DNA of 64,000 nt from Thermococcus sp. Lineage in GTDB: Archaea; Methanobacteriota_B; Thermococci; Thermococcales; Thermococcaceae. Position 1 is the first letter of the stretch, and the number at the start of each line of letters is the position of its first letter. Made by a program: the position numbers and the translations under genes. This document shows, in pieces, positions 1-64,000 of the stretch. A model generated the notes under the pieces. The model was not told the origin of the DNA. It worked only from the letters and a program-made list of their open reading frames with translations, and made no database searches. Location of the stretch: positions 1 through 64,000 of the forward strand of contig NZ_JALXBJ010000034.1 in the NCBI RefSeq assembly GCF_026991495.1, read 5' to 3'.

Positions 1-1
1 C

Positions 2-550
2 GGCGTGGGGATATACGCCTTTGAGCTCGGCGGCTTCGTGATTGACGGGGGAGTTGGGAAAGGCGTCCCCCCGCTTATAGTCAGGCACGACTTCCCCGAG
101 GAGTGGGCCCTGATCCTCATAACCCCTGAGCTCAAGGCCGGACCGGATGAAATAGAGGAGAGGAGCGCGATGGACTCGTCCTTTGGAAGCGCCGGGATCG
201 CGGCGAGGATAAGCCACAGGGTACTCTTGGGCCTCCTGCCCGCGCTCGTTGAAAGGGACATAGAGTCCTTCGGTGCCCACCTCACGGCGATTCAGAGGCT
301 CGTCGGGAGGCACTTCTCACGCTTTCAGGGGGGTGAGTTCAGGCCCGACCTCGGGGCCGTTCTAAGCTTCCTCGAGGAGAGGACGTACGGCTGCGGCCAG
401 AGCAGCTGGGGCCCAACGGTCTACGGCCTCATAAGGAGGGGGGAGTTTGAGGGGATCAAAGAAGAGGCGGAGGATTACTTAAGGGAGCTGGGCCTGAGGG
501 CGAGGATAGAGCTCGGGATTCCGAGGAACAGGGGCTTCAGCGTGGGGTGA
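2..550 (+). CDS. Beta-ribofuranosylaminobenzene 5'-phosphate synthase family protein (5'-truncated by window edge)
   Basis: The gene enters the window already open, so the N-terminal part is missing; 182 codons remain. The visible part matches the C-terminal two thirds of the GHMP-fold RFAP synthase family: a G-I/V-Y-A-F-E-L-G-G-F-V-I-D-G-G motif comes first, and a G-Q-S-S-W-G-P-T motif lies near residues 130-140. In methanogens the enzyme condenses an aromatic acid with PRPP in tetrahydromethanopterin synthesis. Thermococcales carry homologues whose exact substrate is less certain. A GTG at 5 could be read as a start but lies inside the conserved domain, so it is not the true start. It is followed after 4 nt by the DNA glycosylase gene, so the two are probably cotranscribed. 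Confidence 0.8.
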   Translation, partial: GVGIYAFELGGFVIDGGVGKGVPPLIVRHDFPEEWALILITPELKAGPDEIEERSAMDSSFGSAGIAARISHRVLLGLLPALVERDIESFGAHLTAIQRLVGRHFSRFQGGEFRPDLGAVLSFLEERTYGCGQSSWGPTVYGLIRRGEFEGIKEEAEDYLRELGLRARIELGIPRNRGFSVG

Positions 551-554
551 TGGA

Positions 555-1349
555 ATGACCCTCGACCGCTTCGTCGGGATTAAATACAGGGAAGACAGGG
601 AAAAGGTCGGGAAGCTAACAGGCATCCTGAGGGAGCTCGGCGTTGGATGCGCGAGGAGGATAGAGGAGCGCGTTGACCTCCAGTTCGATGCGCTGAGGAG
701 CCTCCGGAAGAAGCTCGGAGACGATGAAACCTTCCTCAAGCTCGTCGTGGCCAACTCCATAGTCAGCTACCAGCTCTCGGGGAAGGGGGAGGACTGGTGG
801 TGGGAGTTCTCCAGGTGGTTCTCAAAAGGGCTGCGGGGAAGGGGGATTGTTGAAGCCTACACCCTTTTCCTCCCGAATTCGAGGACGAACAGGCGGCTCA
901 CGGCCGGGAAGCTGAGGCGGCTTGAGAAGCTTGAACCCCTGCTGGGGGAGCTCACCCTAAGGGATCTCAGAGCCTACTACTTCGACGGGATGATCCGCCT
1001 CCGGGAGGATCTCGCGATGACCTTAGGCTCCTCTAAAAGTGCCAAGACCGTTGTCTTCGCCGTTAAAATGTTCGGCTACGCGGGCAGGATAGCCTTCGGT
1101 GAGTTCGTCCCGTACCCGATGGGAGTAGAGATACCGGCGGACGTCCGGATAAACGCCTACACGAAGCACATCACCAACGAGCCGCCGGTTAACTTCTGGA
1201 ACAGGATCGCCGAGGAAACTGGAGTCCCTCCCCTCCATATAGACTCGATTCTGTGGCCCGTCCTCGGGGGTAAGGGCGAGGTTGTTGAAAGGCTGAGGAA
1301 ATACTGCGGGGAGAAAGCGGAAAAGGTACTGGAGCTGAGGGATCTTTAA
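555..1349 (+). CDS. Archaeal 8-oxoguanine DNA glycosylase/AP lyase (AGOG family)
   Basis: The 264-residue product matches the AGOG family of bifunctional N-glycosylase/DNA lyases, which remove 8-oxoguanine from oxidised DNA. The helix-hairpin-helix-like region around residues 158-200 contains Lys164 and Asp196. Their 32-residue spacing equals that of the catalytic Lys and Asp described for the Pyrobaculum enzyme (K140/D172), so the active site looks intact. The ATG start is 4 nt downstream of the preceding stop. An oxidative-damage repair gene fits a genome that also carries a bd oxidase, but AGOG is common in Thermococcales, so the link is only suggestive. Confidence 0.87.
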   Translation: MTLDRFVGIKYREDREKVGKLTGILRELGVGCARRIEERVDLQFDALRSLRKKLGDDETFLKLVVANSIVSYQLSGKGEDWWWEFSRWFSKGLRGRGIVEAYTLFLPNSRTNRRLTAGKLRRLEKLEPLLGELTLRDLRAYYFDGMIRLREDLAMTLGSSKSAKTVVFAVKMFGYAGRIAFGEFVPYPMGVEIPADVRINAYTKHITNEPPVNFWNRIAEETGVPPLHIDSILWPVLGGKGEVVERLRKYCGEKAEKVLELRDL

Positions 1350-1361
1350 GGGGTGGGAACC

Positions 1362-2180
1362 TTGCTCAGGAGCTTTGCCATGGGGTTTAGGAGGAGCATC
1401 GGGGGATGGACGGCAGCTCTCTCGTTTGCCGTGTTCCTCACCCCTCTCCCGCTCGTCCTCGCAGCTGGAAGGAGGCTCCCCCTCTGGGATCCGGGGGAGG
1501 TGATGAGGATAATCTACGAGGCCGTAGATCCGGTGGTTCCAATGGGGGCTTTGGGCATGCTCGGCATCCTTCCCCTTTTCTTCGCCCTGCTCGTTGGGGC
1601 GTACTCGACCAAGGATGAACCATCAAAAGTTCCCTCCCGCCCCGCTTACCTGCTGGGCAGGTTCACGGGGCACGCGGCTGTGCTCTCGGCGGCGGCCTTC
1701 GCTTCCGTCCTCCTCGGTTTTCTGATCCTCGTACACTTTGGAGCCGCGTTCAGCGATGACCTGCTTAAGGCCGTTCTTACGACCGGGGCCCTATTTTCCC
1801 TGGTTGTGCTCCAGCTCTTAGCCCTCGGCTACCTCATATCCACCCTCTCCGAGGAGGGGTCAGTCTGCCTCGTTACAGCGCTCTCAGCGGGCTTCGTGCT
1901 GTTGATAATGATACCGATGGCCGTGACGTTCCTCTTCATGCTAGAGTACGCCCCGATGGGGGAGCTTGTGAAGAGCCCGGCGGTGGTCAGGGAGGAGATG
2001 TGGAGGTACCTGACGCTCTACCTCCCCTTCGAACCGACCCTTCAGATGGGGGAGGCGCTCGGTGAAGCGGGTACATGGAGAGGCCTCCTGAACGTCTTGA
2101 ACTTAGGGGTGTTTTCGGTGGTTTACATAATCATCGCTGCCCTCCGCTTTTCAAGGGGTAAGGGCCCCGGCTCCCCTTAA
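1362..2180 (+). CDS. ABC-2 type transporter permease-like membrane protein
   Basis: A hydrophobic protein of about 272 residues with roughly six membrane segments (near 18-37, 63-85, 105-125, 135-160, 170-195 and 240-260). It looks like an ABC-2/NosY-type permease. I chose the TTG at 1362 because a GGGGTGGG element lies 6 nt upstream; the downstream permease gene uses the same arrangement (GGGGTGTGAAC then TTG). GTG 1353 is an alternative that adds three residues. The gene lies 12 nt after the glycosylase and upstream of a second permease and an ATPase. Substrate unknown. Confidence 0.72.
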   Translation: MLRSFAMGFRRSIGGWTAALSFAVFLTPLPLVLAAGRRLPLWDPGEVMRIIYEAVDPVVPMGALGMLGILPLFFALLVGAYSTKDEPSKVPSRPAYLLGRFTGHAAVLSAAAFASVLLGFLILVHFGAAFSDDLLKAVLTTGALFSLVVLQLLALGYLISTLSEEGSVCLVTALSAGFVLLIMIPMAVTFLFMLEYAPMGELVKSPAVVREEMWRYLTLYLPFEPTLQMGEALGEAGTWRGLLNVLNLGVFSVVYIIIAALRFSRGKGPGSP

Positions 2181-2212
2181 CTCACCGCGTTCATTTTAAA
2201 CCCCACTGATAG

Positions 2213-2227
2213 GCAAAGATTTTTATA
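2213..2227 (+). promoter_or_regulatory. Archaeal BRE/TATA promoter for the ABC-2 exporter genes
   Basis: An A-rich BRE-like stretch (GCAAAG) runs into ATTTTTATA, about 40 nt upstream of the TTG start at 2267. It sits in the only substantial gap of this gene group, so the second permease and the ATPase probably have their own promoter. Confidence 0.55.
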
Positions 2228-2266
2228 CCGAAGGTAATAGTTCGGGATGAACAGGGGGTGTGAACT

Positions 2267-3244
2267 TTGCTGTGGGGCTTCAAGCTGGAGTTGAAACAGG
2301 GTCTCAGGAGCAAGAAGCTGATAGGGACGCTGCTCATAATCCTCTTCCTGTACGTGCCCTTCCTCTACTTCCTGAAGGAAGAGCCAGGCACCTACATGAG
2401 CACCAGGGAGATAATGGCCACGATGTCCAACTTCGTAACCGGGATAGCCATATTCTTCGTCGGCATGCTGGCCATGATAATGGGCGCCACCGCCATCAAC
2501 TCTGAGGTGGAGAAGGGAACCCTGCGGGTGGCGATGAGTAAGCCGATATCGAGGCTCGCCTACATCGGGGGAAAGATGCTCGCGCATGTGACAATCCTCT
2601 TCATAGCCCTTCTCGTCTCGGTGGGCGTGGCGATAGGGGGGATGGCCCTGATCGGGATAGACCTGACCGCCGGCTTCGTCTGGGATATGGTGCTCCTCAA
2701 CGTACTCCTCCTCATAGGCATAACGGGCCTCCTCTTCCTCGGCTACCTTCTCTCGGCGTTCATCAAGTCCCCCATAAACGCCCTCGTCCTGGCCCTCGTG
2801 CTCTTCTTCATCGTATGGAAGATAGCGCCCGCGGTCGTCGAGTACGAGGCCTTCACCCACGCCGCCAGCTACAAGGACTACCAAGGCCACGTACTTCAGG
2901 AGTACAAGACGAAGTACCTCTTCTTCGACCCCTCAAGCCAGATAGAGGTGATGCTGAGCAACATGACGGAGAGGACGTGCTTCGCTATAACCAAGAGGAT
3001 AGAACCAAACGGCGAGGAAAGGGTACTGGAGAAGAAGGAGGTTCCCACCTGTTCGGGAGTGTGGGGCTCGAGTAGCTATCCAGGGGTGGGACAGGTGATC
3101 TATACGTGTAGCTGCCAGGATGTCTACGCGGGCGTTGGGCACTCCCTCAGGTTCCACCTCGTGAACCTGGTGCTCATGATTGGGACGATCATAGCCTACG
3201 CCGGCTTCGCTGTATTCCGGTTCCTCAGGATGGATCTGAGGTGA
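2267..3244 (+). CDS. ABC-2 type transporter permease (NosY-like)
   Basis: A 325-residue protein with about six membrane helices. It has the ABC-2 layout: helix 1 near 19-38, then helices near 53-78, 100-125, 135-160 and 163-182, a roughly 100-residue extracytoplasmic loop, and a last helix near 295-315. The E-V-E-K-G-T-L-R sequence (near 82-89) followed by S-K-P-I-S-R is the coupling-helix region typical of these permeases. The start is TTG, with GGGGGTG 5 nt upstream. The large loop before the last helix carries two Cys pairs and may form disulfides. The stop overlaps the upstream GTG/ATG cluster of the ATPase gene, its obvious partner. Substrate unknown. Confidence 0.82.
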   Translation: MLWGFKLELKQGLRSKKLIGTLLIILFLYVPFLYFLKEEPGTYMSTREIMATMSNFVTGIAIFFVGMLAMIMGATAINSEVEKGTLRVAMSKPISRLAYIGGKMLAHVTILFIALLVSVGVAIGGMALIGIDLTAGFVWDMVLLNVLLLIGITGLLFLGYLLSAFIKSPINALVLALVLFFIVWKIAPAVVEYEAFTHAASYKDYQGHVLQEYKTKYLFFDPSSQIEVMLSNMTERTCFAITKRIEPNGEERVLEKKEVPTCSGVWGSSSYPGVGQVIYTCSCQDVYAGVGHSLRFHLVNLVLMIGTIIAYAGFAVFRFLRMDLR

Positions 3245-3249
3245 TGGCG

Positions 3250-4176
3250 ATGATCGAGATCGAGAACCTGGTCAAGAACTACGGGGACGTCAAAGCCCTC
3301 GACGGCCTCCACCTCACTGTCAAGGAGGGGCAGATATACGGCTTCCTGGGGCCCAACGGGGCCGGAAAGAGCACTACGATACTGAGCACCCTCGGCCTCA
3401 TAAATCCCCAGGCTGGGAGGATAAGCCTCTTCGGCAGGGAAGTCTTCGCGGACGGAAAATACAGGGAGGCCGAACTCGTAAGGGCAAAGAAGAGAATAGG
3501 CTACATGCCCGAGCACGCAACCCTCTGGGACTTTCTAACTCCCATGCAGACCTTAGACATCATCGGGGAGTCTTTTGGGATGTCAAAGGGGGAGAGGGCA
3601 AAGAGGGCAAGGGAGCTCTTGGAACTCCTCAACCTGTGGGACGTCAGGAACAAGAAGGTCGGGAAGTTCTCCAAGGGCATGAAGCAGCGCCTCCTCCTCG
3701 CCCAGGCCCTCGTCCAGAGTCCGGATCTCCTCATCCTCGACGAGCCGATGACGGGCCTCGATCCAAAGGGCATAGCGGAGTTCAAGGACATCATAAGGGA
3801 GCAGAAAAAGGCCGGGAAGACCGTGTTCTTCTCAAGCCATATCTTAGCTCACGTGGAGGAGGTCTGCGATACGGTCGGGGTTATAGTTAGGGGACAACTA
3901 AGGGTGGAGGACAGCATAGAGAACATAAAAAACCAGTTCCTGAAGAAAGCAGGCTACCTTATCCTCCTTGAAACGGACAGGCCAATCAGCTTCGAAAACG
4001 TTGACTGGGAGGTTGAGAGGGTCAGCCCGACGAAGTACAAGATAAAGGCCCCAGACGACGTCAGGCCGGAGATAAACGATGTCGTCTGGAAGCAGGGGGC
4101 CAAGATCCTCCAGCTCATGGTGCGCGTCCCAAGCCTTGAGGAGGTGTTCCTGAGCTTGGTGGAGGAGAAGGGCTAA
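3250..4176 (+). CDS. ABC transporter ATP-binding protein (ABC-2 exporter)
   Basis: A 308-residue ABC ATPase of the CcmA/NosF class that powers the adjacent permease(s). Visible motifs are Walker [10 protein letters not shown], signature F-S-K-G-M-K-Q-R (a variant of LSGGQ), Walker B L-L-I-L-D-E-P and an S-S-H switch. The C-terminal ~80 residues form the usual accessory domain of this class. GTG 3241 and ATG 3244 are also in frame. ATG 3250 is preferred because GAGGTG lies exactly 6 nt upstream. The 3' end overlaps the convergent UbiD-family gene by 4 nt. Confidence 0.88.
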
Positions 4177-5438
4177 GGCCTCGCCCTCTCGAATTTCTCC
4201 CCTCCCTTCAGGGGCTTGGTTGCGTCCACTCCCCATTTGGTTGTGATGCCCCCCTCTCCAGAGGGATCGAGGGAGCTTCCGCGGGCGTTTGGAATAAGGA
4301 CGAGATCCCTGTCCGGCTGGAAGCGCGTCGCCACGGCCCACTCGACCTCGCGGTCGTCGTAGATGTCCACGTCATCGTCGACAACGACCACGTGCTTCAG
4401 ACTCGGATGCCCCGCGAAGGCCGCCAGAATGGCGTTCTTTCCATCGCCTTCGTGCTGCTTGGTAATGCTGACAACTGCGTGGAGCCACATTGCTCCCCCC
4501 TCTGTCAGTCTGACCCCGTGGACCTTTGGAACAACGCGCTTCACGCTCTCGTAGATCTGGGGCTCCTTTGGAAGACCCATGAGCATGTAGTGCTCGTAAG
4601 ACCCTGAGAGGAGGGCGTGGAATATCGGTTCGTCAACGTGGTACATCCTCTCAAAAACCACAACCGGCTGCTTCCTGACGACGTCGTACGTCCCCGTGAT
4701 GTCGACGAAGGGCCCCTCGTCCACGAGCTCAGGGGTTATCCTCGCCTCAAACACGAACTCGCTCTCGACTGGTACTGGAATGCCCCCGAGGTTAACCGTT
4801 CGCAGGGGCTCTCCGAAAGCTACTTCGCTCATGGCCGAGGCTACTTCGAGCTCGCTCACCCCGTAGGCCACGCTCGTGCTTCCTGCGAGGAGAAGGTGAA
4901 CGGGGTTTCCGACGACGATCCTTACGTCGAGCTCTTCGCCTCCCTCCGCTTTCTCCCTCCACATGGAGTAGAGGTGCCTCGGGACGAGTCTCACAGCGGC
5001 CCTCCTCTCATCGAGCACCATCATCCTGTGGAAGGAGACGTTGACGAAGCCGCCGTCCCTCGCGATTATCATCGCCGACGTGAAGTAAGGCCCCCCGTCA
5101 CCGGGGTAGTACTTGGGGACAGGTAGCTCCAAAAGCGAAAAATCGGAGCTCCGGTTTTTGAGGAAGGGCGCAGTCCCCACCGTGGCGAAGGGCCTTGGAT
5201 GGCTCATAGCCCTGGTCATCAGATCGAGCAATCCACCAACGTCAGTTTTCAAGTACTTGGCTATCCTCTTCCGCGTGCTCCATACGTTGCCCGCTACCTC
5301 CCACCCCTCCACGTCCTTGAAGAGAACCGGCCTGTCCCGGTATTTGAGGAGGTACCTCGTTATCTCAAGGTTCTTCTTCACGGGTTTTTCGATGACAACG
5401 ACCTCATCACCGAAGGACTCCAGTATCTCCCTCAGCAT
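4173..5438 (-). CDS. UbiD family (prenylated-FMN) decarboxylase, first paralogue
   Basis: A 421-residue member of the UbiD superfamily, which uses prenylated FMN for reversible decarboxylation of aromatic or unsaturated acids. The central region has the expected D-E-G-P-F-V-D catalytic stretch, and the C terminus has the [11 protein letters not shown] motif. An in-frame ATG 75 nt upstream would add 25 residues with no family resemblance. ATG 5438 is preferred because GGTGGTG lies just upstream. A second UbiD paralogue is at 59472 beside ubiA. No UbiX-type flavin prenyltransferase is visible in this window. The substrate cannot be assigned from sequence alone. Confidence 0.82.
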
Positions 5439-5456
5439 GCCACCACCAATAACCCT

Positions 5457-5476
5457 TCCAAAAAGACTATAAAGCC
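5457..5476. promoter_or_regulatory. Shared TATA region of a divergent promoter
   Basis: The 67-nt gap between the divergent UbiD and helicase genes contains one good TATA-like element (ACTATAAAG) that reads acceptably on both strands. On the + strand it predicts a start within a few nt of the helicase ATG, so that mRNA may be nearly leaderless. Confidence 0.4.
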
Positions 5477-5505
5477 CTTTTCCTGAACTCCCACTTTGAC
5501 TGGCG

Positions 5506-6915
5506 ATGTCCACAGTGACGATGGAGGTCCCGGAAGGTTCGACACTGGTCTACATACGGAAGGCCGACCCCAAGGTTTACTTCCTAATCTACGACCTCCT
5601 CACCTACAGGAAGAACTTTGGGAAGTGGGAGAAGCCCGAGAGCCTCTACGACCCCTACTCCAACTCCTTTCCCCTCGGCCTGCTTTACAGGGTGAGGAAG
5701 TTTCTGAAGGAGAAGGGCTACTCCGTTAGGGTTTACGACAGGAGAAAGGTTAGGGCGGAGAGGCTTGAGAGCGAGTGGAACGGGGCCTTCTCCCTGAGGA
5801 GGTACCAGAAGAAGGCCATAAGGAAGGCGCTGAAGGAGAGAATGGGCGTGCTTGCGCTTCCTGTGGGCAGCGGGAAGACGATAGTCGGCCTCAGGATAAT
5901 CCACGAGCTCGGCCTCTCATCCCTCATAGTGGTTCACACCAAGGAGCTCCTCTACCAGTGGGGGGAGAAGGTTGAGGAAACCCTGAACGTCAAGCCGGGG
6001 CTCATCGGGGACAACCAGTGGGAGGAGGGGAAGGTAACGGTCGCAATGATCCAGACGCTCCTGTCGAGGGGACCAGAAAAGCTCCAGCGTGCTTACGGGG
6101 TGGTACTCTTTGACGAGTGCCACAGGACGTCGGCCGCGGAGAAGTTCTACCAGCTCGGTCTGAAGCTCCCCCAGGTCTACCGCTTCGGCCTCTCCGCCAC
6201 TCCCTGGAGGCGCATAAGGGGAGAGGAGCTCAAGATAGAGGCAGTTGTGGGGCCGGTGATATACGAGGTGAAGGCGGAGGATCTGATAAGGGAGGGCTTC
6301 CTCTCAAGGCCCCGCTTTGAGGTCGTGACCTACAGCCCGGCCCTGCCCTCGTTCAGCGAGAGGTACAAGGAGCTCTACGAGGACGTGATAATGAACAACG
6401 AGGAGAGGAACAGGGCCATCGTCAGGAAGGCGGTCGAGCTCGCGAGGAAGGGCCACAGGGTTCTAATAGACGTCAAGAGGCTGGAGCACGGGAAGATCCT
6501 CAGGGAGATGCTCAGGAAAGAGGGCGTAAACGCCGAGTTCCTGAGCTCGAAGAGCCCCAACAGGAGGGAGGTTTTGGAGGCCTTCAAGGAGGGCAAGATA
6601 AACGTCCTGATATCGACCCTCCTAAAGGAGGGCGTTGACATACCCGAGATCTCGGCCATAATACTCGCCGGCGGCGGTAAAAGCGACATCATGACGATAC
6701 AGACCATTGGACGGGCCCTCCGGCCCAAGAAAGGAATGACCGCAGTAATAGTGGACGTAAGGGACGACGACCCGCTTTTGTTCGCCCACTTCATAGAGCG
6801 CCAGAAGGCCCTGAAGCAGTACTACGGAAGGTACTACGACAGGGAGCTTGAGAGAACCTACAGTGAGATAAGCCAGTCGCCGAGCAGGGCCGCGCGAACG
6901 AGGGCCCGAGAATAG
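5506..6915 (+). CDS. DEAD/DEAH-box helicase, XPB/SSL2-like superfamily 2
   Basis: A 469-residue SF2 helicase. Domain 1 has the Q-like R-R-Y-Q motif (near 100), Walker A L-P-V-G-S-G-K-T (near 118-125), Walker B D-E-C-H (DECH rather than DEVH) and S-A-T (motif III). Domain 2 has the [12 protein letters not shown] motif and Q-T-I-G-R-A-L-R (motif VI). This order is that of COG1061/XPB-type DNA helicases involved in repair or transcription. ATG 5521 is an alternative start. The last 58 nt are shared with the convergent truA gene, so both proteins have C termini encoded on opposite strands of the same DNA. Confidence 0.85.
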
Positions 6916-7661
6916 CGTGAAAAGAGGCCCTCTTTAACCTTCCTAAGGGCTTTTTCGCTGACCTCAAACTGGATGCCGTACTCTATCCTCCACAGGACGA
7001 GGTTCTCTGGTGGAGCGGGTGGGATCTTTCTCCCGTATTTCCCCGAGAGCATTTCATCGACCTCGGAGGGCTTTAGGAGGCCGAGGCCGCAGAACCTTAT
7101 CGCGCTGACGATCCGCCTGACCATCTCCCATAGGAAGCTCCTACCGGTGACCTCGATCACGTAGTAGCCCCTCCTCTGCATTAGCTCGATCGAGTTTACC
7201 GTTCTCACCGGATTCCGGCCGGGTTCGAGCCTCGCAAAGGCCGAGAAATCGTGGGTTCCCTCAAATAGCCTGGCGCATTCAAGCATGGTTCCGGCTTCCA
7301 GCCCCTCATCCACGAGGTAGTAGCGGTAGGTCTTCGATCCAGCGGCGAAGCGCGGGTGAAAGTCATCCGGTACTTGGGCCCTACCGATAATCCAGACGTC
7401 CCTGAGGTGGTGGTTCAGCACCTCTGGTGTTGCGAGACCCTCCTTCCCCTTGAGGGGATCGAAGGCGACGACGTTAAAAAAGGCCGAGACTCCTCTATCC
7501 GTCCTTGAGGCACCCTTAAATTTCGAGGAAGCGGGGTCCGCTATTATCCCGAGCTTTCTGAGGGCACGGATCAGCTCCCCCTCAACGGTTCTCACTCCTG
7601 GCTGCCTCTGGAAACCGTAGAAGGCCGTTCCGTCGTAGGCTATCCTGAGGGCGAGCCTCAT
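6858..7661 (-). CDS. truA: tRNA pseudouridine synthase A
   Basis: TruA isomerises uridines 38-40 of the tRNA anticodon arm to pseudouridine. The 267-residue protein has the family hallmark A-S-R-T-D-R-G-V-S-A, with catalytic Asp55, and the Y-R-Y-Y motif near 115. An open frame continues 65 codons upstream, but those codons cross the tRNA-Pro gene. The start is therefore ATG 7661, preceded by GGTGATAAG. It lies just downstream of tRNA-Pro on the same strand, and the tRNA promoter may drive both. The 3' end overlaps the convergent helicase gene by 58 nt. Confidence 0.9.
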   Translation of the reverse strand: MRLALRIAYDGTAFYGFQRQPGVRTVEGELIRALRKLGIIADPASSKFKGASRTDRGVSAFFNVVAFDPLKGKEGLATPEVLNHHLRDVWIIGRAQVPDDFHPRFAAGSKTYRYYLVDEGLEAGTMLECARLFEGTHDFSAFARLEPGRNPVRTVNSIELMQRRGYYVIEVTGRSFLWEMVRRIVSAIRFCGLGLLKPSEVDEMLSGKYGRKIPPAPPENLVLWRIEYGIQFEVSEKALRKVKEGLFSRYSRALVRAALLGDWLISL

Positions 7662-7678
7662 CTTATCACCCGAGAACC

Positions 7679-7756
7679 TGGTGGGGCCGCCGGGATTTGA
7701 ACCCGGGTCACGGGCTCCCAAAGCCCGCAGGATGGGCCAAGCTACCCCACGGCCCC
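7679..7756 (-). tRNA. tRNA-Pro (anticodon TGG), CCA encoded
   Basis: Reading the minus strand, the acceptor stem GGGGCCG pairs with CGGCCCC at the 3' end. The anticodon arm is CGGGC-TTTGGGA-GCCCG with TGG at positions 34-36, and the T arm carries the GGTTCAAATCC sequence. The discriminator A is followed by CCA in the DNA (7681-7679), so the tail is gene-encoded. No intron is visible. Confidence 0.96.
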
Positions 7757-7781
7757 ATGCCCGGCATTTAGGGGCTCTGCA

Positions 7782-7797
7782 AAGCTTATAAAGTTTG
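7782..7797 (-). promoter_or_regulatory. TATA box for tRNA-Pro (and probably bidirectional)
   Basis: On the minus strand CAAACTTTATAAGCTT lies about 33 nt upstream of the mature tRNA 5' end, the usual archaeal distance. The same element reads CTTATAAAG on the plus strand, about 40 nt before the mannosyltransferase start, and may serve both directions. Confidence 0.65.
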
Positions 7798-7831
7798 CGG
7801 GTTTTACTTTCTTGGCCAGGGAGGGAAGAGA

Positions 7832-8917
7832 ATGCCCGCGGAAGGAGAGAAGCCAAAGGTCTCAGTCATAATCCCCACCTACAACGAGAGGGAAAACTTA
7901 GGGGAGCTCTTCAGGAGGATCTCCGAGGCTCTAAGCGGGGCCGGCTACGGCTTTGAAATCATAGTGGTTGACGACGACTCACCCGATAGAACCTGGGAGT
8001 ACGCAATGGAGCTCGGGATGGAGTACCCCGTGAAGGTCATCAGGAGGAGAAACGAGAAGGGCCTCTCCTCCGCTGTGATCAGGGGCTTTAAAGAGGCCTC
8101 CGGGGAAGTTCTCGTCGTTATGGACGCGGATCTGCAGCACCCCCCCGAGAAGATACCCGAGCTGGTGGAGGCAATAGAGAATGGCGCCGACGTGGCCATA
8201 GCGAGCAGGTACGTACCCGGGGGGGAGGTTAAGAACTGGTACTGGTACAGGAAGCTCATCTCGAAGGGGGCCATAATGCTCGGGCGGCTGGCCCTTCCGA
8301 AGATAAGGAGCGTGAAGGATCCTATGAGCGGCTTCTTCGCCCTGAGGCGGGAGGTCGTCGAGGGGGTTGAGTTGAACCCCATAGGCTTCAAGATCCTCAT
8401 GGAGATCCTCGTGAAGGCCAGATACAAGAAGGTCGTCGAGGTGCCCTTCACCTTCGGTCTTAGGAGGGCAGGGGAGAGCAAGCTCGGCGGGAAGACAATG
8501 GTGGCCTATCTGAAGCATGTCTACCGCCTCATGCACTGGTCTGGAGAGCTTGACAGGCTGATCAAGTTCAGCATCGTGGGAACCTCGGGAGTGTTCGTGA
8601 ACGAAGGCTTCCTGTGGTTGTTCGTCTCGTGGCTCGGGATGAGCAAGTACATAGCCAACATCCCCGCGACCGAGCTTGCCATCCTCAACAACTTCACCTG
8701 GAATGACCTTTGGACCTTCAGGGATCTTAGAAAATCCCCCCTGTGGAGGAGGCTCTTTAGCTTCCACGTCGCTGCCCTAACCGGGGCTTTCGTTCAGTGG
8801 GTAATATACGCCCCCCTCGTTTACCTCGGCGTAAACTACCTCCTCGCCAACCTTGTTGGCATAGGTGCGTCTTTTATCGTCCGCTTCCTCTTCAACAGAA
8901 ACGTGACGTGGGGCTGA
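7832..8917 (+). CDS. Dolichol-phosphate mannose synthase with C-terminal GtrA domain
   Basis: A 361-residue membrane glycosyltransferase that transfers mannose from GDP-mannose to a polyprenyl phosphate, supplying N-glycan and glycolipid assembly. The N-terminal GT-A domain (about 8-235) shows V-S-V-I-I-P-T-Y-N-E, the metal-binding D-A-D at 98-100 followed by L-Q-H-P-P, and S-G-F-F-A near 170. Four membrane segments from about 240 to 355 form a GtrA-like anchor. This is the same architecture as the structurally studied Pyrococcus furiosus enzyme. The start ATG has GGGAGGG about 6 nt upstream. Confidence 0.9.
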   Translation: MPAEGEKPKVSVIIPTYNERENLGELFRRISEALSGAGYGFEIIVVDDDSPDRTWEYAMELGMEYPVKVIRRRNEKGLSSAVIRGFKEASGEVLVVMDADLQHPPEKIPELVEAIENGADVAIASRYVPGGEVKNWYWYRKLISKGAIMLGRLALPKIRSVKDPMSGFFALRREVVEGVELNPIGFKILMEILVKARYKKVVEVPFTFGLRRAGESKLGGKTMVAYLKHVYRLMHWSGELDRLIKFSIVGTSGVFVNEGFLWLFVSWLGMSKYIANIPATELAILNNFTWNDLWTFRDLRKSPLWRRLFSFHVAALTGAFVQWVIYAPLVYLGVNYLLANLVGIGASFIVRFLFNRNVTWG

Positions 8918-8960
8918 TTTCCAGCCACGAAGGCCGGCCCTTAAAATGGAAACTTGGGCG

Positions 8961-9662
8961 TCATCGCTCAAGATGGCTATCCCTTCGGGGTGAGGGGGCA
9001 GTCTCCCTCAGACTTTTCCCCACTACCCCACCGACAACCTCCAGGACCCTGTCACTGATTTCAAACAGCCTTGGGTCGTGGGAGGTCACTATCATAGGAA
9101 CCCTGCCCTTGAAGGTGGAGAGAAGGTCTATGACCACCTCGGAGTTCTCGGCGTCAAGCATCGACGTCGGCTCGTCAAGGAGGAGGAGCTCCGGTTCATC
9201 CGATAGGACCATTACGAGCTCGGCCCTTTTGAGCTCCCCTCCGCTGAGATGGTTTGGATGCTTGTTGAGCACTGCTTCAACGTTCAGCTCCCTCGCGAGC
9301 TCCCTGACCCTCTCCTCATCTACCCTCCTGCCCCTCCCCTCTGCGTAAAACATTATGTTCTCCCACACCGTGAGTTCGTTTATCATCTTCCCCTCCTGAG
9401 TCAGATAACCCGCCCGCCTTCTAATTTCGAGTCCGGTCTTCCCATCCCTCGGCTCCATTCCAAAAACCCTAACGGTTCCGTGCATAGGCTGAACGAGACC
9501 GAGGATAACCCTGAGGATCGTGGTTTTACCGCTTCCAGACGGGCCCATCACAAGGATAGTCTCCCCCTTCCCGAGGGAGAAAGTTACCCCCCTTAAAGCC
9601 AAGACGCTGCCTGTGTAGGTTTCATACTTCACAAAGACGTCTTCAAACTCAACGACACCCAC
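8961..9662 (-). CDS. ABC transporter ATP-binding protein (LolD/MacB type)
   Basis: An ABC ATPase of the LolD/MacB class (about 233 residues) paired with the FtsX-like permease just upstream. Motifs are Walker A G-P-S-G-S-G-K-T-T, Q-loop T-Q-E, signature L-S-G-G-E, Walker B L-L-L-L-D-E-P and H-loop T-S-H-D. GTG 9662 is preferred because GGGGGTG, which overlaps the permease stop, sits 6 nt before it. ATG 9677 would add five residues. It is the last gene of a four-gene leftward operon (13035-8961). Confidence 0.82.
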   Translation of the reverse strand: MGVVEFEDVFVKYETYTGSVLALRGVTFSLGKGETILVMGPSGSGKTTILRVILGLVQPMHGTVRVFGMEPRDGKTGLEIRRRAGYLTQEGKMINELTVWENIMFYAEGRGRRVDEERVRELARELNVEAVLNKHPNHLSGGELKRAELVMVLSDEPELLLLDEPTSMLDAENSEVVIDLLSTFKGRVPMIVTSHDPRLFEISDRVLEVVGGVVGKSLRETAPSPRRDSHLER

Positions 9663-9667
9663 TTTGA

Positions 9668-11728
9668 TCACCCCCATATGAGCACGTGAGGCGGTTTAAA
9701 GAGGGATTGAAGGGTCAGCCTCCCGTTTTCAACCAAGAGCTTTCCTGAAGTGTACGTGACACCGATGTACGCATCGAGGAAAACCGCCAGGACCAGAGCT
9801 ACCGCTACGGACAGAACCACTACTAAGCCGATCTTTAGAAACAGGAACTTGAGGAAGCTCCTCTGGACGGCCTTTAAATCACCTCCCCTAAGGCTTGAGT
9901 ACTCCCTCACAGAGCGGTATTTCCTCAGGGAGACTATAAAAATCAGGGAGATCGCGAGTAACCCCATGACGCCAAAGCCCCCGCTTAGCTTGTCCAGGTA
10001 GTCGGCCAAAAGACCAAGGGAGGTTACGCCATTGTACCCAACTATAGCCATGTAGTCGCTATTCCTGAGAACGGCGTTAACCACCTTGTCGAGGGATGCA
10101 ATCCTTGGAAGCATGAATATGCCCAAGGAATAAGCTGAGAAAGTTAAGACGTACGAATATCCCGCCAAGGACCTTAGGTAGTACCTCACGTCGAACATAG
10201 GCTCGAAAAGCCGTATTAGGCCACTGCATGCCCTGTGGAAGAGGTAGCCCACGAAAATCCCCATGATGGGGACAAAGGCCATGAGAAGGGAGAAAAGCAA
10301 CATTAAAGCCCCGTATCCCCTGCTGACGAGAACCAACCCGTTCACCCTCATGTAGCCGAGTAGAATGAAGGCGACGAGGAGGGCAGTTAAGGAGAGAAGG
10401 GAGCCCCTGCCCAATCTCCAAGTGCTTCCATTTCTGGCTATTAGCATGGTCAGATAGACGAGCCCGGTCACACCTACGAAAGTGAGAGGGGATGGGGAGT
10501 AGTCTGGAAGTATGGAGAGAAAGGCATACGCAACCGCTGAGGCCAATCCAGCCGCCAAGAAAATAAGGAACTCCTGAACAACTTCCAAGTTTCTCCGGAT
10601 CCCTCTAAGCTCGAGAACCTCGAGGTCATTGCGCAGGTCTCTGAACACTGTGGAGGAGGCGTACAAAACTAAGAGGAAGAAGGGGAGGTAGATAACGACA
10701 AGAAGCCCCCCATACTTTTCAAAGAATCCCACGGTTTGCGTTCCAGCTTCCTTTACTAAATCAACTATATCGGCCCGTCTTAGGGAGATGTCGAACGAAA
10801 CCGATCTGATGCCCCGATTCCGATTGATCACCCTCATCAGGTACTCCTCGTTACGCGCTGGGTCGATCCAGGTTCCGTTGAAGTACACCAAGCGGGAACC
10901 GTTGATGCCGTTCATGACGTCAACTGCAACTCCCCCTTTTCCGTATCTCTTAGTATAGAAACCGATGACATCTGCAATCAGACTGCGGGGCAGTTTTGAG
11001 GTTACGAGGCTTTCGATTATGTGGGGATCCCTGACGGGGTTTTTGATGTTGGATGCCACGTATAGGGTCACCCTAAGTCCGGAAGAGTTTAGGATGTCCT
11101 GATTTAACCATCTGAAGTATTCAGTGAGCGTTTTATTGGTAAGGGGCACCGCAACTTGAACGTACTCAACGCTGGATAGGTGGTTGAGGGGGTATTCCCT
11201 AAAAATCCCGTATGCCCTAACTAGAGAAGCGTTCCCGTCAAAGAAACGCGCTGAGACAGCTTCTGGAGTTAAGTTCCCGGATAAATTGTAGCTCAGGAGG
11301 ACAGCGTGATTCTCCGGGCGGTTAAACTTGAATCCAAACTCCTCAACATCCCCGATGTTCCTAAAGAAGTAGGCCTGAAAGTACACGGTATGGCCTTTGA
11401 TCTTAAGGGGTTTTATGTAAGTAACGGGAAGGGTCACGAGAAAACCGGCGCTTAGGTTCTCCTTATTGAGGTCTTTTTCGAGTGCGTTCATAACCTTCAC
11501 GGTCTCCCACCGCACAGCGGAAGGCGCGGTGTTTCTCCCGAATGCAAAGTCCAAGGAGTAGACGGCATGTGGGCGGTAGTGGGCAAACGTGTACTCTACG
11601 TTATCATCAACGAGGTGACCTACCTGCCCCACGATACCGAAGATCAAGAGGGAGACCGTAAAGGACATCAATATAAGAAGGAAGAAGCTCATCCTCCGAA
11701 CCATGATTTTAGTCAGGTATTTCAGCAC
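9668..11728 (-). CDS. FtsX/MacB-like ABC transporter permease
   Basis: A 686-residue membrane protein. Helix 1 (about 14-36) is followed by a ~290-residue extracytoplasmic domain rich in N-glycosylation sequons. A multi-helix bundle runs from about 335 to 520, and a final group of helices from about 570 to 665. This fits MacB/FtsX-type permeases, which move substrates or peptides in the outer leaflet by mechanotransmission rather than classic transport. It starts at GTG 11728 just after the preceding stop, with GGAGGGGG upstream. Substrate unknown. Confidence 0.72.
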   Translation of the reverse strand: MLKYLTKIMVRRMSFFLLILMSFTVSLLIFGIVGQVGHLVDDNVEYTFAHYRPHAVYSLDFAFGRNTAPSAVRWETVKVMNALEKDLNKENLSAGFLVTLPVTYIKPLKIKGHTVYFQAYFFRNIGDVEEFGFKFNRPENHAVLLSYNLSGNLTPEAVSARFFDGNASLVRAYGIFREYPLNHLSSVEYVQVAVPLTNKTLTEYFRWLNQDILNSSGLRVTLYVASNIKNPVRDPHIIESLVTSKLPRSLIADVIGFYTKRYGKGGVAVDVMNGINGSRLVYFNGTWIDPARNEEYLMRVINRNRGIRSVSFDISLRRADIVDLVKEAGTQTVGFFEKYGGLLVVIYLPFFLLVLYASSTVFRDLRNDLEVLELRGIRRNLEVVQEFLIFLAAGLASAVAYAFLSILPDYSPSPLTFVGVTGLVYLTMLIARNGSTWRLGRGSLLSLTALLVAFILLGYMRVNGLVLVSRGYGALMLLFSLLMAFVPIMGIFVGYLFHRACSGLIRLFEPMFDVRYYLRSLAGYSYVLTFSAYSLGIFMLPRIASLDKVVNAVLRNSDYMAIVGYNGVTSLGLLADYLDKLSGGFGVMGLLAISLIFIVSLRKYRSVREYSSLRGGDLKAVQRSFLKFLFLKIGLVVVLSVAVALVLAVFLDAYIGVTYTSGKLLVENGRLTLQSLFKPPHVLIWG

Positions 11729-12109
11729 TCATGCCCCCTCCTTCAAGTGGTACGCCGTTATGATCCCCGCTACGTAGAAGATGGAATACTGAACTAAGAG
11801 CCTCCACGTTATTCTCGTCTCAACGCCGTTTAAGATCCCAGTCGAGAGCAGTCTGAGCAGGGTGAAGAGGAAGGCCAACCCCGCCATGCTCTTCCTTCCA
11901 AAACCGTTTACGACGCCGAAGATGTAAAGGCCTGAAACCAAGATCTCAAGGGCTCTGAGGCTCCAGTACGTGGGAGGCAGGACGTTCAAGATAAGCCTCC
12001 TCTGGGCTGGTTCCATAAGGTACAGGTTTATGAGGGACATTAAGTCCCCTATCAGAACGAGCAGAAAGAAAATCAGGAACATCAGCTTTACCCATCTGCT
12101 CATCGCCAT
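11729..12109 (-). CDS. Small four-helix membrane protein of ABC operon (function unknown)
   Basis: A 126-residue protein with about four predicted membrane helices (near 6-28, 43-62, 68-88 and 100-122). The ATG overlaps the TGA of the preceding gene by 1 nt (TGATG), indicating translational coupling. An in-frame start further upstream would extend into the previous gene and is not supported. I do not recognise a family. Its position between a secreted protein and the permease suggests an accessory subunit of the ABC system. Confidence 0.7.
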   Translation of the reverse strand: MAMSRWVKLMFLIFFLLVLIGDLMSLINLYLMEPAQRRLILNVLPPTYWSLRALEILVSGLYIFGVVNGFGRKSMAGLAFLFTLLRLLSTGILNGVETRITWRLLVQYSIFYVAGIITAYHLKEGA

Positions 12110-13035
12110 CACCCCAGGAACTGCTCGGGCTTTACGAGCTGATACCAAGCCCAGAAAACCCTGAGGTAGTGGTCATCAACGGCAGCCTTGTCCTGTGATT
12201 CAACGTATTCCTCATGCCACAGCTCGGAAAGATAAACTATAGATGGCTTAAACAGCGCCTTAGCGTACGGGTTCTCGTTCAATTCTCCGAGGAGCGTTCT
12301 CATCAGGTTGTAACTTTTTTCAGGGTCGTACCCGTTCATGAATGAATCCAAGAGAGTGCCGTTTTGAGACGCTACGTAAACAAAATGCTGGAGGGCGAAG
12401 CGGGTTTCCACGGGCCATTCACCGCTGAACGGCGCTCCATAAGTCTTACCTACCTCTCTCTTAAGGCGCAAGCTGAGGTTTAAAAGCTTCTCATATGAGA
12501 ATTGGGGCTTGCCGTAAACCCCTAACGCCTTTTTCTTAAACGAATCGAAGTTCGTTAACCTTCCCTTAAGTATGCATATCTCACCCGTCTTGTACTGTAG
12601 CTCTTTTCCCCCGCTGGAAGCGAGGAAGGAAAGCTCAACCCTAAGGTCTCCCAAGAGAAGAACCCCCACCACACTCCCCTCAGAGACCTCACGCCTTGAG
12701 AGGTTTTTATACAGGGAGACAAGATGATTGACGCTACCCCTTAGAAGGGTGACGTTCTTAGTTAAGGTGCAGTTGTATGTCCTGTAATCCAACCTGCCCC
12801 AGAGGTACTCCCCGTAGAGGGCATCCTCCATCGAGTAGTAGGTTGAGTAGTTCCTGAGCACGCCATCAAACAGCTCCGCGTATTTGGAGGGGCTGGAAGG
12901 GTAAAGGCCGTTGGGAGGTGACCTGCCAACCCGATGGCCTGAATCAGATTTGATTCCATTGAACGTTATGTAGCCTACAGCCAGAGCTAAAAGGAAAAGG
13001 ATAAAGAGGGAAGTAGCTTTCTTCGCATCCACCAC
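12109..13035 (-). CDS. Membrane-anchored extracytoplasmic protein of ABC operon (function unknown)
   Basis: A 308-residue protein with one N-terminal membrane segment (about 8-27) and a hydrophilic remainder carrying several N-glycosylation sequons, so it is probably exported and anchored. It starts at GTG 13035, with GGAGGG 3 nt upstream; GTG 13032 is equally possible. It is the first gene of the operon with a four-helix protein, a MacB-like permease and an ATPase. I recognise no family. A role as the extracytoplasmic partner or substrate of the exporter is an inference from position only. Confidence 0.68.
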   Translation of the reverse strand: MVDAKKATSLFILFLLALAVGYITFNGIKSDSGHRVGRSPPNGLYPSSPSKYAELFDGVLRNYSTYYSMEDALYGEYLWGRLDYRTYNCTLTKNVTLLRGSVNHLVSLYKNLSRREVSEGSVVGVLLLGDLRVELSFLASSGGKELQYKTGEICILKGRLTNFDSFKKKALGVYGKPQFSYEKLLNLSLRLKREVGKTYGAPFSGEWPVETRFALQHFVYVASQNGTLLDSFMNGYDPEKSYNLMRTLLGELNENPYAKALFKPSIVYLSELWHEEYVESQDKAAVDDHYLRVFWAWYQLVKPEQFLG

Positions 13036-13344
13036 GAACCCTCCTTACGGTTTTAGTTCAACGACGACATCCACGGATCAGCTGCCGGAGGCGAGGTTTC
13101 ATGCCACCAACTACTCACCCCCAAAGCCAGGTGGGGTTATCTCTTGGAATACTTGGGTCGTTTCCAAGGATCTTCTTTGAGGGAGTATTACCTTCCAGAA
13201 ATTTAAAAATGTTTCGGCTGCAAAAAGGTTAGGCTGCCAGTTTCCCATTCACACCCCGAAGGCTGCAAAAGAAAAAGGGATAAAGAAAGTCAGGCGTGTT
13301 TGGGTTTGTCCGGCAAATACCGCGTCTTGAGGCACTATGGATTA
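13036..13344. other. Intergenic region between pyrG and the ABC exporter operon
   Basis: About 310 nt without a convincing gene. It holds a pyrimidine-rich stretch just after the pyrG stop (listed separately) and, on the minus strand, a TATA-like ATTTTTAAATTTC near 13198-13211 that could start the exporter operon about 165 nt before its first codon. No repeat, RNA fold or box C/D signature was evident by eye. Confidence 0.5.
13266..13289 (-). terminator. Pyrimidine-rich terminator after pyrG
   Basis: On the minus strand a T-rich run (TTTCTTTATCCCTTTTTCTTTT) lies about 55 nt past the pyrG stop. Intrinsic termination at T-runs is usual in Thermococcales. Confidence 0.5.
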
Positions 13345-14982
<1,638 letters not shown>

Positions 14983-14988
14983 TTAGGT

Positions 14989-15003
14989 GCTTAAAAACTT
15001 TGA
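14989..15003 (-). promoter_or_regulatory. TATA box for pyrG
   Basis: On the minus strand AAAGTTTTTAAGCAC lies about 50 nt upstream of the pyrG ATG, which is preceded by TGGAGGT. Confidence 0.55.
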
Positions 15004-15075
15004 GCCGCATCCGGCGGTGGGCAAGCGATGGGCAAAGGCTGAATCGGCCGTCCAAAAAGTATCAGGGGCCTTTAG

Positions 15076-15459
15076 TTATGGCCCTTTCGTGACCTCAACG
15101 CCCTCCCCTCTGTCCTCCCCTAACTCCCTTATCTCGTAGACCTTGAGGGGAACCCTCTTCAGGGCCTTGCCGACGACGGCCTTCGCTATCCTCTCCGCGT
15201 GCTCAACGCTCTGGGCGTTGAAGACCTTTAGTGTGAGGTACATCCCGACCAAACCGACGGAGCCTATGACGAAGGCGCTCTCGAAGTGAGCCCCGCAGAC
15301 GGGGCACTGGGAGTAGCCGATCTCAACCCGAACGAAGTCGAGGTTCTCCTTGTTCAGCGCCTTCGTTACCTTGCTCACGGCAACGTTTATGGCGTCCTCC
15401 CGCGTCTCAACATCCCTGACTATAATCGGAGTCTCCAAAACGACGACGTAGTCCCCCAT
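15076..15459 (-). CDS. UPF0212 (DUF555) family protein
   Basis: A 127-residue archaeal protein of the UPF0212 family, conserved in Euryarchaeota and of unknown function. It begins G-D-Y-V-V-V-L-E and carries a C-P-V-C pair that could bind metal. An upstream in-frame start would add 30 residues lying within the neighbouring gene. ATG 15459 is preferred because GAGGTGA lies 6 nt before it. It probably forms an operon with the DUF357 gene 10 nt upstream. Confidence 0.88.
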   Translation of the reverse strand: MGDYVVVLETPIIVRDVETREDAINVAVSKVTKALNKENLDFVRVEIGYSQCPVCGAHFESAFVIGSVGLVGMYLTLKVFNAQSVEHAERIAKAVVGKALKRVPLKVYEIRELGEDRGEGVEVTKGP

Positions 15460-15469
15460 GTCCCTCACC

Positions 15470-15757
15470 TCATCCGAAGGCGAAGAGCCTCTCGTCTTCC
15501 CCCCTAAAGACGCCAAGGCGAACGCCGGCGTCGATGAAACCGTGGGCATAGTTCAAGGCGGCGAAGGCCGTGACGTAATCCCCCTTCTCGTAGTAGTACT
15601 TAGCGTCTTCGAAATAGCTCCTCGCCATCTCCAAAAAGTCCCTCGCCACCTCCATCAGGAGGCTCTTCTCGTGAACCGCCACCTCAAGGGTCTCAAGGGC
15701 TTTTCCGGTCACGGCAAAATACTTCTTCAGCTTCTCCTCACTGATCTCCCTGCCCAC
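15470..15757 (-). CDS. DUF357 family helical protein
   Basis: A 95-residue, mostly alpha-helical protein. The Y-F-E-D-A-K-Y-Y-Y-E-K-G-D-Y-V-T-A-F-A-A-L-N-Y pattern is typical of archaeal DUF357, a TPR/HEPN-like helical bundle of unknown function. It starts at GTG 15757. It is cotranscribed with UPF0212 and divergent from the HAD gene. Confidence 0.85.
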   Translation of the reverse strand: MGREISEEKLKKYFAVTGKALETLEVAVHEKSLLMEVARDFLEMARSYFEDAKYYYEKGDYVTAFAALNYAHGFIDAGVRLGVFRGEDERLFAFG

Positions 15758-15785
15758 CGGTCTCGCCTCGGTGATGGTTGAGTCC

Positions 15786-15823
15786 CGGTTTTATAAACCT
15801 TGCCTCGACACAGTTAAATACCC
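15786..15823. promoter_or_regulatory. Divergent promoter between DUF357 and HAD genes
   Basis: On the minus strand AGGTTTATAAAAC (near 15788-15800) serves DUF357. On the plus strand CAGTTAAATACC (near 15811-15823) lies about 33 nt before the HAD ATG. The two boxes are only about 15 nt apart. Confidence 0.5.
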
Positions 15824-15849
15824 AGCGAACAATCATCAAGGGGGGAGCC

Positions 15850-16572
15850 ATGATAAGGGCCGTGTTTTTCGACCTGGACGATACCCTGATAGACACGAGC
15901 AAGCTCGCCGAGAACGCCAGGAAGAACGCCATAGAGAACATGATAAGGCATGGTCTCCCGGTTGACTTCGGGATAGCCTACCACGAGCTCCTTGAGCTCA
16001 TAAACGAGTACGGCAGCAACTTTCCCCACCACTTCGACTACCTGCTGAGGCGCCTCGACCTCCCATACGAGCCAAAATGGGTGGCGGCGGGCGTTATAGG
16101 ATACCACAACACAAAAATAGCCTACTTGAAGACGGTCAAAGGCGTCAGAAGGACCCTCCTGCGGCTCAAAGAGATGGGACTCCAGCTCGGCGTGATCACC
16201 GACGGCGACCCGGTTAAGCAGTGGGAGAAGATCCTCAGAACTGGGATAGACGACTACTTCGAGGCGGTTCTCATATCGGACTCCGTGGGCGTTAAGAAGC
16301 CCCACAGGAAGATATTCGAGAAGGCCCTTGAGATGTTCGATCTGAAGCCCCACGAGGCCGCGGTTGTAGGGGACAGGCTTTACTCGGACGTCTACGGCGC
16401 GAAGAGGGTCGGCATGACGGCCATCTGGTTCAAGTACGGCAAGTACGCCAACAGGGAGCTGGACTACTTGGAGTACGCCGACTTCACGGTGAGGGATCTT
16501 GAGGAGGTCGTCGAGATAATCCGGGGGCTCAACAGTGAGGAAGGTTCAGATAAGGAAGTTCCTGCTCATTGA
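15850..16572 (+). CDS. HAD superfamily phosphatase (TIGR02253-type)
   Basis: A 240-residue haloacid-dehalogenase-like hydrolase. Motif I is F-F-D-L-D-D-T (nucleophile Asp8 and acid Asp10 region), motif II the T-D-G of V-I-T-D-G-D, motif III the Lys of V-K-K-P, and motif [12 protein letters not shown] cap domain of about 60 residues follows motif I. The start ATG has GGGGGAG 5 nt upstream; a 24-residue N-terminal extension is open but unsupported. The substrate is probably a small phosphate ester. The 3' end overlaps the ASCH gene by 38 nt. Confidence 0.87.
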
Positions 16573-17110
16573 CGGCTCCTACAAGGCGAGGATTCTGAGG
16601 GGGGAGAAGACCACCACAATACGCTACGGGGACTACGAGGCCAGGCCCGGGAGTGATGTCTACCTCGTCGTGACGCCGAGCGACACGGCAGTTGCGAAGC
16701 TCAGGATAACCGGCGTTGAAAAGAAGAGGGTTAGGGAGCTCACGAACGAGGATGCGAGGCTCGACGGCTTTTCAAACGTTAAGGAGCTGCTCAGGGAGCT
16801 TTCGAGGATATACGGGGAGCTCCACGGGGACGACGAAGTTACGGTCATAAGCTTTGAGGTTATAAAACGCTTTGAGGAGGGGATACCGCTCAAGTGGCTC
16901 AAGGCCCTCAACTACCGCGAACCGGCCGAGATAGCGCGCCTCTATTTAGAAAACAAGGAAAAACTCAACCTCAACCGCGAGACGGACTTCATAATGCGGC
17001 GCGTGTACAACGAGGGGCTTGGGAAAGCCGTGAGAACCTTCGGGCCAAAGAGGATCCAGAACGCGCTTCTCAAGGCTTACCACGCGCTCTACACCGAGGG
17101 GCTGATTTAG
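16535..17110 (+). CDS. ASCH domain protein
   Basis: A 191-residue protein whose first ~110 residues form an ASCH (PUA-like) domain. The [10 protein letters not shown] sequence near 23-32 is the characteristic motif. Such domains bind RNA or modified nucleosides, and some hydrolyse modified bases. The rest is helical. It starts at GTG 16535 inside the 3' end of the HAD gene, so the two are coupled. The precise role is unknown. Confidence 0.8.
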
Positions 17111-17144
17111 AAAAGCTTTTAATCTGATCCTCGTTCTAAGCCCC

Positions 17145-17786
17145 ATGAAACCAAGGGAGGGAATTTTCTGGACTCTCACGGGTTTCCTCGCGCTCCTGCT
17201 CACGGCGCAGGTGCTAAACCTCCTTGCCGGCATCAATGAGTCGGTCGATTCAAGTCTGCCCAAGGGCGGCCTTTTCACCTCCCTTCTCACGGGTACTGTC
17301 GGGATTGCAACGGTTCTCTATTTGGGGGCCTTCTTCTTCCTTGATGTTGTGAAAAGCGGAAGGCTCAGCAGGTTTACCCTCAACCTTACCGTCGCCTTTG
17401 TTCTCTCAACGCTAATCGTTGCCCTCCTCAAGGCCTTAACAGACTTTCCGAGGCCGGAAGAGGCTCCAGTCGGCTGGGGCTTTCTTGAGCGCATTGGAAA
17501 TGTGAGCTACTTCTCCTTTCCCTCCGGTCACACCGCGAGGGCGTCGCTCTTCGCCTACTTCCTCTCAAAACGCTGGAAAAAGCTCTGGCCTCTCTGGTGG
17601 AGCTGGGCCCTCGCCATAGCCCTGACGAGGCTCCTCCTCCACGTTCACTGGTTCAGCGACGTTCTCTTCGCCCTCCTCCTCGGGCCGTGGGTCGGTTTGC
17701 TGGTCGAGCTCACCGAGGGGCTGTGGCTCCCGGGGTACAGGGAAACCATCAGGAGATTGGGACTGGGGGTGCTGGACGTTGAATGA
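17145..17786 (+). CDS. PAP2-family membrane phosphatase
   Basis: A 213-residue integral membrane phosphatase with about six helices. The three PAP2 active-site motifs are present: K-A-L-T-D-F-P-R-P, F-P-S-G-H, and R-x4-H-x3-D within L-T-R-L-L-L-H-V-H-W-F-S-D. Typical substrates are polyprenyl pyrophosphates or phosphatidate. A TATA-like TTTTAATC is about 25 nt before the ATG, so the mRNA may be almost leaderless. The next gene overlaps it by 8 nt. Confidence 0.85.
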   Translation: MKPREGIFWTLTGFLALLLTAQVLNLLAGINESVDSSLPKGGLFTSLLTGTVGIATVLYLGAFFFLDVVKSGRLSRFTLNLTVAFVLSTLIVALLKALTDFPRPEEAPVGWGFLERIGNVSYFSFPSGHTARASLFAYFLSKRWKKLWPLWWSWALAIALTRLLLHVHWFSDVLFALLLGPWVGLLVELTEGLWLPGYRETIRRLGLGVLDVE

Positions 17787-18240
17787 GTTCCTTCAGATCT
17801 TCCTTCTCTCCCTCATTCCAACCTTTGAGGGGCGCTACGCGATAGTCTACGGGATAGGGAGGGGCTACTCCCTCTGGGGGACGCTCTTGTCGGCTTCCCT
17901 CGGTGTTCTCCTGCTCTCCCTCACTCTCCCCCCGCTGCTCCCCTACATAGACAGGCTGATGCTCTGGCTCGAAGGCACTTCCTTGGGAAAGATGGCCCGG
18001 CTCTACCTAACCTACGTTGAGAGAGTGAGGAGAAAAGCCCACCATTACGTCGAGAAGTGGGGCTTCTGGGGCCTCTTGATATTCGTTGCGGTACCGCTTC
18101 CCGGGACGGGGGTGTGGACGGGCTCCCTCGCGGCCTACCTCCTCGGGGTAGAGAAGAGACAGGTTGTCCCGGCCTTACTCCTCGGCGGGCTGCTTAGCAT
18201 GGCCATAACACTCGGACCGGCGCTCGGCCTGAGAATGTGA
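17779..18240 (+). CDS. Small multidrug export-family (COG2426) membrane protein
   Basis: A 153-residue membrane protein with about four helices. It contains the S-L-I-P-T-F-E-G-R-Y-A-I segment near the N terminus and the F-V-A-V-P-L-P-G-T-G-V-W-T-G-S segment, both hallmarks of the Sm_multidrug_ex/COG2426 family. The start is TTG 17779, inside the end of the PAP2 gene. The family name reflects annotation history rather than a demonstrated substrate. Confidence 0.82.
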   Translation: MNEFLQIFLLSLIPTFEGRYAIVYGIGRGYSLWGTLLSASLGVLLLSLTLPPLLPYIDRLMLWLEGTSLGKMARLYLTYVERVRRKAHHYVEKWGFWGLLIFVAVPLPGTGVWTGSLAAYLLGVEKRQVVPALLLGGLLSMAITLGPALGLRM

Positions 18241-18250
18241 AAAAAGAAGG
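18241..18250 (-). terminator. T-run terminator for the secreted papain-like gene
   Basis: On the minus strand CTTCTTTTTT directly follows the stop of the gene at 18253-18840. It lies within 12 nt of the convergent gene's stop. Confidence 0.5.
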
Positions 18251-18252
18251 GA

Positions 18253-18840
18253 TCAGGCCGAGTCGTAGTATATCACGTAGGTGTCGTCATCGTCGTATAT
18301 CTCCTGCGGGGCGACGCCCCATAGGTACTTCCAGCTGAAACCGGGGTGAGCGTCGATGTCAGGCCCTCCAGCGGCCATGTAGGAGGCCCAGACGAGCTCT
18401 GAGCAGTAGTACTTGTCCCCATAGACGTGCTTGGTCCACCACTCCCAGTCGTACGGCTTCCCGAGCTGCTGGAGAGCGAAGCTGATGGCACCTTCCCTAA
18501 CGGCATCGGTGGTTCTAACGCGGAGAACCGCGACGGCATCGTACCTCTTGAGGAAGTCGCTCAGGTAGACGAGCCTTACCTCACTCGGGTTGTCCCACGC
18601 CTCGACAACGACCCAGTCCTTGGCGTTTGAGTCGTAGTAGACTATCATCCCCGTGTGCGTCCAGTAGCCGGGTATGAAGAGGTCGCTTATTGGGTTGTGC
18701 CCTATGACTATGTCCCCGGGCTGTATCCCAGTTGGGTATGGGTGGTAGTAGCTGTTGCCTCCAAGGCTAAAGGCTCCCGCCGGGGTCACGAGGACGGCAA
18801 AAACGGTCAAAACCGCCAGTATTCCGAGCACCTTCTTCAT
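18253..18840 (-). CDS. Secreted YiiX-like permuted papain-fold protein
   Basis: A 195-residue protein with a cleavable signal peptide: a K-K start, a hydrophobic core at 5-20, and probable cleavage after A-G-A at 23. The mature part resembles the YiiX/NlpC-P60-like permuted papain fold. G-D-I-V-I-G-H leads in, the catalytic His is probably in W-T-H-T-G (His62), and the Cys is in Y-C-S-E-L-V (Cys146). Such enzymes act as amidases or peptidases on cell-surface polymers or lipids; the archaeal target is unknown. The start has GGAGGTG upstream. Confidence 0.82.
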   Translation of the reverse strand: MKKVLGILAVLTVFAVLVTPAGAFSLGGNSYYHPYPTGIQPGDIVIGHNPISDLFIPGYWTHTGMIVYYDSNAKDWVVVEAWDNPSEVRLVYLSDFLKRYDAVAVLRVRTTDAVREGAISFALQQLGKPYDWEWWTKHVYGDKYYCSELVWASYMAAGGPDIDAHPGFSWKYLWGVAPQEIYDDDDTYVIYYDSA

Positions 18841-18883
18841 TTAAGGCACCTCCGAGAGTTGTTAGATATATATGGGCACGGGA

Positions 18884-18899
18884 GATTAATAAAGTTTTT
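18884..18899 (-). promoter_or_regulatory. TATA-like element upstream of the secreted papain-like gene
   Basis: On the minus strand AAAACTTTATTAATC lies about 50 nt upstream of the ATG. A TATATAT stretch nearer the gene (around 18866-18872) is a second possibility. Confidence 0.4.
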
Positions 18900-18963
18900 T
18901 GTTTCTCACTGTGAACCTTAGATGTACTTTTGGGTACTTTGCTGCACATAGCGTTATGGGTGA

Positions 18964-18980
18964 AAAAAGGTTAAAAAAGT
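18964..18980 (+). promoter_or_regulatory. TATA/BRE promoter for the molybdopterin oxidoreductase
   Basis: AAAAAAGGTTAAAAAAG lies about 30-40 nt upstream of the ATG at 19008. The start is preceded by CTTAGGG. Confidence 0.45.
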
Positions 18981-19007
18981 TTGAGGGCACCACCTTAGGG
19001 TCGAAAT

Positions 19008-20915
19008 ATGTTCACCGTGTGCATGCGCGACTGCTACGACACCTGCTCAATCATAAGCGAGTTTAAAGGTGGAGAGCTCAGGGTTAGGGGGAATCCCCAG
19101 CACCCGGTAACTGCTGGCTTCCTCTGTCCGAAGGGGGCGCTTTTGCCGAGGTGGTTTCATTCAAAGGACAGGCTGAAAAGCCCACTCTTGAGAACCGGTG
19201 AGAGGGGGAGCGGCGAGTTCAGGGAAGTAAGCTGGGAAGAGGCAGTAAAGCTCGTTGCGGATAAGCTGAGAGAGACGATCGAGCAGCACGGAAGCGAGAG
19301 CGTCCTCGTCTACCAATACGCCGGCGACAGGGGGGTTGTGAACTACGCCTTCCCGCTGAGGCTCTTCCACCACCTCAACGCGGCGATGCTCGACTACGGC
19401 ATCTGCGACAGGGCCGGACAGGAGGCCCTAAAGGACGTCTACGGCACTGCAGTTGGCCTCGACCCCGAGGAGCTGGGAAACCAGAGGCTAATCGTCTACT
19501 GGGGACTAAACGCTTTTTGGACTAACCTTCACGGCTTCATGCTCGCGAGGAGAAACAACCTCGAAGTCTGGACGGTTGACGTCGTCAGAACAGAGACGGC
19601 CAAGAGGAGCGGCAGGTTCTTCCAGATAAGGCCCGGCACCGACGTTCTACTTGCCCTCGGTGTTGCGAAGGTCATCATAGAGGAGGACATCTACGATAGA
19701 GCCTTTGTCCGCGAGAACGTATACGGTTTTGAAGAATTCAAGAATTATGTAAAAAGGTTATCGCTTGATTATGTAAGCCAGGAGACGGGCTTGAGCATTG
19801 AGAAGATCGAGGAGTTCGCCAGAGAATACGTCGAAAAGAGGGGCGTAATCCACATCGGCTACGGCTTCCAGCGCTCTTTGGCAGGAGGTGAAGCCGTCAG
19901 GGCGATAGCCATCCTGCCTGCTTTGGTCGGCCACCGTTTCGGCTTCATCTACGACATGAAGACTATAGACAAGAGCTACGCCGAGGGCGCTTTCCTGAGG
20001 AAGAAGCCAGCAAAGGTGATACCCCAGATGAAGCTGGCAGAGTACATCGAGCGCGGGGAGATAAGGTTCCTCTACATATACAACTCTAATCCGCTCGCGA
20101 GCCTGCCGAACCAGAGCAGACTGAGAAAAGCCCTGAAAGAGAGTGACGTCTTCGTAGTTACGCACGACATCTTTTTGACCGATACTGCACTCTACTCGGA
20201 TGTCGTTCTGCCTGCAAATACTTTCTTCGAGCGCTTGGACATAGCGGACAGCTACTACCACCGCTACGTGGCTTTAAACGAGCCTGTGGCGAAGCTCTAC
20301 GGAAAGAGCAACAGCGAGGTGACGAGGTTGCTCGCGAGCGCCCTGGGAATAGACAACCCATATCTCTACGAGAGCGACGAGGAAGTGACAAGGAAAGTCC
20401 TCGAAGTCAACGGTCTGAGTTGGGATGAGCTTAAAGAGAGAGGCTTCGTCAAAGTGCCAGAAAAGCGGAGAAGGTGGGAGACACCGAGCGGGAAGATAGA
20501 GTTCTACTCCCAGAGGGCCGTCGAAAGGGGCCTGAGTCCCTTCCCAGAGTATCGCCGCTTTGAGGGGGGATACCCGCTCAGGCTCCTCACTCCCACCCAC
20601 AGGATGACGATAACGAGCCAGTACCACAACACGTACGGAATGATAGACCCTAACCTCTACATCAACCCCGCGGACGCTGAAGAGAGGGGCATCCAAGACG
20701 GCGAGGCGGTAGAGGTCTTCAACGACTACGGAAGGATCCAGACAAGGGCAAAGCTGAGCGAAGACGTTCCTGAGGGTGTCGTTCTCCTCTACAAGGCCTT
20801 CTGGGTTAGCTTACTGGGCTGGAACGCCAACTTCCTCACGGCGGACAAGACCGTTGAGGGCTACGGGAACGGCTCAGCGTACCACTCAACGTGGGTGGAG
20901 GTCAGGAGGGCCTGA
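19008..20915 (+). CDS. Molybdopterin (Mo/W-bisPGD) oxidoreductase with N-terminal 4Fe-4S
   Basis: A 635-residue member of the DMSO-reductase/formate-dehydrogenase superfamily. Cys5, Cys9, Cys13 and Cys40 (C-P-K-G) form the N-terminal 4Fe-4S site. The catalytic domain has the usual order, and Y-G-I-C-D (Cys133) falls where a protein ligand to the metal is expected. The C-terminal pterin-binding domain has T-P-T-H-R-M-T and W-N-A-N-F-L-T. No Tat signal is seen, so it is probably cytoplasmic. No electron-transfer subunit lies beside it, so neither substrate nor partner can be assigned. Monocistronic. Confidence 0.85.
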   Translation: MFTVCMRDCYDTCSIISEFKGGELRVRGNPQHPVTAGFLCPKGALLPRWFHSKDRLKSPLLRTGERGSGEFREVSWEEAVKLVADKLRETIEQHGSESVLVYQYAGDRGVVNYAFPLRLFHHLNAAMLDYGICDRAGQEALKDVYGTAVGLDPEELGNQRLIVYWGLNAFWTNLHGFMLARRNNLEVWTVDVVRTETAKRSGRFFQIRPGTDVLLALGVAKVIIEEDIYDRAFVRENVYGFEEFKNYVKRLSLDYVSQETGLSIEKIEEFAREYVEKRGVIHIGYGFQRSLAGGEAVRAIAILPALVGHRFGFIYDMKTIDKSYAEGAFLRKKPAKVIPQMKLAEYIERGEIRFLYIYNSNPLASLPNQSRLRKALKESDVFVVTHDIFLTDTALYSDVVLPANTFFERLDIADSYYHRYVALNEPVAKLYGKSNSEVTRLLASALGIDNPYLYESDEEVTRKVLEVNGLSWDELKERGFVKVPEKRRRWETPSGKIEFYSQRAVERGLSPFPEYRRFEGGYPLRLLTPTHRMTITSQYHNTYGMIDPNLYINPADAEERGIQDGEAVEVFNDYGRIQTRAKLSEDVPEGVVLLYKAFWVSLLGWNANFLTADKTVEGYGNGSAYHSTWVEVRRA

Positions 20916-20969
20916 GGTTCTCTAACCTCCCAAACTCTCTGAATATCATCGCCCACTGGGAGAGAAAAA

Positions 20970-21245
20970 TCAGGAGAGCTCCTTCCCCATCGTTTCCTCT
21001 CCAAGCGCAAGAACGTCCAGCGCTCCCGCTATCGCGACGACCGCTATGAGCAAAACGGCCAGCGCCACCCCGCTGAGCTCCATTATCTTTCCGGCCAGTA
21101 TCGGCGCTATGCCGCCGCCAATCCTCGCCATCGTCCCGGCCCAGCCCGTTCCAGTCCCCCTGACCTCAGTCGGGTAGAGCTCCGGGGTGTAGGCGTATAT
21201 CGCCCCCCATGCACCGAGGTTGAAGAAGCTGAAGGCTATTGCACT
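20970..21245 (-). pseudogene. C-terminal remnant of an MFS (sugar-porter-like) transporter
   Basis: About 91 codons resemble only the last three or four helices of an MFS transporter: A-F-S-F-F-N-L-G-A-W-G, then Y-T-P-E-L-Y-P-T-E-V-R-G-T-G and the closing helices. A full gene would be about 400-450 codons. Upstream of about 21245 (minus-strand sense) resemblance stops and the DNA becomes AT-rich; the open frame runs on to 21335 but encodes unrelated residues. The missing N-terminal part is not found on the far side of the island, so the gene was truncated, probably by the event that placed the island here. Confidence 0.78.
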
Positions 21246-21415
21246 CGTCGAGGATTGATGTGACTGTATGGTTGTTTTAGTTAGGGTATAGTTCTCACTC
21301 CTGTGGTGTATTTTTTCAAATTGAATACTATCCAAAATTTTATTACATTACTTCTCCCCTATCTTTTCTAAGGAGTCTTCTGAAAGCTTACTTCTTTAAA
21401 AATTATTAACTCTAT

Positions 21416-21435
21416 GTTGTAAACTATAAGTTTAC
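21416..21435. promoter_or_regulatory. Palindromic operator candidate with a GTTnnnAAC site
   Basis: A perfect inverted repeat GTAAACT-ATA-AGTTTAC occupies 21419-21435. Overlapping it, GTTGTAAAC (21416-21424) matches the SurR half-site GTTnnnAAC. After the 5-nt spacer expected in the extended SurR consensus comes GTTTACGAA, a partial second half-site. It lies immediately upstream of the likely BRE/TATA of the island operon. Confidence 0.5.
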
Positions 21436-21452
21436 GAAAATCATAAATATTC
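21436..21452 (+). promoter_or_regulatory. Putative BRE/TATA of the RiPP-like operon
   Basis: GAAAATCATAAATATTC sits directly after the palindrome. With the usual archaeal spacing, transcription would begin near 21470-21475. That leaves a roughly 25-nt leader with its Shine-Dalgarno before the ATG at 21500, and argues against the upstream ATG at 21470. Confidence 0.45.
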
Positions 21453-21499
21453 ATTAAATCAGTCGAATCATGTATGATCATAAGATTGAGGGGGTATTA

Positions 21500-21670
21500 A
21501 TGGAAGGGTATATCCCTCCCGTCGGAGAAGACCTCGGACATGAACTTGGCAGTGTTGTAGTTGAAGTCGGTGGTCCGGGGCCAATATTCACTCAGATTAT
21601 GCCAGTTCTTTTCGTAGTTATTTGGTCCTTACCGTTAAAAGACAAAACATCAGGAGGTGAAAACGCATGA
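21500..21670 (+). CDS. Putative RiPP precursor peptide 1
   Basis: A 56-residue peptide without Cys. Residues 4-17 read Y-I-P-P-V-G-E-D-L-G-x3-G, shared with the next peptide. A V-G-G at 23-25 is followed by a hydrophobic stretch (about 29-46, including Trp42) and a polar tail. ATG 21500 is chosen because GAGGGGG lies 5 nt upstream; ATG 21470 lacks such a site. The TGA overlaps the ATG of peptide 2 (ATGA). The neighbouring radical SAM, PqqD-like and exporter genes suggest a modified, exported peptide. Alternatively it could be a small membrane protein unrelated to RiPPs. I do not recognise a named family. Confidence 0.65.
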   Translation: MEGYIPPVGEDLGHELGSVVVEVGGPGPIFTQIMPVLFVVIWSLPLKDKTSGGENA

Positions 21671-21903
21671 GCTACGTGCCCCCTGTTGGTGGTGATGTTG
21701 GTATTAATTCTGGAATTACTGAGAAAATAGCAATAAGTCATGCATATGTGTTGAATATTGGGGGTACAGTCACAGCAGTAGCTGCAGTATGGGTTATTGC
21801 CGGAATGTACATTGCAATTGTTTGGGGAATTTTTGGACCAATAGCAAAGTGGCTTTTACAGGGTAATGTCTCCACAATTAAAGATTTGAGAATACAGCGA
21901 TAG
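21667..21903 (+). CDS. Putative RiPP precursor peptide 2
   Basis: A 78-residue Cys-free peptide beginning M-S-Y-V-P-P-V-G-G-D-V-G-x3-G, the same N-terminal motif as peptide 1. An I-G-G at 31-33 precedes a strongly hydrophobic segment (about 35-64) with Trp42, Trp53 and Trp62, followed by a basic tail. A strong GGAGGTGA lies 6 nt upstream. The motif-then-GG-then-hydrophobic order is the same in both peptides although the C-terminal parts are otherwise unalike, as expected for a leader plus variable core. The mature part could insert into membranes, as many bacteriocins do; this is inference. Confidence 0.68.
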   Translation: MSYVPPVGGDVGINSGITEKIAISHAYVLNIGGTVTAVAAVWVIAGMYIAIVWGIFGPIAKWLLQGNVSTIKDLRIQR

Positions 21904-21941
21904 TATCTTTGACTAAAAACTACAGATGGAGGATGAAGATA

Positions 21942-23126
21942 ATGAGAGTAAGTGTTGACAATTTGTCAAATGAGCTTCAAACGTTTTATTATTCTTTTTC
22001 GGCTATTTTCGACAGATTTATTCGAATGTCCAATAGTGTACCTGTACCTTACAGGGCCGGAGAATTAAAAGAGCTTCCGGAGATATTTAGTGAGCTTAGA
22101 AAGCTTTATCGCAAGTATCACATCTGGCCAGAAGATCTGAAAGGTCCTGTTTCTGCAGCAATCGATATTACGTATCGATGTAACTATAATTGTCCCTACT
22201 GTTATGTTGGTTGTTTCTCAAATGCAACTCGCAGAGAGCTCAGTAAAGAAGAAATATTTGATGTCATAGATGAACTCGCAAAATTAGATGTTTTAGTCTT
22301 ATGTTTATGTGGAGGCGAGCCAACACTTCGTAAGGATTTGTTTGATATTATACAGTATGCTAACGGAAGGGGGATTGATGTTAACATGGTAACTAACGGC
22401 TCATTAATATCTGATAACTTTGCTTCAAAACTTGCTGAAAGTGGTATTGCTGCGGTTCAAGTATCCTTGGATGGCTCTAAACCTGAGATTATGGAAAAAC
22501 TAAGACCTAAAGGTTCATATGATAGGGCTATTAATGCAATAAAGAATCTAACCGGATACAGTATTCCGACAATTGTAAGTTTCTGTTCAACAAGATTGAA
22601 CATAAGTGACTTCCCAAACATCGTTGAGTTAGGTGAGAAACTTGGTGTTTTATCTATTCGCACAATGTATTTTGTTCCTGAAACCTATGGACATATAAAG
22701 TTAATACCAACCGATGATCAGTACAGAAAACTAATAACATGGATATCTGAACACAGTCATGAGTACTCTACCAGAATCGAATTTGGGGATCCAACTGAGC
22801 ATATTATAATTGGGCCATATACTTCATTAATCTCTCTTTCAATAAGTGCAGAAGGATACATACTTCCAACGCCCTATCTAAGTCTGGCATATGGTCACGT
22901 TTCAGATGGGATAGAAAAACTATGGAAAGAAGGGTTAGAATATGTGTGGAGGACTAATCCAGTGCTTTTGTCAATATCCTCCTATCTAAAAACTGAAAAG
23001 GATTTTCTCAGGTTAAAATCTCTGTTTATGACGAGGATAGATTCGGATTACTTAAATCTTCTACGCTTAGACGAGGAGGATTTGTTTAATCTAGCAAGAA
23101 AGATTAAGGAGGTGCTATCAATATGA
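21942..23126 (+). CDS. Radical SAM peptide-modifying enzyme with Cys-less SPASM-like tail
   Basis: About 394 residues. An ~80-residue N-terminal extension precedes the radical SAM core, where C-N-Y-N-C-P-Y-C (Cys80, 84, 87) binds the 4Fe-4S cluster and C-G-G-E-P (123-127) is the SAM-binding GGEP motif. The C-terminal part follows a SPASM/twitch-like pattern (S-A-E-G-Y-I-L-P-T-P, then G-H-V-S-D-G-I-E-K-L-W) but has no Cys after about residue 215, so auxiliary clusters are unlikely. GGAGG at 21928 sits 9 nt before ATG 21942; TTG 21909 and ATG 21933 are alternatives. The stop overlaps the next ATG. Probable role: modification of the two upstream peptides. Confidence 0.82.
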   Translation: MRVSVDNLSNELQTFYYSFSAIFDRFIRMSNSVPVPYRAGELKELPEIFSELRKLYRKYHIWPEDLKGPVSAAIDITYRCNYNCPYCYVGCFSNATRRELSKEEIFDVIDELAKLDVLVLCLCGGEPTLRKDLFDIIQYANGRGIDVNMVTNGSLISDNFASKLAESGIAAVQVSLDGSKPEIMEKLRPKGSYDRAINAIKNLTGYSIPTIVSFCSTRLNISDFPNIVELGEKLGVLSIRTMYFVPETYGHIKLIPTDDQYRKLITWISEHSHEYSTRIEFGDPTEHIIIGPYTSLISLSISAEGYILPTPYLSLAYGHVSDGIEKLWKEGLEYVWRTNPVLLSISSYLKTEKDFLRLKSLFMTRIDSDYLNLLRLDEEDLFNLARKIKEVLSI

Positions 23127-23542
23127 TAACTAGTAACTTAATAGTCAATATTAATGATCATGTTAAAAATTTGTTACATGAAGTAAGCTCCGATAAATAC
23201 ACAATTAACCTACCCAAGAACTCAAAATTTAGGTTTGAGCATGATGGAAGAGTTATTGGATTCAATCCAATTACCTGGAAAATCACAGTGATGAATCCCA
23301 CTATGGGGGAGATTATAAGAATACTTCAGAAAAGGGGGAGTGTAAAATTTTCAGACCTTGTCATGCATCTGCACTTTATATATCCCGAAATCCCAAGGAA
23401 AATAATAAAAAATGATCTGAAGAGCGCCATACTATGGTTGTTTACAAATGAGTTCATATATCTACAAAAAGGGAATAAGAATGTTCACTTTATAGACATA
23501 ATACAGAAGGCTGCTCAAAATATTAATCATAATGGAGTGTGA
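23123..23542 (+). CDS. PqqD-like RiPP recognition element protein
   Basis: A 139-residue protein whose middle part (about 38-118) has the PqqD/RRE layout: a short strand region around G-F-N-P-I-T-W, then M-N-P-T-M-G-E-I-I-R-I-L, then a winged-helix pattern ending W-L-F-T-N-E-F-I-Y-L. PqqD-type domains bind leader peptides and deliver them to the radical SAM partner. The ATG overlaps the preceding TGA by 4 nt. Family assignment is by pattern only and should be checked by profile search. Confidence 0.68.
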   Translation: MITSNLIVNINDHVKNLLHEVSSDKYTINLPKNSKFRFEHDGRVIGFNPITWKITVMNPTMGEIIRILQKRGSVKFSDLVMHLHFIYPEIPRKIIKNDLKSAILWLFTNEFIYLQKGNKNVHFIDIIQKAAQNINHNGV

Positions 23543-23982
23543 GAGCGGTGAGGGGTAGTCCCCTTTTACTGTCCCTACTTTTCTCTTTAGGGATAGTTGG
23601 ATTGGTCCTTGTGATCATAAAATATTACTTCGATGCCCACACCCCTCAAGCAGTGATTATTAAACACGAAAACAATCAGACGATTCTTGCAATAAAAACG
23701 AAAAGAAAAAACATTTCAATTAAACTTAAAGATTTTCAAATTAAAGATTATCGAGATGTGCTTGTCTGGAGACTTTGGGGACTAGAATTTGGCCGATATA
23801 GACTTGGCAGATATAAAGGCAAATATGGCAAGGTGTTTTCATATGCTATTTCAGATTCTGGCTTGCTTATAGATGACATAGATGGAAAAAGATACTACCT
23901 AGCTTTTGACAATATCCACGAAGTTATAGACGCTATACTAGACAATAGCATAAAAGAGAAAGTCATAGAGGTGAGAAAATAA
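23539..23982 (+). CDS. Membrane-anchored protein with PH-like domain (function unknown)
   Basis: A 147-residue protein with one N-terminal membrane helix (about 6-29). The soluble part is beta-rich, and its pattern (W-R-L-W-G-L-E-F-G, then alternating strands, then L-A-F-D-N-I-H-E-V-I) recalls bacterial PH-like domains. It starts at GTG 23539, overlapping the previous stop (GTGA), and ends overlapping the next ATG (TAATG). Its place between the recognition protein and the exporter suggests a role in maturation, immunity or export. No protease motif is visible. Confidence 0.65.
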   Translation: MRAVRGSPLLLSLLFSLGIVGLVLVIIKYYFDAHTPQAVIIKHENNQTILAIKTKRKNISIKLKDFQIKDYRDVLVWRLWGLEFGRYRLGRYKGKYGKVFSYAISDSGLLIDDIDGKRYYLAFDNIHEVIDAILDNSIKEKVIEVRK

Positions 23983-24785
23983 TGAGAATTAAGCCGATCG
24001 TTGTAAAAGAATTTTGGCAGTATTTTTCGAACAAGAACTTGATTGTGCTCTCGACAAACGCTTTGGTCATACTTGTCATCGGTCTATTGCTGATTATGAC
24101 CGGACCGCAGTATCTAACCCCATATTCAAAACAAGTGGCTATAAATCAAATATCGGAGAATCCTTCAGTATTCGGACTGTCCAAGGAAGATGTAGCAAGA
24201 ATGGGTGAGAGTGCAATAACCTTTGCCTCATTGGTATCACAATTACCGGTTATAATAATATTGGCCTCAGCCTTAAGTTCTTACGTCTCGATGGTGGCGT
24301 CACTATTTCATGAGAAGTCAAATAAAACAATGGAGATCCTTTTTTCGTCTCCTCTCTCTGAATCTGAGATTCTTTTGGGAAAACTGTTGTCTGGATTGCT
24401 CTTTAGCCTACTTTCGTGGGGTTCTAATTTTGTGGCCGTTCTCGGCCTTTTGCAGTACCTACATTTAAAGACTCTGGGAAGCATGTGGATCCCAACGAAA
24501 TACTTTCTTGTTATTGCGGTATTTGTCCCCTTCTCAATGATCTTTCTTTCTATTAGTGTCGGGTTAATAGTTAGTATAAAAATAAAAAGCCCCGAGCTAG
24601 TGAACGTCATAAGCTTCCCTTTAGTTTTAGTTCCAATCGTGATATCCTTCATCTCTTACAGAATGAGACTGGAAGGTGTTCTTCAAGTTTATATGCTCCT
24701 AGGGACTGTCTCAATAGTGGTATCACTTATAACTGCAATGTTTGGCAAGCGTGTTATCAACCGCCTAGTATTCATTACAAATTAA
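23982..24785 (+). CDS. ABC-2 permease of the RiPP-like cluster
   Basis: A 267-residue permease with about six membrane helices. It shows the ABC-2 pattern: helix 1 near 20-40, a long extracytoplasmic loop, then the E-K-S-N-K-T-M-E-I-L-F-S-S-P-L-S coupling region near 109-124. The first codon overlaps the preceding stop. It is the presumed exporter, with the next gene, of the modified peptides. Confidence 0.82.
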   Translation: MRIKPIVVKEFWQYFSNKNLIVLSTNALVILVIGLLLIMTGPQYLTPYSKQVAINQISENPSVFGLSKEDVARMGESAITFASLVSQLPVIIILASALSSYVSMVASLFHEKSNKTMEILFSSPLSESEILLGKLLSGLLFSLLSWGSNFVAVLGLLQYLHLKTLGSMWIPTKYFLVIAVFVPFSMIFLSISVGLIVSIKIKSPELVNVISFPLVLVPIVISFISYRMRLEGVLQVYMLLGTVSIVVSLITAMFGKRVINRLVFITN

Positions 24786-24797
24786 AGGGGTGATTCC

Positions 24798-25709
24798 ATG
24801 CTTGAGGTTGAAAATATTAGTGCAGGTTATGGTAATGGCGATGTGATAAAAAATCTAAGTTTTATCGCAATTAAAGGGGAAATTTATGTATTGCTGGGAG
24901 CCAATGGTGCAGGTAAAACCACGACATTTAGAGCAATCACCGGTATTTTACCCCTTTCTCAGGGCAGAGTAGTGGTTGATGGAATCGATCTTTGGGTGGA
25001 ACCTGAAAAAGCTAAAAGAAAGATCGGGTATCTGCCAGAGGGGGAGCGAGTTTATCCGGATTTAACTGTCTACAAGAATCTGCGATTTTTCGCCAGAATT
25101 TATGATGTTGAAGAAGAGCGGATTAATGAACTTCTAAAAGAATTTGGACTTGAAAAATATCGAGATACAAAAGCGGGATATTTGAGCAGGGGGCTCAGGA
25201 AACGGCTGGCTCTAACCAGGGCATTGCTTCACGATCCAGATATTTTGGTTTTAGACGAGCCCTTCAGTAACTTGGACATTCCCACAGTTTTAAGCTTGAG
25301 GGATAAGATCTTTGAAATGCTGGAAGAAGGCAAGACAATTTTATTCTCAACGCACATTCTAAGTGAGCTCCAGAACTTTGAGGGGACAAGATGCAGGGTT
25401 GGAATAATGAAAGATGGAAAACTCATTTTGGAGGAAAAACTGGAGAACCTGCTCAACAGAATCAGCAACATTGAGGTACTTTTTAAAGTCGACAAAAAAC
25501 AACGGGCAAAAGAACTACTGGAGAAGTTCGGATATCCTGTTGAGGTGGAAAGCACCGGAGTTGCTGTGAGGGTTTCTAATTATAATGAGGAGACTCCTGC
25601 AATAATGAAGATACTCTTAACACAAGGGGTCAATGTATACGAAGTAAAACCAAAAGAACCTCCAATAGAGAAGGTGTTTACAGAAATGACAAAAAGCAAT
25701 CATGTATGA
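24798..25709 (+). CDS. ABC transporter ATP-binding protein of the RiPP-like cluster
   Basis: A 303-residue ATPase. It has Walker A G-A-N-G-A-G-K-T-T, a signature reading L-S-R-G-L-R-K-R (Gly to Arg at the second variable position), Walker B I-L-V-L-D-E-P, and S-T-H. The ~90 C-terminal residues are the CcmA/NatA-type accessory region. It lacks the peptidase (C39) domain that some bacteriocin exporters use to clip GG leaders, so any leader cleavage needs another enzyme. It is preceded by GGGGTGATT and followed after about 10 nt by a short T-run (GGTTTTTCTGG) that may terminate the operon. Confidence 0.87.
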   Translation: MLEVENISAGYGNGDVIKNLSFIAIKGEIYVLLGANGAGKTTTFRAITGILPLSQGRVVVDGIDLWVEPEKAKRKIGYLPEGERVYPDLTVYKNLRFFARIYDVEEERINELLKEFGLEKYRDTKAGYLSRGLRKRLALTRALLHDPDILVLDEPFSNLDIPTVLSLRDKIFEMLEEGKTILFSTHILSELQNFEGTRCRVGIMKDGKLILEEKLENLLNRISNIEVLFKVDKKQRAKELLEKFGYPVEVESTGVAVRVSNYNEETPAIMKILLTQGVNVYEVKPKEPPIEKVFTEMTKSNHV

Positions 25710-25832
25710 CCAAAAGGTTTTTCTGGTTCGGGAAACAGTGTTGATAACTGAAGCTGGAAACCAAGCATTAAAGTGGTATCCTTCAAAACATTAAATCCTC
25801 AGCGGTTGCATCTTTCCACCCGGGGTGGTCAA

Positions 25833-27038
25833 ATGGACGTTCTGAGGAGGTTCAAGCTCCTGCTCGTCCTCATAGGCACCGGTTTTTTAGGGAATCTCCT
25901 TGTAATCTACTACCTCCACAAGGGGTTCACCTACGGCCAGATCGGTCTTGTCAGTGCCCTCAGCGCCCTCGGCTTCTTTCTGTTTGAAGTTCCTACAGGT
26001 GTTGTTGCTGACAAGGTGAGCAGAAAGACGAGCGTTCTCATTGGGATTGCCCTCTTCTCCCTCGGCTCCGTCATACTCCTCTTCCTCCAGAACTTCCTTA
26101 TGCTCGTTGTCTACGCCCTAATCTCTTCCCTCGGCGCGACTTTCGTGAGCGGGAGCCTCCAGGCGTGGCTCTTTGACGACCTCAAGCACCTTGGGATGGA
26201 AGGAAGGTTTAGAGAGGTCATGAGAGATGCTAAAAGCCTCGGCCTTTTAATCTCGGCAGTTACGATTCCCTTAGGTGCTTTCCTTGCCCAGTTCTACGGC
26301 TTTACCCTGCCCCTCGCGATGACGCTGGCGGTTGAAGTTCTCATGTTCTTCGTGGCTTTTTCAATCCCGGAGTACGAGTTCAAAAAGCCCGATGTTTCTT
26401 ACCCTCTCCACGTGCTCGGCTCCGCCAGGGAGCTCCTTAGACAGGACATCTTCTGGTTCGTGCTCTTCTCGATCTTCGTGGCCCTCTCTATGAACCAGTT
26501 CAGGAAGTTCTTCGAGCCCTACCTCGGGGAGATGCTTGCGAAGAGCCTTCGGACGACTCTGATGGGCACCCTCGGCCTCCTCGGAGTCGTTGAAGTCCTC
26601 ATTAAAGCCCTCCCCAAACTCCTTGGGGTGAGGATGAGGGACGAGTGGAGCAGAAAAGCCTACGAACTGGCACCCGTTCTGACCCCGTTTTTGACCCTCC
26701 TCTCTACCGTATACATGAACCCGCTCTTCGTGGTCATCCTCGGAATAGTAGCTACGTTAGTGAACGCGGCGTTTGCCTTTAACGTTGTCATCGAGTTCCA
26801 GCACAGGATACCGAGCGAGAAGAGAGCCACTATAACCTCCCTTAACATGATGTTCTCCGCCATTGTGATGGCGGTCTTCTACACTCTCTACGGCTTTGCG
26901 GTTGACTGGCTTGGACTTCGAAAGGCGAGGCTGGCCTTTGCAGTTCTCCTCCTCGGGATAGGAGTAGCTCTTAAGGCCATTCAGGCCCTCGGCGTCCTCG
27001 GCGATGCCCTTGAGCTGAGACATCTGGCAGAAGATTGA
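25833..27038 (+). CDS. MFS transporter
   Basis: A complete 401-residue MFS protein with about 12 helices. The loop 2-3 motif reads G-V-V-A-D-K-V-S-R-K, the diagnostic MFS motif A. ATG 25833 has GGGGTGG 4 nt upstream; the open frame extends 20 codons further but without a ribosome site. Its composition matches the chromosome, so it lies outside the island. It is on the opposite strand from the truncated MFS gene at the other edge and does not supply its missing half. Substrate unknown. Confidence 0.85.
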   Translation: MDVLRRFKLLLVLIGTGFLGNLLVIYYLHKGFTYGQIGLVSALSALGFFLFEVPTGVVADKVSRKTSVLIGIALFSLGSVILLFLQNFLMLVVYALISSLGATFVSGSLQAWLFDDLKHLGMEGRFREVMRDAKSLGLLISAVTIPLGAFLAQFYGFTLPLAMTLAVEVLMFFVAFSIPEYEFKKPDVSYPLHVLGSARELLRQDIFWFVLFSIFVALSMNQFRKFFEPYLGEMLAKSLRTTLMGTLGLLGVVEVLIKALPKLLGVRMRDEWSRKAYELAPVLTPFLTLLSTVYMNPLFVVILGIVATLVNAAFAFNVVIEFQHRIPSEKRATITSLNMMFSAIVMAVFYTLYGFAVDWLGLRKARLAFAVLLLGIGVALKAIQALGVLGDALELRHLAED

Positions 27039-27069
27039 TAAAAAGATACGGGAACAAATCTTTAGGTTC

Positions 27070-29481
27070 TCAGAGTCCCTCCATCCTCCTTAGGACGATT
27101 ACCTTTGCCTCGTCGAGCGCCAGCATCCAGGCGAGGGCGTAGCCCCAGATGAGGAGCGAAAGCTTCCAGCCTATCGGGGTCACGAAGATGCCGTAGACCA
27201 CTATGAGCGTCGCGAGGACTTTTGTTATCACCGCCGACCAGAAGAGGAGACCGCTCGGATAGGGCTTCTCCCAGAGGTGGCCCCTCGCCCTCGTCACAAA
27301 GATTGTTAGGTGCCCCGCCACCGCGAGCTTCAGGAAGACGAAGGACTGTATCTCCGGTCTGCTGAGCAGGAGAATCCTCTCGGCTATGTAGAACAGGAGG
27401 AAGGAGCTTATCACCCCGACGAAGCCGAGAAGTGTTGAGAGGACGAGAACCTTGTACATGTTCCAGCGGACGGGTTTTCTCGGCGTTACGACGTTGTCGT
27501 ACGCTATAGCCAGTATGGGTGCGTCGTTGAAGAGGGCAAGGAGGACTATCATTATGGCTGTTATTGGGTAGAAGTTGAAGACGAGTATGGCGAACGTTAC
27601 GAAGAAAAGAACCCTTATCGTCTCGGTTATGCGGTAGACGACGTAGCTCTCCATCCTCTGGAAGATTCTCCTTGCCTCTTCAATTGCATGGGCTATAACC
27701 GACAGCCCTGGCTGGAGGAGGACAACATCGGCGGCTGCCCTCGCCGCGTCGGTCGCTCCCGAGACCGCTATACCACAGTTGGCCTTCTTGAGTGCGGGAG
27801 CATCGTTTACGCCGTCGCCGGTCATAGCCACCATGTGCCCCGTCCTCTGAAGGGCGTCAACTATTCTAAACTTGTGCTCCGGATAGACCTCGGAGAATCC
27901 ATCGGCTTCCTCAACGAGCCTCTCAACCTCAGAATCGCGCTTCGCCTTGAGCAGTTCGGTCATGGAAACTATCCTCGTCCCGAGGCCGAGTATCTTTGCT
28001 ATGTGCCTCGCTATCGCTATGTGGTCGCCCGTGACCATCTTGACGTTAACGCCGAGCCTCCTTATGGCCTTTATGGCCTTCGGCGCGTCGTCCCTTGGCG
28101 GATCGAAGAGAGGGATTATGCCCACGAACTCCCATTTACCGTCCCGTGTTCTCGCAACTCCGAGGGCCCTGTAGCCTTCCCCTGCCAGTTCATCAACGAC
28201 CTTTGTTGCCTCCTCCCTGAGCCTCTCATCCGCCTTACAGAGGTCGAGGATAACCTGCGGTGCGCCCTTGGCTACCTTGAACTTCTCATTGTTGCTTATC
28301 TCGGCCTCGGTTCTCTTTATCACCGGGTCAAAGGGCGTGAAGTGAACCTGCCTGAACTTCGATATCGCATCCTTAAGCTTGAACCTGTCAAGGGCCCTTA
28401 AAATCGCAAGGTCTATCGGGTCGTTGTCCTCTTCCCTGCTCGCCAGCGCGCCATAGAAAACGACGTCCTCCTTTTTGTAGCCGTTGAAGGGAACCGGATC
28501 TCCAACCGTCAGCTCGTTCTTCGTGAGCGTCCCAGTTTTATCGGAGCAGAGGACGTCAACTCCAGCCAACTCCTCGATTGAGACGAGCTTCGTAACAACG
28601 GCCTGCTTCTTGGCGAGATTTAAGGCCCCTATCGCCATTGTTATTGAGAGTACCGCCGGCATCGCTGCTGGTATAGCCGCCACCGTTAAGACGAGGCTGA
28701 AGCGTAGGGCCTCGATGAGGCTCTCGTGCCTGTGGATAGCCACAATGAACACGACGGAGACGAGAAGGAGGGCGAGGATTATAAGGTAGTCACCGACCTT
28801 GATGACCATCTTCTGGAACGAGCTGACCGTTTTAGCGCTCTCAACGAGCTGAACCGTCTTGCCGAAGTAGGTGTTCAGACCGGTTCCGGTGACAACTGCC
28901 GTCATTTCGCCCTTCTTAACGAGAGAACCTGAGAATGCTATGTCTCCTACCTTTTTCTCAACTGGAAGTGACTCACCGGTGAGTGCCGATTCATCAACGA
29001 GGAGGTATTCACCCTCTATGAGCTTGACGTCAGCGGGGATTATGTCTCCCATCCTCAGGCGGATTATATCGCCCGGGACGAGCTCCCTCGCCGGGATGAC
29101 TTTCCACTGGCCGTCGCGCAGAACCCTCGCCTTCAGCGCCATCTTCTGCTTGAGGTATTCAATAACGTTCTCAGCTTTGTGCTCCTCCCAGAAGCCGACG
29201 ATACCGTTGAGAGCCAAAAGGGTCATGATTATCCAGAAGTCAGCCCAGTGCCTTATTATTGCCGAAAGAACCGCCGCAAGCTCTATCATCCATGGAATTG
29301 GGCCCCAGAAGTATGAGAGAAACTTTATGACAGGGTTTACCTTCTTCTCAGGTATCTCGTTTGGCCCGTACTTCTCAAGCCTCCTCTCAGCTTCATCAGA
29401 GCTCAGTCCGTTTCTCGACGTCCCGAGTTCTTTGAGAACCTCATCAACGCTAATGTGCTTGTAATTTTTTCCAACGACCAT
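27070..29481 (-). CDS. P-type (P3A-like) H+-ATPase
   Basis: An 803-residue P-type ATPase close to plasma-membrane proton pumps. It has a cation_ATPase_N region, actuator motif L-T-G-E-S (167-171), P-A-A-M-P-A in M4 (271-276), the phosphorylation site S-D-K-T-G-T-L-T (Asp314), and T-G-D-G-V-N-D-A-P. About ten membrane helices are seen. The lack of a long regulatory tail fits archaeal members. Proton is the best guess for the ion, though ion choice cannot be proven from motifs. The start ATG is preceded by a G-run. Confidence 0.88.
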   Translation of the reverse strand: MVVGKNYKHISVDEVLKELGTSRNGLSSDEAERRLEKYGPNEIPEKKVNPVIKFLSYFWGPIPWMIELAAVLSAIIRHWADFWIIMTLLALNGIVGFWEEHKAENVIEYLKQKMALKARVLRDGQWKVIPARELVPGDIIRLRMGDIIPADVKLIEGEYLLVDESALTGESLPVEKKVGDIAFSGSLVKKGEMTAVVTGTGLNTYFGKTVQLVESAKTVSSFQKMVIKVGDYLIILALLLVSVVFIVAIHRHESLIEALRFSLVLTVAAIPAAMPAVLSITMAIGALNLAKKQAVVTKLVSIEELAGVDVLCSDKTGTLTKNELTVGDPVPFNGYKKEDVVFYGALASREEDNDPIDLAILRALDRFKLKDAISKFRQVHFTPFDPVIKRTEAEISNNEKFKVAKGAPQVILDLCKADERLREEATKVVDELAGEGYRALGVARTRDGKWEFVGIIPLFDPPRDDAPKAIKAIRRLGVNVKMVTGDHIAIARHIAKILGLGTRIVSMTELLKAKRDSEVERLVEEADGFSEVYPEHKFRIVDALQRTGHMVAMTGDGVNDAPALKKANCGIAVSGATDAARAAADVVLLQPGLSVIAHAIEEARRIFQRMESYVVYRITETIRVLFFVTFAILVFNFYPITAIMIVLLALFNDAPILAIAYDNVVTPRKPVRWNMYKVLVLSTLLGFVGVISSFLLFYIAERILLLSRPEIQSFVFLKLAVAGHLTIFVTRARGHLWEKPYPSGLLFWSAVITKVLATLIVVYGIFVTPIGWKLSLLIWGYALAWMLALDEAKVIVLRRMEGL

Positions 29482-29509
29482 GTTCTTCCCCCCTGGTCAT
29501 ATTCGAGGA

Positions 29510-29525
29510 AAGAGTATATAGGAAT
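29510..29525 (-). promoter_or_regulatory. TATA box for the P-type ATPase
   Basis: On the minus strand TTCCTATATACTC lies about 35 nt before the ATG. The rest of the 160-nt gap is AT-rich and holds no gene. Confidence 0.5.
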
Positions 29526-29627
29526 TTCGGGCATTTTCAAAATTAAACTACGACAAAATTAAAGATTAAGAAATCGTCCATCTAAAAGATTGAGAACCAT
29601 TTTTTGATCATCCTTTCACGTTCAGAG

Positions 29628-29641
29628 TAAAAAATAAAAAA
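29628..29641 (-). terminator. T-run terminator after the PmbA-like gene
   Basis: On the minus strand TTTTTATTTTTTAC follows the stop codon directly. Confidence 0.6.
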
Positions 29642-30964
29642 TCATTTCGTCGCCCTCGTTATCCCGACGTCCTTCACAAGCACGTAGGGCGTCGTTACCG
29701 GAGTTTCCACCTCCCACCAGTGGACGTGGCAGCTCTCCTTTGTAAGGGCTGTAATCCTGCTCAGTATCCCAAGGAGGTTGTCGCTAACGCGGATGTTCCT
29801 TATAGGCTTAAGCTCACAGTCCTCGATGAGGAAAATACCGTCCCTCGGGATGGTCGAGAAGTCCCCGGTGACGTAGTTCTGGAAGCGCGTGTACCAGACG
29901 TTGGTTACGTAGATTCCCCGCTCAACCTCGCCGAAGAGCTCCTCCTTTGAGTAGTTGCCCGGCTCAAGGACGACGTTCCACGCGTGCGGCATTATCAGGC
30001 CGGCGTTAGCCGTTGTCTCGGTCTTGTACTTCCTCGCTAAACTCGTGTTGAGGAGGAAGCTCTTGAAGGTTCCGTTCTCAATTATCGTCGTCTCCCTCGT
30101 TGGAACGCCCTCGTCGTCGAACTTCCTGCTTCCGTAGCCGTTGGGCAGGTTTCCGACGTCCTTGATCGTGACTATCTCGTTCGCGACCTTCTGGCCGAGT
30201 TTGTTCACGAAGGGCGAAAAGCCCGCCTCTGCAGCGTAGGCTGACGTCATGAAGCTCATGTAGCTCAGCAGGTTTGCAAATGCCAGAGGATCAAAGACGA
30301 CATCAAACTTCCCTTCAGGCCCCTGCTCCGGATTTTTAGCTAAGCTCGCTATCTCTCCTGCCTTTCTTCCAGCCGATTCGGGGTCGAACTTTTTGAGAAC
30401 CCTAACTGAGTTCGTCCCGTGCCCGCTCTCAAGGTCGCCGATGAAGGCCCTAACGCTTATCTCTATGCCCGCTCCCTCATCGAAGGCTTCCACACCGTTG
30501 CTCGTGGTGAGGTAAACCCTGTTGTGGTCGGTGTAGAGAACCCCGGCAACTCTTTTAGCGCCTTCCTCAAGGGCCGAGTTTATGGCCCTCTCGACGTACT
30601 CGTTCGGCTCGTCGAGTTCTACGATGGCTTTATCAAAGGTCTCCGGGATGTCCCTATACTCAAAGGGCCCCTCCGCTATTCCGTAGTAGTCCTCCTTTGG
30701 CGCCATCCCCTTCATGTTGCTCAGGAGCGTTTTGAGGGTGCGCTCGATGTTCTCCTCGCTCAGCTCGGTTATCGTCGTTCCAGCTATTCTCTTCTCCAGC
30801 TCAACGAAGAGCTCGACCTTTCTCTCGTGCCAGTTTTTGGCGACGGTTATCTCGTTGTTCGCGAATCTAACCTGCCTCCTGTTGCTCTCATAGGCGAGAA
30901 CAACCACATCGCCGAAGCCGAGCTCCTTCGCATTCCTAAGGATGAAATCGTTAAGCTCGAACAT
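29642..30964 (-). CDS. TldE/PmbA-like subunit of TldD/TldE protease
   Basis: About 440 residues, resembling PmbA (TldE), the non-catalytic partner of TldD. It shares the overall fold (N-terminal A-Y-E-S-N-R-R-Q-V region, C-terminal G-D-F-S-T-I-P-R-D-G-I-F segment) but lacks the HExxxH zinc site. The TldD/TldE pair trims unfolded or small peptides and in bacteria matures some RiPPs. ATG 30964 has GAGGTGA upstream; GTG 30973 is the alternative. It lies 10 nt downstream of tldD in the same operon. Confidence 0.88.
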   Translation of the reverse strand: MFELNDFILRNAKELGFGDVVVLAYESNRRQVRFANNEITVAKNWHERKVELFVELEKRIAGTTITELSEENIERTLKTLLSNMKGMAPKEDYYGIAEGPFEYRDIPETFDKAIVELDEPNEYVERAINSALEEGAKRVAGVLYTDHNRVYLTTSNGVEAFDEGAGIEISVRAFIGDLESGHGTNSVRVLKKFDPESAGRKAGEIASLAKNPEQGPEGKFDVVFDPLAFANLLSYMSFMTSAYAAEAGFSPFVNKLGQKVANEIVTIKDVGNLPNGYGSRKFDDEGVPTRETTIIENGTFKSFLLNTSLARKYKTETTANAGLIMPHAWNVVLEPGNYSKEELFGEVERGIYVTNVWYTRFQNYVTGDFSTIPRDGIFLIEDCELKPIRNIRVSDNLLGILSRITALTKESCHVHWWEVETPVTTPYVLVKDVGITRATK

Positions 30965-30974
30965 CTTTCTCACC

Positions 30975-32396
30975 TCACGGCCTCCTCAGGGGTATGTCGC
31001 GAAGCCTTGCATGCGCTCCCCCCATCCAGACCGGGACGCCCTGTCCGGGCTCGCCCTTTCCACAGGTTCCCGGATAGAACTCAACCTCTTTACCAACGGC
31101 GTCAACACTGCTCCACAGTGCCCTCGTCGTTATCTCTAAGATCGGCCTCCTAACAGGGTGCTTTATTTCCCCGTTCTCGATGAGGTAAGCTTCCGTGCCT
31201 ATGTACCTCTGCTGATACCTGCGGTCGTCTATGTTCCACTCGTTGAAGCTCACCATGTAGACGCCGAGCTTCACATCCTCTATCAGCTCTTCAAAGCTGT
31301 AGTCGCCGGGAGCGAGATAGGTGTTCGCCATCCTGACTATAGGCTCGCGGTTGTAGTTGATGGCACGAGCTGCGGCATTTGAGCGCTGACCGAGCTTGTA
31401 AGCATATTCCCTGTTCGTCAGGAACTCGGTGATGATCCCGTTCCGTATAAGGTACCTCGGTCTCGCTTTCACGCCCTCGTCGTCGTAGAGGTAGAAGCCC
31501 CAGCTGTTCGGCAGAGTCGGGTCGTCTATTACCGTAACGACTTCACTGCCAATCCTCTCTCCGAGCATCTCAGGTTTAACGAAGCTCTCTCCAGCCTGAG
31601 CTGCCTCCCTTCCGAATATCCTGTCGGACTCGTATGGGTGCCCGACACTCTCGTGGACGGCTATGCCCGCCACTTCAGGGCTTATCACGAGGTCGACCTT
31701 CCCCTCGGGCGGCTTCTTGCCCTCGGTGATGAGCCTTTTCAAAGCTTTAACGTCTTTAACCGCCCACTCCCAGGGCTCGTCCTTCTCGATGAGCTCCAAA
31801 CCGCCGGAAAAGGCCCTCTCAACAAAGGGCGCCTGCTCCATCTGACCGTTCTCGAAAACAACGAGGTTGTACATCGTGGAGACGCGCGGGATGATGCTCT
31901 CGATGAAGGCTCCATCGCTGTTGACCATTATCTTGTGCCACACCTGGTCTGAATAGCCGAGGTAGCGCATCGGCACGTTTACGCCCGTGCCCTTTACCTC
32001 CTCCTCGATTTTCCTGAGGAGCTCAAGCTTCTCCTCCGGAGAAACGTCGCGGAAGTCCTTCCTCATCTTGACCTCATAATAGACCTCGTGGAAGTCCTCC
32101 TCCGAAAAACGAATCGGCTCGTTCCTGACGCGGGAGGCAGATTTAGCGAGCTTTACAGCCTTCTTCACGGCTTCTCCAACGCTTTCCCTCGTGAGGACGT
32201 TCGTGCTTGCGAAGCCCATTCCTCCGCCGAGCAGAACGCGAACTCCAATGCCCCTATCTGCTAAAATCTCCAGGCCCTCTGGAGAGCCGTTCTTCATTGC
32301 TAAGGAAGTGCCGTTCTTCTCCTCAAAGCGGGCCTCGGCGTAGTCTGCGCCGAGCTCAAGGGCCTTCTCGACGGCGAATTCTACAAGTTCATGCAT
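30975..32396 (-). CDS. tldD: TldD metalloprotease
   Basis: A 473-residue zinc metalloprotease of the TldD family. The catalytic H-E-S-V-G-H lies at 248-253, and the third metal ligand Cys is expected in the C-terminal G-T-C-G-K-G segment. It acts with the TldE-like partner encoded just downstream. TldD/E can digest leader peptides of microcins, so it is a candidate leader protease for the peptides at 21500 and 21667. The pair is widespread in Thermococcales and lies outside the island. ATG 32396 is preferred (GGTGGTG upstream) over GTG 32405. Confidence 0.92.
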   Translation of the reverse strand: MHELVEFAVEKALELGADYAEARFEEKNGTSLAMKNGSPEGLEILADRGIGVRVLLGGGMGFASTNVLTRESVGEAVKKAVKLAKSASRVRNEPIRFSEEDFHEVYYEVKMRKDFRDVSPEEKLELLRKIEEEVKGTGVNVPMRYLGYSDQVWHKIMVNSDGAFIESIIPRVSTMYNLVVFENGQMEQAPFVERAFSGGLELIEKDEPWEWAVKDVKALKRLITEGKKPPEGKVDLVISPEVAGIAVHESVGHPYESDRIFGREAAQAGESFVKPEMLGERIGSEVVTVIDDPTLPNSWGFYLYDDEGVKARPRYLIRNGIITEFLTNREYAYKLGQRSNAAARAINYNREPIVRMANTYLAPGDYSFEELIEDVKLGVYMVSFNEWNIDDRRYQQRYIGTEAYLIENGEIKHPVRRPILEITTRALWSSVDAVGKEVEFYPGTCGKGEPGQGVPVWMGGAHARLRDIPLRRP

Positions 32397-32434
32397 GCGC
32401 ACCACCTCGGTTCACTGCATTAAAGGTGCCCGCC

Positions 32435-32450
32435 AAGGTATAAAATCCTT
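32435..32450. promoter_or_regulatory. TATA element between tldD and the HD-domain gene
   Basis: AAGGTATAAAATCC on the plus strand reads GGATTTTATACCTT on the minus strand. It is well placed for tldD (about 40 nt from its ATG). For the plus-strand gene it would put initiation beyond ATG 32460, which favours the start at 32508. Confidence 0.5.
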
Positions 32451-32459
32451 TCCGTTTAG

Positions 32460-33341
32460 ATGGTGGTCGAAAAGAGGGTTTTTGAGCAACGGACTTTACT
32501 TGGTAATATGAAGTTCGTCCGATCACCGAACCCCCTGCTCGTCATCGGCGGATCCTCCCGCCGGGGGAGCCTCCTTCACATCCCCCTCCCGCCCTACGCA
32601 GATATCCAGCTCCTCCAGCTGTGGAAAGTCCTCCGCTGGGCCGAAGCGATGGGTCCAGTGCCCACAGAGACCTCAAACCCCGAGAACCTTGAGCTCCTGA
32701 ACCTCGGCTGGGAAGTCTACACGGGCTCTCCTCCGAGGGAAGGTCGGTTCTCGGGAATGCTGAGGGCTTTACATGCCCTGATGAAGCTGCCCAGGAATAA
32801 ACTGGATCGTGCAATCGAGTTTGGAGAAGTCTACGATTTCGGGCGGGGCATCGGGCACGCTTCGAAGGTCACCCAGATGGCGATTCTCCTCTGGCTGGCG
32901 CTGGCTGAACGGCTCGGCCTTGGGGAAGGGAGCTTAGAGCCCCTGGTTCTGGCCGCCGTTCTCCACGACATTGGAGTGGGGATTGATGAGGAGAACCACA
33001 ACTTCGTGGGCGCGGTCATCGTTAGGAGCGTTGGCTGGCTGGAGGGCTTTGAGGCCGAGCTCTTTTCAGGGCTGATCTATCATCACAGGCCTTCAACTGA
33101 CCTCCGGGGGGAGGGCTACCCTGTCAGGGCCCTGGCCTCAATACTACGGGTAGCGGACGGCCTTGACTACTCCCTTAACCAGGCGGTTTGGGATATAAAA
33201 GTCGGGGGAGGGGAGTGCCCGGTTGTAACGGTTGTGTGCAGGGGCCTCTGCCACGGCTCGCTTGAGAGGGCCATTAAAAAGGCCGGTTCCCTCCGGGATC
33301 TTCTCGGCTGCCTGGAGTTTGAGTTCGGGGGATTCCTTTGA
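32460..33341 (+). CDS. HD-domain protein (Ppx/GppA C-terminal-like)
   Basis: A protein of up to 293 residues with an HD-type phosphohydrolase domain: G-H-A-S-K-V, V-L-H-D-I-G, I-Y-H-H-R and R-V-A-D-G-L-D-Y-S. That order is typical of the HD half of Ppx/GppA-like proteins. The N-terminal 100 residues look unlike the polyphosphatase domain and are unassigned. The start is uncertain: ATG 32460 has no clear ribosome site, while ATG 32508 (16 codons in) fits better with the TATA at 32437. Nucleotide or polyphosphate hydrolysis is inferred from the domain only. Confidence 0.75.
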   Translation: MVVEKRVFEQRTLLGNMKFVRSPNPLLVIGGSSRRGSLLHIPLPPYADIQLLQLWKVLRWAEAMGPVPTETSNPENLELLNLGWEVYTGSPPREGRFSGMLRALHALMKLPRNKLDRAIEFGEVYDFGRGIGHASKVTQMAILLWLALAERLGLGEGSLEPLVLAAVLHDIGVGIDEENHNFVGAVIVRSVGWLEGFEAELFSGLIYHHRPSTDLRGEGYPVRALASILRVADGLDYSLNQAVWDIKVGGGECPVVTVVCRGLCHGSLERAIKKAGSLRDLLGCLEFEFGGFL

Positions 33342-33400
33342 GACAGCATGTGGCAGTAAAGTTTTTTAACTCTTAAAAAGATAACATTTGAGGTGATACC

Positions 33401-33751
33401 ATGGGTGACCCGGATTCCGCAAGAAGCCTGATACACATTGGGGACATAATAAACCTGATAATAGGGGTGCTCGTGTTTTTGGTGATAACGGTGTTCAGCC
33501 TCGGCATCGGCATAATAGTTGGCTGGATACCACTCGTCATAGCCATATGGACGCACATGAGGGTTAAGGACGCGCTGGAGCTCATCGACGCAGGGCGGTA
33601 CAGGGAGGCAAAGGACAAGGTCATGATACCCTCCATAATCTCCCTCCTGTTCAACAGCCTCATCGGCGGCCTGATAATACTGATAGGGGCGGTCTCGCTG
33701 CCATCTGAGAACGTCCAAGAAGTCCCCCAGGGGGCAGGGGAAGTTTTCTGA
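33401..33751 (+). CDS. Small membrane protein (function unknown)
   Basis: A 116-residue protein with two adjacent hydrophobic segments (about 10-50) and a third near 77-98, separated by a charged helix. GAGGTGAT lies 5 nt before the ATG, and a TATA-like TCTTAAAAAG about 25 nt further up. I recognise no function. It stands alone, convergent with the MazG gene. Confidence 0.7.
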   Translation: MGDPDSARSLIHIGDIINLIIGVLVFLVITVFSLGIGIIVGWIPLVIAIWTHMRVKDALELIDAGRYREAKDKVMIPSIISLLFNSLIGGLIILIGAVSLPSENVQEVPQGAGEVF

Positions 33752-33777
33752 CCCCGCTTCTCGTTTTTGATTTTGTC

Positions 33778-34071
33778 TCAGAACCTCTCCTCGCACTCGC
33801 ACGGCTTCTTCCCGCAGTATGGGCAGACGCCGGGGTACTTCTTCTTTGCGGCATCTTCAAGGTCTACTCCGAGGAGGTTCGCCAAACTGGCGAGCCACGC
33901 TAAAACATCTGCGAACTCCTCCTCCATGGCTTCTCTGTTCCTTTTCCTTATCGCCTCGCTCAGCTCGCCGACCTCCTCCACGAACCAGAGGAAGGTTCTC
34001 TCGACACCCCTCTTGGAGTCCTTGTGGAAGTATATCTCCCTGATCATCTCCTGGAATTCCCTTATCTCCAT
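33778..34071 (-). CDS. MazG nucleotide pyrophosphohydrolase with Zn-ribbon tail
   Basis: A 97-residue MazG-type NTP pyrophosphohydrolase. The metal-binding motifs are E-E-V-G-E-L-S-E and E-E-E-F-A-D-V. A C-P-Y-C and C-E-C tail could bind zinc. These enzymes remove aberrant nucleotides. ATG 34071 is chosen because GGGTGAG lies 5 nt upstream; the in-frame GTG at 34080 falls inside that ribosome site. Confidence 0.87.
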   Translation of the reverse strand: MEIREFQEMIREIYFHKDSKRGVERTFLWFVEEVGELSEAIRKRNREAMEEEFADVLAWLASLANLLGVDLEDAAKKKYPGVCPYCGKKPCECEERF

Positions 34072-34089
34072 CTCTCTCACCCGAGGGGC

Positions 34090-34773
34090 TTAAAAACCGC
34101 TCGCCAGCTCGATTAGCTTCTTCATGTGGATTTTCGCGGTGTCGAAGACCTCAACCGGAACGTCGCCGGGCTTTATGGCAAGGGGAAGCTCAGTGCAACC
34201 GAGGATAACTCCTTCTATGCCCTTTTCCCTCGCGTATCTCTCGACCAGCTCTATCAGATAGGGCTTGCTCTTCAGGTTCTCGAAGGACAGTTCCTCGAAG
34301 ATTACCCTGTTGACCTCGTCCATCTCCTCCTCGGTCGGTGTTACCACGTCAAAGCCTGCCTCGCGAAGGGCGTTTTTATAAAAGCCGGCCGTCATGGTGG
34401 TTTTCGTCCCAAGGAGGAGGACTTTCTTAACTCTCCTGCGCTTCATCTCCTCGATGAGGGTATCTATTATGCTGACCATTGGAACGTTCACCGCTTCCTG
34501 AACCTCCGGAAAGACCATGTGTGGCGTGTTGGCGGTCATGGCGATTATCTCTGCCCCCGCTCTCTCAAGGGCCCTCGCCGCGTTTATGAGGAGCTCCTTC
34601 CTTCCCTCCCAGCCCCGGGGGTTGTCCTTGAACTCCGAGAAGTTTATGGAGTAGATCATCAGCTCCGGGAATGTGAAGGGGCCTAAAAGCTCGCGGCTCA
34701 TCCGTATGTAGTTCCGGTAGTAGTAGAGGGTTGACTCGGGTGTCATTCCGCCGATTAGGCCTATCTTCTTCAC
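34090..34773 (-). CDS. Aspartate/glutamate racemase family protein lacking the first catalytic Cys
   Basis: A 227-residue protein of the Asp/Glu/hydantoin racemase superfamily. The second catalytic site is intact (G-C-T-E-L, Cys193), but the first, normally C-N-T, reads A-N-T-P-H (Ala81). The two-base mechanism of cofactor-free racemases needs a Cys, or occasionally Thr, there. Racemisation is therefore doubtful, and a one-base hydrolase, isomerase or regulatory role is possible. GTG 34773 is preferred (GGTGGTC upstream, conserved start K-K-I-G-L-I-G-G); the frame is open for 18 more codons. Confidence 0.82.
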   Translation of the reverse strand: MKKIGLIGGMTPESTLYYYRNYIRMSRELLGPFTFPELMIYSINFSEFKDNPRGWEGRKELLINAARALERAGAEIIAMTANTPHMVFPEVQEAVNVPMVSIIDTLIEEMKRRRVKKVLLLGTKTTMTAGFYKNALREAGFDVVTPTEEEMDEVNRVIFEELSFENLKSKPYLIELVERYAREKGIEGVILGCTELPLAIKPGDVPVEVFDTAKIHMKKLIELASGF

Positions 34774-34869
34774 GCCGACCACCGTCCCAACTAATCCCCA
34801 CTGATTATGAACTTTTTGGCCCGGCAAAGGGATAAAAAGGTTCAGGTCGCTTTAGAGGTGGTGAGTGCT

Positions 34870-35385
34870 ATGCCGATAACGACGAAGACGGGAGATAAGG
34901 GTATGACCGGCCTCTTCACTGGGGAGAGGGTGGCCAAGTTCTCGGCGATAATGGAGGCCAACGGCACGATAGACGAGCTCGACAGCTTCCTCGGCGAGGC
35001 AAAGCACCAGCTGCCCGAGGATATGGCTGGAATAATAGAGAAGTTACAGGTGAAGCTGTACGACCTCATGGCCGAGGTAGCGAGCAGGGGAAAGCTTGAT
35101 AAGGTAAAGGGGGAGGACATAAAGTGGCTGGAAGATCTCATTGGGAAGTACGAGTCCGAGGTGACCCTTGAGGGCTTCGTAATACCCGGTTCAACCCCTG
35201 CGAGCGCAAAGCTCGACGTCTGCCGGGCGGTGGCGAGGAGGGCCGAGAGGATGGTATCCAGGCTCGTCCTTGAACACGGCTTTGGGCACAGCGCCCTGGT
35301 CTACCTCAACAGGCTCAGCGACCTGCTCTTCCTCATGGCGAGGTACGTTGAGCTCAGGGAGGGGAAGATCAGGTACGCGCGCTGA
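34870..35385 (+). CDS. PduO-type cob(I)alamin adenosyltransferase
   Basis: A 171-residue ATP:cob(I)alamin adenosyltransferase that makes adenosylcobalamin. Landmarks are T-K-T-G-D-K-G near the N terminus, N-G-T-I-D-E-L-D-S-F, F-V-I-P-G-S-T-P, C-R-A-V-A-R-R-A-E-R and L-N-R-L-S-D-L-L-F. ATG 34870 follows GAGGTGGTGAG. A GGGATAAAAAGG TATA element lies about 35 nt upstream. An N-terminal extension of 21 codons is open but would cross that promoter. Confidence 0.92.
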   Translation: MPITTKTGDKGMTGLFTGERVAKFSAIMEANGTIDELDSFLGEAKHQLPEDMAGIIEKLQVKLYDLMAEVASRGKLDKVKGEDIKWLEDLIGKYESEVTLEGFVIPGSTPASAKLDVCRAVARRAERMVSRLVLEHGFGHSALVYLNRLSDLLFLMARYVELREGKIRYAR

Positions 35386-35411
35386 AACATTTAGAAAAGG
35401 TAAAGAAAGGC

Positions 35412-37610
35412 TCACTGCTGCGGGCAGACGTCCTTCTCCGTGGGCGGGTTGGGGTTGAGCCCCTTCCTCTGCCTTATCTGCCTTATCACGTTGACCGCGA
35501 GCTCGCTCGGGACGCGCTTGAAGCCAGCGTGCTCCGTTGTCCAGAGGGCCTTTCCGCTGGTCGCGCCGCGTATGGCACCGGCGAACCCGAACATCTCGGC
35601 GACCGGGGCCTCGCCTATGATTATCATGACCTCGCCCTCCTGGCGCATGTCTATGAGCTGGCCGCGCCTCTGGTTGAGCTCCCTGCTGACGGGCCCCATG
35701 TACTCGTAGGGGATGTTGATGATGACCTTCTGGTACGGCTCGTAGAGGACGGGGTTGGCCTTCATCATGGCGCAGTGGATGGCCGTCCTTATCGCGGGGT
35801 AGATCTGGGCGGGGCCGCGGTGGACGTTGTCCTCGTGTATCTTGGCGTCGTGGAGTCTGACAATTACCTTCATAACGGGCTCCTTGGCGAGCGGGCCCTC
35901 GTCCATGGCCATGTGGAAGCCGTCCACGAGCAGGTCCATGACCTCGTTGAGGTACTGGATACCCTTGGTGTTGTCGAGGAACATGTTGCCGTTGTAGACG
36001 TCGACGATGCCCTTGGCGATTTCGTAGTCCATGCCGAGCTCGGCGAGCTTCTTGGCGACCTCCTTCGGGTTCTTGGGCCGGCCCTCGGGTATGTCCCCCT
36101 CGTGTATCGCCTCGTATATCTCATCCGGCATCGGCTCGACGGTTATGTAGAACCTGTTGTGCTTGTTCGGGGACTTCCCTTCGACTATGGGGCTCACCTT
36201 GGTTATGCTCTCGCGGTAGACGACGATCGGCGGCGAGACGTCAACGTCCAGCTTCCACTCAGTCTTGAGCCTGTAGAGCTTTACCTCAAGGTGGAGCTCG
36301 CCCATGCCGCTGAGGAGGTGCTGACCGGTCTCTTCGTCTATCTTGACGTGGAGTGTCGGGTCTTCCTTCGCCAGCTGCCTCAGGGCCTCGATCAGCTTTG
36401 GAAGGTCTTTGACGTTCTTGGCCTCTATAGCGACGGTAACAACGGGCTCGCTCGTGTAGTGGAGTGCCTCAAAGGGCTCGATCTTCTCAACCGAGACCGT
36501 CTCACCGGCCATTGCGTCGCGGAGCCCCGTTACGGCCACTATGTTCCCGGCAGGCACCGCCTCCATGTTGATCCTCTCCGGCCCCATGTAGATGCCGACC
36601 TGCTGTATCCTCGCCTTCCTCTTGCTGTTTATCAGGTAGACCTCCTGGCCCGCCTTCACGGTGCCGCTCCAGACGCGCCCGGTTGCCACTTCACCGGCGT
36701 GCTTGTCGAGGATTATCTTCGTTACAACCATGACCATCTTGCCCTTGGGGTCGCAGCCCATCATGGCCTGCCCTATCTCGGTGTCTATGTCTCCCCTCCA
36801 GAGATGGGGGATCCTGTACTTCTGGGCTTCGAGCGGGTTGGGGAGGTGTCTGACGACCATATCGAGGACGACGACGTGAAGCGGGGCCTTCTTCCTTAGG
36901 GTCTTCAGGTCGCCGGCGTTGGTGAGCTCAACTATATCCTTGAAGGTCACGCCGGTTCTCTTCATGAACGGAACGCTCAGGGCCCAGTTGTAGTACGCAC
37001 TACCGAAGGCCACGCTGCCGTCGTTGACGTTGACGAGCCACTTCTTCTTGAACTCGTCCGGGGCGTAGCGCTTGATGAGCCTGTTGACGTCGGTGATGAT
37101 CTTCGCGAACCTGTTGAGTATCTCGTTCGGCCCGAGCTTGAGCTCCTTTATGAGCCTGTCCACCTTGTTTATGAAGAGCACGGGGGTAACGTACTCCCTG
37201 AGGGCCTGCCTGAGAACGGTCTCGGTCTGGGGCATAACGCCTTCGACGGCGTCAACCACTATTATCGCGCCGTCTATTGCACGCATGGCCCTCGTAACGT
37301 CTCCTCCGAAGTCCACGTGGCCGGGGGTGTCGATGAGGTTTATGAGGTAGTCCTGCCCCTCGTACTTGTGGACCATCGAGACGTTGGCGGCGTTGATTGT
37401 GATGCCCCTCGCCTGCTCCTGCTCGTCGAAATCGAGGACGAGCTGCTTTCCAGCTAATTCTTCGCTAATCATCCCGGCTCCGGCGAGCAGGTTGTCGCTC
37501 AGAGTCGTCTTGCCGTGGTCAATATGAGCGGCGATGCCCATGTTCCTGATCCTCTCAGGCTGGGTCATGAGCTCTTTGATCTTTGCGATCATCTCTTCCC
37601 TTCTTCCCAT
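35412..37610 (-). CDS. fusA: Translation elongation factor 2
   Basis: A 732-residue archaeal EF-2, the GTPase that drives ribosomal translocation. G1 A-H-I-D-H-G-K-T-T, the G-I-T-I-N switch I, D-T-P-G-H (G3) and N-K-V-D (G4) are present. The C-terminal N-V-H-R-G-P-A-Q segment carries the His modified to diphthamide. Full length, monocistronic. Confidence 0.97.
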
Positions 37611-37657
37611 AACACACCACCTTTCCAGTATGAGCTTTCGGCTTAACTTAAAAGGCC

Positions 37658-37673
37658 CGGTTATAAAGCTTTT
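37658..37673 (-). promoter_or_regulatory. TATA box for EF-2
   Basis: On the minus strand AAAGCTTTATAACCGG lies about 50 nt before the EF-2 ATG. Confidence 0.5.
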
Positions 37674-37744
37674 CCCGGTTCCCGGTGGGGTCTTGAACCT
37701 CTGGGTGAAGCGCTTAAACCGGATTCAATTCCCCAAAAATGCCC

Positions 37745-37758
37745 AAGAAAGCTTATAA
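37745..37758 (+). promoter_or_regulatory. TATA box for the DUF59 pair
   Basis: AAGAAAGCTTATAAC lies about 32-45 nt before the ATG at 37789, which is preceded by CGGTGAGAGC. Confidence 0.5.
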
Positions 37759-37788
37759 CATGGTCATTGAACTCCAGCCGGTGAGAGC

Positions 37789-38148
37789 ATGAAGGTCTAC
37801 ACGCCAGACAGGGAGTGGCCCCCCGAGTACAGGGAGGTCCTCGAGGAGCTCGGGAAGATAACCGATCCTGTCACAGGGGGAGATGTCCTCGACTCCGGGG
37901 TTATAGCCGGCCTTGAAGTCGGGGAGAGGGTTCTCAAGGTGTGGCTGAAGTTCGAGAGCAACGCGGAACACAACATAATCGGCGAGAGCGCGATAGCCTA
38001 CTCCAAGATAATCGGGGACATAATGGAGCGCTTCGCCCTGGTTAAGTTCGACAACGTCTACGTCTACGACCTCGGCAACCATCTCGTCGGCGTCTTCGAG
38101 AACAAGAAGGGCTACAAGGCAGGAGACCTCAGCGGGGAGAGGGTGTAG
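37789..38148 (+). CDS. DUF59/MIP18-like protein
   Basis: A 119-residue protein of the DUF59 (MIP18/PaaD-like) family, usually linked to iron-sulfur protein maturation. It shows I-T-D-P-V-T-G-G-D-V-L-D-S-G-V near 25-40. The Cys often present in functional DUF59 proteins is absent. A second DUF59 protein follows after 1 nt, and the two probably act as a pair. Confidence 0.8.
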   Translation: MKVYTPDREWPPEYREVLEELGKITDPVTGGDVLDSGVIAGLEVGERVLKVWLKFESNAEHNIIGESAIAYSKIIGDIMERFALVKFDNVYVYDLGNHLVGVFENKKGYKAGDLSGERV

Positions 38149-38149
38149 C

Positions 38150-38548
38150 GTGGGGCTCTTCGGAATATTTAAGGGGCCCAAGAGGAGGCCCAAGAAGGGG
38201 CCGAGGGAAGACCTTCCCCCCGAGGTAATGGCCGTCGTTGAGAGGCTCAAAAGCGTCATTGACCCCGAGACGGGCCTTGATATAGTCGATGAGGGGCTCG
38301 TGTACGGTTTGACGGTTGAGGGAAAGCTCGTCCAGGTCTTCCTCCTCTTGGCGAGGTCAACGCCCGAGTGCCACTTCTGCCAGACGATAGCAGTGAACGT
38401 CCAGAGGAGGATTTTAAGGGACGCGATAAGCGTACTCAGGGAGCAGGGTTTCGAAAGAATCGAGCTGTACAACGAGATCGGTCTTCTCCTTGAGGATTGG
38501 TCTGTGGAGAAGGAGGTTAGTGAAAGACCCCGAGTGCGAGCTTCCTGA
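38150..38548 (+). CDS. DUF59/MIP18-like protein with conserved Cys pair
   Basis: A 132-residue DUF59 protein: S-V-I-D-P-E-T-G-L-D-I-V-D-E-G-L-V is the family signature, and P-E-C-H-F-C-Q carries two Cys as expected for a functional member. It starts at GTG 38150. The C-terminal coding region overlaps the convergent mnhD gene by 32 nt. Confidence 0.82.
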   Translation: MGLFGIFKGPKRRPKKGPREDLPPEVMAVVERLKSVIDPETGLDIVDEGLVYGLTVEGKLVQVFLLLARSTPECHFCQTIAVNVQRRILRDAISVLREQGFERIELYNEIGLLLEDWSVEKEVSERPRVRAS

Positions 38549-40085
38549 CCGCGTCAATGTAGGCTCCGTAGTCCATCGCCTGAACCGCAGCAGGGTGGAA
38601 GTAGAGGTCTATGACGGTCGGGGCCAGCAGACCGATGCCGATTACGAGGAGGGCCAGCAGGAGATTGATGCCCGTGAATAGGCCGGGATCCCCAGTTGCC
38701 GGGCTTCCTTCGTGCTGTCCGGCGTGATGTCCGTGCACTTCAGCAGGCTTCCCGCGCCACAGGGTTATGAAGAGCCTGAAGTAGGCCCAAGCCGCGATGG
38801 CGCTCGTTATTATGACAACCGACGCGAGCCACGGGCTGACCTGCAGGAGGGCGTTGTAGATGAGCATCTTGCTGAAGAAGACGTTGAGCGGAGGCACTCC
38901 AACGAGGCTCAGGACAGCCACCGCGAAGAGGGCGGTGGTGAGGGGCATTCCCTTCCCAACCCCGGCCAGGCCATCGAGGCTGCTCTCCCCAGTCCTGTAG
39001 ATGAACGCCCCAACGGTGAAGAAGAGGAGCCCCTTGGCAAGGGCGTGGTTCACAATGTGGAAGTTTATGGCGAGCAGCGCCAGCTGGCTACCGACCCCGA
39101 GGGTCATGAAGAGGTAGCCCATGTGGAGTATTGTCGAGTAAGCTATGATCCTCTTCACGTTCTTCTGAACGAGCATCATCACCGAGCCAAGGAAGGCCGT
39201 TGATGCCCCGAGGGTGAAGAAGGTCAGGCTGAGCGCCTCCGGGAGGTAGCCCTGGAAGACCGTGTAGAGGAACCTTGAGAGGGCGTATATCCCTACCACC
39301 TCAACAAAGCCGCTTAGAACAGCCCCCACCGGGATTGGAGCCCCCTGATAAGCGTCCGGAAGCCAGTAGTGGCCCGGGAAGATTGCGCTCTTCACGATGA
39401 CGGTTGAGATCGTTAAGGCGAAGAAGATCGCGAGGGCGAGAGAGGGGTCGCCGAAGACCTTAACCGTTACCGGGAACCCTATCCCATGGAACTTTGCGCT
39501 CAGGTCGGCCATGTTGACAGTGCCGAGGGAGGCGTAGACGAAGCCGAGGGCGAGGAAGTAGAGGCTCGTTGCAACGGCCCCGCTTATGCCGTACTTGAAG
39601 GCGCCCTCGACCGCGTCGCTCCTGTTCCTGTAGAAGCCGACGATGGCGTAGGCTGAGGCACCGAGAACCTCGAGCATGACGAAGAGGTTGAAGGCGTCGC
39701 CGGTCATGAAGGCCCCGAAGGCCCCCGCCTCAAGGCCGAGGAGGAAGGTGTAGAAGAACTCCAGGCCATGGGATCGTATGAAGACCGCGGAGTAGAGACC
39801 GGCCAAGAGGAAGCCAAAGGCCGCGGTGAGGACTATGTTGGCGGAGAACCTGTCAACCTCGAACACTATGCCTATCGGGGCTATCCAGTTCCCGAAGGCG
39901 TAGACGAGGGGCTCGCTTGAGGAGTAGGCCTTGGCAAAAAGCCAGAGGGCCGAGAGAAAGGCTGCAGTCAGGGCGGTCAGGGCGTAGGCTATCACAACCT
40001 TCCTGTTCTTGCGGGTGAAGAAGGCCGTGAAGGGGAGGAAGAAGGCAAAGCCGAGCGGTACTACTGGAACGAGCCCTACCTCCAT
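38517..40085 (-). CDS. mnhD: Mrp-type Na+/H+ antiporter subunit D
   Basis: A 522-residue proton-conducting antiporter-like subunit (NuoN/MrpD/MbhH family), about 14 helices. The conserved Glu of the proton path is in M-L-E-V-L-G (near 137-142), and the Lys in T-V-I-V-K-S-A-I-F-P-G-H-Y-W-L-P-D-A-Y. A second Lys occurs near H-A-L-A-K-G-L. It is the last gene of the leftward nine-gene operon and ends overlapping a convergent DUF59 gene. It acts in the membrane with the small MnhC, E, F and G subunits to exchange Na+ and H+. Confidence 0.9.
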   Translation of the reverse strand: MEVGLVPVVPLGFAFFLPFTAFFTRKNRKVVIAYALTALTAAFLSALWLFAKAYSSSEPLVYAFGNWIAPIGIVFEVDRFSANIVLTAAFGFLLAGLYSAVFIRSHGLEFFYTFLLGLEAGAFGAFMTGDAFNLFVMLEVLGASAYAIVGFYRNRSDAVEGAFKYGISGAVATSLYFLALGFVYASLGTVNMADLSAKFHGIGFPVTVKVFGDPSLALAIFFALTISTVIVKSAIFPGHYWLPDAYQGAPIPVGAVLSGFVEVVGIYALSRFLYTVFQGYLPEALSLTFFTLGASTAFLGSVMMLVQKNVKRIIAYSTILHMGYLFMTLGVGSQLALLAINFHIVNHALAKGLLFFTVGAFIYRTGESSLDGLAGVGKGMPLTTALFAVAVLSLVGVPPLNVFFSKMLIYNALLQVSPWLASVVIITSAIAAWAYFRLFITLWRGKPAEVHGHHAGQHEGSPATGDPGLFTGINLLLALLVIGIGLLAPTVIDLYFHPAAVQAMDYGAYIDAVRKLALGVFH

Positions 40086-40094
40086 TTTACCACC

Positions 40095-40598
40095 TCAGTC
40101 GAATATTTTCCTCGCGTAGTCCTCGAAGTAGGCCACGATGTTCTCCTTCACTTCCCTCTCGTCGAGCGTGGAGACGTCTATCCAGTGGACGTAGAGCCAC
40201 TTTCCGTCGTCGCTTATGTCCACCACTATTGTCCCGGGAGTGTTGGTTATCGAGTTTGCCACGAGAACCTTGCCATAATCGCTCTCGACTTCGAGCGGGA
40301 CCCTTACTATTCCCGGGTTCGCCCTGAGCGTGAAGACCCTCTTGGCGACGTCTATGTGGGTCTTCGTCTCCTCTATGAGGAAGTAGCGGAGGCCGTAGAG
40401 CACCGCGTAGAACCACCTCCTCGGCGAGAATGCCTTGCGGTCGTCCTCTATGATCCAGTGGCCGACTATCAGGGAGACGACGAGGGCCACAACCGAGCCG
40501 GTAGCGAGGTCGTACTCGCTCACCGAGCCCGTGTAGAAGAGGTAGACGGCGAGCACTAAGACGAAGGTTCCCGGGGAGAGGCGGCCGGAAAAGCTCAT
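40095..40598 (-). CDS. mnhE: Mrp antiporter subunit E
   Basis: A 167-residue MnhE: hydrophobic N terminus, then V-A-N-S-I-T-N-T-P-G-T near the centre, the signature of the family. The ATG overlaps the preceding stop. In Pyrococcus MBH the equivalent subunit is MbhA. Confidence 0.9.
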   Translation of the reverse strand: MSFSGRLSPGTFVLVLAVYLFYTGSVSEYDLATGSVVALVVSLIVGHWIIEDDRKAFSPRRWFYAVLYGLRYFLIEETKTHIDVAKRVFTLRANPGIVRVPLEVESDYGKVLVANSITNTPGTIVVDISDDGKWLYVHWIDVSTLDEREVKENIVAYFEDYARKIFD

Positions 40599-40984
40599 TC
40601 CCTCTCACCTCCCATTATCTCCGCCATGTCCCTCGCATCGACGGTTCCGTGCAGCCTGTAGAACTGGATCGCGTAGGTAGTGAGGAGTATGTTCATTGCC
40701 ATCCCTATGACGACCGCCGTCAGGACGAGGGCCTGCGGCACGGGATCAACGGCCCTTCTCAGGAACTCTTCGAAGGTTATGTGCTTCTCGTAGATGGGCG
40801 GGAAAACCGGGTAGACGAGGCGGTAGCCTATCAGGATGAAGAGCATGTTTATGGCATCGCCCATGACGTTGAGCATTATTATCTTCTTGATGAGGTTTGA
40901 GCGCGTCGCAACGCCGTAGATCCCCAGGAAGATCATCGCAAAGAGCGTTATCGTGATGTAGAATATGAGGAAAGCCGCTATCAC
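40595..40984 (-). CDS. mnhC: Mrp antiporter subunit C (NuoK-like)
   Basis: A 129-residue three-helix protein of the NuoK/MrpC family, with the helix 3 Q-A-L-V-L-T-A-V-V-I-G pattern. GTG 40984 overlaps the stop of mnhB (GTGA). An upstream extension of 12 codons lies in the previous gene and is not used. An insert of about 25 residues between helices 2 and 3 resembles MbhG. Confidence 0.87.
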   Translation of the reverse strand: MIAAFLIFYITITLFAMIFLGIYGVATRSNLIKKIIMLNVMGDAINMLFILIGYRLVYPVFPPIYEKHITFEEFLRRAVDPVPQALVLTAVVIGMAMNILLTTYAIQFYRLHGTVDARDMAEIMGGERE

Positions 40985-41745
40985 TTCATCTCCCTCCTCA
41001 GAACCAGCTTGAAGATCCACTCTGGGACGCCGAGGGCCAGGAATACCGTCAGGAAGCCGAAGGTAACTGCCGTGTACTCGCCGACGTCGAGGTTGAAGAG
41101 ACCTGTCTCACCCGGCAGGAGGTCTATCTCAAGCACCTTCCCGCCGTACAGGAGCACGGGTGCAACGACTGTTGCGAGGATTATGGCGAGGCCGAGGGCG
41201 TAGGCGGAGATGGTGTGCCTCAGTGTGAGCCCCTGCCTCTCCAGCGTAAACTTGGAGAAGGCCGCGAAGAGGAGGAGCGTGGCGACGGCCATGGCGGAGC
41301 CGGCCTGGAAGCCGCCGCCCGGGGTCAGGTGTCCGTGGAGCGCTATGGAGGCTGAGATCGAGACTATCATGACGACGACGAGTTTTGTAGTCGTGCGCGT
41401 TATCGTGTCCATGTGTCTGTGCGGTTCCCTTGCCTCAAGGGCCCGGACCTCCATCCCCTGCTCCCTCGTGAGCCTGAGGACGCTCAACGCCCCCATTATC
41501 GCGAGGAAGAAAACGAAGGTCTCAAACAGGGTATCGAAGCCGCGGTAGTTCCAGACTATTGCCGTCACAACCTCCGGGCTGTGGCTCGTCAGGCCCTCGT
41601 GGGCGAAGGCGTGGCTCAGGTAGAACTCCCCCAAGGGTCTCAGGGGGTTCTCGGCTATCCCGAGCACGTCCCTTACGGTCACGGCGTAGGATACGAACAG
41701 GAAGGCGATTAGGAACGAAAGCGCCACGAAAACATCCTTTTTCAT
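40981..41745 (-). CDS. mnhB: MbhE-MnhB fusion subunit of Mrp-type antiporter
   Basis: A 254-residue protein. Residues 1-95 resemble MbhE/the end of MrpA (V-W-N-Y-R-G-F-D-T-L-F-E-T). Residues 110-250 are a standard MnhB domain (H-G-H-L-T-P-G-G-G-F-Q-A-G). The two are separate genes (mbhE, mbhF) in Pyrococcus MBH operons, so here they are joined. Translation is coupled to both neighbours by overlapping start and stop codons. Confidence 0.86.
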   Translation of the reverse strand: MKKDVFVALSFLIAFLFVSYAVTVRDVLGIAENPLRPLGEFYLSHAFAHEGLTSHSPEVVTAIVWNYRGFDTLFETFVFFLAIMGALSVLRLTREQGMEVRALEAREPHRHMDTITRTTTKLVVVMIVSISASIALHGHLTPGGGFQAGSAMAVATLLLFAAFSKFTLERQGLTLRHTISAYALGLAIILATVVAPVLLYGGKVLEIDLLPGETGLFNLDVGEYTAVTFGFLTVFLALGVPEWIFKLVLRREMK

Positions 41746-41999
41746 TCTCCCACCTCGTAGCGCTCTGTCTTGTTTATGGCGAGGATCACGAGCGCCGTGT
41801 AGGCGCCGACTGCTATGGCGAGGTAGGCGAGGACTATGTCCGGGGCGGCGAGGATGTAGAAGCCGAGGGCGAAGAAGGTAGACTGGACTGAACTCAGGGC
41901 TAAAGCCTTGAGCAGGTCGCGCTCCTTCATGGCGAGGTAGCTGAAGACGAAGCCGAATGAAACGACTATGGCCAGTATGATGAGGTGAAGCTCTATCAC
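41742..41999 (-). CDS. DUF4040 (MbhD/MrpA C-terminal-like) subunit
   Basis: An 85-residue, three-helix protein of the DUF4040 family, equivalent to MbhD or the C-terminal module of MrpA. It has the A-P-D-I-V-L-A-Y-L-A-I-A-V-G signature. It starts at GTG 41999, overlapping the mnhG stop. Confidence 0.87.
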   Translation of the reverse strand: MIELHLIILAIVVSFGFVFSYLAMKERDLLKALALSSVQSTFFALGFYILAAPDIVLAYLAIAVGAYTALVILAINKTERYEVGE

Positions 42000-42451
42000 C
42001 GCCCCAACCTCCTGAAGGTGAACTTCGGCTCTTCCTCCTCCCCGGGGGTTTCCTCGTGCTCCCTCACGAGCTCGGCGACATCGCTCCTCTCCGGGAGATC
42101 CTCCTCCAATTGGTCGACCTTTAACTTAGGCTTCTTCCCGATCCTGCCGAAGTAAACGGCTGAGACTATGGAGTGGGAACCCGTGGGGGCTATGACCAGG
42201 ATGAGAACGCCGACCGTGAAAGCTATGCCGGCCATGAAGAACCTCTGGCTTCCGAGGGGATGGTAGACGAGGGCAACGAGCCCGGCGCCGAAGACAGGCA
42301 ACGCTGCACCTCCTATAGTCCCAACAGTTGCGGCGTGCGTCCTCATGTAGAAATCGGGGAAGCGAAGGATCCCTATGGCGGCTATGAGGTCGTAAACGGC
42401 GCCGAGGAGTATCGCAATCGAGCCGATGAGGAAGACGGCCTCCTCGATCAT
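41996..42451 (-). CDS. mnhG: Mrp antiporter subunit G with long polar tail
   Basis: A 151-residue MnhG. The three-helix core shows I-L-R-F-P-D-F-Y-M-R-T-H-A-A-T, the family signature. Beyond it is a charged, Glu-rich C-terminal tail of about 50 residues, longer than in most MnhG proteins and predicted cytoplasmic and disordered. ATG 42451 overlaps the mnhF stop. Confidence 0.9.
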   Translation of the reverse strand: MIEEAVFLIGSIAILLGAVYDLIAAIGILRFPDFYMRTHAATVGTIGGAALPVFGAGLVALVYHPLGSQRFFMAGIAFTVGVLILVIAPTGSHSIVSAVYFGRIGKKPKLKVDQLEEDLPERSDVAELVREHEETPGEEEEPKFTFRRLGR

Positions 42452-42732
42452 ACCTCCACCTCCCCGTAGAGGACGTACTTGGTGTAGTAGATGTCCAACA
42501 TGAAGGCCCACAGCGACAGTATTATCGCACCGCTCGCGAGCATTATCGACTTGAAGTAGATCCCGAGGATGACCATGAAGGCGGCCATGTCGAAGGAGAG
42601 GCAGTCCACCGCGAGGATTATGTCTGCGGTGGTGGGCCCCCTTATGGCCCTTATCCCGTAGAGGACGAAGGCCAGCGTGTAGATGACCGCCGCGAAGTAG
42701 AGGACGCTGTCGAAGGCACTCACGATGTTCAC
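42448..42732 (-). CDS. mnhF: Mrp antiporter subunit F
   Basis: A 94-residue three-helix MnhF with R-A-I-R-G-P-T-T-A-D-I-I-L-A-V-D. GTG 42732 overlaps the stop of the preceding gene and has GGGGGTG upstream. A longer in-frame reading extends into the neighbour and is unlikely. Confidence 0.88.
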   Translation of the reverse strand: MNIVSAFDSVLYFAAVIYTLAFVLYGIRAIRGPTTADIILAVDCLSFDMAAFMVILGIYFKSIMLASGAIILSLWAFMLDIYYTKYVLYGEVEV

Positions 42733-44612
42733 GCGAACACCCCCAGGAAGACTATCAGCAGGGCCATGGCTATGGCAAAACCCCCTATCAGGTAGTTCAT
42801 GTCCGGCCTTTCGGAGGAGCCGAATTCCGCGAGCCACTCGATCGCCCTGAGTAGCGGTGAGAACATTGCCTCATCGAGGTGCCTGACCGGGTAGTCGAGG
42901 GCGTCGTCGTAGTCCTCGATCAGGGGTATTTCGTGCTTCGGGATGACCTTGATGACCGGGGCCACAGAGTGGAGGTAAAACTCCTTTCCCCGCCACACGA
43001 GGTACCTCCAGGCCTCGCCGAGGATGTCGCCGACGTTGTAGAATATCAGGAGGAGCTCGCTGGTCCTGTCTGTGGGAATGTTCCCAACCTTCCAGCCGGC
43101 TATCAGGGAGAGCAGGAGGAGAGAGCCGCCGATGGAGGTGCCGGGGTTCGAGAGCAGGGTGTGCGGCAGGTTTTCGGGAAAGACTGCAAAGCCCTCGATG
43201 GAAGCCTTGAGCCAGGGAAGGAGCAGGACGGGGAAGAGGGCCATTAAAAGACTCGTAAGGGCTAAAAACCCTGTTGAAGCTCTCAGGAGAAGGGGTATCT
43301 CCTCCCTCTCAACCTCCCTCTTGCAGATGAGCCTGTTTATCCTTCTGAGCTGCACCACGGAGGCGAGCGGGAAGAGGCCGAGGAAGGCTATCGTGAGGCC
43401 CATTGTCCACAGGTAGGGGCTGAGAGTTCCGAAGGCGGCCGAGTAGATAAGCCAGCGCGATACGAAGGACGAGAGGGGCGGGACGGCGGCGAGGGAGAGG
43501 GCGGAGAGCATTATCATGAACGCCATCACGTGCCCCCGGAGGAGCTTTCTGAGGGAGCATATGTTGGGTTCCTCGCCGTAGTGCTCTATGGAGCCTATCC
43601 CCAAGAAGACAGCGCTCTTGTAAACCGTTTGGTAGAGGGTGTGCAGGATGGAACCTAAGAGGGCCGCCACCCCGGGGACGCCGCCGAGGACGAGCGCCGT
43701 TCCGAGACCGAAGTAGGAGACGCCCATGTCCATTATGCTGTGATAGGAAAACTTGCGCTTGAGCCTTATCTCTCTGAAGGAGTAGAGGGTGGCGAAGGCG
43801 GAGGAAGCTCCCAGTAGGGCCAGCGTATAGCCTGCTACCTGGGAGGGGGGAAGGGCAAAGAAGAGGAGCCTGAGGAGCATGTAGAAGCCCATGGCTTCCC
43901 CCACGAGGTAGACGGGGACGAAGGCGGCGGGGGTTCTCCTGTAGGTCGATGGAACCCAGGTGTGAAGGGGGAAGACGCCGCTCCTCACGAGGGCGGCCGA
44001 GATGTAGAAGGCATAGACGAGCCAGGGCGATGGGAGCTTTTCGGCGTTCGCTGAGAGGCCCTCAAAGGTGAGCCCGTGAAGGCTCCCAACCGCTGAATAT
44101 GCAAGGCCCGTAGCCAAGAGCAGGGGCACCATACCGAACACCTGGGTGTTCCACAGGTATCTGCGGGCGCTCTCCTCGGCCCTTCTTATGCCGGAGGCGA
44201 GGGTTATCGTGAAGGTGAAGAAGGCGAAGAGCTCGTAGGCAAGGGTCATCCTTTCGAGGCTGTCCGTTATGAGGAAGAGGAACGCCGACATGAGGGCCCC
44301 GTTGAGGGCCATGCTCGTGAGCCTGACGCTCCCGCCCTGAGAGTAGGAGAGGAGGTAGAGGGAGAGGGAGCTGCCAACGATCGCAAAGACGAGGAGGAAG
44401 AGGGCTGAGAAGGCGTCGATGGAGACTTCGGTGGGGAGGAAGGGAACAACCTCACCATGAACCCCGCCGATCCCGTACACCGCCAGCGGGAAGGCCAAGA
44501 GGGAAGCGAGGAGGGAGAGGGAGTAGGCTGTTTTCCTGTGGTTGAAAAGGCCGGCGAGGGCTCCTAAGAGGTATGCGGTGAGAACCGCGCTGACAATCCA
44601 GAGGTGGGCCAT
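42729..44612 (-). CDS. Divergent antiporter-like (ND4/ND5-type) membrane subunit
   Basis: A 627-residue protein with about 14-16 helices, related to proton-pumping NuoL/M/N-type subunits. The usual Lys of the central motif is Arg here (V-R-S-G-V-F-P-L-H-T-W-V-P), and the following E-A-P-T-P-x-S reads R-R-T-P-A-A-F. The helix 5 Glu is kept in Y-E-L-F-A-F. A ~150-residue C-terminal extension contains soluble stretches and a last helix. The start ATG overlaps the previous TGA by 1 nt. Ion translocation may be altered, or the subunit may be structural. Confidence 0.8.
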   Translation of the reverse strand: MAHLWIVSAVLTAYLLGALAGLFNHRKTAYSLSLLASLLAFPLAVYGIGGVHGEVVPFLPTEVSIDAFSALFLLVFAIVGSSLSLYLLSYSQGGSVRLTSMALNGALMSAFLFLITDSLERMTLAYELFAFFTFTITLASGIRRAEESARRYLWNTQVFGMVPLLLATGLAYSAVGSLHGLTFEGLSANAEKLPSPWLVYAFYISAALVRSGVFPLHTWVPSTYRRTPAAFVPVYLVGEAMGFYMLLRLLFFALPPSQVAGYTLALLGASSAFATLYSFREIRLKRKFSYHSIMDMGVSYFGLGTALVLGGVPGVAALLGSILHTLYQTVYKSAVFLGIGSIEHYGEEPNICSLRKLLRGHVMAFMIMLSALSLAAVPPLSSFVSRWLIYSAAFGTLSPYLWTMGLTIAFLGLFPLASVVQLRRINRLICKREVEREEIPLLLRASTGFLALTSLLMALFPVLLLPWLKASIEGFAVFPENLPHTLLSNPGTSIGGSLLLLSLIAGWKVGNIPTDRTSELLLIFYNVGDILGEAWRYLVWRGKEFYLHSVAPVIKVIPKHEIPLIEDYDDALDYPVRHLDEAMFSPLLRAIEWLAEFGSSERPDMNYLIGGFAIAMALLIVFLGVFA

Positions 44613-46078
44613 CAGACCACCCCCGCGAAGCCTATCTCCTCGACCAGCGGGTAGGCGAGGTAGGCGGAGATCAGCGTGAGGATGACGAGCGCTATGAGGG
44701 AGGCGTTTATGATCCAGTGGGTTTCCGCCCTCGCCGAGCTTGGCCTCCCGAAGACGTTCCTGCCTATCCACTTGAGGCCGACCCAGAGGAAGACCACCGA
44801 GTCGAGGAGCACGAGGATCACTGGAATCCAGGCAACGGGGGTAACGTGGAGGGCCCTCAGGCTCATCAGCAGTTCGGCCTTGCTGAAGGCTATGCCCATC
44901 GGCGGCAGGCCGGCCAGTCCGAGGAGGGCGACGCTCCAGGAGAGTCCGTTTACTGGGAGAACTTCCTTAAGCCCGCTTATCCGCCGGAGGTCGAGGGTAC
45001 CGAGGGAGTAGGTGAAGGTTCCCGCCGTCAGGAAGCCGAGCCCCTTTATAAATGCGTGCGTTGTCAGCTGGAACATCGCGGCCCTTATGCCGACGTCGAG
45101 ACCGAGGGAGGCGAAGGTAAGCCCGGAGAACATTATCCCGGCCTCGGCAACGGTGGAGTAGGCGAGAAGCCTCTTGGCGTCCACCTGGAGGGGGTAATTA
45201 AGCATCGGGACGAGGAGGGTCGCCGAGACCATGGCGGCCATGAAGTAGAAGATCCACGTTGGGAGGGGGCCTATGAACTGCAGAACCCTGGCTACGAGGT
45301 AGACCCCCATCTCGACCATCGCGGCGCCGTGCAGGAAGGCACTCGCTGGCGTTGGAGCCTCCATGGCATCGGGAATCCACGAGTAGGTGGGGAACTGGGC
45401 GCTCTTGGTGTAGCCTGCGAAGAGGAGGGCTATGAAGAGCCAGGGTTTTACCGAGGGTGAGAGGCGTGAGAGCGAGAAGAGGCTCAGGTCGTGAAGCTGG
45501 GTGAAGCCAACTCCCAGGGCCGTATAAAAGCCTATCATGGCCCCGACGTTTGGGATTATGAAGGCCTTGAAGCCGGCCCTCCGCGCGGCGGGCGTGTTGT
45601 AGTAGCTTACCACCCCCCAGCATGCGAGCCCCATGAGCTCGAAGAAGATGAGAAGGCCGAGGAAGGTTGAGGAGTAGATGAAGCCCAAGGTCGCGCCCTC
45701 GAAGAGGGTCATCCAGGCGTAGAAGAGGCCCCTCCCCTTTCCGCCCGGGTGCCCCACGTTCCTCTCGCTCATGTACTCCACACCGTAGAACATGAAGATG
45801 AAGCCGGCGACCGCGACAACGGTGCCGATTAGAACGCTCATCGGGTCGATTATGATGCCGTAGGCCTCGCCGAACTGGGTGCTCCTCAGGTAGGTGAGGT
45901 GAACGATTTCGCCGAAGCGGCCGGCGACGTAGACGTAAGCAGTCCACAGCTGGAACAGCATAGCCGACCCAAAAGAGATCAGCATAAGGAAATCGGCGGG
46001 TTTTTCGTCCAGTTTGAACAGCATAAGCCCGCCCAGGATGGGTACCGTGAAAGTTAGAGTGGTCAAGACCCCTATCAT
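44612..46078 (-). CDS. Antiporter-like (MrpA/ND5-type) membrane subunit
   Basis: A 488-residue NuoL/MrpA-like protein with about 14 helices, first gene of the Mrp-type operon. It contains the classical Y-T-K-S-A-Q-F-P-T-Y-S-W-I-P-D-A-M-E-A-P-T-P-A-S motif and F-F-E-L-M-G with its Glu. ATG 46078 is preferred (GGGAGGGG 2 nt upstream); ATG 46099 would add seven residues and overlaps the ribosome site. With mnhD and the divergent subunit at 42729, the operon has three antiporter-type modules. Confidence 0.85.
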   Translation of the reverse strand: MIGVLTTLTFTVPILGGLMLFKLDEKPADFLMLISFGSAMLFQLWTAYVYVAGRFGEIVHLTYLRSTQFGEAYGIIIDPMSVLIGTVVAVAGFIFMFYGVEYMSERNVGHPGGKGRGLFYAWMTLFEGATLGFIYSSTFLGLLIFFELMGLACWGVVSYYNTPAARRAGFKAFIIPNVGAMIGFYTALGVGFTQLHDLSLFSLSRLSPSVKPWLFIALLFAGYTKSAQFPTYSWIPDAMEAPTPASAFLHGAAMVEMGVYLVARVLQFIGPLPTWIFYFMAAMVSATLLVPMLNYPLQVDAKRLLAYSTVAEAGIMFSGLTFASLGLDVGIRAAMFQLTTHAFIKGLGFLTAGTFTYSLGTLDLRRISGLKEVLPVNGLSWSVALLGLAGLPPMGIAFSKAELLMSLRALHVTPVAWIPVILVLLDSVVFLWVGLKWIGRNVFGRPSSARAETHWIINASLIALVILTLISAYLAYPLVEEIGFAGVV

Positions 46079-46115
46079 GCCCCTCCCACCCGATTCCATT
46101 AGGTTGGGCTAATTA

Positions 46116-46132
46116 GGCCTTTTAAGTCTTTC
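46116..46132 (-). promoter_or_regulatory. BRE/TATA promoter of the Mrp-type operon
   Basis: On the minus strand CGAAAGACTTAAAAGGC lies about 40-50 nt before ATG 46078. No other good promoter is seen within the nine genes, so this probably drives all of them. Confidence 0.6.
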
Positions 46133-46179
46133 GTCTTTTCTCGAAAGGATTTTGGACGATTGTCAAAGCTCCTGAAAGG

Positions 46180-47100
46180 CTATCGACTCCGCAAGGGGAA
46201 ACGCCCAAAGACATCGTCAAAGTACCCCCTAACGAGCGAGACGACGCGGGTGGAGTCGAAGGGGGCTTCCTCCACCATCTTGAGCGCTTTGTTTAGGAAG
46301 CCCTTGGCGACCTCAATGGACTTTCCGAAGATCCCTGCCTCCTTCATCCTGTCGAAGAGCTCCAATAGGCGCTCCTCCCTCGGCTCCCTCAGGACGCTCT
46401 CCACAAAGCCCGAGCCGTAGCTCTCCGTGTAGAGGATAAGCGGGAGGGTCGCCTTGCCGTTGAGCAGGTCTTTAAAGCGGTCTTTTCCTGTTCCAGGGAA
46501 GTAGTCGAGGACGTCGTCGACGATCTGAAACGCCCTGCCCACGAGGTTTCCGGCCCTGTCGAGTTCCCCCCAGAAGGGCTTTCCAGCGTAGTAGGCTGGG
46601 AGCGCAAAGGCCACGCCGAAGAGCCGTCCCGTTTTGCCATCTATTATCTTGTAATAGGTATCCACACCGAGGTGGATCCTCCCGCGGACGGCCTCCTGGA
46701 GTATCTCCGCCTTCACCATATCCTCCACGGCCCGGGCCACGTAGTCGACGGTTTCAAGCCTCTTGCCCCCTATGACCCTGAGGGCCCTGACGAAGAGGAA
46801 GTCCCCGGTTAAGACGGCCAGCTCCGGGCCCCAGCGCATGAGCACAGTTGGGCTGTTCCTCCTCTTTTCAGCGAGGTCGATGACGTCGTCGTGGACGAGG
46901 CTGGCGGTGTGGATGAGCTCAACTGCCGAGGCCAGGTCGAGGGCGTCCCTCTCCTCAAGCCCGAGGTCCTCGGCCACCGCGAGGACGATCCTCGGCCTTA
47001 TCCTCTTCCCGCCGCTCCTTATGACGTACTCACCGACCTTCTTCGCGAGTTCGACGCTCCCCTCAAGTAGCTCGAGTATGTTCCTGTCAAGGGACTCCAT
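46180..47100 (-). CDS. Long-chain polyprenyl diphosphate synthase
   Basis: A 306-residue trans-isoprenyl diphosphate synthase. The first Asp-rich motif reads V-H-D-D-V-I-D and the second F-Q-I-V-D-D-V-L-D-Y; the chain has G-K-R-I-R-P near 31-36. Position -5 before the first motif is Ile-His-Thr-Ala-Ser, and no bulky aromatic is seen just before it, which allows a long product. It ends an operon with SQR-like, ferrochelatase and membrane proteins, so a quinone side chain is a reasonable product, although archaeal lipid synthesis is an alternative. It overlaps the upstream gene by 14 nt. Confidence 0.84.
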   Translation of the reverse strand: MESLDRNILELLEGSVELAKKVGEYVIRSGGKRIRPRIVLAVAEDLGLEERDALDLASAVELIHTASLVHDDVIDLAEKRRNSPTVLMRWGPELAVLTGDFLFVRALRVIGGKRLETVDYVARAVEDMVKAEILQEAVRGRIHLGVDTYYKIIDGKTGRLFGVAFALPAYYAGKPFWGELDRAGNLVGRAFQIVDDVLDYFPGTGKDRFKDLLNGKATLPLILYTESYGSGFVESVLREPREERLLELFDRMKEAGIFGKSIEVAKGFLNKALKMVEEAPFDSTRVVSLVRGYFDDVFGRFPLRSR

Positions 47101-48043
47101 GATCCCACCCCTTCACCAATGGAAGAAAGGCCGTGAGGGAGAGCAGGATACCCAAGGGGCGGCCTTCCGCAAGGGAAAAGTAGACGGCCGCCAGTAGAAG
47201 GGAAAAGCCAGTTGGATAGATCCATCTGCGGCTCCTTGAGTAGATTGCCCCGGTGATCCCGTGGTAAGCGGTCAGGAGGAAGGCTTCGAGGACGACGTAG
47301 AGCGCCCCTCCCGAGAAGGCCACCGGTATCTTCATCAGGAAGTTGGCGGAGACGAAGGTGCCTATGGCTAGGAGAACGTACTTGCCGAAGCCCAATCCGA
47401 GGCCTAAAGAGAGCCCGTTCCTTCCGCGTGAGAAGTAGAACTTCAACCCCTCCACGGTCGCCGCCGAGACCAGGGCAAGGATAAGCGCCCTCCGCACCGG
47501 GTTTCCAACGGTTAGAAGGGCGATGCTGTAGAAGGGTATTATCACCGCGAGCCCCAGGGCGAGGCCGGAACCAAGGAAGAAGTCAGAAAGGGAGGGCCTC
47601 CTCCGGAAGGCCAGCAGGAGGATGGCGGCAGTGGATGAGAGTATGCTCGCCACCATGCCTAAGGGATTCGGCCTCGGGGCTATGCCGAGGGCTATTCCAA
47701 CGAGGGTGCCGTTCCTATACGCCAGCAGAACTGGGAAAGAACCCTTCTCTGCCCTTACCCGATATTCGAACTTTAGGAGGCCCCCCGACGTCCCGTTCCC
47801 GATGGGGGTGTAGCCCTTCAGCTCCCCGTAGTTCTTCAGGGTGAACCCCCTGATCCGGTTGAAATAGTCCTCCGTGAACTGCTCTCCGAGCGTGCCGCTC
47901 AGGTAGGGCTCTATGAGCGAGTAGTTGCCTGTGTTGAGGGCTTTTATGAAGGAATCCATAAAATTCGTTGGATTGACCGCCCCCGCTGCGGGCAGGAGTA
48001 GGAGCAGGGCAAGGGCCCCTGCCGCGAGGCCGAGTTTTCTCAT
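47087..48043 (-). CDS. Membrane protein with signal peptide and exposed N-terminal domain (unknown)
   Basis: A 318-residue protein. A signal or anchor segment (about 4-22) is followed by a ~105-residue extracytoplasmic domain that resembles small stress/lipid-binding domains of the DUF3887 kind (N-x-S-L-I-E-P-Y-L-S-G-T-L). Seven or so membrane helices then run to the end. ATG 48043 (GAGGG 6 nt upstream) is preferred over ATG 48049. It lies between a four-helix protein and the polyprenyl synthase in the operon. Function unknown. Confidence 0.68.
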   Translation of the reverse strand: MRKLGLAAGALALLLLLPAAGAVNPTNFMDSFIKALNTGNYSLIEPYLSGTLGEQFTEDYFNRIRGFTLKNYGELKGYTPIGNGTSGGLLKFEYRVRAEKGSFPVLLAYRNGTLVGIALGIAPRPNPLGMVASILSSTAAILLLAFRRRPSLSDFFLGSGLALGLAVIIPFYSIALLTVGNPVRRALILALVSAATVEGLKFYFSRGRNGLSLGLGLGFGKYVLLAIGTFVSANFLMKIPVAFSGGALYVVLEAFLLTAYHGITGAIYSRSRRWIYPTGFSLLLAAVYFSLAEGRPLGILLSLTAFLPLVKGWDHGVP

Positions 48044-48052
48044 TGCCATCCC

Positions 48053-48430
48053 TCACACGGCATTGGAGAGGGCCCTTATTAGACCTTTCGCCATCCAGTC
48101 AACCCCCGGGATGAGATAGGTCTTCCCCCTTATGAAGGTGTACATGCCGAAGATCGCGTATATAAGCCAGGCGTAGGCGACGTAGAGGGCCGGTCCAAAG
48201 TGCGGGTAGTTGGGGTTCACCATCGGCATGTGCCAGAGGGCCATGAAGGCCAGCCAGGCGAAGAAGCCCATGACGCTTGAATAGGCCGCGTGCAGCTTTG
48301 TGAACTCGTCGGTGTCCTTCATGAGGAGGAGTGGAATTCCACCGACGAAGCCCATGATGTAGGCTATGAAGGCGTTCGTGAACCTCTCCGTTCCCCTTAC
48401 CTCCACACCTTCAGTTCTCGTTAACGGCAT
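48053..48430 (-). CDS. Four-helix membrane protein of the heme/quinone operon (unknown)
   Basis: A 125-residue protein with about four hydrophobic segments and several His, Met and Tyr residues at their ends (W-H-M-P-M, N-Y-P-H-F). ATG 48430 is preferred: GGAGGTG lies 7 nt upstream within the end of the ferrochelatase gene. I recognise no family. A link to heme or quinone handling is inferred from the operon. Confidence 0.7.
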   Translation of the reverse strand: MPLTRTEGVEVRGTERFTNAFIAYIMGFVGGIPLLLMKDTDEFTKLHAAYSSVMGFFAWLAFMALWHMPMVNPNYPHFGPALYVAYAWLIYAIFGMYTFIRGKTYLIPGVDWMAKGLIRALSNAV

Positions 48431-49304
48431 TTTCAATCACCTCCGCTACAGCTTCGCTCAAAAGCGGATCGCGGTGGTTGAGCCCGGCCCTTTTGTATCT
48501 AAGGCCGAGCCTTTCAGCCACTTCGCCATACTCAACGTCCAGCTCGTAGAGGGTCTCGATGTTCTCGACGATGAAGCTGAGTGGGTAAACGAGAACCTCG
48601 CTCACTCCCTCGGATTTCAGCCTCTCTAAAACCTCAGGCACCTCGGGCCCGAGCCACTGGCCCCTCCCGAACTTGCTCTGGAAGGCTATTTCCCAGGGCA
48701 GGTCGAAGGCCTTCATAACCCTCTCTGCGAGCTTTCTGTGGGTTCTCTCGTAGGGGTCGCCCTCGTCGATTACCCTCTTTGGGAGACTGTGAACGCTCAG
48801 GATCACGTAGGGCTCTTCAAAACCGCTATCCTCCAGACCGGTTTTGATGTTCCTCTGAACCCAGCGGATAAACTTCGCGTTGTCCCACCACTCCCTCACG
48901 TAGGGCTTCTCCCCGAAGAGCTCCCTTATCTTAGCCAGACAGCGTTCGGTTGTTGAGCTTGAGTAGACGTGGTAGAGCGGGAAGACGAGATCGAAGTCCC
49001 AGTTAAGTTCCTCGAGGAGGGGCCTTGAGTAGCACATGCCAAGCCTTACCTCGTGGCCCGTCTTTTCGCTTACAGCCCCTGCTATCTCCATCATGTACTC
49101 GACGAGGGGGCTTTTACCGCCTATGACCTTATAGTGCCCCCTGACCTGCCTCGCGCGGGCCTTGGCTATACCTTTGATTATCGCCTTAGCCCCGGGAACG
49201 TTGAGCCCTATGTGGTACCTCACATCGTAGAGAAAGCGAAATATGAAGTCCTCGATTTCATCCGGCTCGGTTGGTGCCCCCATGTAGGTGAAGAGAACCC
49301 TCAA
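48411..49304 (-). CDS. hemH: Ferrochelatase
   Basis: A 297-residue HemH-type chelatase that inserts Fe2+ into a porphyrin. The catalytic His lies in S-V-H-S-L-P (His172) and the catalytic Glu in I-E-T-L-Y-E-L-D (Glu250). The residue two before that Glu, His in many ferrochelatases, is Asn248. It starts at TTG 49304 with GGAGGTGA upstream. No other tetrapyrrole synthesis gene leading to protoporphyrin or coproporphyrin is visible nearby, so the porphyrin may be imported. Ferrochelatase is unusual in a Thermococcales genome. Confidence 0.85.
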   Translation of the reverse strand: MRVLFTYMGAPTEPDEIEDFIFRFLYDVRYHIGLNVPGAKAIIKGIAKARARQVRGHYKVIGGKSPLVEYMMEIAGAVSEKTGHEVRLGMCYSRPLLEELNWDFDLVFPLYHVYSSSTTERCLAKIRELFGEKPYVREWWDNAKFIRWVQRNIKTGLEDSGFEEPYVILSVHSLPKRVIDEGDPYERTHRKLAERVMKAFDLPWEIAFQSKFGRGQWLGPEVPEVLERLKSEGVSEVLVYPLSFIVENIETLYELDVEYGEVAERLGLRYKRAGLNHRDPLLSEAVAEVIENAVNEN

Positions 49305-49331
49305 GGTTTCACCTCCAAAAGAAGGAAAGGA

Positions 49332-49754
49332 TCAGAGCTTGCCGTTCAAAGCCGCTCCGAGGTTCTTCGCAAGGACTAAGAGGAAGCCGAGTCCCTTCTG
49401 AACGTCCTCGTCGCGGAGGTAGCCCAACGCTGCCGTCATGCCGACCCTCGGTGCCTCCTTCGGGTCGGTCTTCGCTAAAGCTTTCAGAAGAGCCCTCACG
49501 AGTTCCTCGGTGTTCCACTCTATCTCCCTGGCCTCCGCAGTTTCGAGCTCCCTGACCGGCTCTAAGGCGGCGTTCCCAACGCCGAGGAGCCTCAGGAGAG
49601 CCTTCTCTTCCGCTATCGTTTCGAGGAGCTTGTCGCCGTTCTCGGTCATCGCCTTGAGAAGCCCAAGGGTTCCGCCCTTCTTAAGGGCTAAGGCGACTTC
49701 GGCAAGTTCCCTTATGGCTGCAACCTCTTCGGGGGTAAGGGTAAGCTCGCTCAT
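49332..49754 (-). CDS. DUF1641 protein (SQR-associated)
   Basis: A 140-residue helical protein ending with the DUF1641 signature L-R-D-E-D-V-Q-K-G-L-G-F-L-L. This domain is typically encoded beside sulfide:quinone-reductase-like or formate-dehydrogenase flavoproteins, as here. ATG 49754 has GAGGTGGTGAAG upstream. The biochemical role is unknown. Confidence 0.84.
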   Translation of the reverse strand: MSELTLTPEEVAAIRELAEVALALKKGGTLGLLKAMTENGDKLLETIAEEKALLRLLGVGNAALEPVRELETAEAREIEWNTEELVRALLKALAKTDPKEAPRVGMTAALGYLRDEDVQKGLGFLLVLAKNLGAALNGKL

Positions 49755-49764
49755 CTTCACCACC

Positions 49765-50913
49765 TCACAGCCTCAAACTGTCAAGCCAGCCCCTGTAGAA
49801 CGAGTCCTTCATCAGCCTCACGAGCGGGCTCTTGACGAGCAGGTAGCACTCGCGCTTGTACTTGCTCCCTGCCCACTCGTACTCGCAGTTTCCTGAGAAG
49901 CCGGTGTTGTAGCCGTGGCCGACGCAGAGCGTTGGCGCATATTCCGCAACGGGGTAGCCGCCGTGTATCCTGTGGAGAATGCTGGTTGCTGCAACGATGG
50001 AGGCGTTGTGGAGCGGAACTCCAGCGGTGAGGAGCCCGAGAGGCGGCATGCTCGCTTCGCTGACGATGTAAACTTCGTCGTAGTCCGGGTAGCGGAAGTC
50101 GGGGCCGATTACCTTCGCCCAGCGCGGGTCCTTCTCGCTCGCCATAAAGGACATAACGTCGGGAATAGCTATCGGCGGTATCTTGATGAGCAAATCGTAG
50201 TCAACCTCGGCGTTCTTGGTTACAACCTTGTTCGGCGTTATCTCGACGTGGCCGCCGTTGGGGATGAAGTTAACTTTGGCCTTCTCCATCTCCCCCTCGA
50301 AGAACTTGACCAGGTCAGGCCCAAGGCCGATTCCGGGCCTCTTGTCGGGGTGGACGACGGTTATCTCAACTCCCTCAATCCCGCGGTGCTCGAAGTACAT
50401 CCTCAGGTTGAGGCTCATCTCGTAGGGGTAGATACCGCAGCGGTGCGGCCCTTCTGGAGCGTAGATGACTATCTTCCCGCCCTTGAACTCCGAAAGGGCT
50501 TTGTGAAGCTCAAGAGCACCCTCAAGGGTGTAGTTGTGGTAACCGTACTCGGCAAAGCCTTTGTACTTGTCCCAGACGTACTTGACGCCCAACCCAAGGA
50601 ACAGGTAGTCGTAGTCATAAACCTTACCGCTCTCAGTTTTCACCTGCCTGTTGGCGAGGTCTATCTCTGTGACCCTGTCGATGTCAACCTTGAAGCCGTA
50701 GACCTTTTCCGCGTTCTTTATCGGTGCCCATGTCTCATCGGCGGAAGCAGAGCCCAAAGCCACCTCCATGAATAGGGGCGGCATGTAGTGCCTCTCGCTC
50801 GCCGTCACCATCGTGACGTCTGCATCGATGCCGAGCCTTTTAGCTTCGGCCGTTATGTACCTCCCGGCGACCAGGCCGGCAGTTCCACCGCCCAAAATAA
50901 GAACCTTCGCCAT
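49765..50913 (-). CDS. Sulfide:quinone oxidoreductase-like FAD protein
   Basis: A 382-residue two-dinucleotide-binding-domain flavoprotein. FAD binding is at L-G-G-G-T-A-G (7-13). Cys159 in G-P-H-R-C-G-I-Y-P-Y-E matches the position of the first redox Cys of SQR, and Cys330, Cys343 and Cys356 are candidates for its partner. It has no signal peptide; the C-terminal hydrophobic and basic tail (K-S-P-L-V-R-L-M-K-D-S-F-Y-R) may contact the membrane. It would feed electrons from sulfide or polysulfide into quinone. It is first in a six-gene operon with DUF1641, hemH, two membrane proteins and a polyprenyl synthase. ATG 50913 follows GGAGGTG. Confidence 0.82.
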   Translation of the reverse strand: MAKVLILGGGTAGLVAGRYITAEAKRLGIDADVTMVTASERHYMPPLFMEVALGSASADETWAPIKNAEKVYGFKVDIDRVTEIDLANRQVKTESGKVYDYDYLFLGLGVKYVWDKYKGFAEYGYHNYTLEGALELHKALSEFKGGKIVIYAPEGPHRCGIYPYEMSLNLRMYFEHRGIEGVEITVVHPDKRPGIGLGPDLVKFFEGEMEKAKVNFIPNGGHVEITPNKVVTKNAEVDYDLLIKIPPIAIPDVMSFMASEKDPRWAKVIGPDFRYPDYDEVYIVSEASMPPLGLLTAGVPLHNASIVAATSILHRIHGGYPVAEYAPTLCVGHGYNTGFSGNCEYEWAGSKYKRECYLLVKSPLVRLMKDSFYRGWLDSLRL

Positions 50914-50955
50914 AACAGCACCTCCCACGTGGACTGTCCAAAAGCTTTATGGCTC

Positions 50956-50972
50956 GGGGGTATATAACACTT
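50956..50972 (-). promoter_or_regulatory. TATA promoter of the SQR-hemH operon
   Basis: On the minus strand AAAAGTGTTATATACCC lies about 45-58 nt before ATG 50913. Its initiation region would be near 50935. Confidence 0.6.
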
Positions 50973-50986
50973 TTGATTATCGCACC

Positions 50987-50999
50987 TTCAAGGTTTGAA
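50987..50999. promoter_or_regulatory. Inverted repeat between the divergent sqr and cyd-side promoters
   Basis: TTCAA-GGT-TTGAA is a perfect 5-bp inverted repeat with a 3-nt spacer. It lies between the minus-strand TATA (50956-50972) and the plus-strand TATA (51018-51028), a fit position for an operator acting on both. Confidence 0.4.
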
Positions 51000-51013
51000 A
51001 AGAGCCAGAAGCG

Positions 51014-51028
51014 AAAATGATATAAGAA
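51014..51028 (+). promoter_or_regulatory. BRE/TATA for the small membrane protein gene
   Basis: CGAAAATGATATAAG lies about 32-45 nt before ATG 51060. It resembles the cydA promoter (CGAAAACATTATAAG); each is preceded by GTTTGAAAAG, at 50993 and 51304. Confidence 0.55.
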
Positions 51029-51059
51029 GTTAAGAGAAAAATTGAGCTTGGTGGTCCCC

Positions 51060-51263
51060 ATGGGGGTGGAAGCTGAAACCGGAAAGGAGGTTATATACGG
51101 GCTGGCTGCGATAACATTGACGTTGCTGTTTGTCTTGTTTGCGTTCTTGCTCCACAACGTTGTCTGGATTGTCGCAGGAATGCTCTTTACGGTCTGCTTC
51201 ATTCTCTACGAGGCAGAGGTGCACGGCTTGGGCTTCTTCACAAAGCCGAAGGTCAAGGGTTAG
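51060..51263 (+). CDS. Small two-helix membrane protein upstream of cydA
   Basis: A 67-residue protein with a short acidic N terminus, two closely spaced membrane helices (about 13-35 and 38-57), and a basic tail (K-P-K-V-K-G). ATG 51060 follows GGTGGTC; an earlier in-frame TTG is less likely. It is separated from cydA by about 117 nt containing a T-run and the cydA promoter, so it is not strictly cotranscribed, but the promoters are alike. It might be an accessory bd-oxidase subunit, by analogy with small bacterial CydX/CydS proteins, although it has two helices rather than one. This is an inference. Confidence 0.68.
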   Translation: MGVEAETGKEVIYGLAAITLTLLFVLFAFLLHNVVWIVAGMLFTVCFILYEAEVHGLGFFTKPKVKG

Positions 51264-51275
51264 TTTGCCTGCTCT

Positions 51276-51291
51276 ACCTTTTCGTTTTTTG
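51276..51291 (+). terminator. T-run terminator after the small membrane protein gene
   Basis: CCTTTTCGTTTTTTGT lies 13 nt after the stop and ahead of the cydA promoter. Confidence 0.5.
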
Positions 51292-51303
51292 TCGGGTACA
51301 TAT

Positions 51304-51364
51304 GTTTGAAAAGCCGAAAACATTATAAGTTTGAACCCCACTGAGAATAGTTTGAGGGTCAAAC
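51304..51364 (+). promoter_or_regulatory. cydA promoter with three GTTTGA repeats and a palindrome
   Basis: BRE/TATA CGAAAACATTATAAG spans 51316-51330. GTTTGA occurs at 51304, 51329 and 51350. The last begins a perfect palindrome GTTTGA-GGG-TCAAAC (51350-51364) that lies at or just past the expected start of transcription, where a bound repressor would block it. GGGAGGTGA and the ATG at 51381 follow. Confidence 0.5.
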
Positions 51365-51380
51365 AGGGAGGTGACACGGA

Positions 51381-52904
51381 ATGGATCCGGTGCTGCTTTC
51401 GAGGATACAGTTCGCCCTAACCGCCGGCTACCATTGGATTTTCGTGCCGGCGAGCATAGGGATGGGCTTTATGGTGTTTCTGATATGGACAATGGCGGCG
51501 ATAACCAATGAGGATCAGTGGTACAAGGCGGCGAAGTTCTTCAGCAAGTGGCTCGGAGTCTTCTTCGTCCTTGGAGTTCCTACTGGAATCGTCATGGAGT
51601 TCGAGTTCGGGGCAAATTGGGCCAACTATTCAACCTTTGTAGGTTCGATATTCGGGCCGCCGCTGATGCTCGAGGGACTCTTCGCCTTCGCCCTTGAGTC
51701 AACGTTCATAGGCGTCCTCCTCTTCGGCATGGACAGGCTCCCCAAGGTCATAAGCTGGATCTCGTCGTTCTTCGTCTTCATAGGCTCAAGCCTTTCAGGT
51801 CTCTGGATCCTCATAGCAAACAGCTGGCAGCAGACGCCAAGTGCGTACATAATCAAAAACGCTGCGCTCGGTCCAAGGGCAGAGCTTACGGACTTTATGA
51901 AAGCGGTATTCAACCCGCTCTTAGTTTCCCAGTACACCCATACCATAAACTCGGCCATACTAACCGGTTCCTACATAGTCGCGGCGGTTGGGGCCTACTA
52001 CCTTCTCAAGAAGAGGCACGTCCAGGTCGCGAGGAGCGCCGTTGCAATAGGCATCGTCGTTCTCGCCATAAGCTCTGTGATCCAGCTGTACCCAACTGGC
52101 CACGCCGAGGGCAGGGTCATAGCCAAGTACCAACCGACCAAGTTGGCCGCGGACGAGGGCCTCTTCAAGACGGAAACTGGGGCACCGATGATAGTCTTCG
52201 GGATCGTCGACGAGAAGAACCAGGAGGTCAAGGCTGCAATCGGGATTCCAAAGCTCCTGAGCTGGCTCTCATTCGGCGACTGGAACGCGAAGGTTCTCGG
52301 CCTTCACGATGCAGCAAAATACGTATGGTACCAGCAGGTTCTCAACAACCCGAACTACGCCAATGAAAAGGTCAAGAAGCAGGTAGTTGACAGCATAATG
52401 AAGGCCTACGGCATCAACCCGAACGACCCGCAGGCAAACGAGAAGATGGTTCAGATTCTTGAGAAGTCCGTGCCCGTTGCCTTCATGTTCTACGCCTACC
52501 GCGTCATGGTCGGCCTGGGAACGCTCTTCATCCTGATCGGCCTCGTTGGGCTTCTCCTGCTCCTCATCGGCAGGCTCTACGACGCAAGGTGGTTCCTCAA
52601 GGTGCTCGTCGTTACACTCCCGCTCCCGTGGCTCGCCGGAGAAGCGGGCTGGTTCACCCACGAGGTCGGGAGACAGCCTTGGATGGTATGGGGTATGGTG
52701 ACTGTCAAAAACGGCGCCTCAGCGAACGTCTCAGCGGCAAGCGTGCTGACGACGCTCATAGGATTCGTGGTAGTTTACACCATACTGTTCTACATCTGGC
52801 TCTACTTTGTTAAGAAGCTCGTCAGAGAGGGGCCCGAGCCGGTTGAGGGTGATGTTACTGCCAAACCAGCCCCTGCAGTCAGCGCCGCGGGAGGTGGCCA
52901 GTGA
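51381..52904 (+). CDS. cydA: Cytochrome bd oxidase subunit I
   Basis: A 507-residue CydA, about nine helices. It oxidises quinol and reduces O2 in the cell membrane. Heme ligands are intact: His18 (b595 or d site), His187 in Y-T-H-T (b558) and Met376 in R-V-M-V-G-L-G. The proton-path Glu98 and Glu106 are present. Q-loop residues Lys254 and Glu259 (K-L-A-A-D-E) and the G-R-Q-P-W motif (430-434) match those tied to quinol oxidation in E. coli. The long Q-loop is closer to the E. coli type than to short Q-loop forms. The C-terminal tail is Ala/Pro-rich. All of this predicts a working enzyme. Confidence 0.95.
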   Translation: MDPVLLSRIQFALTAGYHWIFVPASIGMGFMVFLIWTMAAITNEDQWYKAAKFFSKWLGVFFVLGVPTGIVMEFEFGANWANYSTFVGSIFGPPLMLEGLFAFALESTFIGVLLFGMDRLPKVISWISSFFVFIGSSLSGLWILIANSWQQTPSAYIIKNAALGPRAELTDFMKAVFNPLLVSQYTHTINSAILTGSYIVAAVGAYYLLKKRHVQVARSAVAIGIVVLAISSVIQLYPTGHAEGRVIAKYQPTKLAADEGLFKTETGAPMIVFGIVDEKNQEVKAAIGIPKLLSWLSFGDWNAKVLGLHDAAKYVWYQQVLNNPNYANEKVKKQVVDSIMKAYGINPNDPQANEKMVQILEKSVPVAFMFYAYRVMVGLGTLFILIGLVGLLLLLIGRLYDARWFLKVLVVTLPLPWLAGEAGWFTHEVGRQPWMVWGMVTVKNGASANVSAASVLTTLIGFVVVYTILFYIWLYFVKKLVREGPEPVEGDVTAKPAPAVSAAGGGQ

Positions 52905-53899
52905 TGGACTACGCGACTGCCTGGTTTTACTTTTCGGCCTTCCTCCTGGGAATGTACCTTGCCTTTGACGGCTTCGACCTCGGACTTGGCTCACTGCTGT
53001 TTTTCATCAAGGACGAGAGGGACAAAGACATACTCGTAAACACCATCGCTCCGGTCTGGGACGGCAACGAGGTCTGGTTCATCACCTGGGGTGCAGGGAT
53101 ATTCGCAATGTGGCCGGCCCTCTACGCCGTACTCTTCAGCACGTTCTACCTTGCGGTCTGGCTGCTCGCGTTCCTCTTCATCTTCAGGGCGGTCAGCTTT
53201 GAGTTCAGGAACAAGTACAAGAAGCTCTGGGACTACCTCTTCGCCACCGTCAGCGCGCTAATCCCGCTCATCATAGGGGTCATAGTCGGCAATCTAATCC
53301 AGGGGATCCCGATAGACGCCAAAGGCTTCCACGGCTCGCTCCTGACGCTCTTCAGGCCCTTCCCGCTCATAGTGGGTCTCTTCGTGCTCTTCGCGGTGAT
53401 GTGGCACGGGGCCAACTGGGCGGTCTACAAGACGACAGGAAAGATACAGGAGCAGATGAGGAAGCACGCCTTCAACTTCTGGATCCTCACGGTGGTGTTC
53501 CTCCTGCTCGTCGTCGTCGGCATGAAGGTCTGGGCACCCTCAAGATTCGACAGGGCGCTGACACCACTCGGGCTTACACTGACGCTGATAATCCTAATAG
53601 CGGCCCTCTTGGACGGCTACCTCATCAAGAAGGGCGACGAAAAGCTCAGCTTCTACATAAGCTGGCTCGCGTTCCCGCTGGTGGTCTACCTCGTCTACTA
53701 CTCAATGTACCCCAACTGGGTCATCTCAACAACCGACCCGAAGTTCAAGCTCAGCATCCAAACGCTCGCGGCCTCGCCGCTGACCCTCCAGGCGGTCTTA
53801 GGGATCTCGGTGATATTGGCAGTGATAATCATGAGCTACACCCTCTACGTCTACAAGATGTTCGGGGGCAAGGTCACCGAGGCAGAGGGCTATTACTGA
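52904..53899 (+). CDS. cydB: Cytochrome bd oxidase subunit II
   Basis: A 331-residue CydB, about eight helices. F-D-G-F-D-L-G (21-27) and W-D-G-N-E-V-W (52-58) carry the conserved Asp residues of the proton channel. The ATG overlaps the cydA TGA (TGATG), with GGAGGTGG 6 nt upstream, so the subunits are translationally coupled. No cydC/cydD assembly transporter is adjacent. A T-rich terminator follows. Confidence 0.94.
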   Translation: MDYATAWFYFSAFLLGMYLAFDGFDLGLGSLLFFIKDERDKDILVNTIAPVWDGNEVWFITWGAGIFAMWPALYAVLFSTFYLAVWLLAFLFIFRAVSFEFRNKYKKLWDYLFATVSALIPLIIGVIVGNLIQGIPIDAKGFHGSLLTLFRPFPLIVGLFVLFAVMWHGANWAVYKTTGKIQEQMRKHAFNFWILTVVFLLLVVVGMKVWAPSRFDRALTPLGLTLTLIILIAALLDGYLIKKGDEKLSFYISWLAFPLVVYLVYYSMYPNWVISTTDPKFKLSIQTLAASPLTLQAVLGISVILAVIIMSYTLYVYKMFGGKVTEAEGYY

Positions 53900-53900
53900 G

Positions 53901-53926
53901 CCTTTTTGCCCTTTTTCTTTACCTTT
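53901..53926 (+). terminator. T-rich terminator after cydB
   Basis: Two T-runs (CCTTTTTGCCC and CTTTTTCTTTACC) follow the stop within 26 nt. Confidence 0.55.
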
Positions 53927-53941
53927 GAATTTCGAATTTTT

Positions 53942-53957
53942 TGGGGAAAAGTTTATA
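53942..53957 (+). promoter_or_regulatory. BRE/TATA of the heme/quinone operon
   Basis: GGGAAAAGTTTATAATTC lies about 50-65 nt before ATG 54007. It is the only clear promoter ahead of eleven closely spaced rightward genes reaching the window end. Confidence 0.6.
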
Positions 53958-54006
53958 ATTCGGTAGGCCAAGGTTTATTCTGGTAACCTAAGAGACGGTG
54001 GTCGAA

Positions 54007-55212
54007 ATGCACCGAGGCAAATCTAATAGTTCACGGCCCTATGATAAGAAGCCCCTCCTCGTCTTCTGGGAAACCACAAAGGCCTGCCAGCTCAAGTGCA
54101 AGCACTGTCGGGCGGAGGCTATCCTTCAGGCCCTCCCGGGCGAGTTGACAACCGAAGAAGGGGAGAAACTCATAGATTCTCTAACCGACTTCGGAAGGCC
54201 ATATCCTATTCTAATCCTCACAGGTGGAGACCCGCTCATGAGGAAGGGCATCCTCGAGCTCATTGATCGCGCGGTTGAGAAGGGCATCCGCGTTGGTTTG
54301 GCTCCGGCTGTAACTCCCCTTCTCACCGAGGAAACGATAGATAAAATCGTCGAGCACGGCGTTAAAGCGGTCAGCATAAGCCTCGACAGTCCGTTCCCTG
54401 AGGTTCACGACGCGATAAGGGGCATCGAGGGAACGTGGGAGAGAACCGTCTGGGCGATAAGGGAGTTCCTGAAGAGAAACGTTTCGGTGCAGGTTAACAC
54501 CGTTGTTATGCGCGAGACCGTTGAAGGCTTACCCGAGATGGTGAAGCTTTTGAAAGATTTGGGCGTCGAAATCTGGGAGGTCTTCTACCTCGTTCCAACC
54601 GGCAGGGGCAACTTCGAGAGCGATTTAAGGCCGGAGGAGTGGGAGGATGTAACCCACTTCCTTTACGAAGCATCGAAGCACCTCCTCGTCAGGACAACAG
54701 AAGGTCCGATGTTCAGGCGTGTGGCAATAATGAGAAAGGCCCTTGAGGAGAAGGGAACAAACCCGGATGAAGTTCTGAAACCGGGAGAACTCTACTTCAG
54801 GCTCAAGCGTAAGCTGGTTGAACTCCTCGGTGATGGGGGAGAGGCGAGGGCACAGACGATGGGAACGCGCGACGGGAAGGGCATAGTTTTCATTGCCTAC
54901 AACGGGAACGTTTATCCGAGCGGGTTCCTGCCTTACAGCGTTGGAAACGTGAGGGAGAAGGGCTTGGCAGAGATTTACCGGAACTCGGAACTCATGAGAA
55001 AGCTCCGCTCGGCCGAGTTCAAGGGGAGATGTGGGGTCTGTGAATTCAGGGATGTCTGCGGTGGGAGCAGGGCCAGGGCCTACGCCTACCACGTTGATCC
55101 GCTTGCCGAAGACCCTGCCTGCCCCTACGAGCCGGGAACTTACCTTAAGCTCGCCGAGAAATTTGGATTAAACCTCCCGGTTGGCACCTTCGGGGAGCAA
55201 AAACCTGTCTGA
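54007..55212 (+). CDS. Radical SAM/SPASM protein related to AhbD/NirJ (TIGR04053-like)
   Basis: A 401-residue protein. The radical SAM motif C-Q-L-K-C-K-H-C (Cys27, 31, 34) and the T-G-G-D-P motif lie in the N-terminal half. The SPASM tail has C-G-V-C-E-F-R-D-V-C-G-G-S-R-A-R-A-Y-A, then a closing C-P-Y-E. This C-terminal pattern is shared by the TIGR04053 group and by AhbD/NirJ, which act on heme and related tetrapyrroles (AhbD decarboxylates Fe-coproporphyrin III to heme). Its neighbours (ferrochelatase, heme-type importer, HemG-like flavodoxin) favour a tetrapyrrole substrate. ATG 54007 follows GGTGGTCG. Confidence 0.82.
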   Translation: MHRGKSNSSRPYDKKPLLVFWETTKACQLKCKHCRAEAILQALPGELTTEEGEKLIDSLTDFGRPYPILILTGGDPLMRKGILELIDRAVEKGIRVGLAPAVTPLLTEETIDKIVEHGVKAVSISLDSPFPEVHDAIRGIEGTWERTVWAIREFLKRNVSVQVNTVVMRETVEGLPEMVKLLKDLGVEIWEVFYLVPTGRGNFESDLRPEEWEDVTHFLYEASKHLLVRTTEGPMFRRVAIMRKALEEKGTNPDEVLKPGELYFRLKRKLVELLGDGGEARAQTMGTRDGKGIVFIAYNGNVYPSGFLPYSVGNVREKGLAEIYRNSELMRKLRSAEFKGRCGVCEFRDVCGGSRARAYAYHVDPLAEDPACPYEPGTYLKLAEKFGLNLPVGTFGEQKPV

Positions 55213-55222
55213 GGTGGTAAAG

Positions 55223-56281
55223 ATGAAGTGGAAAGCTTTCTTAGTAGTTGGAATCCTCCTGGTTTCGGTCCTCGGTGCCGGCTGCATTGAAAGTTCTAAC
55301 AACTCCACAACGGCAACCCCGAAGGAGATAACCGTCAAGGACTTCGCGGGGAGAACCGTTACCCTTAAAGTTCCCGTCCAGAGGGCAGCAATCCTCTCAA
55401 CTTCGGCCCTTGAGGTGGTCCAGCTACTCAACGCGAGCGACCAGGTGGTTGGAATCCCAGCGGAGGCAAAGGCCGACGCTTTCCTGAGTCCCGACCTTAA
55501 GAACAAGACCGTCGTTGGGAGGAGGCTTAAGATAGACGACTGGGAGAAGGTCTTAGCTTTGAAGCCAGACCTGATCGTCAACCTCTACCTGAAGAAGTTC
55601 TACGACGTTGATGCTTTTCTCAACAGGTCGGCGGGCTACGGGATTCCTGTGATAATGCTCCGCGAGGACAGGCTTGAGGACATCCCGAAGGCCGTTGAGC
55701 TACTCGGAAAGCTCTTCGGAAAGGAGAAAGATGCCAAAGCCTTCGAGGACTACTTCAACGAGCAGGTAAGCGAGGTGAAGGAGATAGCGTCAAAGATACC
55801 GGCAGAGAGGAGGAAGAAGGTCATCATGATACAGCCGATAATGGGGAGGTATTACCTCGTTAACGGCAACGACGTCTTAGCGCAGGCGGTAAGGCTAATC
55901 GGGGGTGAATACCTCGTCAACATTACTGTGAAGGGCTACATCCCCGTCAGGGTTCCGATGGACAGGGAGAAGATAATCGCAAGTTATGGCGATGCCGACG
56001 TTGCAATCCTCCTCACGAGTTCCGTTACACCCTACGAGAAGGTGGAAGAGCTTAAGAACGAGATGTTGAAGGACGATGCCTGGAAGCAGATAAAAGCGGT
56101 CAGAGAAGGCAACGTCGTTGTTCTCCGCGCCGATATGAGCAAAGATTCCTTCCTCCGCTGGAGTCCGAGGCTGGCCGTCGGAATCTGGGTCATAGGGAAG
56201 GCCGTCTATCCGAGCTATTATCCAGACTGGGAAGGCAAAGCGAAGGAGTTCATCAAGAGGTTCTACCCCTTCCTCTCCTGA
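55223..56281 (+). CDS. ABC transporter substrate-binding lipoprotein (heme/cobalamin/siderophore type)
   Basis: A 352-residue binding protein. The lipoprotein signal ends at G-A-G-C (Cys21), followed by an Asn/Thr-rich linker and a TroA/BtuF-type fold. It is 10 nt after the radical SAM gene with GAGGTGGTAAAG upstream of ATG 55223. The permease and ATPase encoded downstream are of the FecCD/BtuCD class. The ligand could be heme, porphyrin, cobalamin or Fe-siderophore; neighbours favour a tetrapyrrole. Confidence 0.86.
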   Translation: MKWKAFLVVGILLVSVLGAGCIESSNNSTTATPKEITVKDFAGRTVTLKVPVQRAAILSTSALEVVQLLNASDQVVGIPAEAKADAFLSPDLKNKTVVGRRLKIDDWEKVLALKPDLIVNLYLKKFYDVDAFLNRSAGYGIPVIMLREDRLEDIPKAVELLGKLFGKEKDAKAFEDYFNEQVSEVKEIASKIPAERRKKVIMIQPIMGRYYLVNGNDVLAQAVRLIGGEYLVNITVKGYIPVRVPMDREKIIASYGDADVAILLTSSVTPYEKVEELKNEMLKDDAWKQIKAVREGNVVVLRADMSKDSFLRWSPRLAVGIWVIGKAVYPSYYPDWEGKAKEFIKRFYPFLS

Positions 56282-56298
56282 ATTTTTGAGGTGAAATC

Positions 56299-57174
56299 AT
56301 GATAGCGGTCTTTCCCGCGAGCCTTGCAGAAATCGTCAAGCTCGTCGGAAAAGCTGGCGAGATAGCTGGGATAAACGAAGAAATCAGGCTCAACTACTGC
56401 CTGCCGGAGCTGAGGGACAGGCCGGTCATAGGCAGGTATCTAAAGAGGACGAAGAAGACATACTGGGACGTTTTAGAGGGAATAAGGCCGAGGTTGATCC
56501 TCGACTTTAAAGTGGAGAACCTTCACTCCTCGGGTGAGCTATATTCCTTCGCCGAAAGAATAAACGCTGAAGTTCTTCTCCTCGACTTTTTAACCGTTGA
56601 CGACCTCATCGAGGGAAGCAGACTGATAGCCGAAAAAACCGGAGGGAACTTCTCAAAGCTCGGCGAGTTCTACGGAAAGCAGCTCGCGAGGATAAGGGAG
56701 ATAACCCGGCTCCTTGAGGAAAAACCGAAGGTGGTTATGCTCTACAGGGGAATAAACGTCGTCACGGGAACCAACGTTATAAGCGACGCGGTTAAGAAGG
56801 CAGGTGCAGAAAGCCTCGGGAAGAGGCTGAGAACTGAAAGGAAGGTCTATCCCCTCAAAAAGGAGGACTTCATCAGGCGCTTTGGCGATGTGGATCACAT
56901 CTTCCTTTTGACGAGCGTTCTGACAAAGGGGGAGAAGCTCGAAGCGATAAGGGATGAGATGCTCGATTCGGCCGAGTGGAAGAAGGTTAAAGCGGTTGAT
57001 GAAGGCAACGTCCACATCGTCGGCTCGGCTTTGGATAGGGAAAGCTTTATGCGCTGGAGTCTCCGCTTGATTCCCGGGATTTACCAGATAGGAAGGCTCG
57101 TCCACGGGAAGGACTTCCCGGACTGGAAGAGGCCAGCGAAAGAGCTTTACAGCCTCTGCGGTGTTGAGGAATGA
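56299..57174 (+). CDS. Signal-less (cytoplasmic) binding-protein-fold homologue
   Basis: A 291-residue protein similar to the preceding lipoprotein over its whole length: both share the R-P-V-I-G-R or T-V-V-G-R segment, the L-L-T-S-x-L-T region, S-F-x-R-W-S-x-R-L and a terminal P-D-W. It starts directly at the folded domain and has neither signal peptide nor lipobox. GAGGTGAAATC precedes ATG 56299, and the sequence upstream does not encode a signal in frame. It is probably a cytoplasmic partner of the importer, perhaps a receiver or chaperone for the imported ligand. That role is a guess. Confidence 0.78.
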   Translation: MIAVFPASLAEIVKLVGKAGEIAGINEEIRLNYCLPELRDRPVIGRYLKRTKKTYWDVLEGIRPRLILDFKVENLHSSGELYSFAERINAEVLLLDFLTVDDLIEGSRLIAEKTGGNFSKLGEFYGKQLARIREITRLLEEKPKVVMLYRGINVVTGTNVISDAVKKAGAESLGKRLRTERKVYPLKKEDFIRRFGDVDHIFLLTSVLTKGEKLEAIRDEMLDSAEWKKVKAVDEGNVHIVGSALDRESFMRWSLRLIPGIYQIGRLVHGKDFPDWKRPAKELYSLCGVEE

Positions 57175-58106
57175 AGAAGCTCGCGCTAATAGTCCTCCCT
57201 TCACTTGCTGTATTCCTCGGAATCTTCGTGGGGAGCTACCCGACCAACCCGCTCAACCTGACACCGGGGGCGGTGAATATAATCTGGGAAATCCGCCTGC
57301 CAAGAACTCTGATGGGCGTTTCCGCTGGAATAGCGCTCTCGTTGGGCGGGATGACCCTCCAAGCCATCTTCAGGAACCCACTCGTTGACACCTACATCCT
57401 CGGTGTTTCCTCCGGCGTTGCCTTGGGGGCAGCTATAGCTGTTGCATTTTTGCCCTTCGCTGGAATCGCGCCTTTAGCGCTCCTCTTTGGTCTCTTAGCG
57501 GTTTTCTTCGCCTACTGGATGGCGAGAATAAACGGGAGGATCTCCACCGTTTCCCTCATCCTCGCGGGCATAATCGTTACCGCCCTCTTCTCGGCTCTGC
57601 TTTCTCTCCTCGAACTCCTCCTTCCGAGCGAGAGCTTATACGCTCTGGTCGTATGGCTAATGGGGAGCCTCTCAAACGCAGACTGGGAAACGGTAATCTA
57701 CTCCCTTCCCGGCGTTCTCATCCTGGCTTTCCTCCTCTTCCTCCTCCGCTGGAATCTCAACGCGATGAGCTTAGGCGATGAGGCCGAATTGCTTGGCCTG
57801 AACGTTCACCTCTGGAGGGGGATTTTCGTCTTCATTTCAGCATTAATGACTACTCTGGTGGTTTCATTCACCGGGATAATCGGCTGGGTCGGGCTTATGG
57901 TTCCACACATGGCGAGGATGCTCGTAGGGCCGGAGCACTCAAGACTAATCCCCGCAACGGTCTCAATCGGAATCACCGTGATGGTCTTAGCTGACATCGT
58001 GGTTAGGCTTCTCCCGGGAGATGTTCCGGTCGGGATAATAACGACTCTGGTGGGAGTTCCATTTTTCGGCTATCTCCTCAGAAAGACCGGGGGTGGATGG
58101 AGTTGA
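57171..58106 (+). CDS. FecCD/BtuC-type ABC permease
   Basis: A 311-residue permease with about nine to ten helices. Family marks are R-L-P-R-T-L near 43-48, G-x-Q-A-I-F-R-N-P-L-V-D-T-Y-I-L-G-V-S-S-G (written T-L-Q-A-I-F-R-N-P-L) and G-W-V-G-L-M-V-P-H-M-A-R near the C terminus. The ATG overlaps the preceding stop (ATGA). It is the membrane channel for the binding protein at 55223 and the ATPase at 58698. Confidence 0.9.
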   Translation: MKKLALIVLPSLAVFLGIFVGSYPTNPLNLTPGAVNIIWEIRLPRTLMGVSAGIALSLGGMTLQAIFRNPLVDTYILGVSSGVALGAAIAVAFLPFAGIAPLALLFGLLAVFFAYWMARINGRISTVSLILAGIIVTALFSALLSLLELLLPSESLYALVVWLMGSLSNADWETVIYSLPGVLILAFLLFLLRWNLNAMSLGDEAELLGLNVHLWRGIFVFISALMTTLVVSFTGIIGWVGLMVPHMARMLVGPEHSRLIPATVSIGITVMVLADIVVRLLPGDVPVGIITTLVGVPFFGYLLRKTGGGWS

Positions 58107-58717
58107 GGATCCTCGTAGTTTACACCACAAGGTACGGAACGACGGAAAAGGCCGCTGAACTGGCTAAGAGACTCTTTGAGGACAGAGAACACAAAGTCGA
58201 TGTTTCGCGGGTCGAGGAGGATCCTTCGCCAATTGGATACGACCTCGTAATCCTGGGCGCTCCAGTTTACCGCGACGGTCCGCACTGGGATTTGATGAGG
58301 TGGGTTGAAGGGCACAAAGGGGAACTTGAGGAGGTTCCCAAAGCGTTCTTCTTGGTTGCTATGCATTTGGCGGGCTCGGTCTTCATGGGGAAGCTGCACG
58401 GCGGGATAGCCTACGCCCAACCGCTGATAGAGGCCTTCGAGGTTCCGCCCTTCTACGGGACACTCATCGGCGGTGAGATAGACCCGGATAAGCTGAGCGA
58501 CGAAGACAGGAGAAAGATGGTCAGGTTTTACGCCGTTCTCGGAGAAAAGCTTGAGAAAAAGAGCCTGTTCAGCGAGAAGGATGTGGAAGCCTTCGTGAGG
58601 AGGGTTTTGCTCTACTACGACTGGTTCGGGAAGCACTTCAGGCGGGGCGAGGTTGAAAAGGCCAAAAGCTTTGACTTCATGGAGAAGGTGAGGGAGCTTG
58701 AGAGGCTTACTGGTTGA
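58097..58717 (+). CDS. HemG-like flavodoxin-domain protein
   Basis: A 206-residue flavodoxin-fold protein with the FMN phosphate loop T-T-R-Y-G-T-T-E-K (near 10-18) and G-A-P-V-Y-R-D-G near 55-62. The closest functional relatives by pattern are HemG-type protoporphyrinogen oxidases, which pass electrons to quinone. It overlaps the permease by 10 nt and is itself overlapped by the ATPase start, so it sits inside a transporter operon. Together with ferrochelatase and cydAB this suggests oxidation of a porphyrinogen. A generic flavodoxin remains possible. Confidence 0.72.
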   Translation: MELRILVVYTTRYGTTEKAAELAKRLFEDREHKVDVSRVEEDPSPIGYDLVILGAPVYRDGPHWDLMRWVEGHKGELEEVPKAFFLVAMHLAGSVFMGKLHGGIAYAQPLIEAFEVPPFYGTLIGGEIDPDKLSDEDRRKMVRFYAVLGEKLEKKSLFSEKDVEAFVRRVLLYYDWFGKHFRRGEVEKAKSFDFMEKVRELERLTG

Positions 58718-59468
58718 GGGCGTTGGCTTTTCCTACGGTGACTTTGAAGTAGATGAGGTCAGTCTCAAGGTCAATCCCGGTGAGCTGGTCTCGATAATCG
58801 GGCCTAACGGGGCTGGAAAGAGCACCCTCCTCAGGTTAATCTACGGAACTCTAAGGCCAGATAAGGGGCGGGTCTTGGTTGATGGAAACGACGTTCACAG
58901 GCTTTCACCAGGGGAAAGGGCAAAACTTTTGGGTTTTGTTCCCCAAGACCACGTCCCAACGTTTCCGTTCAAGGTTCTCGACTTCGTCCTCCTCGGCGCT
59001 ACTCCAGAGCTGGGCACCTTCGGCGCTCCGGGCAAAAAACACAGGAGAAAAGCCCTAGAACTTCTCAAAACGTTTGGCCTTGAGAGCTACGCCGAAAAGC
59101 CTTACACCTCGCTGAGCGGTGGGCAGATGAGGCTCCTCCTGACGGCAAGGGCATTACTGACCTCCCCGAGGTACCTCCTCCTCGACGAGCCGATGAGCGA
59201 ACTCGACCTGAAAAACGCCCTTCTCGTCCTACAAACGGTTAGGAAGCTAACCAAAGAGGGCGTCGGCGTTCTCCTCGTTATACACGACCCCAACTTGGCC
59301 TATCTCTTCTCCGACAGGCTCGTCCTGATGAAAAACGGAAGGGTCGTCGCGGACGGAAGGCCCGATGAGGTCTTCGACGAGGGGCTTTTAAGCGAGGTCT
59401 ACGGAATAGAGCTCAGGCTTATCGACTGCTCCGGTGAAACCGTTTTAAGGCCGAAGTTAGAGGTGTGA
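58698..59468 (+). CDS. FecE/BtuD-type ABC ATPase
   Basis: A 256-residue ATPase with Walker [11 protein letters not shown]-loop V-P-Q-D, signature L-S-G-G-Q-M-R, Walker B L-L-L-D-E-P and H-loop I-H-D. It starts at TTG 58698 within the flavodoxin gene (GGGAG upstream). It energises the FecCD-type permease. Confidence 0.9.
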   Translation: MRGLLVEGVGFSYGDFEVDEVSLKVNPGELVSIIGPNGAGKSTLLRLIYGTLRPDKGRVLVDGNDVHRLSPGERAKLLGFVPQDHVPTFPFKVLDFVLLGATPELGTFGAPGKKHRRKALELLKTFGLESYAEKPYTSLSGGQMRLLLTARALLTSPRYLLLDEPMSELDLKNALLVLQTVRKLTKEGVGVLLVIHDPNLAYLFSDRLVLMKNGRVVADGRPDEVFDEGLLSEVYGIELRLIDCSGETVLRPKLEV

Positions 59469-59471
59469 GCG

Positions 59472-60917
59472 ATGAGGGACATGAGGGAGTACATAGAGTG
59501 GCTTGAGAGACGAAGGGAACTTATCCGCGTTGAGGAGGGGCTTTCTCCAGAGCTGGAAATCCCGGCCTTTCTGAGAAAAGCTATGTACGGGAAGAAGGGG
59601 GCCGTTCTCTTTGAGAGGGTTAAGGGCCATCCCGAGTGGAGAATCGCTGGAAACCTATTCACGAGCGTTGAGACGGTTAGGGAAGCACTTGGAGTTAGCA
59701 GACTTGAGGAAATCGGCGAGAGACCTCTCAAACTCTTAGAGAGCATTCCACTCGGCCTTTCGGACAAGCTCTCCTCCCTCGGAAGGCTGAAGGAGATGAG
59801 CAATTATCTTCCAAAAATAGTGAGAAAAGCGGAGTTCACCAGGAACGTGGTCGAGGACGAGCCACTGAAATTCATCCCAGCTTTCAAAACGTGGCCCGAA
59901 GATGCCTCCCGCTATCTCACTTATCCCCTCGTCTGTTTCTCCGACCCGAGGGGAGTGAACTCAATCAGCGTTTACCGCGTCATGCTCCTCGACGGCTCTA
60001 CCGGTCTGGTTCACTGGCAGGTGCACAAGAGGGGAAGCCAGGCCTGGCGGGAGTATCTTGAGGGGAATGACGGGAAAATGCCGGTGGCGATAGCCATAGG
60101 CTCTGACATAGGGACGCTTTTAACGGCCGTCTCCCCTGTCCCGTATCCTATGGACAAGCTGCTCTTCGCGGGCTTTGTCAGAGGGAAGGGACTTGAACTC
60201 TACCGCCTGCCCAACGGCGTCCTCGTTCCTGCCAATGCCGAGGCTGTGATAGAGGGCTACGTTGACGTGAACGAGCTGAGCGAGGAAGGGCCATTCGGGG
60301 ACCACTTTGGCTTCTACGACAAACCGAGCGAGAGGAACGAGCTTTATCCTGTCTTCCACGCCCAACGTTTGTACTACCGCGACGACCCGATTTACTACGG
60401 CTCTGTAGTCGGGAAGCCGCCGCTTGAGGATGCCGTAATAGGAAAAGCCATCGAGAGGATTTTCCTCCCGCTGATGAGGATGGTTCTGCCGGAAGTTGTT
60501 GACGTCAACTTTCCAGAATATGGCGTCTTTCAAGGCGTTGCCATAGTCTCGATAAAGAAGCGCTATCCCGGGCAAGGCAAGAAGGTTCTCAACGCCCTCT
60601 GGGGAACGGGCCAGATGGCGCTGACCAAGGTGATAATAGTCGTCAGCGAAGACATAAACGTCCACGACATAAACCAGGTCATCTGGGCGGTCGCTTCCTT
60701 TGTCAATCCTGAAAGGGACGTTTTGGTGATTCCGAACGCGCACACAGACGCCCTCGATCCAGCTGTCCCGAATCCGCCTCTCGGGAGCAAGCTGGGAATA
60801 GACGCGACGAGAAAGCTCCAGCTGGAGATGAAAGGGAGAACCGTTGAGGAAGTTGAGGAAGACCCGGAAGTTCTTGAGAGGCTCGATGGGCTCTTCAGGA
60901 AGTACCTCGGTGGTTGA
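59472..60917 (+). CDS. ubiD: UbiD family decarboxylase, second paralogue (adjacent to ubiA)
   Basis: A 481-residue UbiD enzyme, prenyl-FMN dependent. The S-V-Y-R-V-M-L-L-D and W-Q-V-H-K-R-G-S-Q segments match the cofactor site, and E-E-G-P-F-G-D-H the catalytic Glu. The C terminus has the L-G-S-K-L-G-I-D-A-T-R-K sequence. Immediately followed, after 1 nt, by a UbiA-type prenyltransferase: the classical pair that prenylates and then decarboxylates 4-hydroxybenzoate-like precursors of quinones. It differs considerably from the UbiD at 4173-5438. The start could also be ATG 59481. Confidence 0.88.
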   Translation: MRDMREYIEWLERRRELIRVEEGLSPELEIPAFLRKAMYGKKGAVLFERVKGHPEWRIAGNLFTSVETVREALGVSRLEEIGERPLKLLESIPLGLSDKLSSLGRLKEMSNYLPKIVRKAEFTRNVVEDEPLKFIPAFKTWPEDASRYLTYPLVCFSDPRGVNSISVYRVMLLDGSTGLVHWQVHKRGSQAWREYLEGNDGKMPVAIAIGSDIGTLLTAVSPVPYPMDKLLFAGFVRGKGLELYRLPNGVLVPANAEAVIEGYVDVNELSEEGPFGDHFGFYDKPSERNELYPVFHAQRLYYRDDPIYYGSVVGKPPLEDAVIGKAIERIFLPLMRMVLPEVVDVNFPEYGVFQGVAIVSIKKRYPGQGKKVLNALWGTGQMALTKVIIVVSEDINVHDINQVIWAVASFVNPERDVLVIPNAHTDALDPAVPNPPLGSKLGIDATRKLQLEMKGRTVEEVEEDPEVLERLDGLFRKYLGG

Positions 60918-60918
60918 G

Positions 60919-61824
60919 ATGGCCTTTGACCCAGGTGAGGTCAGCAAGGCGAGCAGGTTTCATGCACTGATGAGGCTCGTCAGGATAGAGCACACCCTCT
61001 TTAGTTTACCCTACGCTTACGTCGGAGCTCTCCTAAGCGGTTTCCACGTAACCTGGGTGGAGATAATCCTCATGAGCTTCGCCCTCCTCGGGTTGAGAAC
61101 TGCCGCCTTAGCCTACAACAACATAGCGGACATAGACATAGACAGCCTGAATCCAAGAACCTGGAACAGGCCACTGATCAAAGGGGCCGTAAAAATCAGC
61201 GACGCATGGTGGCTCGTCGTCGTTGGCTCGGTTCTCTACTTCGTCTCGGCTGTTCTGCTAAACTTCTGGACGGCCCTGCTCAGCCCGATTCCATGGGTTC
61301 TGGCCCTCGCCTATCCTCAAGGAAAGAGGAAGCACAGCTTTCCGCACCTCCACTTAGGCTTAACTCTGGCCATGGCTGTGGCAGGTGGGACTATTGCAGC
61401 AGGAGGCGATGAGACAAACCTCCTTGTCCTCCTTGAGAGAATCCCCTGGGCATTCTTCTTTGGAGTGCTCTTCTGGGTAGCGGGCTTCGACACTATCTAT
61501 GCCATCATGGACTACGAGTTCGACGTGAGGCACGGCGTTGGAAGCATTCCCGCGCGCTTCGGGATAAAGAAGGCCCTGGACATCGCTTTAGCCTTCCACC
61601 TGATTGCGATAGCCCTCTTTGGCCTTGCAGGCCCTCTCTACGGCCTCGGGTGGGTTTACCTCACCGGCTGGGCAGTCGGGAGCTTTTTAATCCTCCACGA
61701 GAACTACCTCGCGAGGAAAAGCCTTGAGAACGTTCCAAAGGCCTTCAACCTCAACATTCCCATCGGGTTAATCATCACGCTCTCAGCCATAGCCGATGCC
61801 CTGATAAAGCTCGGGGGTGGTTGA
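60919..61824 (+). CDS. ubiA: UbiA-type aromatic prenyltransferase
   Basis: A 301-residue membrane prenyltransferase with about eight helices. Both Asp-rich motifs are present: N-N-I-A-D-I-D-I-D (near 73-81) and D-T-I-Y-A-I-M-D-Y-E-F-D in the second half. They coordinate Mg-diphosphate of the prenyl donor. It lies between ubiD and a second ABC importer. The overall pattern (long F-S-L-P-Y-A-Y start) is of the 4-hydroxybenzoate prenyltransferase/MqnP class rather than the lipid DGGGP synthase class. ATG 60919 follows GGTGGTTGAG. Confidence 0.86.
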   Translation: MAFDPGEVSKASRFHALMRLVRIEHTLFSLPYAYVGALLSGFHVTWVEIILMSFALLGLRTAALAYNNIADIDIDSLNPRTWNRPLIKGAVKISDAWWLVVVGSVLYFVSAVLLNFWTALLSPIPWVLALAYPQGKRKHSFPHLHLGLTLAMAVAGGTIAAGGDETNLLVLLERIPWAFFFGVLFWVAGFDTIYAIMDYEFDVRHGVGSIPARFGIKKALDIALAFHLIAIALFGLAGPLYGLGWVYLTGWAVGSFLILHENYLARKSLENVPKAFNLNIPIGLIITLSAIADALIKLGGG

Positions 61825-62796
61825 ATGAAGAAGTTGTTGGCGTTGCTCCTCGTTGGCCTTGTCGTTTTAACCGCGGGGTGCATAGGAGCGAATTCAAGCC
61901 CGGGTTCGGGCGCTACCTCTTCAGAGCTCCCAACTGTGAGGGCAGCTACCCTGCTCGGCGGGATAAGCACGCTCGACATAATGCAGGCCAAGGGCTTCGA
62001 CGAGAAGAACGGCTTCCACGTTAAGGTTCTGCGCCTCGGCAAAACTCCCGACATAATTGCATCCCTCAAGAACGGTGAAACGGATTTCGCCGTTATTCCC
62101 GCTGAGATGGCTGCGAAGTTAGCCCAGAGTGGCGTTGATATCAAGATAATCGCCGTTGACATGCTCCAGAACCAGGCGATAATCGGAAAAGAGAGGATGA
62201 GGCCTGAGGAGCTTAAGGGAAGGAAGATAGGGGCGGTGGTTGCATCTGGAACCTTCAAGCTCTTCCAGGCATATATGAAAGTCCTCTACAACGTAACGCC
62301 CGAGGACTACACCGTCGTTAACGTCCCGCCCGGCTCGATTGAGGACTCGCTGAGGGACGTTGATGCAGTCGTCATCTGGGAGCCGATAGCGAGCGAGCTG
62401 ATGGCCAAGAACTACACGGTTATAGCGACCTTCTCGGAACTCTGGGACGAGGCGAGGGCAAAGGGCATCGTCAACGGTCCGGCAGTTATGCTCGTCTGGG
62501 TCGTTCGCGGGGACTTCCTGAGGGAGCATAGGGACCTCGTTGATGCCTTCATAAAAGCGCAGGAGGAGAGCGCCCGCTACTGGAAGACCAATCCAGGCGA
62601 GACCAAGGCCATCCTGAAGAACCTCTACCACCTCGACCAAAAGGCCCTTGAAATCCTCTACACCAGGACATTCGTCAACGAGGGGAAGCTCGACGAGGGG
62701 TTAATCCTCGGCATAAAGTCCGAGTGGAAGCTTGCCTACCTCGGGGGCTACCTTGAGAAGGACCCGTCTAACTTGGATATCTTCTACAGGGGCTGA
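61825..62796 (+). CDS. ABC substrate-binding lipoprotein (NMT1/SsuA-like)
   Basis: A 323-residue lipoprotein: signal ending T-A-G-C (Cys19), then an NMT1/THI5-like periplasmic binding fold (V-R-A-A-T-L-L-G-G-I-S-T-L-D start, V-I-W-E-P-I-A centre). Relatives bind nitrate, sulfonates, aromatic acids or thiamine precursors. The ATG begins immediately after the ubiA stop. Its operon position suggests an import substrate used for quinone or heme chemistry, perhaps an aromatic acid. That is inference. Confidence 0.84.
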   Translation: MKKLLALLLVGLVVLTAGCIGANSSPGSGATSSELPTVRAATLLGGISTLDIMQAKGFDEKNGFHVKVLRLGKTPDIIASLKNGETDFAVIPAEMAAKLAQSGVDIKIIAVDMLQNQAIIGKERMRPEELKGRKIGAVVASGTFKLFQAYMKVLYNVTPEDYTVVNVPPGSIEDSLRDVDAVVIWEPIASELMAKNYTVIATFSELWDEARAKGIVNGPAVMLVWVVRGDFLREHRDLVDAFIKAQEESARYWKTNPGETKAILKNLYHLDQKALEILYTRTFVNEGKLDEGLILGIKSEWKLAYLGGYLEKDPSNLDIFYRG

Positions 62797-62798
62797 AG

Positions 62799-63530
62799 AT
62801 GAGGCGCGGCTGGCTCTACCTCCTTATTTTTGCACTGGCCTCGTGGGTGGCCTTAGCCAGGCTCTACCCGACGCTTATTCCCGGCATAGGGGAGACCCTC
62901 CGCTTTTATCCAGAGGCCGGCTGGGGCCTCGTTCTGAATTCCACCCTCAGGACTCTTTATCACTCCCTGGCTGGATTTTTGGTCGCGTTTCTCCTCGTTG
63001 GAGCTTCCATCCTCTTGGCCCTCTACTCGGCAGAGTTCAAGGACTTTTTAAGCGCTCTCAACGTCTTCGTCCAGAGCGTTTCGGTTTTAGTGTGGACGAT
63101 AGTCTTCATCATGATATTCGGGGTCACGAGCTCAATCGCGCCCATCCTCGTCACCGCGATGGCATCCTTCCCCGCCATGCTCTCGGCCGGAATAAGCTCA
63201 AGCGAGAATCTCCTTGAGAGGTACAGGCCTTTGATAGCTCTCCTAAGGCCCTCAAGGCTTCAGCTCTACCTCCATTTCATAGTTCCCGGAACGCTCCCCG
63301 AGATGGTTTCCGCGAGCAGGGTGGCCCTCGGCATTGCTTTGAGGATAAGCGTTGTCGCTGAGGCCTTTGGTTCGGCAGGTGGAATAGGCTACCAGCTCGT
63401 TTATTCCTACGACCTCGGGGTTAAGGCCGGTGTCTTCGCGTGGGCCCTCCTTCTCATCGTTCTCATGATAACCCTCGATCAGCTCGTACTCGGGAGGCTT
63501 GAGGAATGGGTGAGGCGCTGGTACTGGTGA
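62799..63530 (+). CDS. ABC transporter permease (SsuC/TauC-like)
   Basis: A 243-residue inner membrane permease with about six helices. The EAA-like loop reads A-L-L-R-P-S-R, followed by I-V-P-G-T-L-P-E. It partners the lipoprotein at 61825 and the ATPase that starts inside its 3' end. Confidence 0.87.
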   Translation: MRRGWLYLLIFALASWVALARLYPTLIPGIGETLRFYPEAGWGLVLNSTLRTLYHSLAGFLVAFLLVGASILLALYSAEFKDFLSALNVFVQSVSVLVWTIVFIMIFGVTSSIAPILVTAMASFPAMLSAGISSSENLLERYRPLIALLRPSRLQLYLHFIVPGTLPEMVSASRVALGIALRISVVAEAFGSAGGIGYQLVYSYDLGVKAGVFAWALLLIVLMITLDQLVLGRLEEWVRRWYW

Positions 63531-64000
63531 GAGAGCTTGAGAAGTCCTTCAACGGCGAGAAAATCCTGGAGGGAATAGGCCTCGAAATTAAGCGCGGTGA
63601 AGTAATCGGCCTCGTCGGGCCCAACGGGACCGGAAAGAGCACCCTCGTGAAGATATTAGCGGGAGTGGAGATGGCCGACTCCGGAGAGGTCTCAGTGAGG
63701 GGCAACCTCTCGATCGTTTACCAGGAGGACTATCTCCTCCCCTGGAAGAGGCTCCGCGACAACCTCTGCCTCGGCTTAAAGTTCAGGGGAAAGGACTGCG
63801 AACCTCTCGAAGTTTCTAAAAGGCTTGGGATAGAGGAGTTCCTTGAGAAATACCCGAAGGAGGTGAGCGGTGGAACGAGGAGAAAAGCATCGATAGCGAG
63901 GGCCTTACTCCTCGACTTCGACGTTTTGATCCTCGATGAGCCCTTCACCGGCCTCGACCAAGCCTCTAAGGAATCACTTCTTTCCATAATTAGGGAATTA
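63506..64000 (+). CDS. ABC transporter ATP-binding protein (SsuB/TauB-like), 3' end outside window
   Basis: The open frame begins at ATG 63506 (GGGAGG upstream), overlapping the permease gene by 25 nt, and is still open at 64000 (165 codons seen). Walker A is G-P-N-G-T-G-K-S-T, the Q-loop Y-Q-E-D, the signature V-S-G-G-T-R-R and Walker B V-L-I-L-D-E-P. The remaining ~60-80 residues lie beyond the window. Confidence 0.87.
   Translation, partial: MGEALVLVRELEKSFNGEKILEGIGLEIKRGEVIGLVGPNGTGKSTLVKILAGVEMADSGEVSVRGNLSIVYQEDYLLPWKRLRDNLCLGLKFRGKDCEPLEVSKRLGIEEFLEKYPKEVSGGTRRKASIARALLLDFDVLILDEPFTGLDQASKESLLSIIREL

What the first reader, a model, noticed from the sequence alone, without database searches (positions are those of the whole stretch)
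21246..25745. AT-rich RiPP-like island: two peptides, radical SAM, PqqD-like protein, PH-like anchor and ABC-2 exporter
Seven touching genes in one direction give the content of a ribosomally made, post-translationally modified peptide pathway in a hyperthermophilic archaeon. The two peptides share an N-terminal motif I do not recognise from any named RiPP class. Seen directly: gene order, overlaps, radical SAM and ABC motifs, absence of Cys in both peptides. Established: PqqD domains deliver precursor peptides to radical SAM enzymes. Inference: that these seven genes form one pathway and that the product is exported.
Basis: partly seen in the sequence, partly recalled or inferred. Interest (0 to 1): 0.92.

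Follow-up and report, generated by a model that had tools for sequence, protein, structure and literature searches.

The report
Archaeal D-amino-acid pore-peptide cassette (predicted)
A mobile seven-gene cassette in a heat-loving archaeon appears to make a ribosomal peptide that a radical enzyme edits, probably flipping amino acids to their mirror-image form to give a membrane-pore peptide; the enzyme is a rare, unnamed type also found beside similar peptides in bacteria.

Summary
In detail: seven touching co-directional genes (21500-25709) on a 38% GC island that replaced about 1.2 kb of a transporter gene (flank homology breaks at 21247, resumes at 25785). The same gene set in the same order, in different genomic settings, occurs sporadically in Thermococcaceae, intact or decaying.

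New here: (1) the 23123 protein has the fold of TbiB1, the leader-binding RRE of a lasso peptide pathway; the peptides' "unknown" motif YxPPxG contains the YxxP sequence such RREs bind. (2) The radical SAM enzyme belongs to a rare subfamily with no curated model (CxCGGE + GDPxxH + [ST]PY[LIM]), lacking SPASM cysteines but with two extra near-invariant cysteines. (3) Distant members in Bathyarchaeota, Firmicutes and Collinsella mostly lie beside hydrophobic peptides with [YFW]xxP leaders, many with Asn every six residues (16 lag-6 pairs against 2.6 expected; in loci read after the prediction was noted, 10 against 1.8). NX5N is the core motif of polytheonamides, D-amino-acid beta-helical pores.

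Best model: radical SAM peptide epimerase making a beta-helical membrane-active peptide. Pathway: near certain. Epimerization: likely, unproven. The window's own P2 keeps only a Ser-Asn-Thr remnant of the ladder.

The parts
21248..25784 (+). AT-rich island that replaced about 1.2 kb (5' part of an MFS transporter gene plus spacer) found in relatives
   Evidence: nucleotide homology to six relatives ends at 21247 (21257 in one) and resumes at 25778-25785; GC 38% against 55%
21500..21670 (+). P1, 56-aa precursor-like peptide, MEGYIPPVGEDLG leader motif, no Cys, no Asn ladder
   Evidence: orthologues 91/80/73% identical; dN/dS about 0.11-0.19
21667..21903 (+). P2, 78-aa precursor peptide, MSYVPPVGGDVG leader and hydrophobic core with Ser24-Asn30-Thr36 (6-residue spacing)
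   Evidence: lag-6 polar ladder across Thermococcales P2 cores
21942..23126 (+). radical SAM enzyme of the CxCGGE/GDPxxH/[ST]PY[LIM] subfamily, degenerate SPASM region without Cys
   Evidence: Pfam Radical_SAM 4.7e-29; no NCBIfam cut-off reached among the listed models; motif survey; AF2 model pLDDT 85.6
23123..23542 (+). PqqD-like RiPP recognition element (RRE)
   Evidence: model pLDDT 88.5; top PDB matches TbiB1-leader complexes, TM 0.78-0.83 by target length, E 5e-3 to 1.5e-2; Pfam PqqD in 3 of 7 family members
23539..23982 (+). membrane-anchored PH-like protein (N-terminal hydrophobic helix + bPH_5-like domain)
   Evidence: bPH_5 E 3.9e-4, below the curated cut-off; 3 of 7 members match
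23982..24785 (+). ABC-2 type permease
   Evidence: Pfam ABC2_membrane_3 9.6e-10
24798..25709 (+). ABC ATPase (GldA/DrrA-like; related to lantibiotic-protection ATPases)
   Evidence: Pfam ABC_tran 1.2e-30; TIGR03740 153 bits, below cut-off
20970..21335 (-). C-terminal remnant of an MFS transporter truncated by the island
   Evidence: 89-92% identical to relatives up to 21247

Best explanation
The island is a horizontally moving RiPP gene cluster. Shown by sequence or model: two precursor peptides with an N-terminal Y-x-P-P-x-G-x-[DE]-x-G leader; a PqqD-fold leader-binding protein; a radical SAM enzyme with only the SAM-binding cluster; an ABC-2 transporter and a membrane PH-like partner. Inferred: the RRE binds the leader through YxxP and presents P2 (and probably P1) to the radical SAM enzyme, which removes C-alpha hydrogens and returns hydrogen to the other face, with a cysteine of the CxCGGE motif as candidate donor, so turning a set of Val/Ala/Asn residues into D-residues. 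The product folds as a beta-helix with about six residues per turn, stabilised by a ladder of Asn (or Ser/Thr/Gln/Asp/Glu) side chains every sixth residue, and acts on membranes. The ABC transporter and PH-like protein export it or protect the producer. The leader peptidase lies elsewhere or the leader is kept.
For: Recurring cassette in the same order and different settings. RRE fold match to TbiB1 bound to its leader and YxxP/WxxP as published RRE recognition sequences (PMC12710340; lasso leader YxxPxLxxxG, PMC6856326). [YFW]xxP in 14 of 15 family peptides, shuffle mean 2.9, maximum 9 in 5000. Asn at lag 6: 16 seen, 2.6 expected, 0 of 5000 shuffles as high; also 9 against 1.5 in Thermococcales-type peptides alone and 7 against 1.1 outside them; other lags at chance except the harmonic 12. 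Further loci, prediction noted before reading: 10 against 1.8. Controls without significant excess at lag 6: permeases 1 against 1.8; small ORFs beside non-family radical SAM genes 2 against 0.7, P 0.14. NX5N is called the core motif of polytheonamides (PMC9259500); polytheonamide has 18 D-residues from one radical SAM enzyme and a beta-helical pore structure (PMC9505594). Proteusin epimerases carry only the radical SAM cluster plus an RRE and use a critical Cys (PMC8326336); here few Cys lie beyond the core region and extra Cys sit next to GGE.
Against: No product or mass change is known. The window's own P2 lacks an Asn-Asn pair at lag 6 (Ser-Asn-Thr at the ladder positions), and P1 has no ladder, so P1's modification is unexplained. 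Peptides of Thermoanaerobacterium, Blautia, the Bathyarchaeota locus, G1588 and G1572 show no ladder, Collinsella lacks both ladder and leader motif, and G277/G1361 show no peptide by the rule. The enzyme is not PoyD-like by family model (TIGR04103 72 bits, cut-off 725) nor EpeE-like beyond the common core. The second Cys of CxCGGE is not conserved in the sister branch L182/L167. The PDB fold match is modest by E-value (5e-3). The lag-6 pattern was first seen by eye in part of the in-sample set, and homologous peptides are not independent.
Confidence: 0.62

Rival explanations
1. RiPP pathway in which the radical SAM enzyme makes a crosslink or another C-H functionalisation (for example cyclophane, Asn/Tyr/Trp linkage or decarboxylation) rather than epimerization; the 6-residue spacing marks crosslink sites.
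For: Nearest solved relatives by sequence are SkfB and PqqE and by fold SuiB, SkfB and others including PqqE, crosslinking enzymes; the best NCBIfam score for the window enzyme is mycofactocin maturase, far below cut-off. Aromatic residues occur in the cores.
Against: Crosslinking and decarboxylating relatives carry SPASM/auxiliary-cluster cysteines (established knowledge), absent here. Asn ladders occur where few aromatic residues are near (G093, G1448 peptides), and no Cys is available for thioethers in the Thermococcus peptides.
Confidence: 0.22
2. RiPP pathway as described, but the product is a signalling peptide or cofactor-like molecule rather than a membrane-active one; the ABC transporter is a plain exporter.
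For: No immunity protein of a known family is present; PqqD and radical SAM pairs also make redox cofactors (established knowledge).
Against: Long hydrophobic NX5N cores; sporadic, decaying, laterally moving distribution and variable core with conserved leader fit conflict peptides better than a cofactor.
Confidence: 0.11
3. Not a RiPP: P1 and P2 are small membrane proteins of an ABC transporter locus and the radical SAM enzyme has another substrate.
For: Peptides are hydrophobic and membrane-spanning in composition; no family model matches them.
Against: Leader motif matched to an RRE fold, leader conserved while core varies, Asn lag-6 excess repeated in other phyla and in further loci.
Confidence: 0.05

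Closest known systems
Polytheonamide-type proteusins (PoyA/PoyD; aeronamides)
   Same: NX5N hydrophobic core; radical SAM enzyme with only the SAM cluster plus an RRE; extra conserved Cys
   Different: Leader here is short with YxxP, not nitrile-hydratase-like; the enzyme does not reach the TIGR04103 cut-off used as proxy for PoyD; separate RRE protein; no methyltransferase or dehydratase in the Thermococcus cassette; archaeal host
Epipeptides (B. subtilis epeXEPAB / yydFGHIJ)
   Same: Compact operon of peptide, radical SAM epimerase and two-gene ABC transporter
   Different: EpeE has a second [4Fe-4S] cluster and a membrane protease partner; here no auxiliary-cluster Cys, no protease, and an RRE protein is present
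Lasso peptide clusters with discrete RRE (TbiB1, FusE)
   Same: Same RRE fold and same YxxP leader element (YxxPxLxxxG)
   Different: No lasso cyclase or leader protease; radical SAM enzyme instead
PQQ and mycofactocin systems (PqqE/PqqD, MftC/MftB)
   Same: Radical SAM plus PqqD-like chaperone logic
   Different: SPASM cysteines missing; hydrophobic core; ABC transporter; family cut-offs not reached

Membership tests
RiPP gene cluster (general) | short precursor genes with conserved leader and variable core next to a modifying enzyme | tested here: met
RiPP gene cluster (general) | chemical modification of the precursor | not testable with these tools
   needs expression and mass spectrometry
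PqqD-fold RRE | winged-helix fold of leader-binding RREs | tested here: met
   top PDB matches 5v1v/5v1u TbiB1-leader complexes, TM 0.78-0.83 by target length, prob 1.00, E 5e-3 to 1.5e-2; Pfam PqqD in 3 of 7 members
Radical SAM superfamily | CxxxCxxC motif and radical SAM domain | tested here: met
   Pfam 4.7e-29; motif in all members
SPASM/twitch peptide maturases | auxiliary-cluster cysteines in the C-terminal domain | tested here: not met
   PTPYL/PSPYI in place of the Cys motif; 1-4 Cys there in members, about 4-18 in nearly all other full-length radical SAM proteins of the survey
Proteusins | nitrile-hydratase-like (or Nif11) leader | tested here: not met
   no such Pfam or NCBIfam match of P1/P2 or of the other peptides tested
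Proteusins | PoyD-type epimerase (TIGR04103 cut-off 725 bits taken as proxy; that this model is PoyD-like is from memory) | tested here: not met
   72 bits for the window enzyme; 66-94 bits for other members
Polytheonamide-type core | NX5N repeats | tested here: met
   family-wide excess at lag 6; the window's own P2 keeps only a Ser-Asn-Thr version
Radical SAM peptide epimerases | conserved catalytic Cys as H donor | tested here: inconclusive
   first Cys of CxCGGE conserved in the clade, second in nearly all; function untested
Epipeptides | EpeE-type enzyme with two [4Fe-4S] clusters and membrane protease partner | tested here: not met
   no second cluster Cys; no protease among the seven genes
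Lasso peptides | Asn-synthetase-like cyclase and leader protease | tested here: not met
   absent from the cassette
Sactipeptides/ranthipeptides | Cys in the core for thioethers | tested here: not met
   no Cys in P1 or P2

The most novel reading that the evidence does not exclude
A new RiPP class spanning archaea and bacteria: YxxP-leader, NX5N-core peptides turned into D-amino-acid beta-helical pores by a radical SAM epimerase subfamily (CxCGGE/GDPxxH) distinct from PoyD and EpeE, with an archaeal, hyperthermophilic branch that moves as a seven-gene cassette and exchanges its interior between conserved ends.
Probability: 0.5. Interest if true: 0.88.

Novelty: new variant of a known kind. Interest (0 to 1): 0.8.

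Why it matters
If right, it gives a compact, testable route to D-amino-acid beta-helical peptides in Archaea, from a hyperthermophile, made by a radical SAM family with no name or curated model. It suggests that polytheonamide-like pore peptides, known from sponge symbionts and a few other bacteria, are wider spread, with gut and thermophilic bacteria carrying related enzymes. It also extends lasso-type leader recognition (YxxP with a PqqD-fold RRE) to an archaeal radical SAM pathway. Heat-stable enzymes and a defined peptide pair make it a good model for how radical epimerases work and for peptide conflict among Thermococcales.

Tried and rejected
Viral contigs hold no relative; plasmid searches found only the Collinsella member of the subfamily among the rows inspected, and an E. 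coli plasmid radical SAM hit was not followed. Sequence search of the PqqD-like profile against PDB found nothing meaningful, so the fold search was used. P1 as the 66-aa ORF from 21470 and radical SAM from TTG 21909 were rejected on Shine-Dalgarno position. Sactipeptide, lasso, epipeptide and strict proteusin membership were rejected (see membership test). Genomes G706 and G398 were recovered by profile but lack the signature. Weak Pfam hits of P2 (VMA21) and the PqqD-like protein (DUF3116) were taken as chance. L041, binned as Thermotogota, groups with the Thermococcus enzymes on a 4.4-kb contig: misbinning or transfer cannot be told apart. Two Asn lag-6 ORFs in control loci look like spurious or ordinary ORFs. 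Literature was searched only in the open library; no description of this family was found there, which is not proof of absence.
Full report
What is there. Seven co-directional ORFs between 21500 and 25709 touch or overlap: P1 (56 aa), P2 (78 aa), a radical SAM protein (394 aa from ATG 21942), a PqqD-like protein (139 aa), a TM+PH-like protein (147 aa), an ABC-2 permease (267 aa) and an ABC ATPase (303 aa). P1 and P2 have good ribosome-binding sites and share the start Y-x-P-P-V-G-x-D-x-G. The cassette is 38% GC in a 55% GC setting. In six relatives the left flank matches to 21247 (21257 in one) and the right flank from about 25785, with about 1.2 kb of relative sequence (5' part of an MFS gene plus spacer; more in one relative) missing here, so the island came in with a deletion.

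It is a unit. In 94 Thermococcaceae genomes the close radical SAM family occurs in few. All seven genes are present in order in G080 and G077 (83% identical radical SAM), G093, G067 and the L041 contig (the last three with more divergent members); G018 has a broken P2 and no P1 found, G021 frameshifted radical SAM and ATPase, G016 and G029 remnants, G081 a contig-end piece. A profile of the PqqD-like protein finds strong matches only in genomes with the radical SAM gene. Insertion sites differ between most genomes. From the dN and dS, dN/dS is about 0.11 and 0.19 for P1, and 0.21, 0.24 and 0.69 for P2, so both are translated and constrained, P2 less so. Against G093, P1 with the P2 leader (88% DNA identity) and the ATPase (80%) are much closer than the interior (radical SAM region 65%), which suggests exchange of the middle between conserved ends (inference).

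The recognition protein. Pfam PqqD matches three of seven relatives, though not the window member itself. The AlphaFold2 model (pLDDT 88.5) has TbiB1 bound to its lasso leader as best solved match (5v1v, 5v1u; TM 0.78-0.83 by target length, rmsd 1.7-2.2 A, prob 1.00, E 5e-3 to 1.5e-2). Lasso leaders use YxxPxLxxxG (PMC6856326), YxxP is a characterised RRE recognition sequence, and WxxP was shown by binding tests for StsC (PMC12710340). The Thermococcus motif has Tyr, Pro and the last Gly of the lasso motif at the same spacing.

The enzyme. Its radical SAM core is ordinary, but no NCBIfam cut-off is reached among the models listed. The SPASM region is present in outline but its Cys motif reads PTPYL/PSPYI. 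Across members from Thermococcus to Firmicutes the extra constant features are CxCGGE, a [GA]DPxxH motif and a PY[LIMV] element (single members lack one or other of these patterns). In the motif survey other radical SAM proteins had a non-Cys residue before GGE and, when full-length, mostly many C-terminal Cys. In the tree the Thermococcales enzymes (with L041) form one group, next to the Bathyarchaeota enzyme; a sister branch (L182, L167) keeps only the first Cys of CxCGGE. The subfamily is rare: at E 1e-60, 4 of 397, 2 of 398, 2 of 298, 3 of 106 and 6 of 399 genomes in five group searches (overlapping groups, some hits lacking the signature).

The substrates. Beside distant members lie short hydrophobic peptides with [YFW]xxP near the start (14 of 15; shuffle mean 2.9, maximum 9) and in many of them Asn every six residues: G093 N22/28/34/40, G021 N21/27/33, G1026 N44/50/56/62/68, G456 N48/54/60. 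Counted over 14 peptides, lag 6 gives 16 Asn pairs against 2.6 expected and none of 5000 shuffles as high; other lags are at chance except 12, the harmonic. The signal holds separately in Thermococcales-type peptides (9 against 1.5) and in the rest (7 against 1.1). Because the pattern was first seen by eye, a prediction and an ORF rule were written down before six further loci were read: 10 against 1.8, with G1448 (N48/54/60/66/72) and G1262 carrying it. Permeases from the cassettes show no lag-6 excess (1 against 1.8; they do show one at lag 7), and small ORFs beside non-family radical SAM genes show 2 against 0.7, P 0.14. Thermococcales P2 cores also show a lag-6 ladder of polar residues in general (19 against 7.5); in the window's P2 it is Ser24-Asn30-Thr36.

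What it means. NX5N is named as the core motif of polytheonamides (PMC9259500), whose D-residues, made by one radical SAM enzyme, hold a beta-helical, pore-forming structure (PMC9505594). Proteusin epimerases have only the radical SAM cluster plus an RRE and need a conserved Cys (PMC8326336). The family here has no SPASM Cys, an RRE partner, extra conserved Cys next to the SAM-binding GGE motif, and NX5N substrates. Epimerization is the explanation that covers these facts together; it is inference. The ABC transporter may export or protect: the similar yydIJ pair was proposed as immunity in the epipeptide operon but found to matter little (PMC7026026). No leader protease is in the cassette.

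Limits. The peptides were partly chosen by eye in the in-sample set; homologous peptides are not independent; several members have no ladder; P1 is unexplained; no chemistry is known. The open library holds no description of this family that I found, and the archaeal RiPP paper read here deals mainly with lanthipeptides of Euryarchaeota and does not mention Thermococci (PMC10105419).

Verdict. Real, more than chance, a RiPP cassette (about 0.95). Radical SAM epimerase with beta-helical membrane-active product: about 0.6. Filed as a new variant of a known kind: it works like proteusin/epipeptide systems but fails defining features of each of those families that could be tested.

Noticed in passing
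18241-20969: A molybdopterin oxidoreductase gene (19008-20915) sits between genes that are neighbours in five of six relatives compared, so the locus just left of the island is itself an insertion point.
   Followed up: partly
L037 (reverse strand; oriented 6161-8051): Next to the decayed cassette of G016 lies another RiPP-like pair: a 76-aa Ala/Val-rich peptide and a 550-aa radical SAM protein with SPASM-like Cys.
   Followed up: no
L031/L034 against window 21500-25709: Cassette ends (P1 with P2 leader, ATPase) are far more alike between genomes than the interior, as if the middle were exchanged by recombination.
   Followed up: partly
L041 1-4423: Intact cassette on a contig binned as Thermotogota; transfer between domains or misbinning.
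   Followed up: partly
L044, L167, L180: Firmicutes loci add proteins of about 450 aa resembling B12-type radical SAM enzymes near similar hydrophobic peptides, possibly methylating ones as in polytheonamide clusters.
   Followed up: no
53998-55212: A second, unrelated radical SAM gene in the window (27% identical over the core).
   Followed up: no
L045, L048, L169, L129: Bacterial family members often sit with GNAT-like proteins, some apparently fused to a PqqD-like domain; assigned by eye, role unknown.
   Followed up: no

Follow-up and report, generated by a model that had tools for sequence, protein, structure and literature searches.

The siroheme-dependent (Ahb) pathway, found in archaea and sulfate reducers, includes the AhbD step, which the locus described here resembles through an AhbD cysteine signature and through a 62%-identical homolog that sits in an Ahb locus. 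It differs in that its host lacks the early pathway (HemB in its own genome, HemC in the genus), and iron presumably either comes in as part of the imported molecule or is inserted by HemH. The coproporphyrin-dependent pathway (CgoX, CpfC, ChdC) likewise pairs a ferrochelatase with a coproheme-decarboxylating enzyme, whereas in Thermococcus ChdC is absent, HemH has a lip of the protoporphyrin type and the candidate decarboxylase is a radical SAM protein. A two-step terminal cassette of ferrochelatase and coproheme decarboxylase, hemQ-hemH, is also carried on Lactococcus lactis plasmids, but there ChdC stands in for the AhbD-type enzyme, an MFS transporter lies between the genes and no cytochrome bd genes were seen alongside.

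Cytochrome bd that becomes functional through environmental heme is known from Streptococcus agalactiae, together with environmental quinone (PMC2858704), and from the conditional respiration of Lactococcus (PMC8303990). In Thermococcus, by contrast, salvage enzymes, importer and quinone genes share one island, and the host is a hyperthermophilic archaeon. The 2009 genome paper of T. gammatolerans shows the same CydAB and UbiD/UbiA/UbiE neighbourhood and is silent on heme (PMC2718504), but neither the radical SAM protein nor the importer is encoded there. As far as we could find, the cofactor source of the Thermococcus oxidase has been unexplained since this first report, and a literature search on cytochrome bd and heme biosynthesis in Thermococcus returned no papers.

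The window analysed here, 64,000 nucleotides of a Thermococcus MAG that is 94.9% complete, carries an island common to a subset of the genus. It comprises HemH, CydAB, a radical SAM protein of family TIGR04053, a FecCD-type importer with a HemG-like flavodoxin, and UbiD/UbiA/UbiE. An initial annotation had read the genes from 48411 to 58717 as a possible salvage route for a porphyrin precursor. All the genes it named are present as intact open reading frames at approximately those coordinates; the importer subunits all exist, but the ATPase gene (58698–59468, + strand) falls outside that range. CydAB (51381–53899), in the middle of the range, was absent from its account. Island genes are under purifying selection (dN/dS 0.05–0.19 where computable), and gene order is kept in every cluster inspected.

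The quinol oxidase CydAB reduces oxygen and requires heme. Its subunits I (CydA, 51381–52904) and II (CydB, 52901–53899) are both encoded on the + strand, and the CydA positions aligned to the E. coli heme ligands H19, H186 and M393 are conserved, which identifies a cytochrome bd oxidase whose heme sites look functional. In a survey of 61 Thermococcus genomes, counted raw and with shared ancestry included, CydA was found in 18. HemH occurred in all 18 of these and in one further genome (G081) whose draft contig stops just short of CydA; 42 of the 61 had neither. Proteins above the TIGR04053 cut-off were found exclusively in CydA-positive genomes (15, plus one split gene), the locus falling at an assembly gap in another (G082). 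T. gammatolerans (G015) keeps HemH and CydAB while the radical SAM protein, importer and flavodoxin are all missing, so these three are dispensable there. The co-occurrence with CydA and the conserved order rule out HemH as a stray gene, and cytochrome bd is most likely the user of the heme.

Heme genes are wholly absent from many Thermococcus genomes, yet some encode this heme-dependent oxidase. Pathway completeness was assessed through HemB and HemC. HemB was not found in that genome, and HemC was found in none of the 61 Thermococcus genomes (49 of high quality). The earlier observation that only late tetrapyrrole steps are visible thus holds beyond the window, and a full heme or siroheme pathway elsewhere in the genome, which the salvage proposal had to reckon with, is ruled out by these negative searches. 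Lacking the early pathway, the organism would take up tetrapyrrole made by its neighbours.

The radical SAM/SPASM protein (53998–55212, + strand) scores 519.5 bits against TIGR04053 (cut-off 395), a family without assigned function on which a literature search returned no papers. Its next-best match, to the AhbD equivalog model TIGR04545 (292.7 bits), lies below the cut-off of 500, as does that of the Acidilobaceae homolog inside the Ahb locus (283). Cysteines 30, 34, 37, 345, 348, 354 and 375, with Ser357, form CX3CX2C and CX2CX5C(GGS)X17C motifs, the latter corresponding to CX2CX5CX20C. They reproduce the signature described for AhbD of non-methanogen archaea, CX3CX2C and CX2CX5CX20-38C with serine replacing C324 (PMC10452713), the serine included, and on sequence grounds the protein is a candidate AhbD-type heme synthase. 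Coproheme decarboxylase ChdC (PF06778) is absent from all 61 genomes, which rules it out as the other decarboxylase and leaves the radical SAM protein as the sole coproheme decarboxylase candidate found. An identity as AhbC or NirJ was rejected, given 180 bits for the AhbC model against 293 for AhbD and the larger number of cysteines in the Acidilobaceae AhbC-like protein. A PDB sequence search with an alignment of the radical SAM protein gave no match at E 1e-10.

Related loci occur in two other archaeal lineages. In the Acidilobaceae MAG, the radical SAM homolog lies among hemA, hemB, hemL, hemC and a siroheme methyltransferase gene, with an AhbA/B-like gene after it; the AhbC-like protein is encoded elsewhere in the genome. 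In a Thermofilaceae MAG, where HemC was not detected, the genes for HemH (54% identical), for the radical SAM protein (69%) and for a binding protein adjoin one another. HemH exceeded the cut-off in 4 of 81 relatives of the Thermofilaceae genome, itself included, and in the three others it lies among hem genes (HemE adjoining, classical type), away from the radical SAM protein.

The missing early pathway, the functional-looking heme sites of CydA, the tie of HemH and the AhbD-like protein to cytochrome bd and the occurrence of the pair, beside a binding protein, in a second lineage together strongly support the salvage of an external tetrapyrrole, and the case that cytochrome bd is served by salvage of a heme precursor is a good one. 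We consider it probable that the respiratory island finishes an imported tetrapyrrole to heme b for CydAB through HemH and the AhbD-type enzyme. Tetrapyrrole from neighbours would enter, most likely via the FecCD-type importer of the same gene run; HemH would insert iron, the radical SAM enzyme would convert two propionates to vinyls by oxidative decarboxylation, giving heme b, and this would be used by the oxygen-reducing quinol oxidase. Since AhbD requires an iron-loaded substrate, and the hemH and radical SAM genes travel together, the order from coproporphyrin III through Fe-coproporphyrin to heme leads, though we hold it tentatively and at somewhat less than even chances.

HemH (48411–49304, − strand), whose gene overlaps by 26 bp that of a small membrane protein adjacent to it in every case (48053–48436, − strand), is a ferrochelatase by family model (TIGR00109, 176.7 bits against a cut-off of 124.6). 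Its LSVHSLP and ETLYELD motifs, bearing the catalytic His172 and Glu250, are intact in all Thermococcus copies. In a comparison with reference ferrochelatases (PMC9794026), the span from Met8 to Tyr57 is 49 residues, against 47 in the human enzyme and 34 in Listeria CpfC, making HemH 15 residues longer than the latter between these two positions. HemH carries a lip insertion over the vinyl-bearing rings, as in PpfC, and not the short active-site edge of CpfC, a criterion that may not carry over to archaea; Arg29 and His31 are among the conserved residues of the lip. A review credits coproporphyrin binding by CpfC to the absence of the lip (PMC9133952). The HemH model can be aligned to human ferrochelatase over 294 residues and to LmCpfC over 281, and in the tree the protein groups with lip-type enzymes. 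Iron insertion, as proposed initially, is in keeping with the family, but the protoporphyrin-type lip and tree position argue against coproporphyrin as the substrate.

Two parallel entry points would accommodate these features: HemH would metallate imported protoporphyrin IX, the substrate typical of its family, and the radical SAM enzyme would separately turn imported Fe-coproporphyrin III, an intermediate made by Ahb-pathway archaea nearby, into heme. The retention of HemH in T. gammatolerans without the radical SAM protein is consistent with such an arrangement, which we regard as possible rather than likely, if a close second to linear coproporphyrin salvage. Against it, the two genes are linked in both Thermococcus and the Thermofilaceae MAG, for which a common path is simpler. 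Furthermore, an insert as long as the lip is found in the HemH of haloarchaea too, even though these possess the coproheme decarboxylase PitA (PMC5746218); archaea may therefore not follow the lip rule.

The importer genes, all on the + strand, encode a Peripla_BP_2 substrate-binding protein with a lipoprotein-like signal (55223–56281), a second Peripla_BP_2-like protein without a signal that is a paralog of the first (29% identity; 56299–57174), a FecCD/BtuC-type permease (57171–58106) and the ATPase, whose best NCBIfam matches are of heme, F420-0 and corrinoid type, all below cut-off. The subunits belong to the FecCD, ATPase and Peripla_BP_2 families; porphyrin or heme is a putative cargo. 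Transport of cobalamin, an F420 precursor or iron, the heme precursor entering by another way, appears unlikely. The top-scoring models for the permease are indeed those of BtuC (219 bits, below cut-off) and an F420-0 permease model, and T. gammatolerans keeps HemH and CydAB without this importer. However, nearly all Thermococcus genomes hold at least one other FecCD permease, and the island copies occur in CydA-positive genomes.

Import of finished heme is less probable again. HemH and the radical SAM enzyme would then be accessory or have another job, such as modifying heme for the bd oxidase. Heme-transporter models are among the best NCBIfam matches of binding protein and ATPase, though below cut-off (likeness to IsdE is weak, at 59 bits against a cut-off of 299, and the AlphaFold model of the binding protein, at pLDDT 42, is unusable), and S. 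agalactiae activates its cytochrome bd by heme uptake (PMC2858704). Yet both enzymes would be superfluous, and they are under purifying selection and linked in two lineages. Decarboxylation first, in which the radical SAM enzyme makes protoporphyrin IX from metal-free coproporphyrin for metallation by HemH, is a linear path fitting both the lip and the AhbD-type enzyme, but is very improbable, as characterised AhbD is very poor on metal-free coproporphyrin (PMC11306076) and the close homolog belongs to an Ahb locus, in which Fe-coproporphyrin is the substrate.

The flavodoxin gene (58097–58717, + strand) overlaps those of the permease and ATPase. Its product, initially taken for a HemG-like porphyrinogen oxidase, is indeed a Flavodoxin_5 protein (51.9 bits against 27), but it falls far below the HemG cut-off (29 bits against 142) and shares 24% identity with E. 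coli HemG over 176 residues. Possible roles are the oxidation of a porphyrinogen, the reduction of imported ferric tetrapyrrole, or the supply of electrons to the radical SAM enzyme.

Downstream on the + strand follow a UbiD-family decarboxylase of quinone biosynthesis (59472–60917), an MqnP-related UbiA-family prenyltransferase (60844–61824, start codon uncertain) and the NMT1/SsuA-like binding protein of a second ABC importer (61825–62796), then its permease, ATPase and a UbiE-type methyltransferase, partly past the window end. A polyprenyl diphosphate synthase (46180–47100, − strand) marks the opposite edge of the island. Between HemH and CydA lie, both on the − strand, an SQR/NDH-2-like flavoprotein (49765–50928), a weak match to type III SQR and likely a quinone reductase, and its likely partner, a DUF1641 protein (49332–49763). 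MqnA and MqnD are also absent, hinting at a parallel salvage of quinone precursors.

External tetrapyrrole salvage, as first proposed, thus stands. The exact path from coproporphyrinogen through coproporphyrin and Fe-coproporphyrin to heme is not well supported, given the HemH lip, the weak likeness to HemG, the merely putative importer cargo and the lack of radical SAM protein and importer in T. gammatolerans, and the cytochrome bd purpose and the parallel quinone module had been overlooked. A transferable archaeal island that joins imported coproporphyrin III, a bacterial/eukaryotic-type ferrochelatase, an archaeal AhbD-type finish, an oxidase and a parallel quinone-precursor salvage set is conceivable, though on balance doubtful.

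The island offers a concrete answer for the oxidase cofactor, namely that tetrapyrroles, and possibly quinone rings, are cross-fed by vent neighbours. If this is true, a fermentative hyperthermophile would run a heme- and quinone-dependent oxygen-reducing chain from foreign precursors, and the terminal heme enzymes of two pathways could be combined into a salvage route. It would also suggest what the TIGR04053 radical SAM proteins do in archaea, and cultured strains would then allow direct tests of precursor cross-feeding and oxygen tolerance among vent archaea.

The window comes from G000, a metagenome-assembled Thermococcus genome of 1.99 Mb (94.9% complete), in which the region consists of two gene runs facing each other. 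The minus-strand run encodes a polyprenyl synthase, a conserved protein, a small membrane protein, HemH, DUF1641 and an SQR-like flavoprotein. The plus-strand run begins with CydA, CydB, a radical SAM/SPASM protein, a binding lipoprotein and a signal-less binding-protein paralog, and continues with a FecCD permease, a flavodoxin, an ABC ATPase, UbiD, UbiA, an SsuABC-like importer and a UbiE-type methyltransferase. All tetrapyrrole genes listed in the initial annotation, which proposed a coproporphyrin salvage route, were found here, though the cytochrome bd oxidase lying among them had been overlooked. Gene order is identical across all clusters read, except for a block absent from genome G015, and dN/dS of the island genes, where computable, is 0.05–0.19. 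The small membrane protein (48053–48436) has no Pfam match, overlaps hemH by 26 bp and adjoins it in every Thermococcus cluster read. A separate system at 21909–25709 comprises a different radical SAM/SPASM protein with genes for an ABC-type permease and ATPase after it.

CydA is present in 18 of the 61 Thermococcus genomes compared and HemH in 19, namely all 18 CydA-positive genomes and G081. In the latter, the SQR-like gene opens the HemH contig at base 71, so that CydA would sit just beyond the contig end. TIGR04053, the family of the radical SAM protein, exceeds its cut-off in 15 CydA-positive genomes and in no CydA-negative genome; the gene is divided between two contigs in G080, absent from G015, and coincides with an assembly gap in G082. 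Treating genomes as independent of ancestry, association with CydA gave Fisher p ~1e-14 for HemH and ~1e-12 for the radical SAM protein. Because CydA keeps the aligned counterparts of E. coli His19, His186 and Met393, the oxidase is predicted to bind heme.

The proposal that only late tetrapyrrole steps are encoded held up for the two early enzymes covered by our search: HemB gave zero matches in G000, and HemC none in the 61 Thermococcus genomes, 49 of them high quality, with matches in 11 of 14 control genomes. To our knowledge, every known route from aminolevulinate requires both HemB and HemC. ChdC was likewise found in 0/61.

HemH retains its catalytic residues. The stretch between reference positions spans 49 residues, compared with 47 in the human enzyme and 34 in Listeria CpfC; Gram-positive CpfC lacks the lip insertion, an absence that, according to a review, makes coproporphyrin binding possible (PMC9133952). 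The AlphaFold model (pLDDT 87.7) aligns with human ferrochelatase over 294 residues (Z 34.5, rmsd 1.7–1.8) and with Listeria CpfC over 281 (Z 31.7, rmsd 2.0), and HemH groups with lip-type enzymes in a tree that carries long-branch warnings. Lip length, model alignment and tree placement thus argue for protoporphyrin as the favoured substrate. However, a lip-length insert is present in haloarchaeal HemH too, and haloarchaeal PitA contains a coproheme decarboxylase domain (PMC5746218), which leaves the lip rule unproven for archaea. Three archaeal loci with further hem genes beside HemH (L086, L087, L088) are of classical type, the more complete ones apparently holding, as judged by eye, hemA, hemC, hemD, hemB, hemL and hemE; in the tree, their HemH group with short-lip enzymes. 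At archaeal locus L029, the gene immediately after HemH encodes a HemY-type oxidase (TIGR00562, 379 bits), and a Lactococcus lactis plasmid (L075) carries a bacterial cassette for the last two heme steps, in the order hemQ, MFS transporter, hemH.

The radical SAM protein is a TIGR04053 member with AhbD as second-best model, scoring under the NCBIfam AhbD cut-off. Its seven cysteines (CX3CX2C and CX2CX5CX20C), with Ser357 in place of the fourth SPASM cysteine, follow a pattern reported in AhbD of non-methanogenic archaea (PMC10452713). An Acidilobaceae MAG contains a homolog (62% identity) with an AhbA/B-like gene immediately after it, in a locus that also holds hemA, hemB, hemL, hemC and genes for a uroporphyrinogen methyltransferase and a CysG N-terminal-like protein (precorrin-2 dehydrogenase). 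The genome encodes an AhbC-like protein at another site, and the radical SAM proteins inspected in it included no further AhbD candidate. Given this cysteine pattern and genomic setting, the protein is likely an AhbD in function. Known AhbD requires an iron-bearing substrate (PMC11306076).

The importer clearly belongs to the FecCD type, with a tetrapyrrole as its candidate cargo. Nearly all Thermococcus genomes hold another FecCD permease, so the island copy probably does not serve as the basic cobalamin or iron transporter. The flavodoxin gene, whose product resembles HemG weakly, sits between the permease and ATPase genes with overlapping reading frames. The signal-less paralog (56299–57174), conserved in importer-bearing clusters, may serve to carry tetrapyrroles in the cytosol.

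In a Thermofilaceae MAG, the genes for HemH (54% identity) and for the radical SAM protein (69%) lie next to each other in divergent orientation, followed by one for a homologous binding protein. HemC was not found in this MAG, of unreported completeness, by a search positive in the Acidilobaceae control. Among 80 relatives, three further HemH exceeded the cut-off, each accompanied at its locus by other hem genes. HemH and the radical SAM protein together thus resemble a transferable module.

UbiD, UbiA, UbiE and the polyprenyl synthase (46180–47100) accompany cytochrome bd (window 59472–62796 and L028, 3800–5812). MqnA and MqnD occur in 0/61 genomes, and a second importer of SsuABC type (NMT1/SsuA type) stands among the quinone genes. 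Together these hint at ring salvage, in which this importer could carry a quinone-ring precursor. A 2009 T. gammatolerans paper noted CydAB and ubiquinone-like genes and did not mention heme (PMC2718504).

As to the exact chemistry, a linear route from coproporphyrin III through Fe-coproporphyrin to heme is tenable, if short of an even chance. The idea that every strain follows a strictly linear path is challenged most by G015, taken to be T. gammatolerans EJ3, which keeps CydAB, HemH and the quinone genes and shows no remnants of the radical SAM protein, the two binding proteins, the permease, the flavodoxin or the ATPase (CydB-to-UbiD spacing 114 bp). In this strain, either protoporphyrin enters by another way, the oxidase receives heme from a different source, or the system is in decay. 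Parallel entries, with protoporphyrin used by HemH and Fe-coproporphyrin by the radical SAM enzyme, are somewhat less probable, and heme import, which would give these enzymes other roles, is improbable. These estimates overlap and are not meant to total one, and the importer's cargo is a question apart from step order. On balance, we consider it probable that these archaea salvage a tetrapyrrole made outside the cell to supply cytochrome bd.
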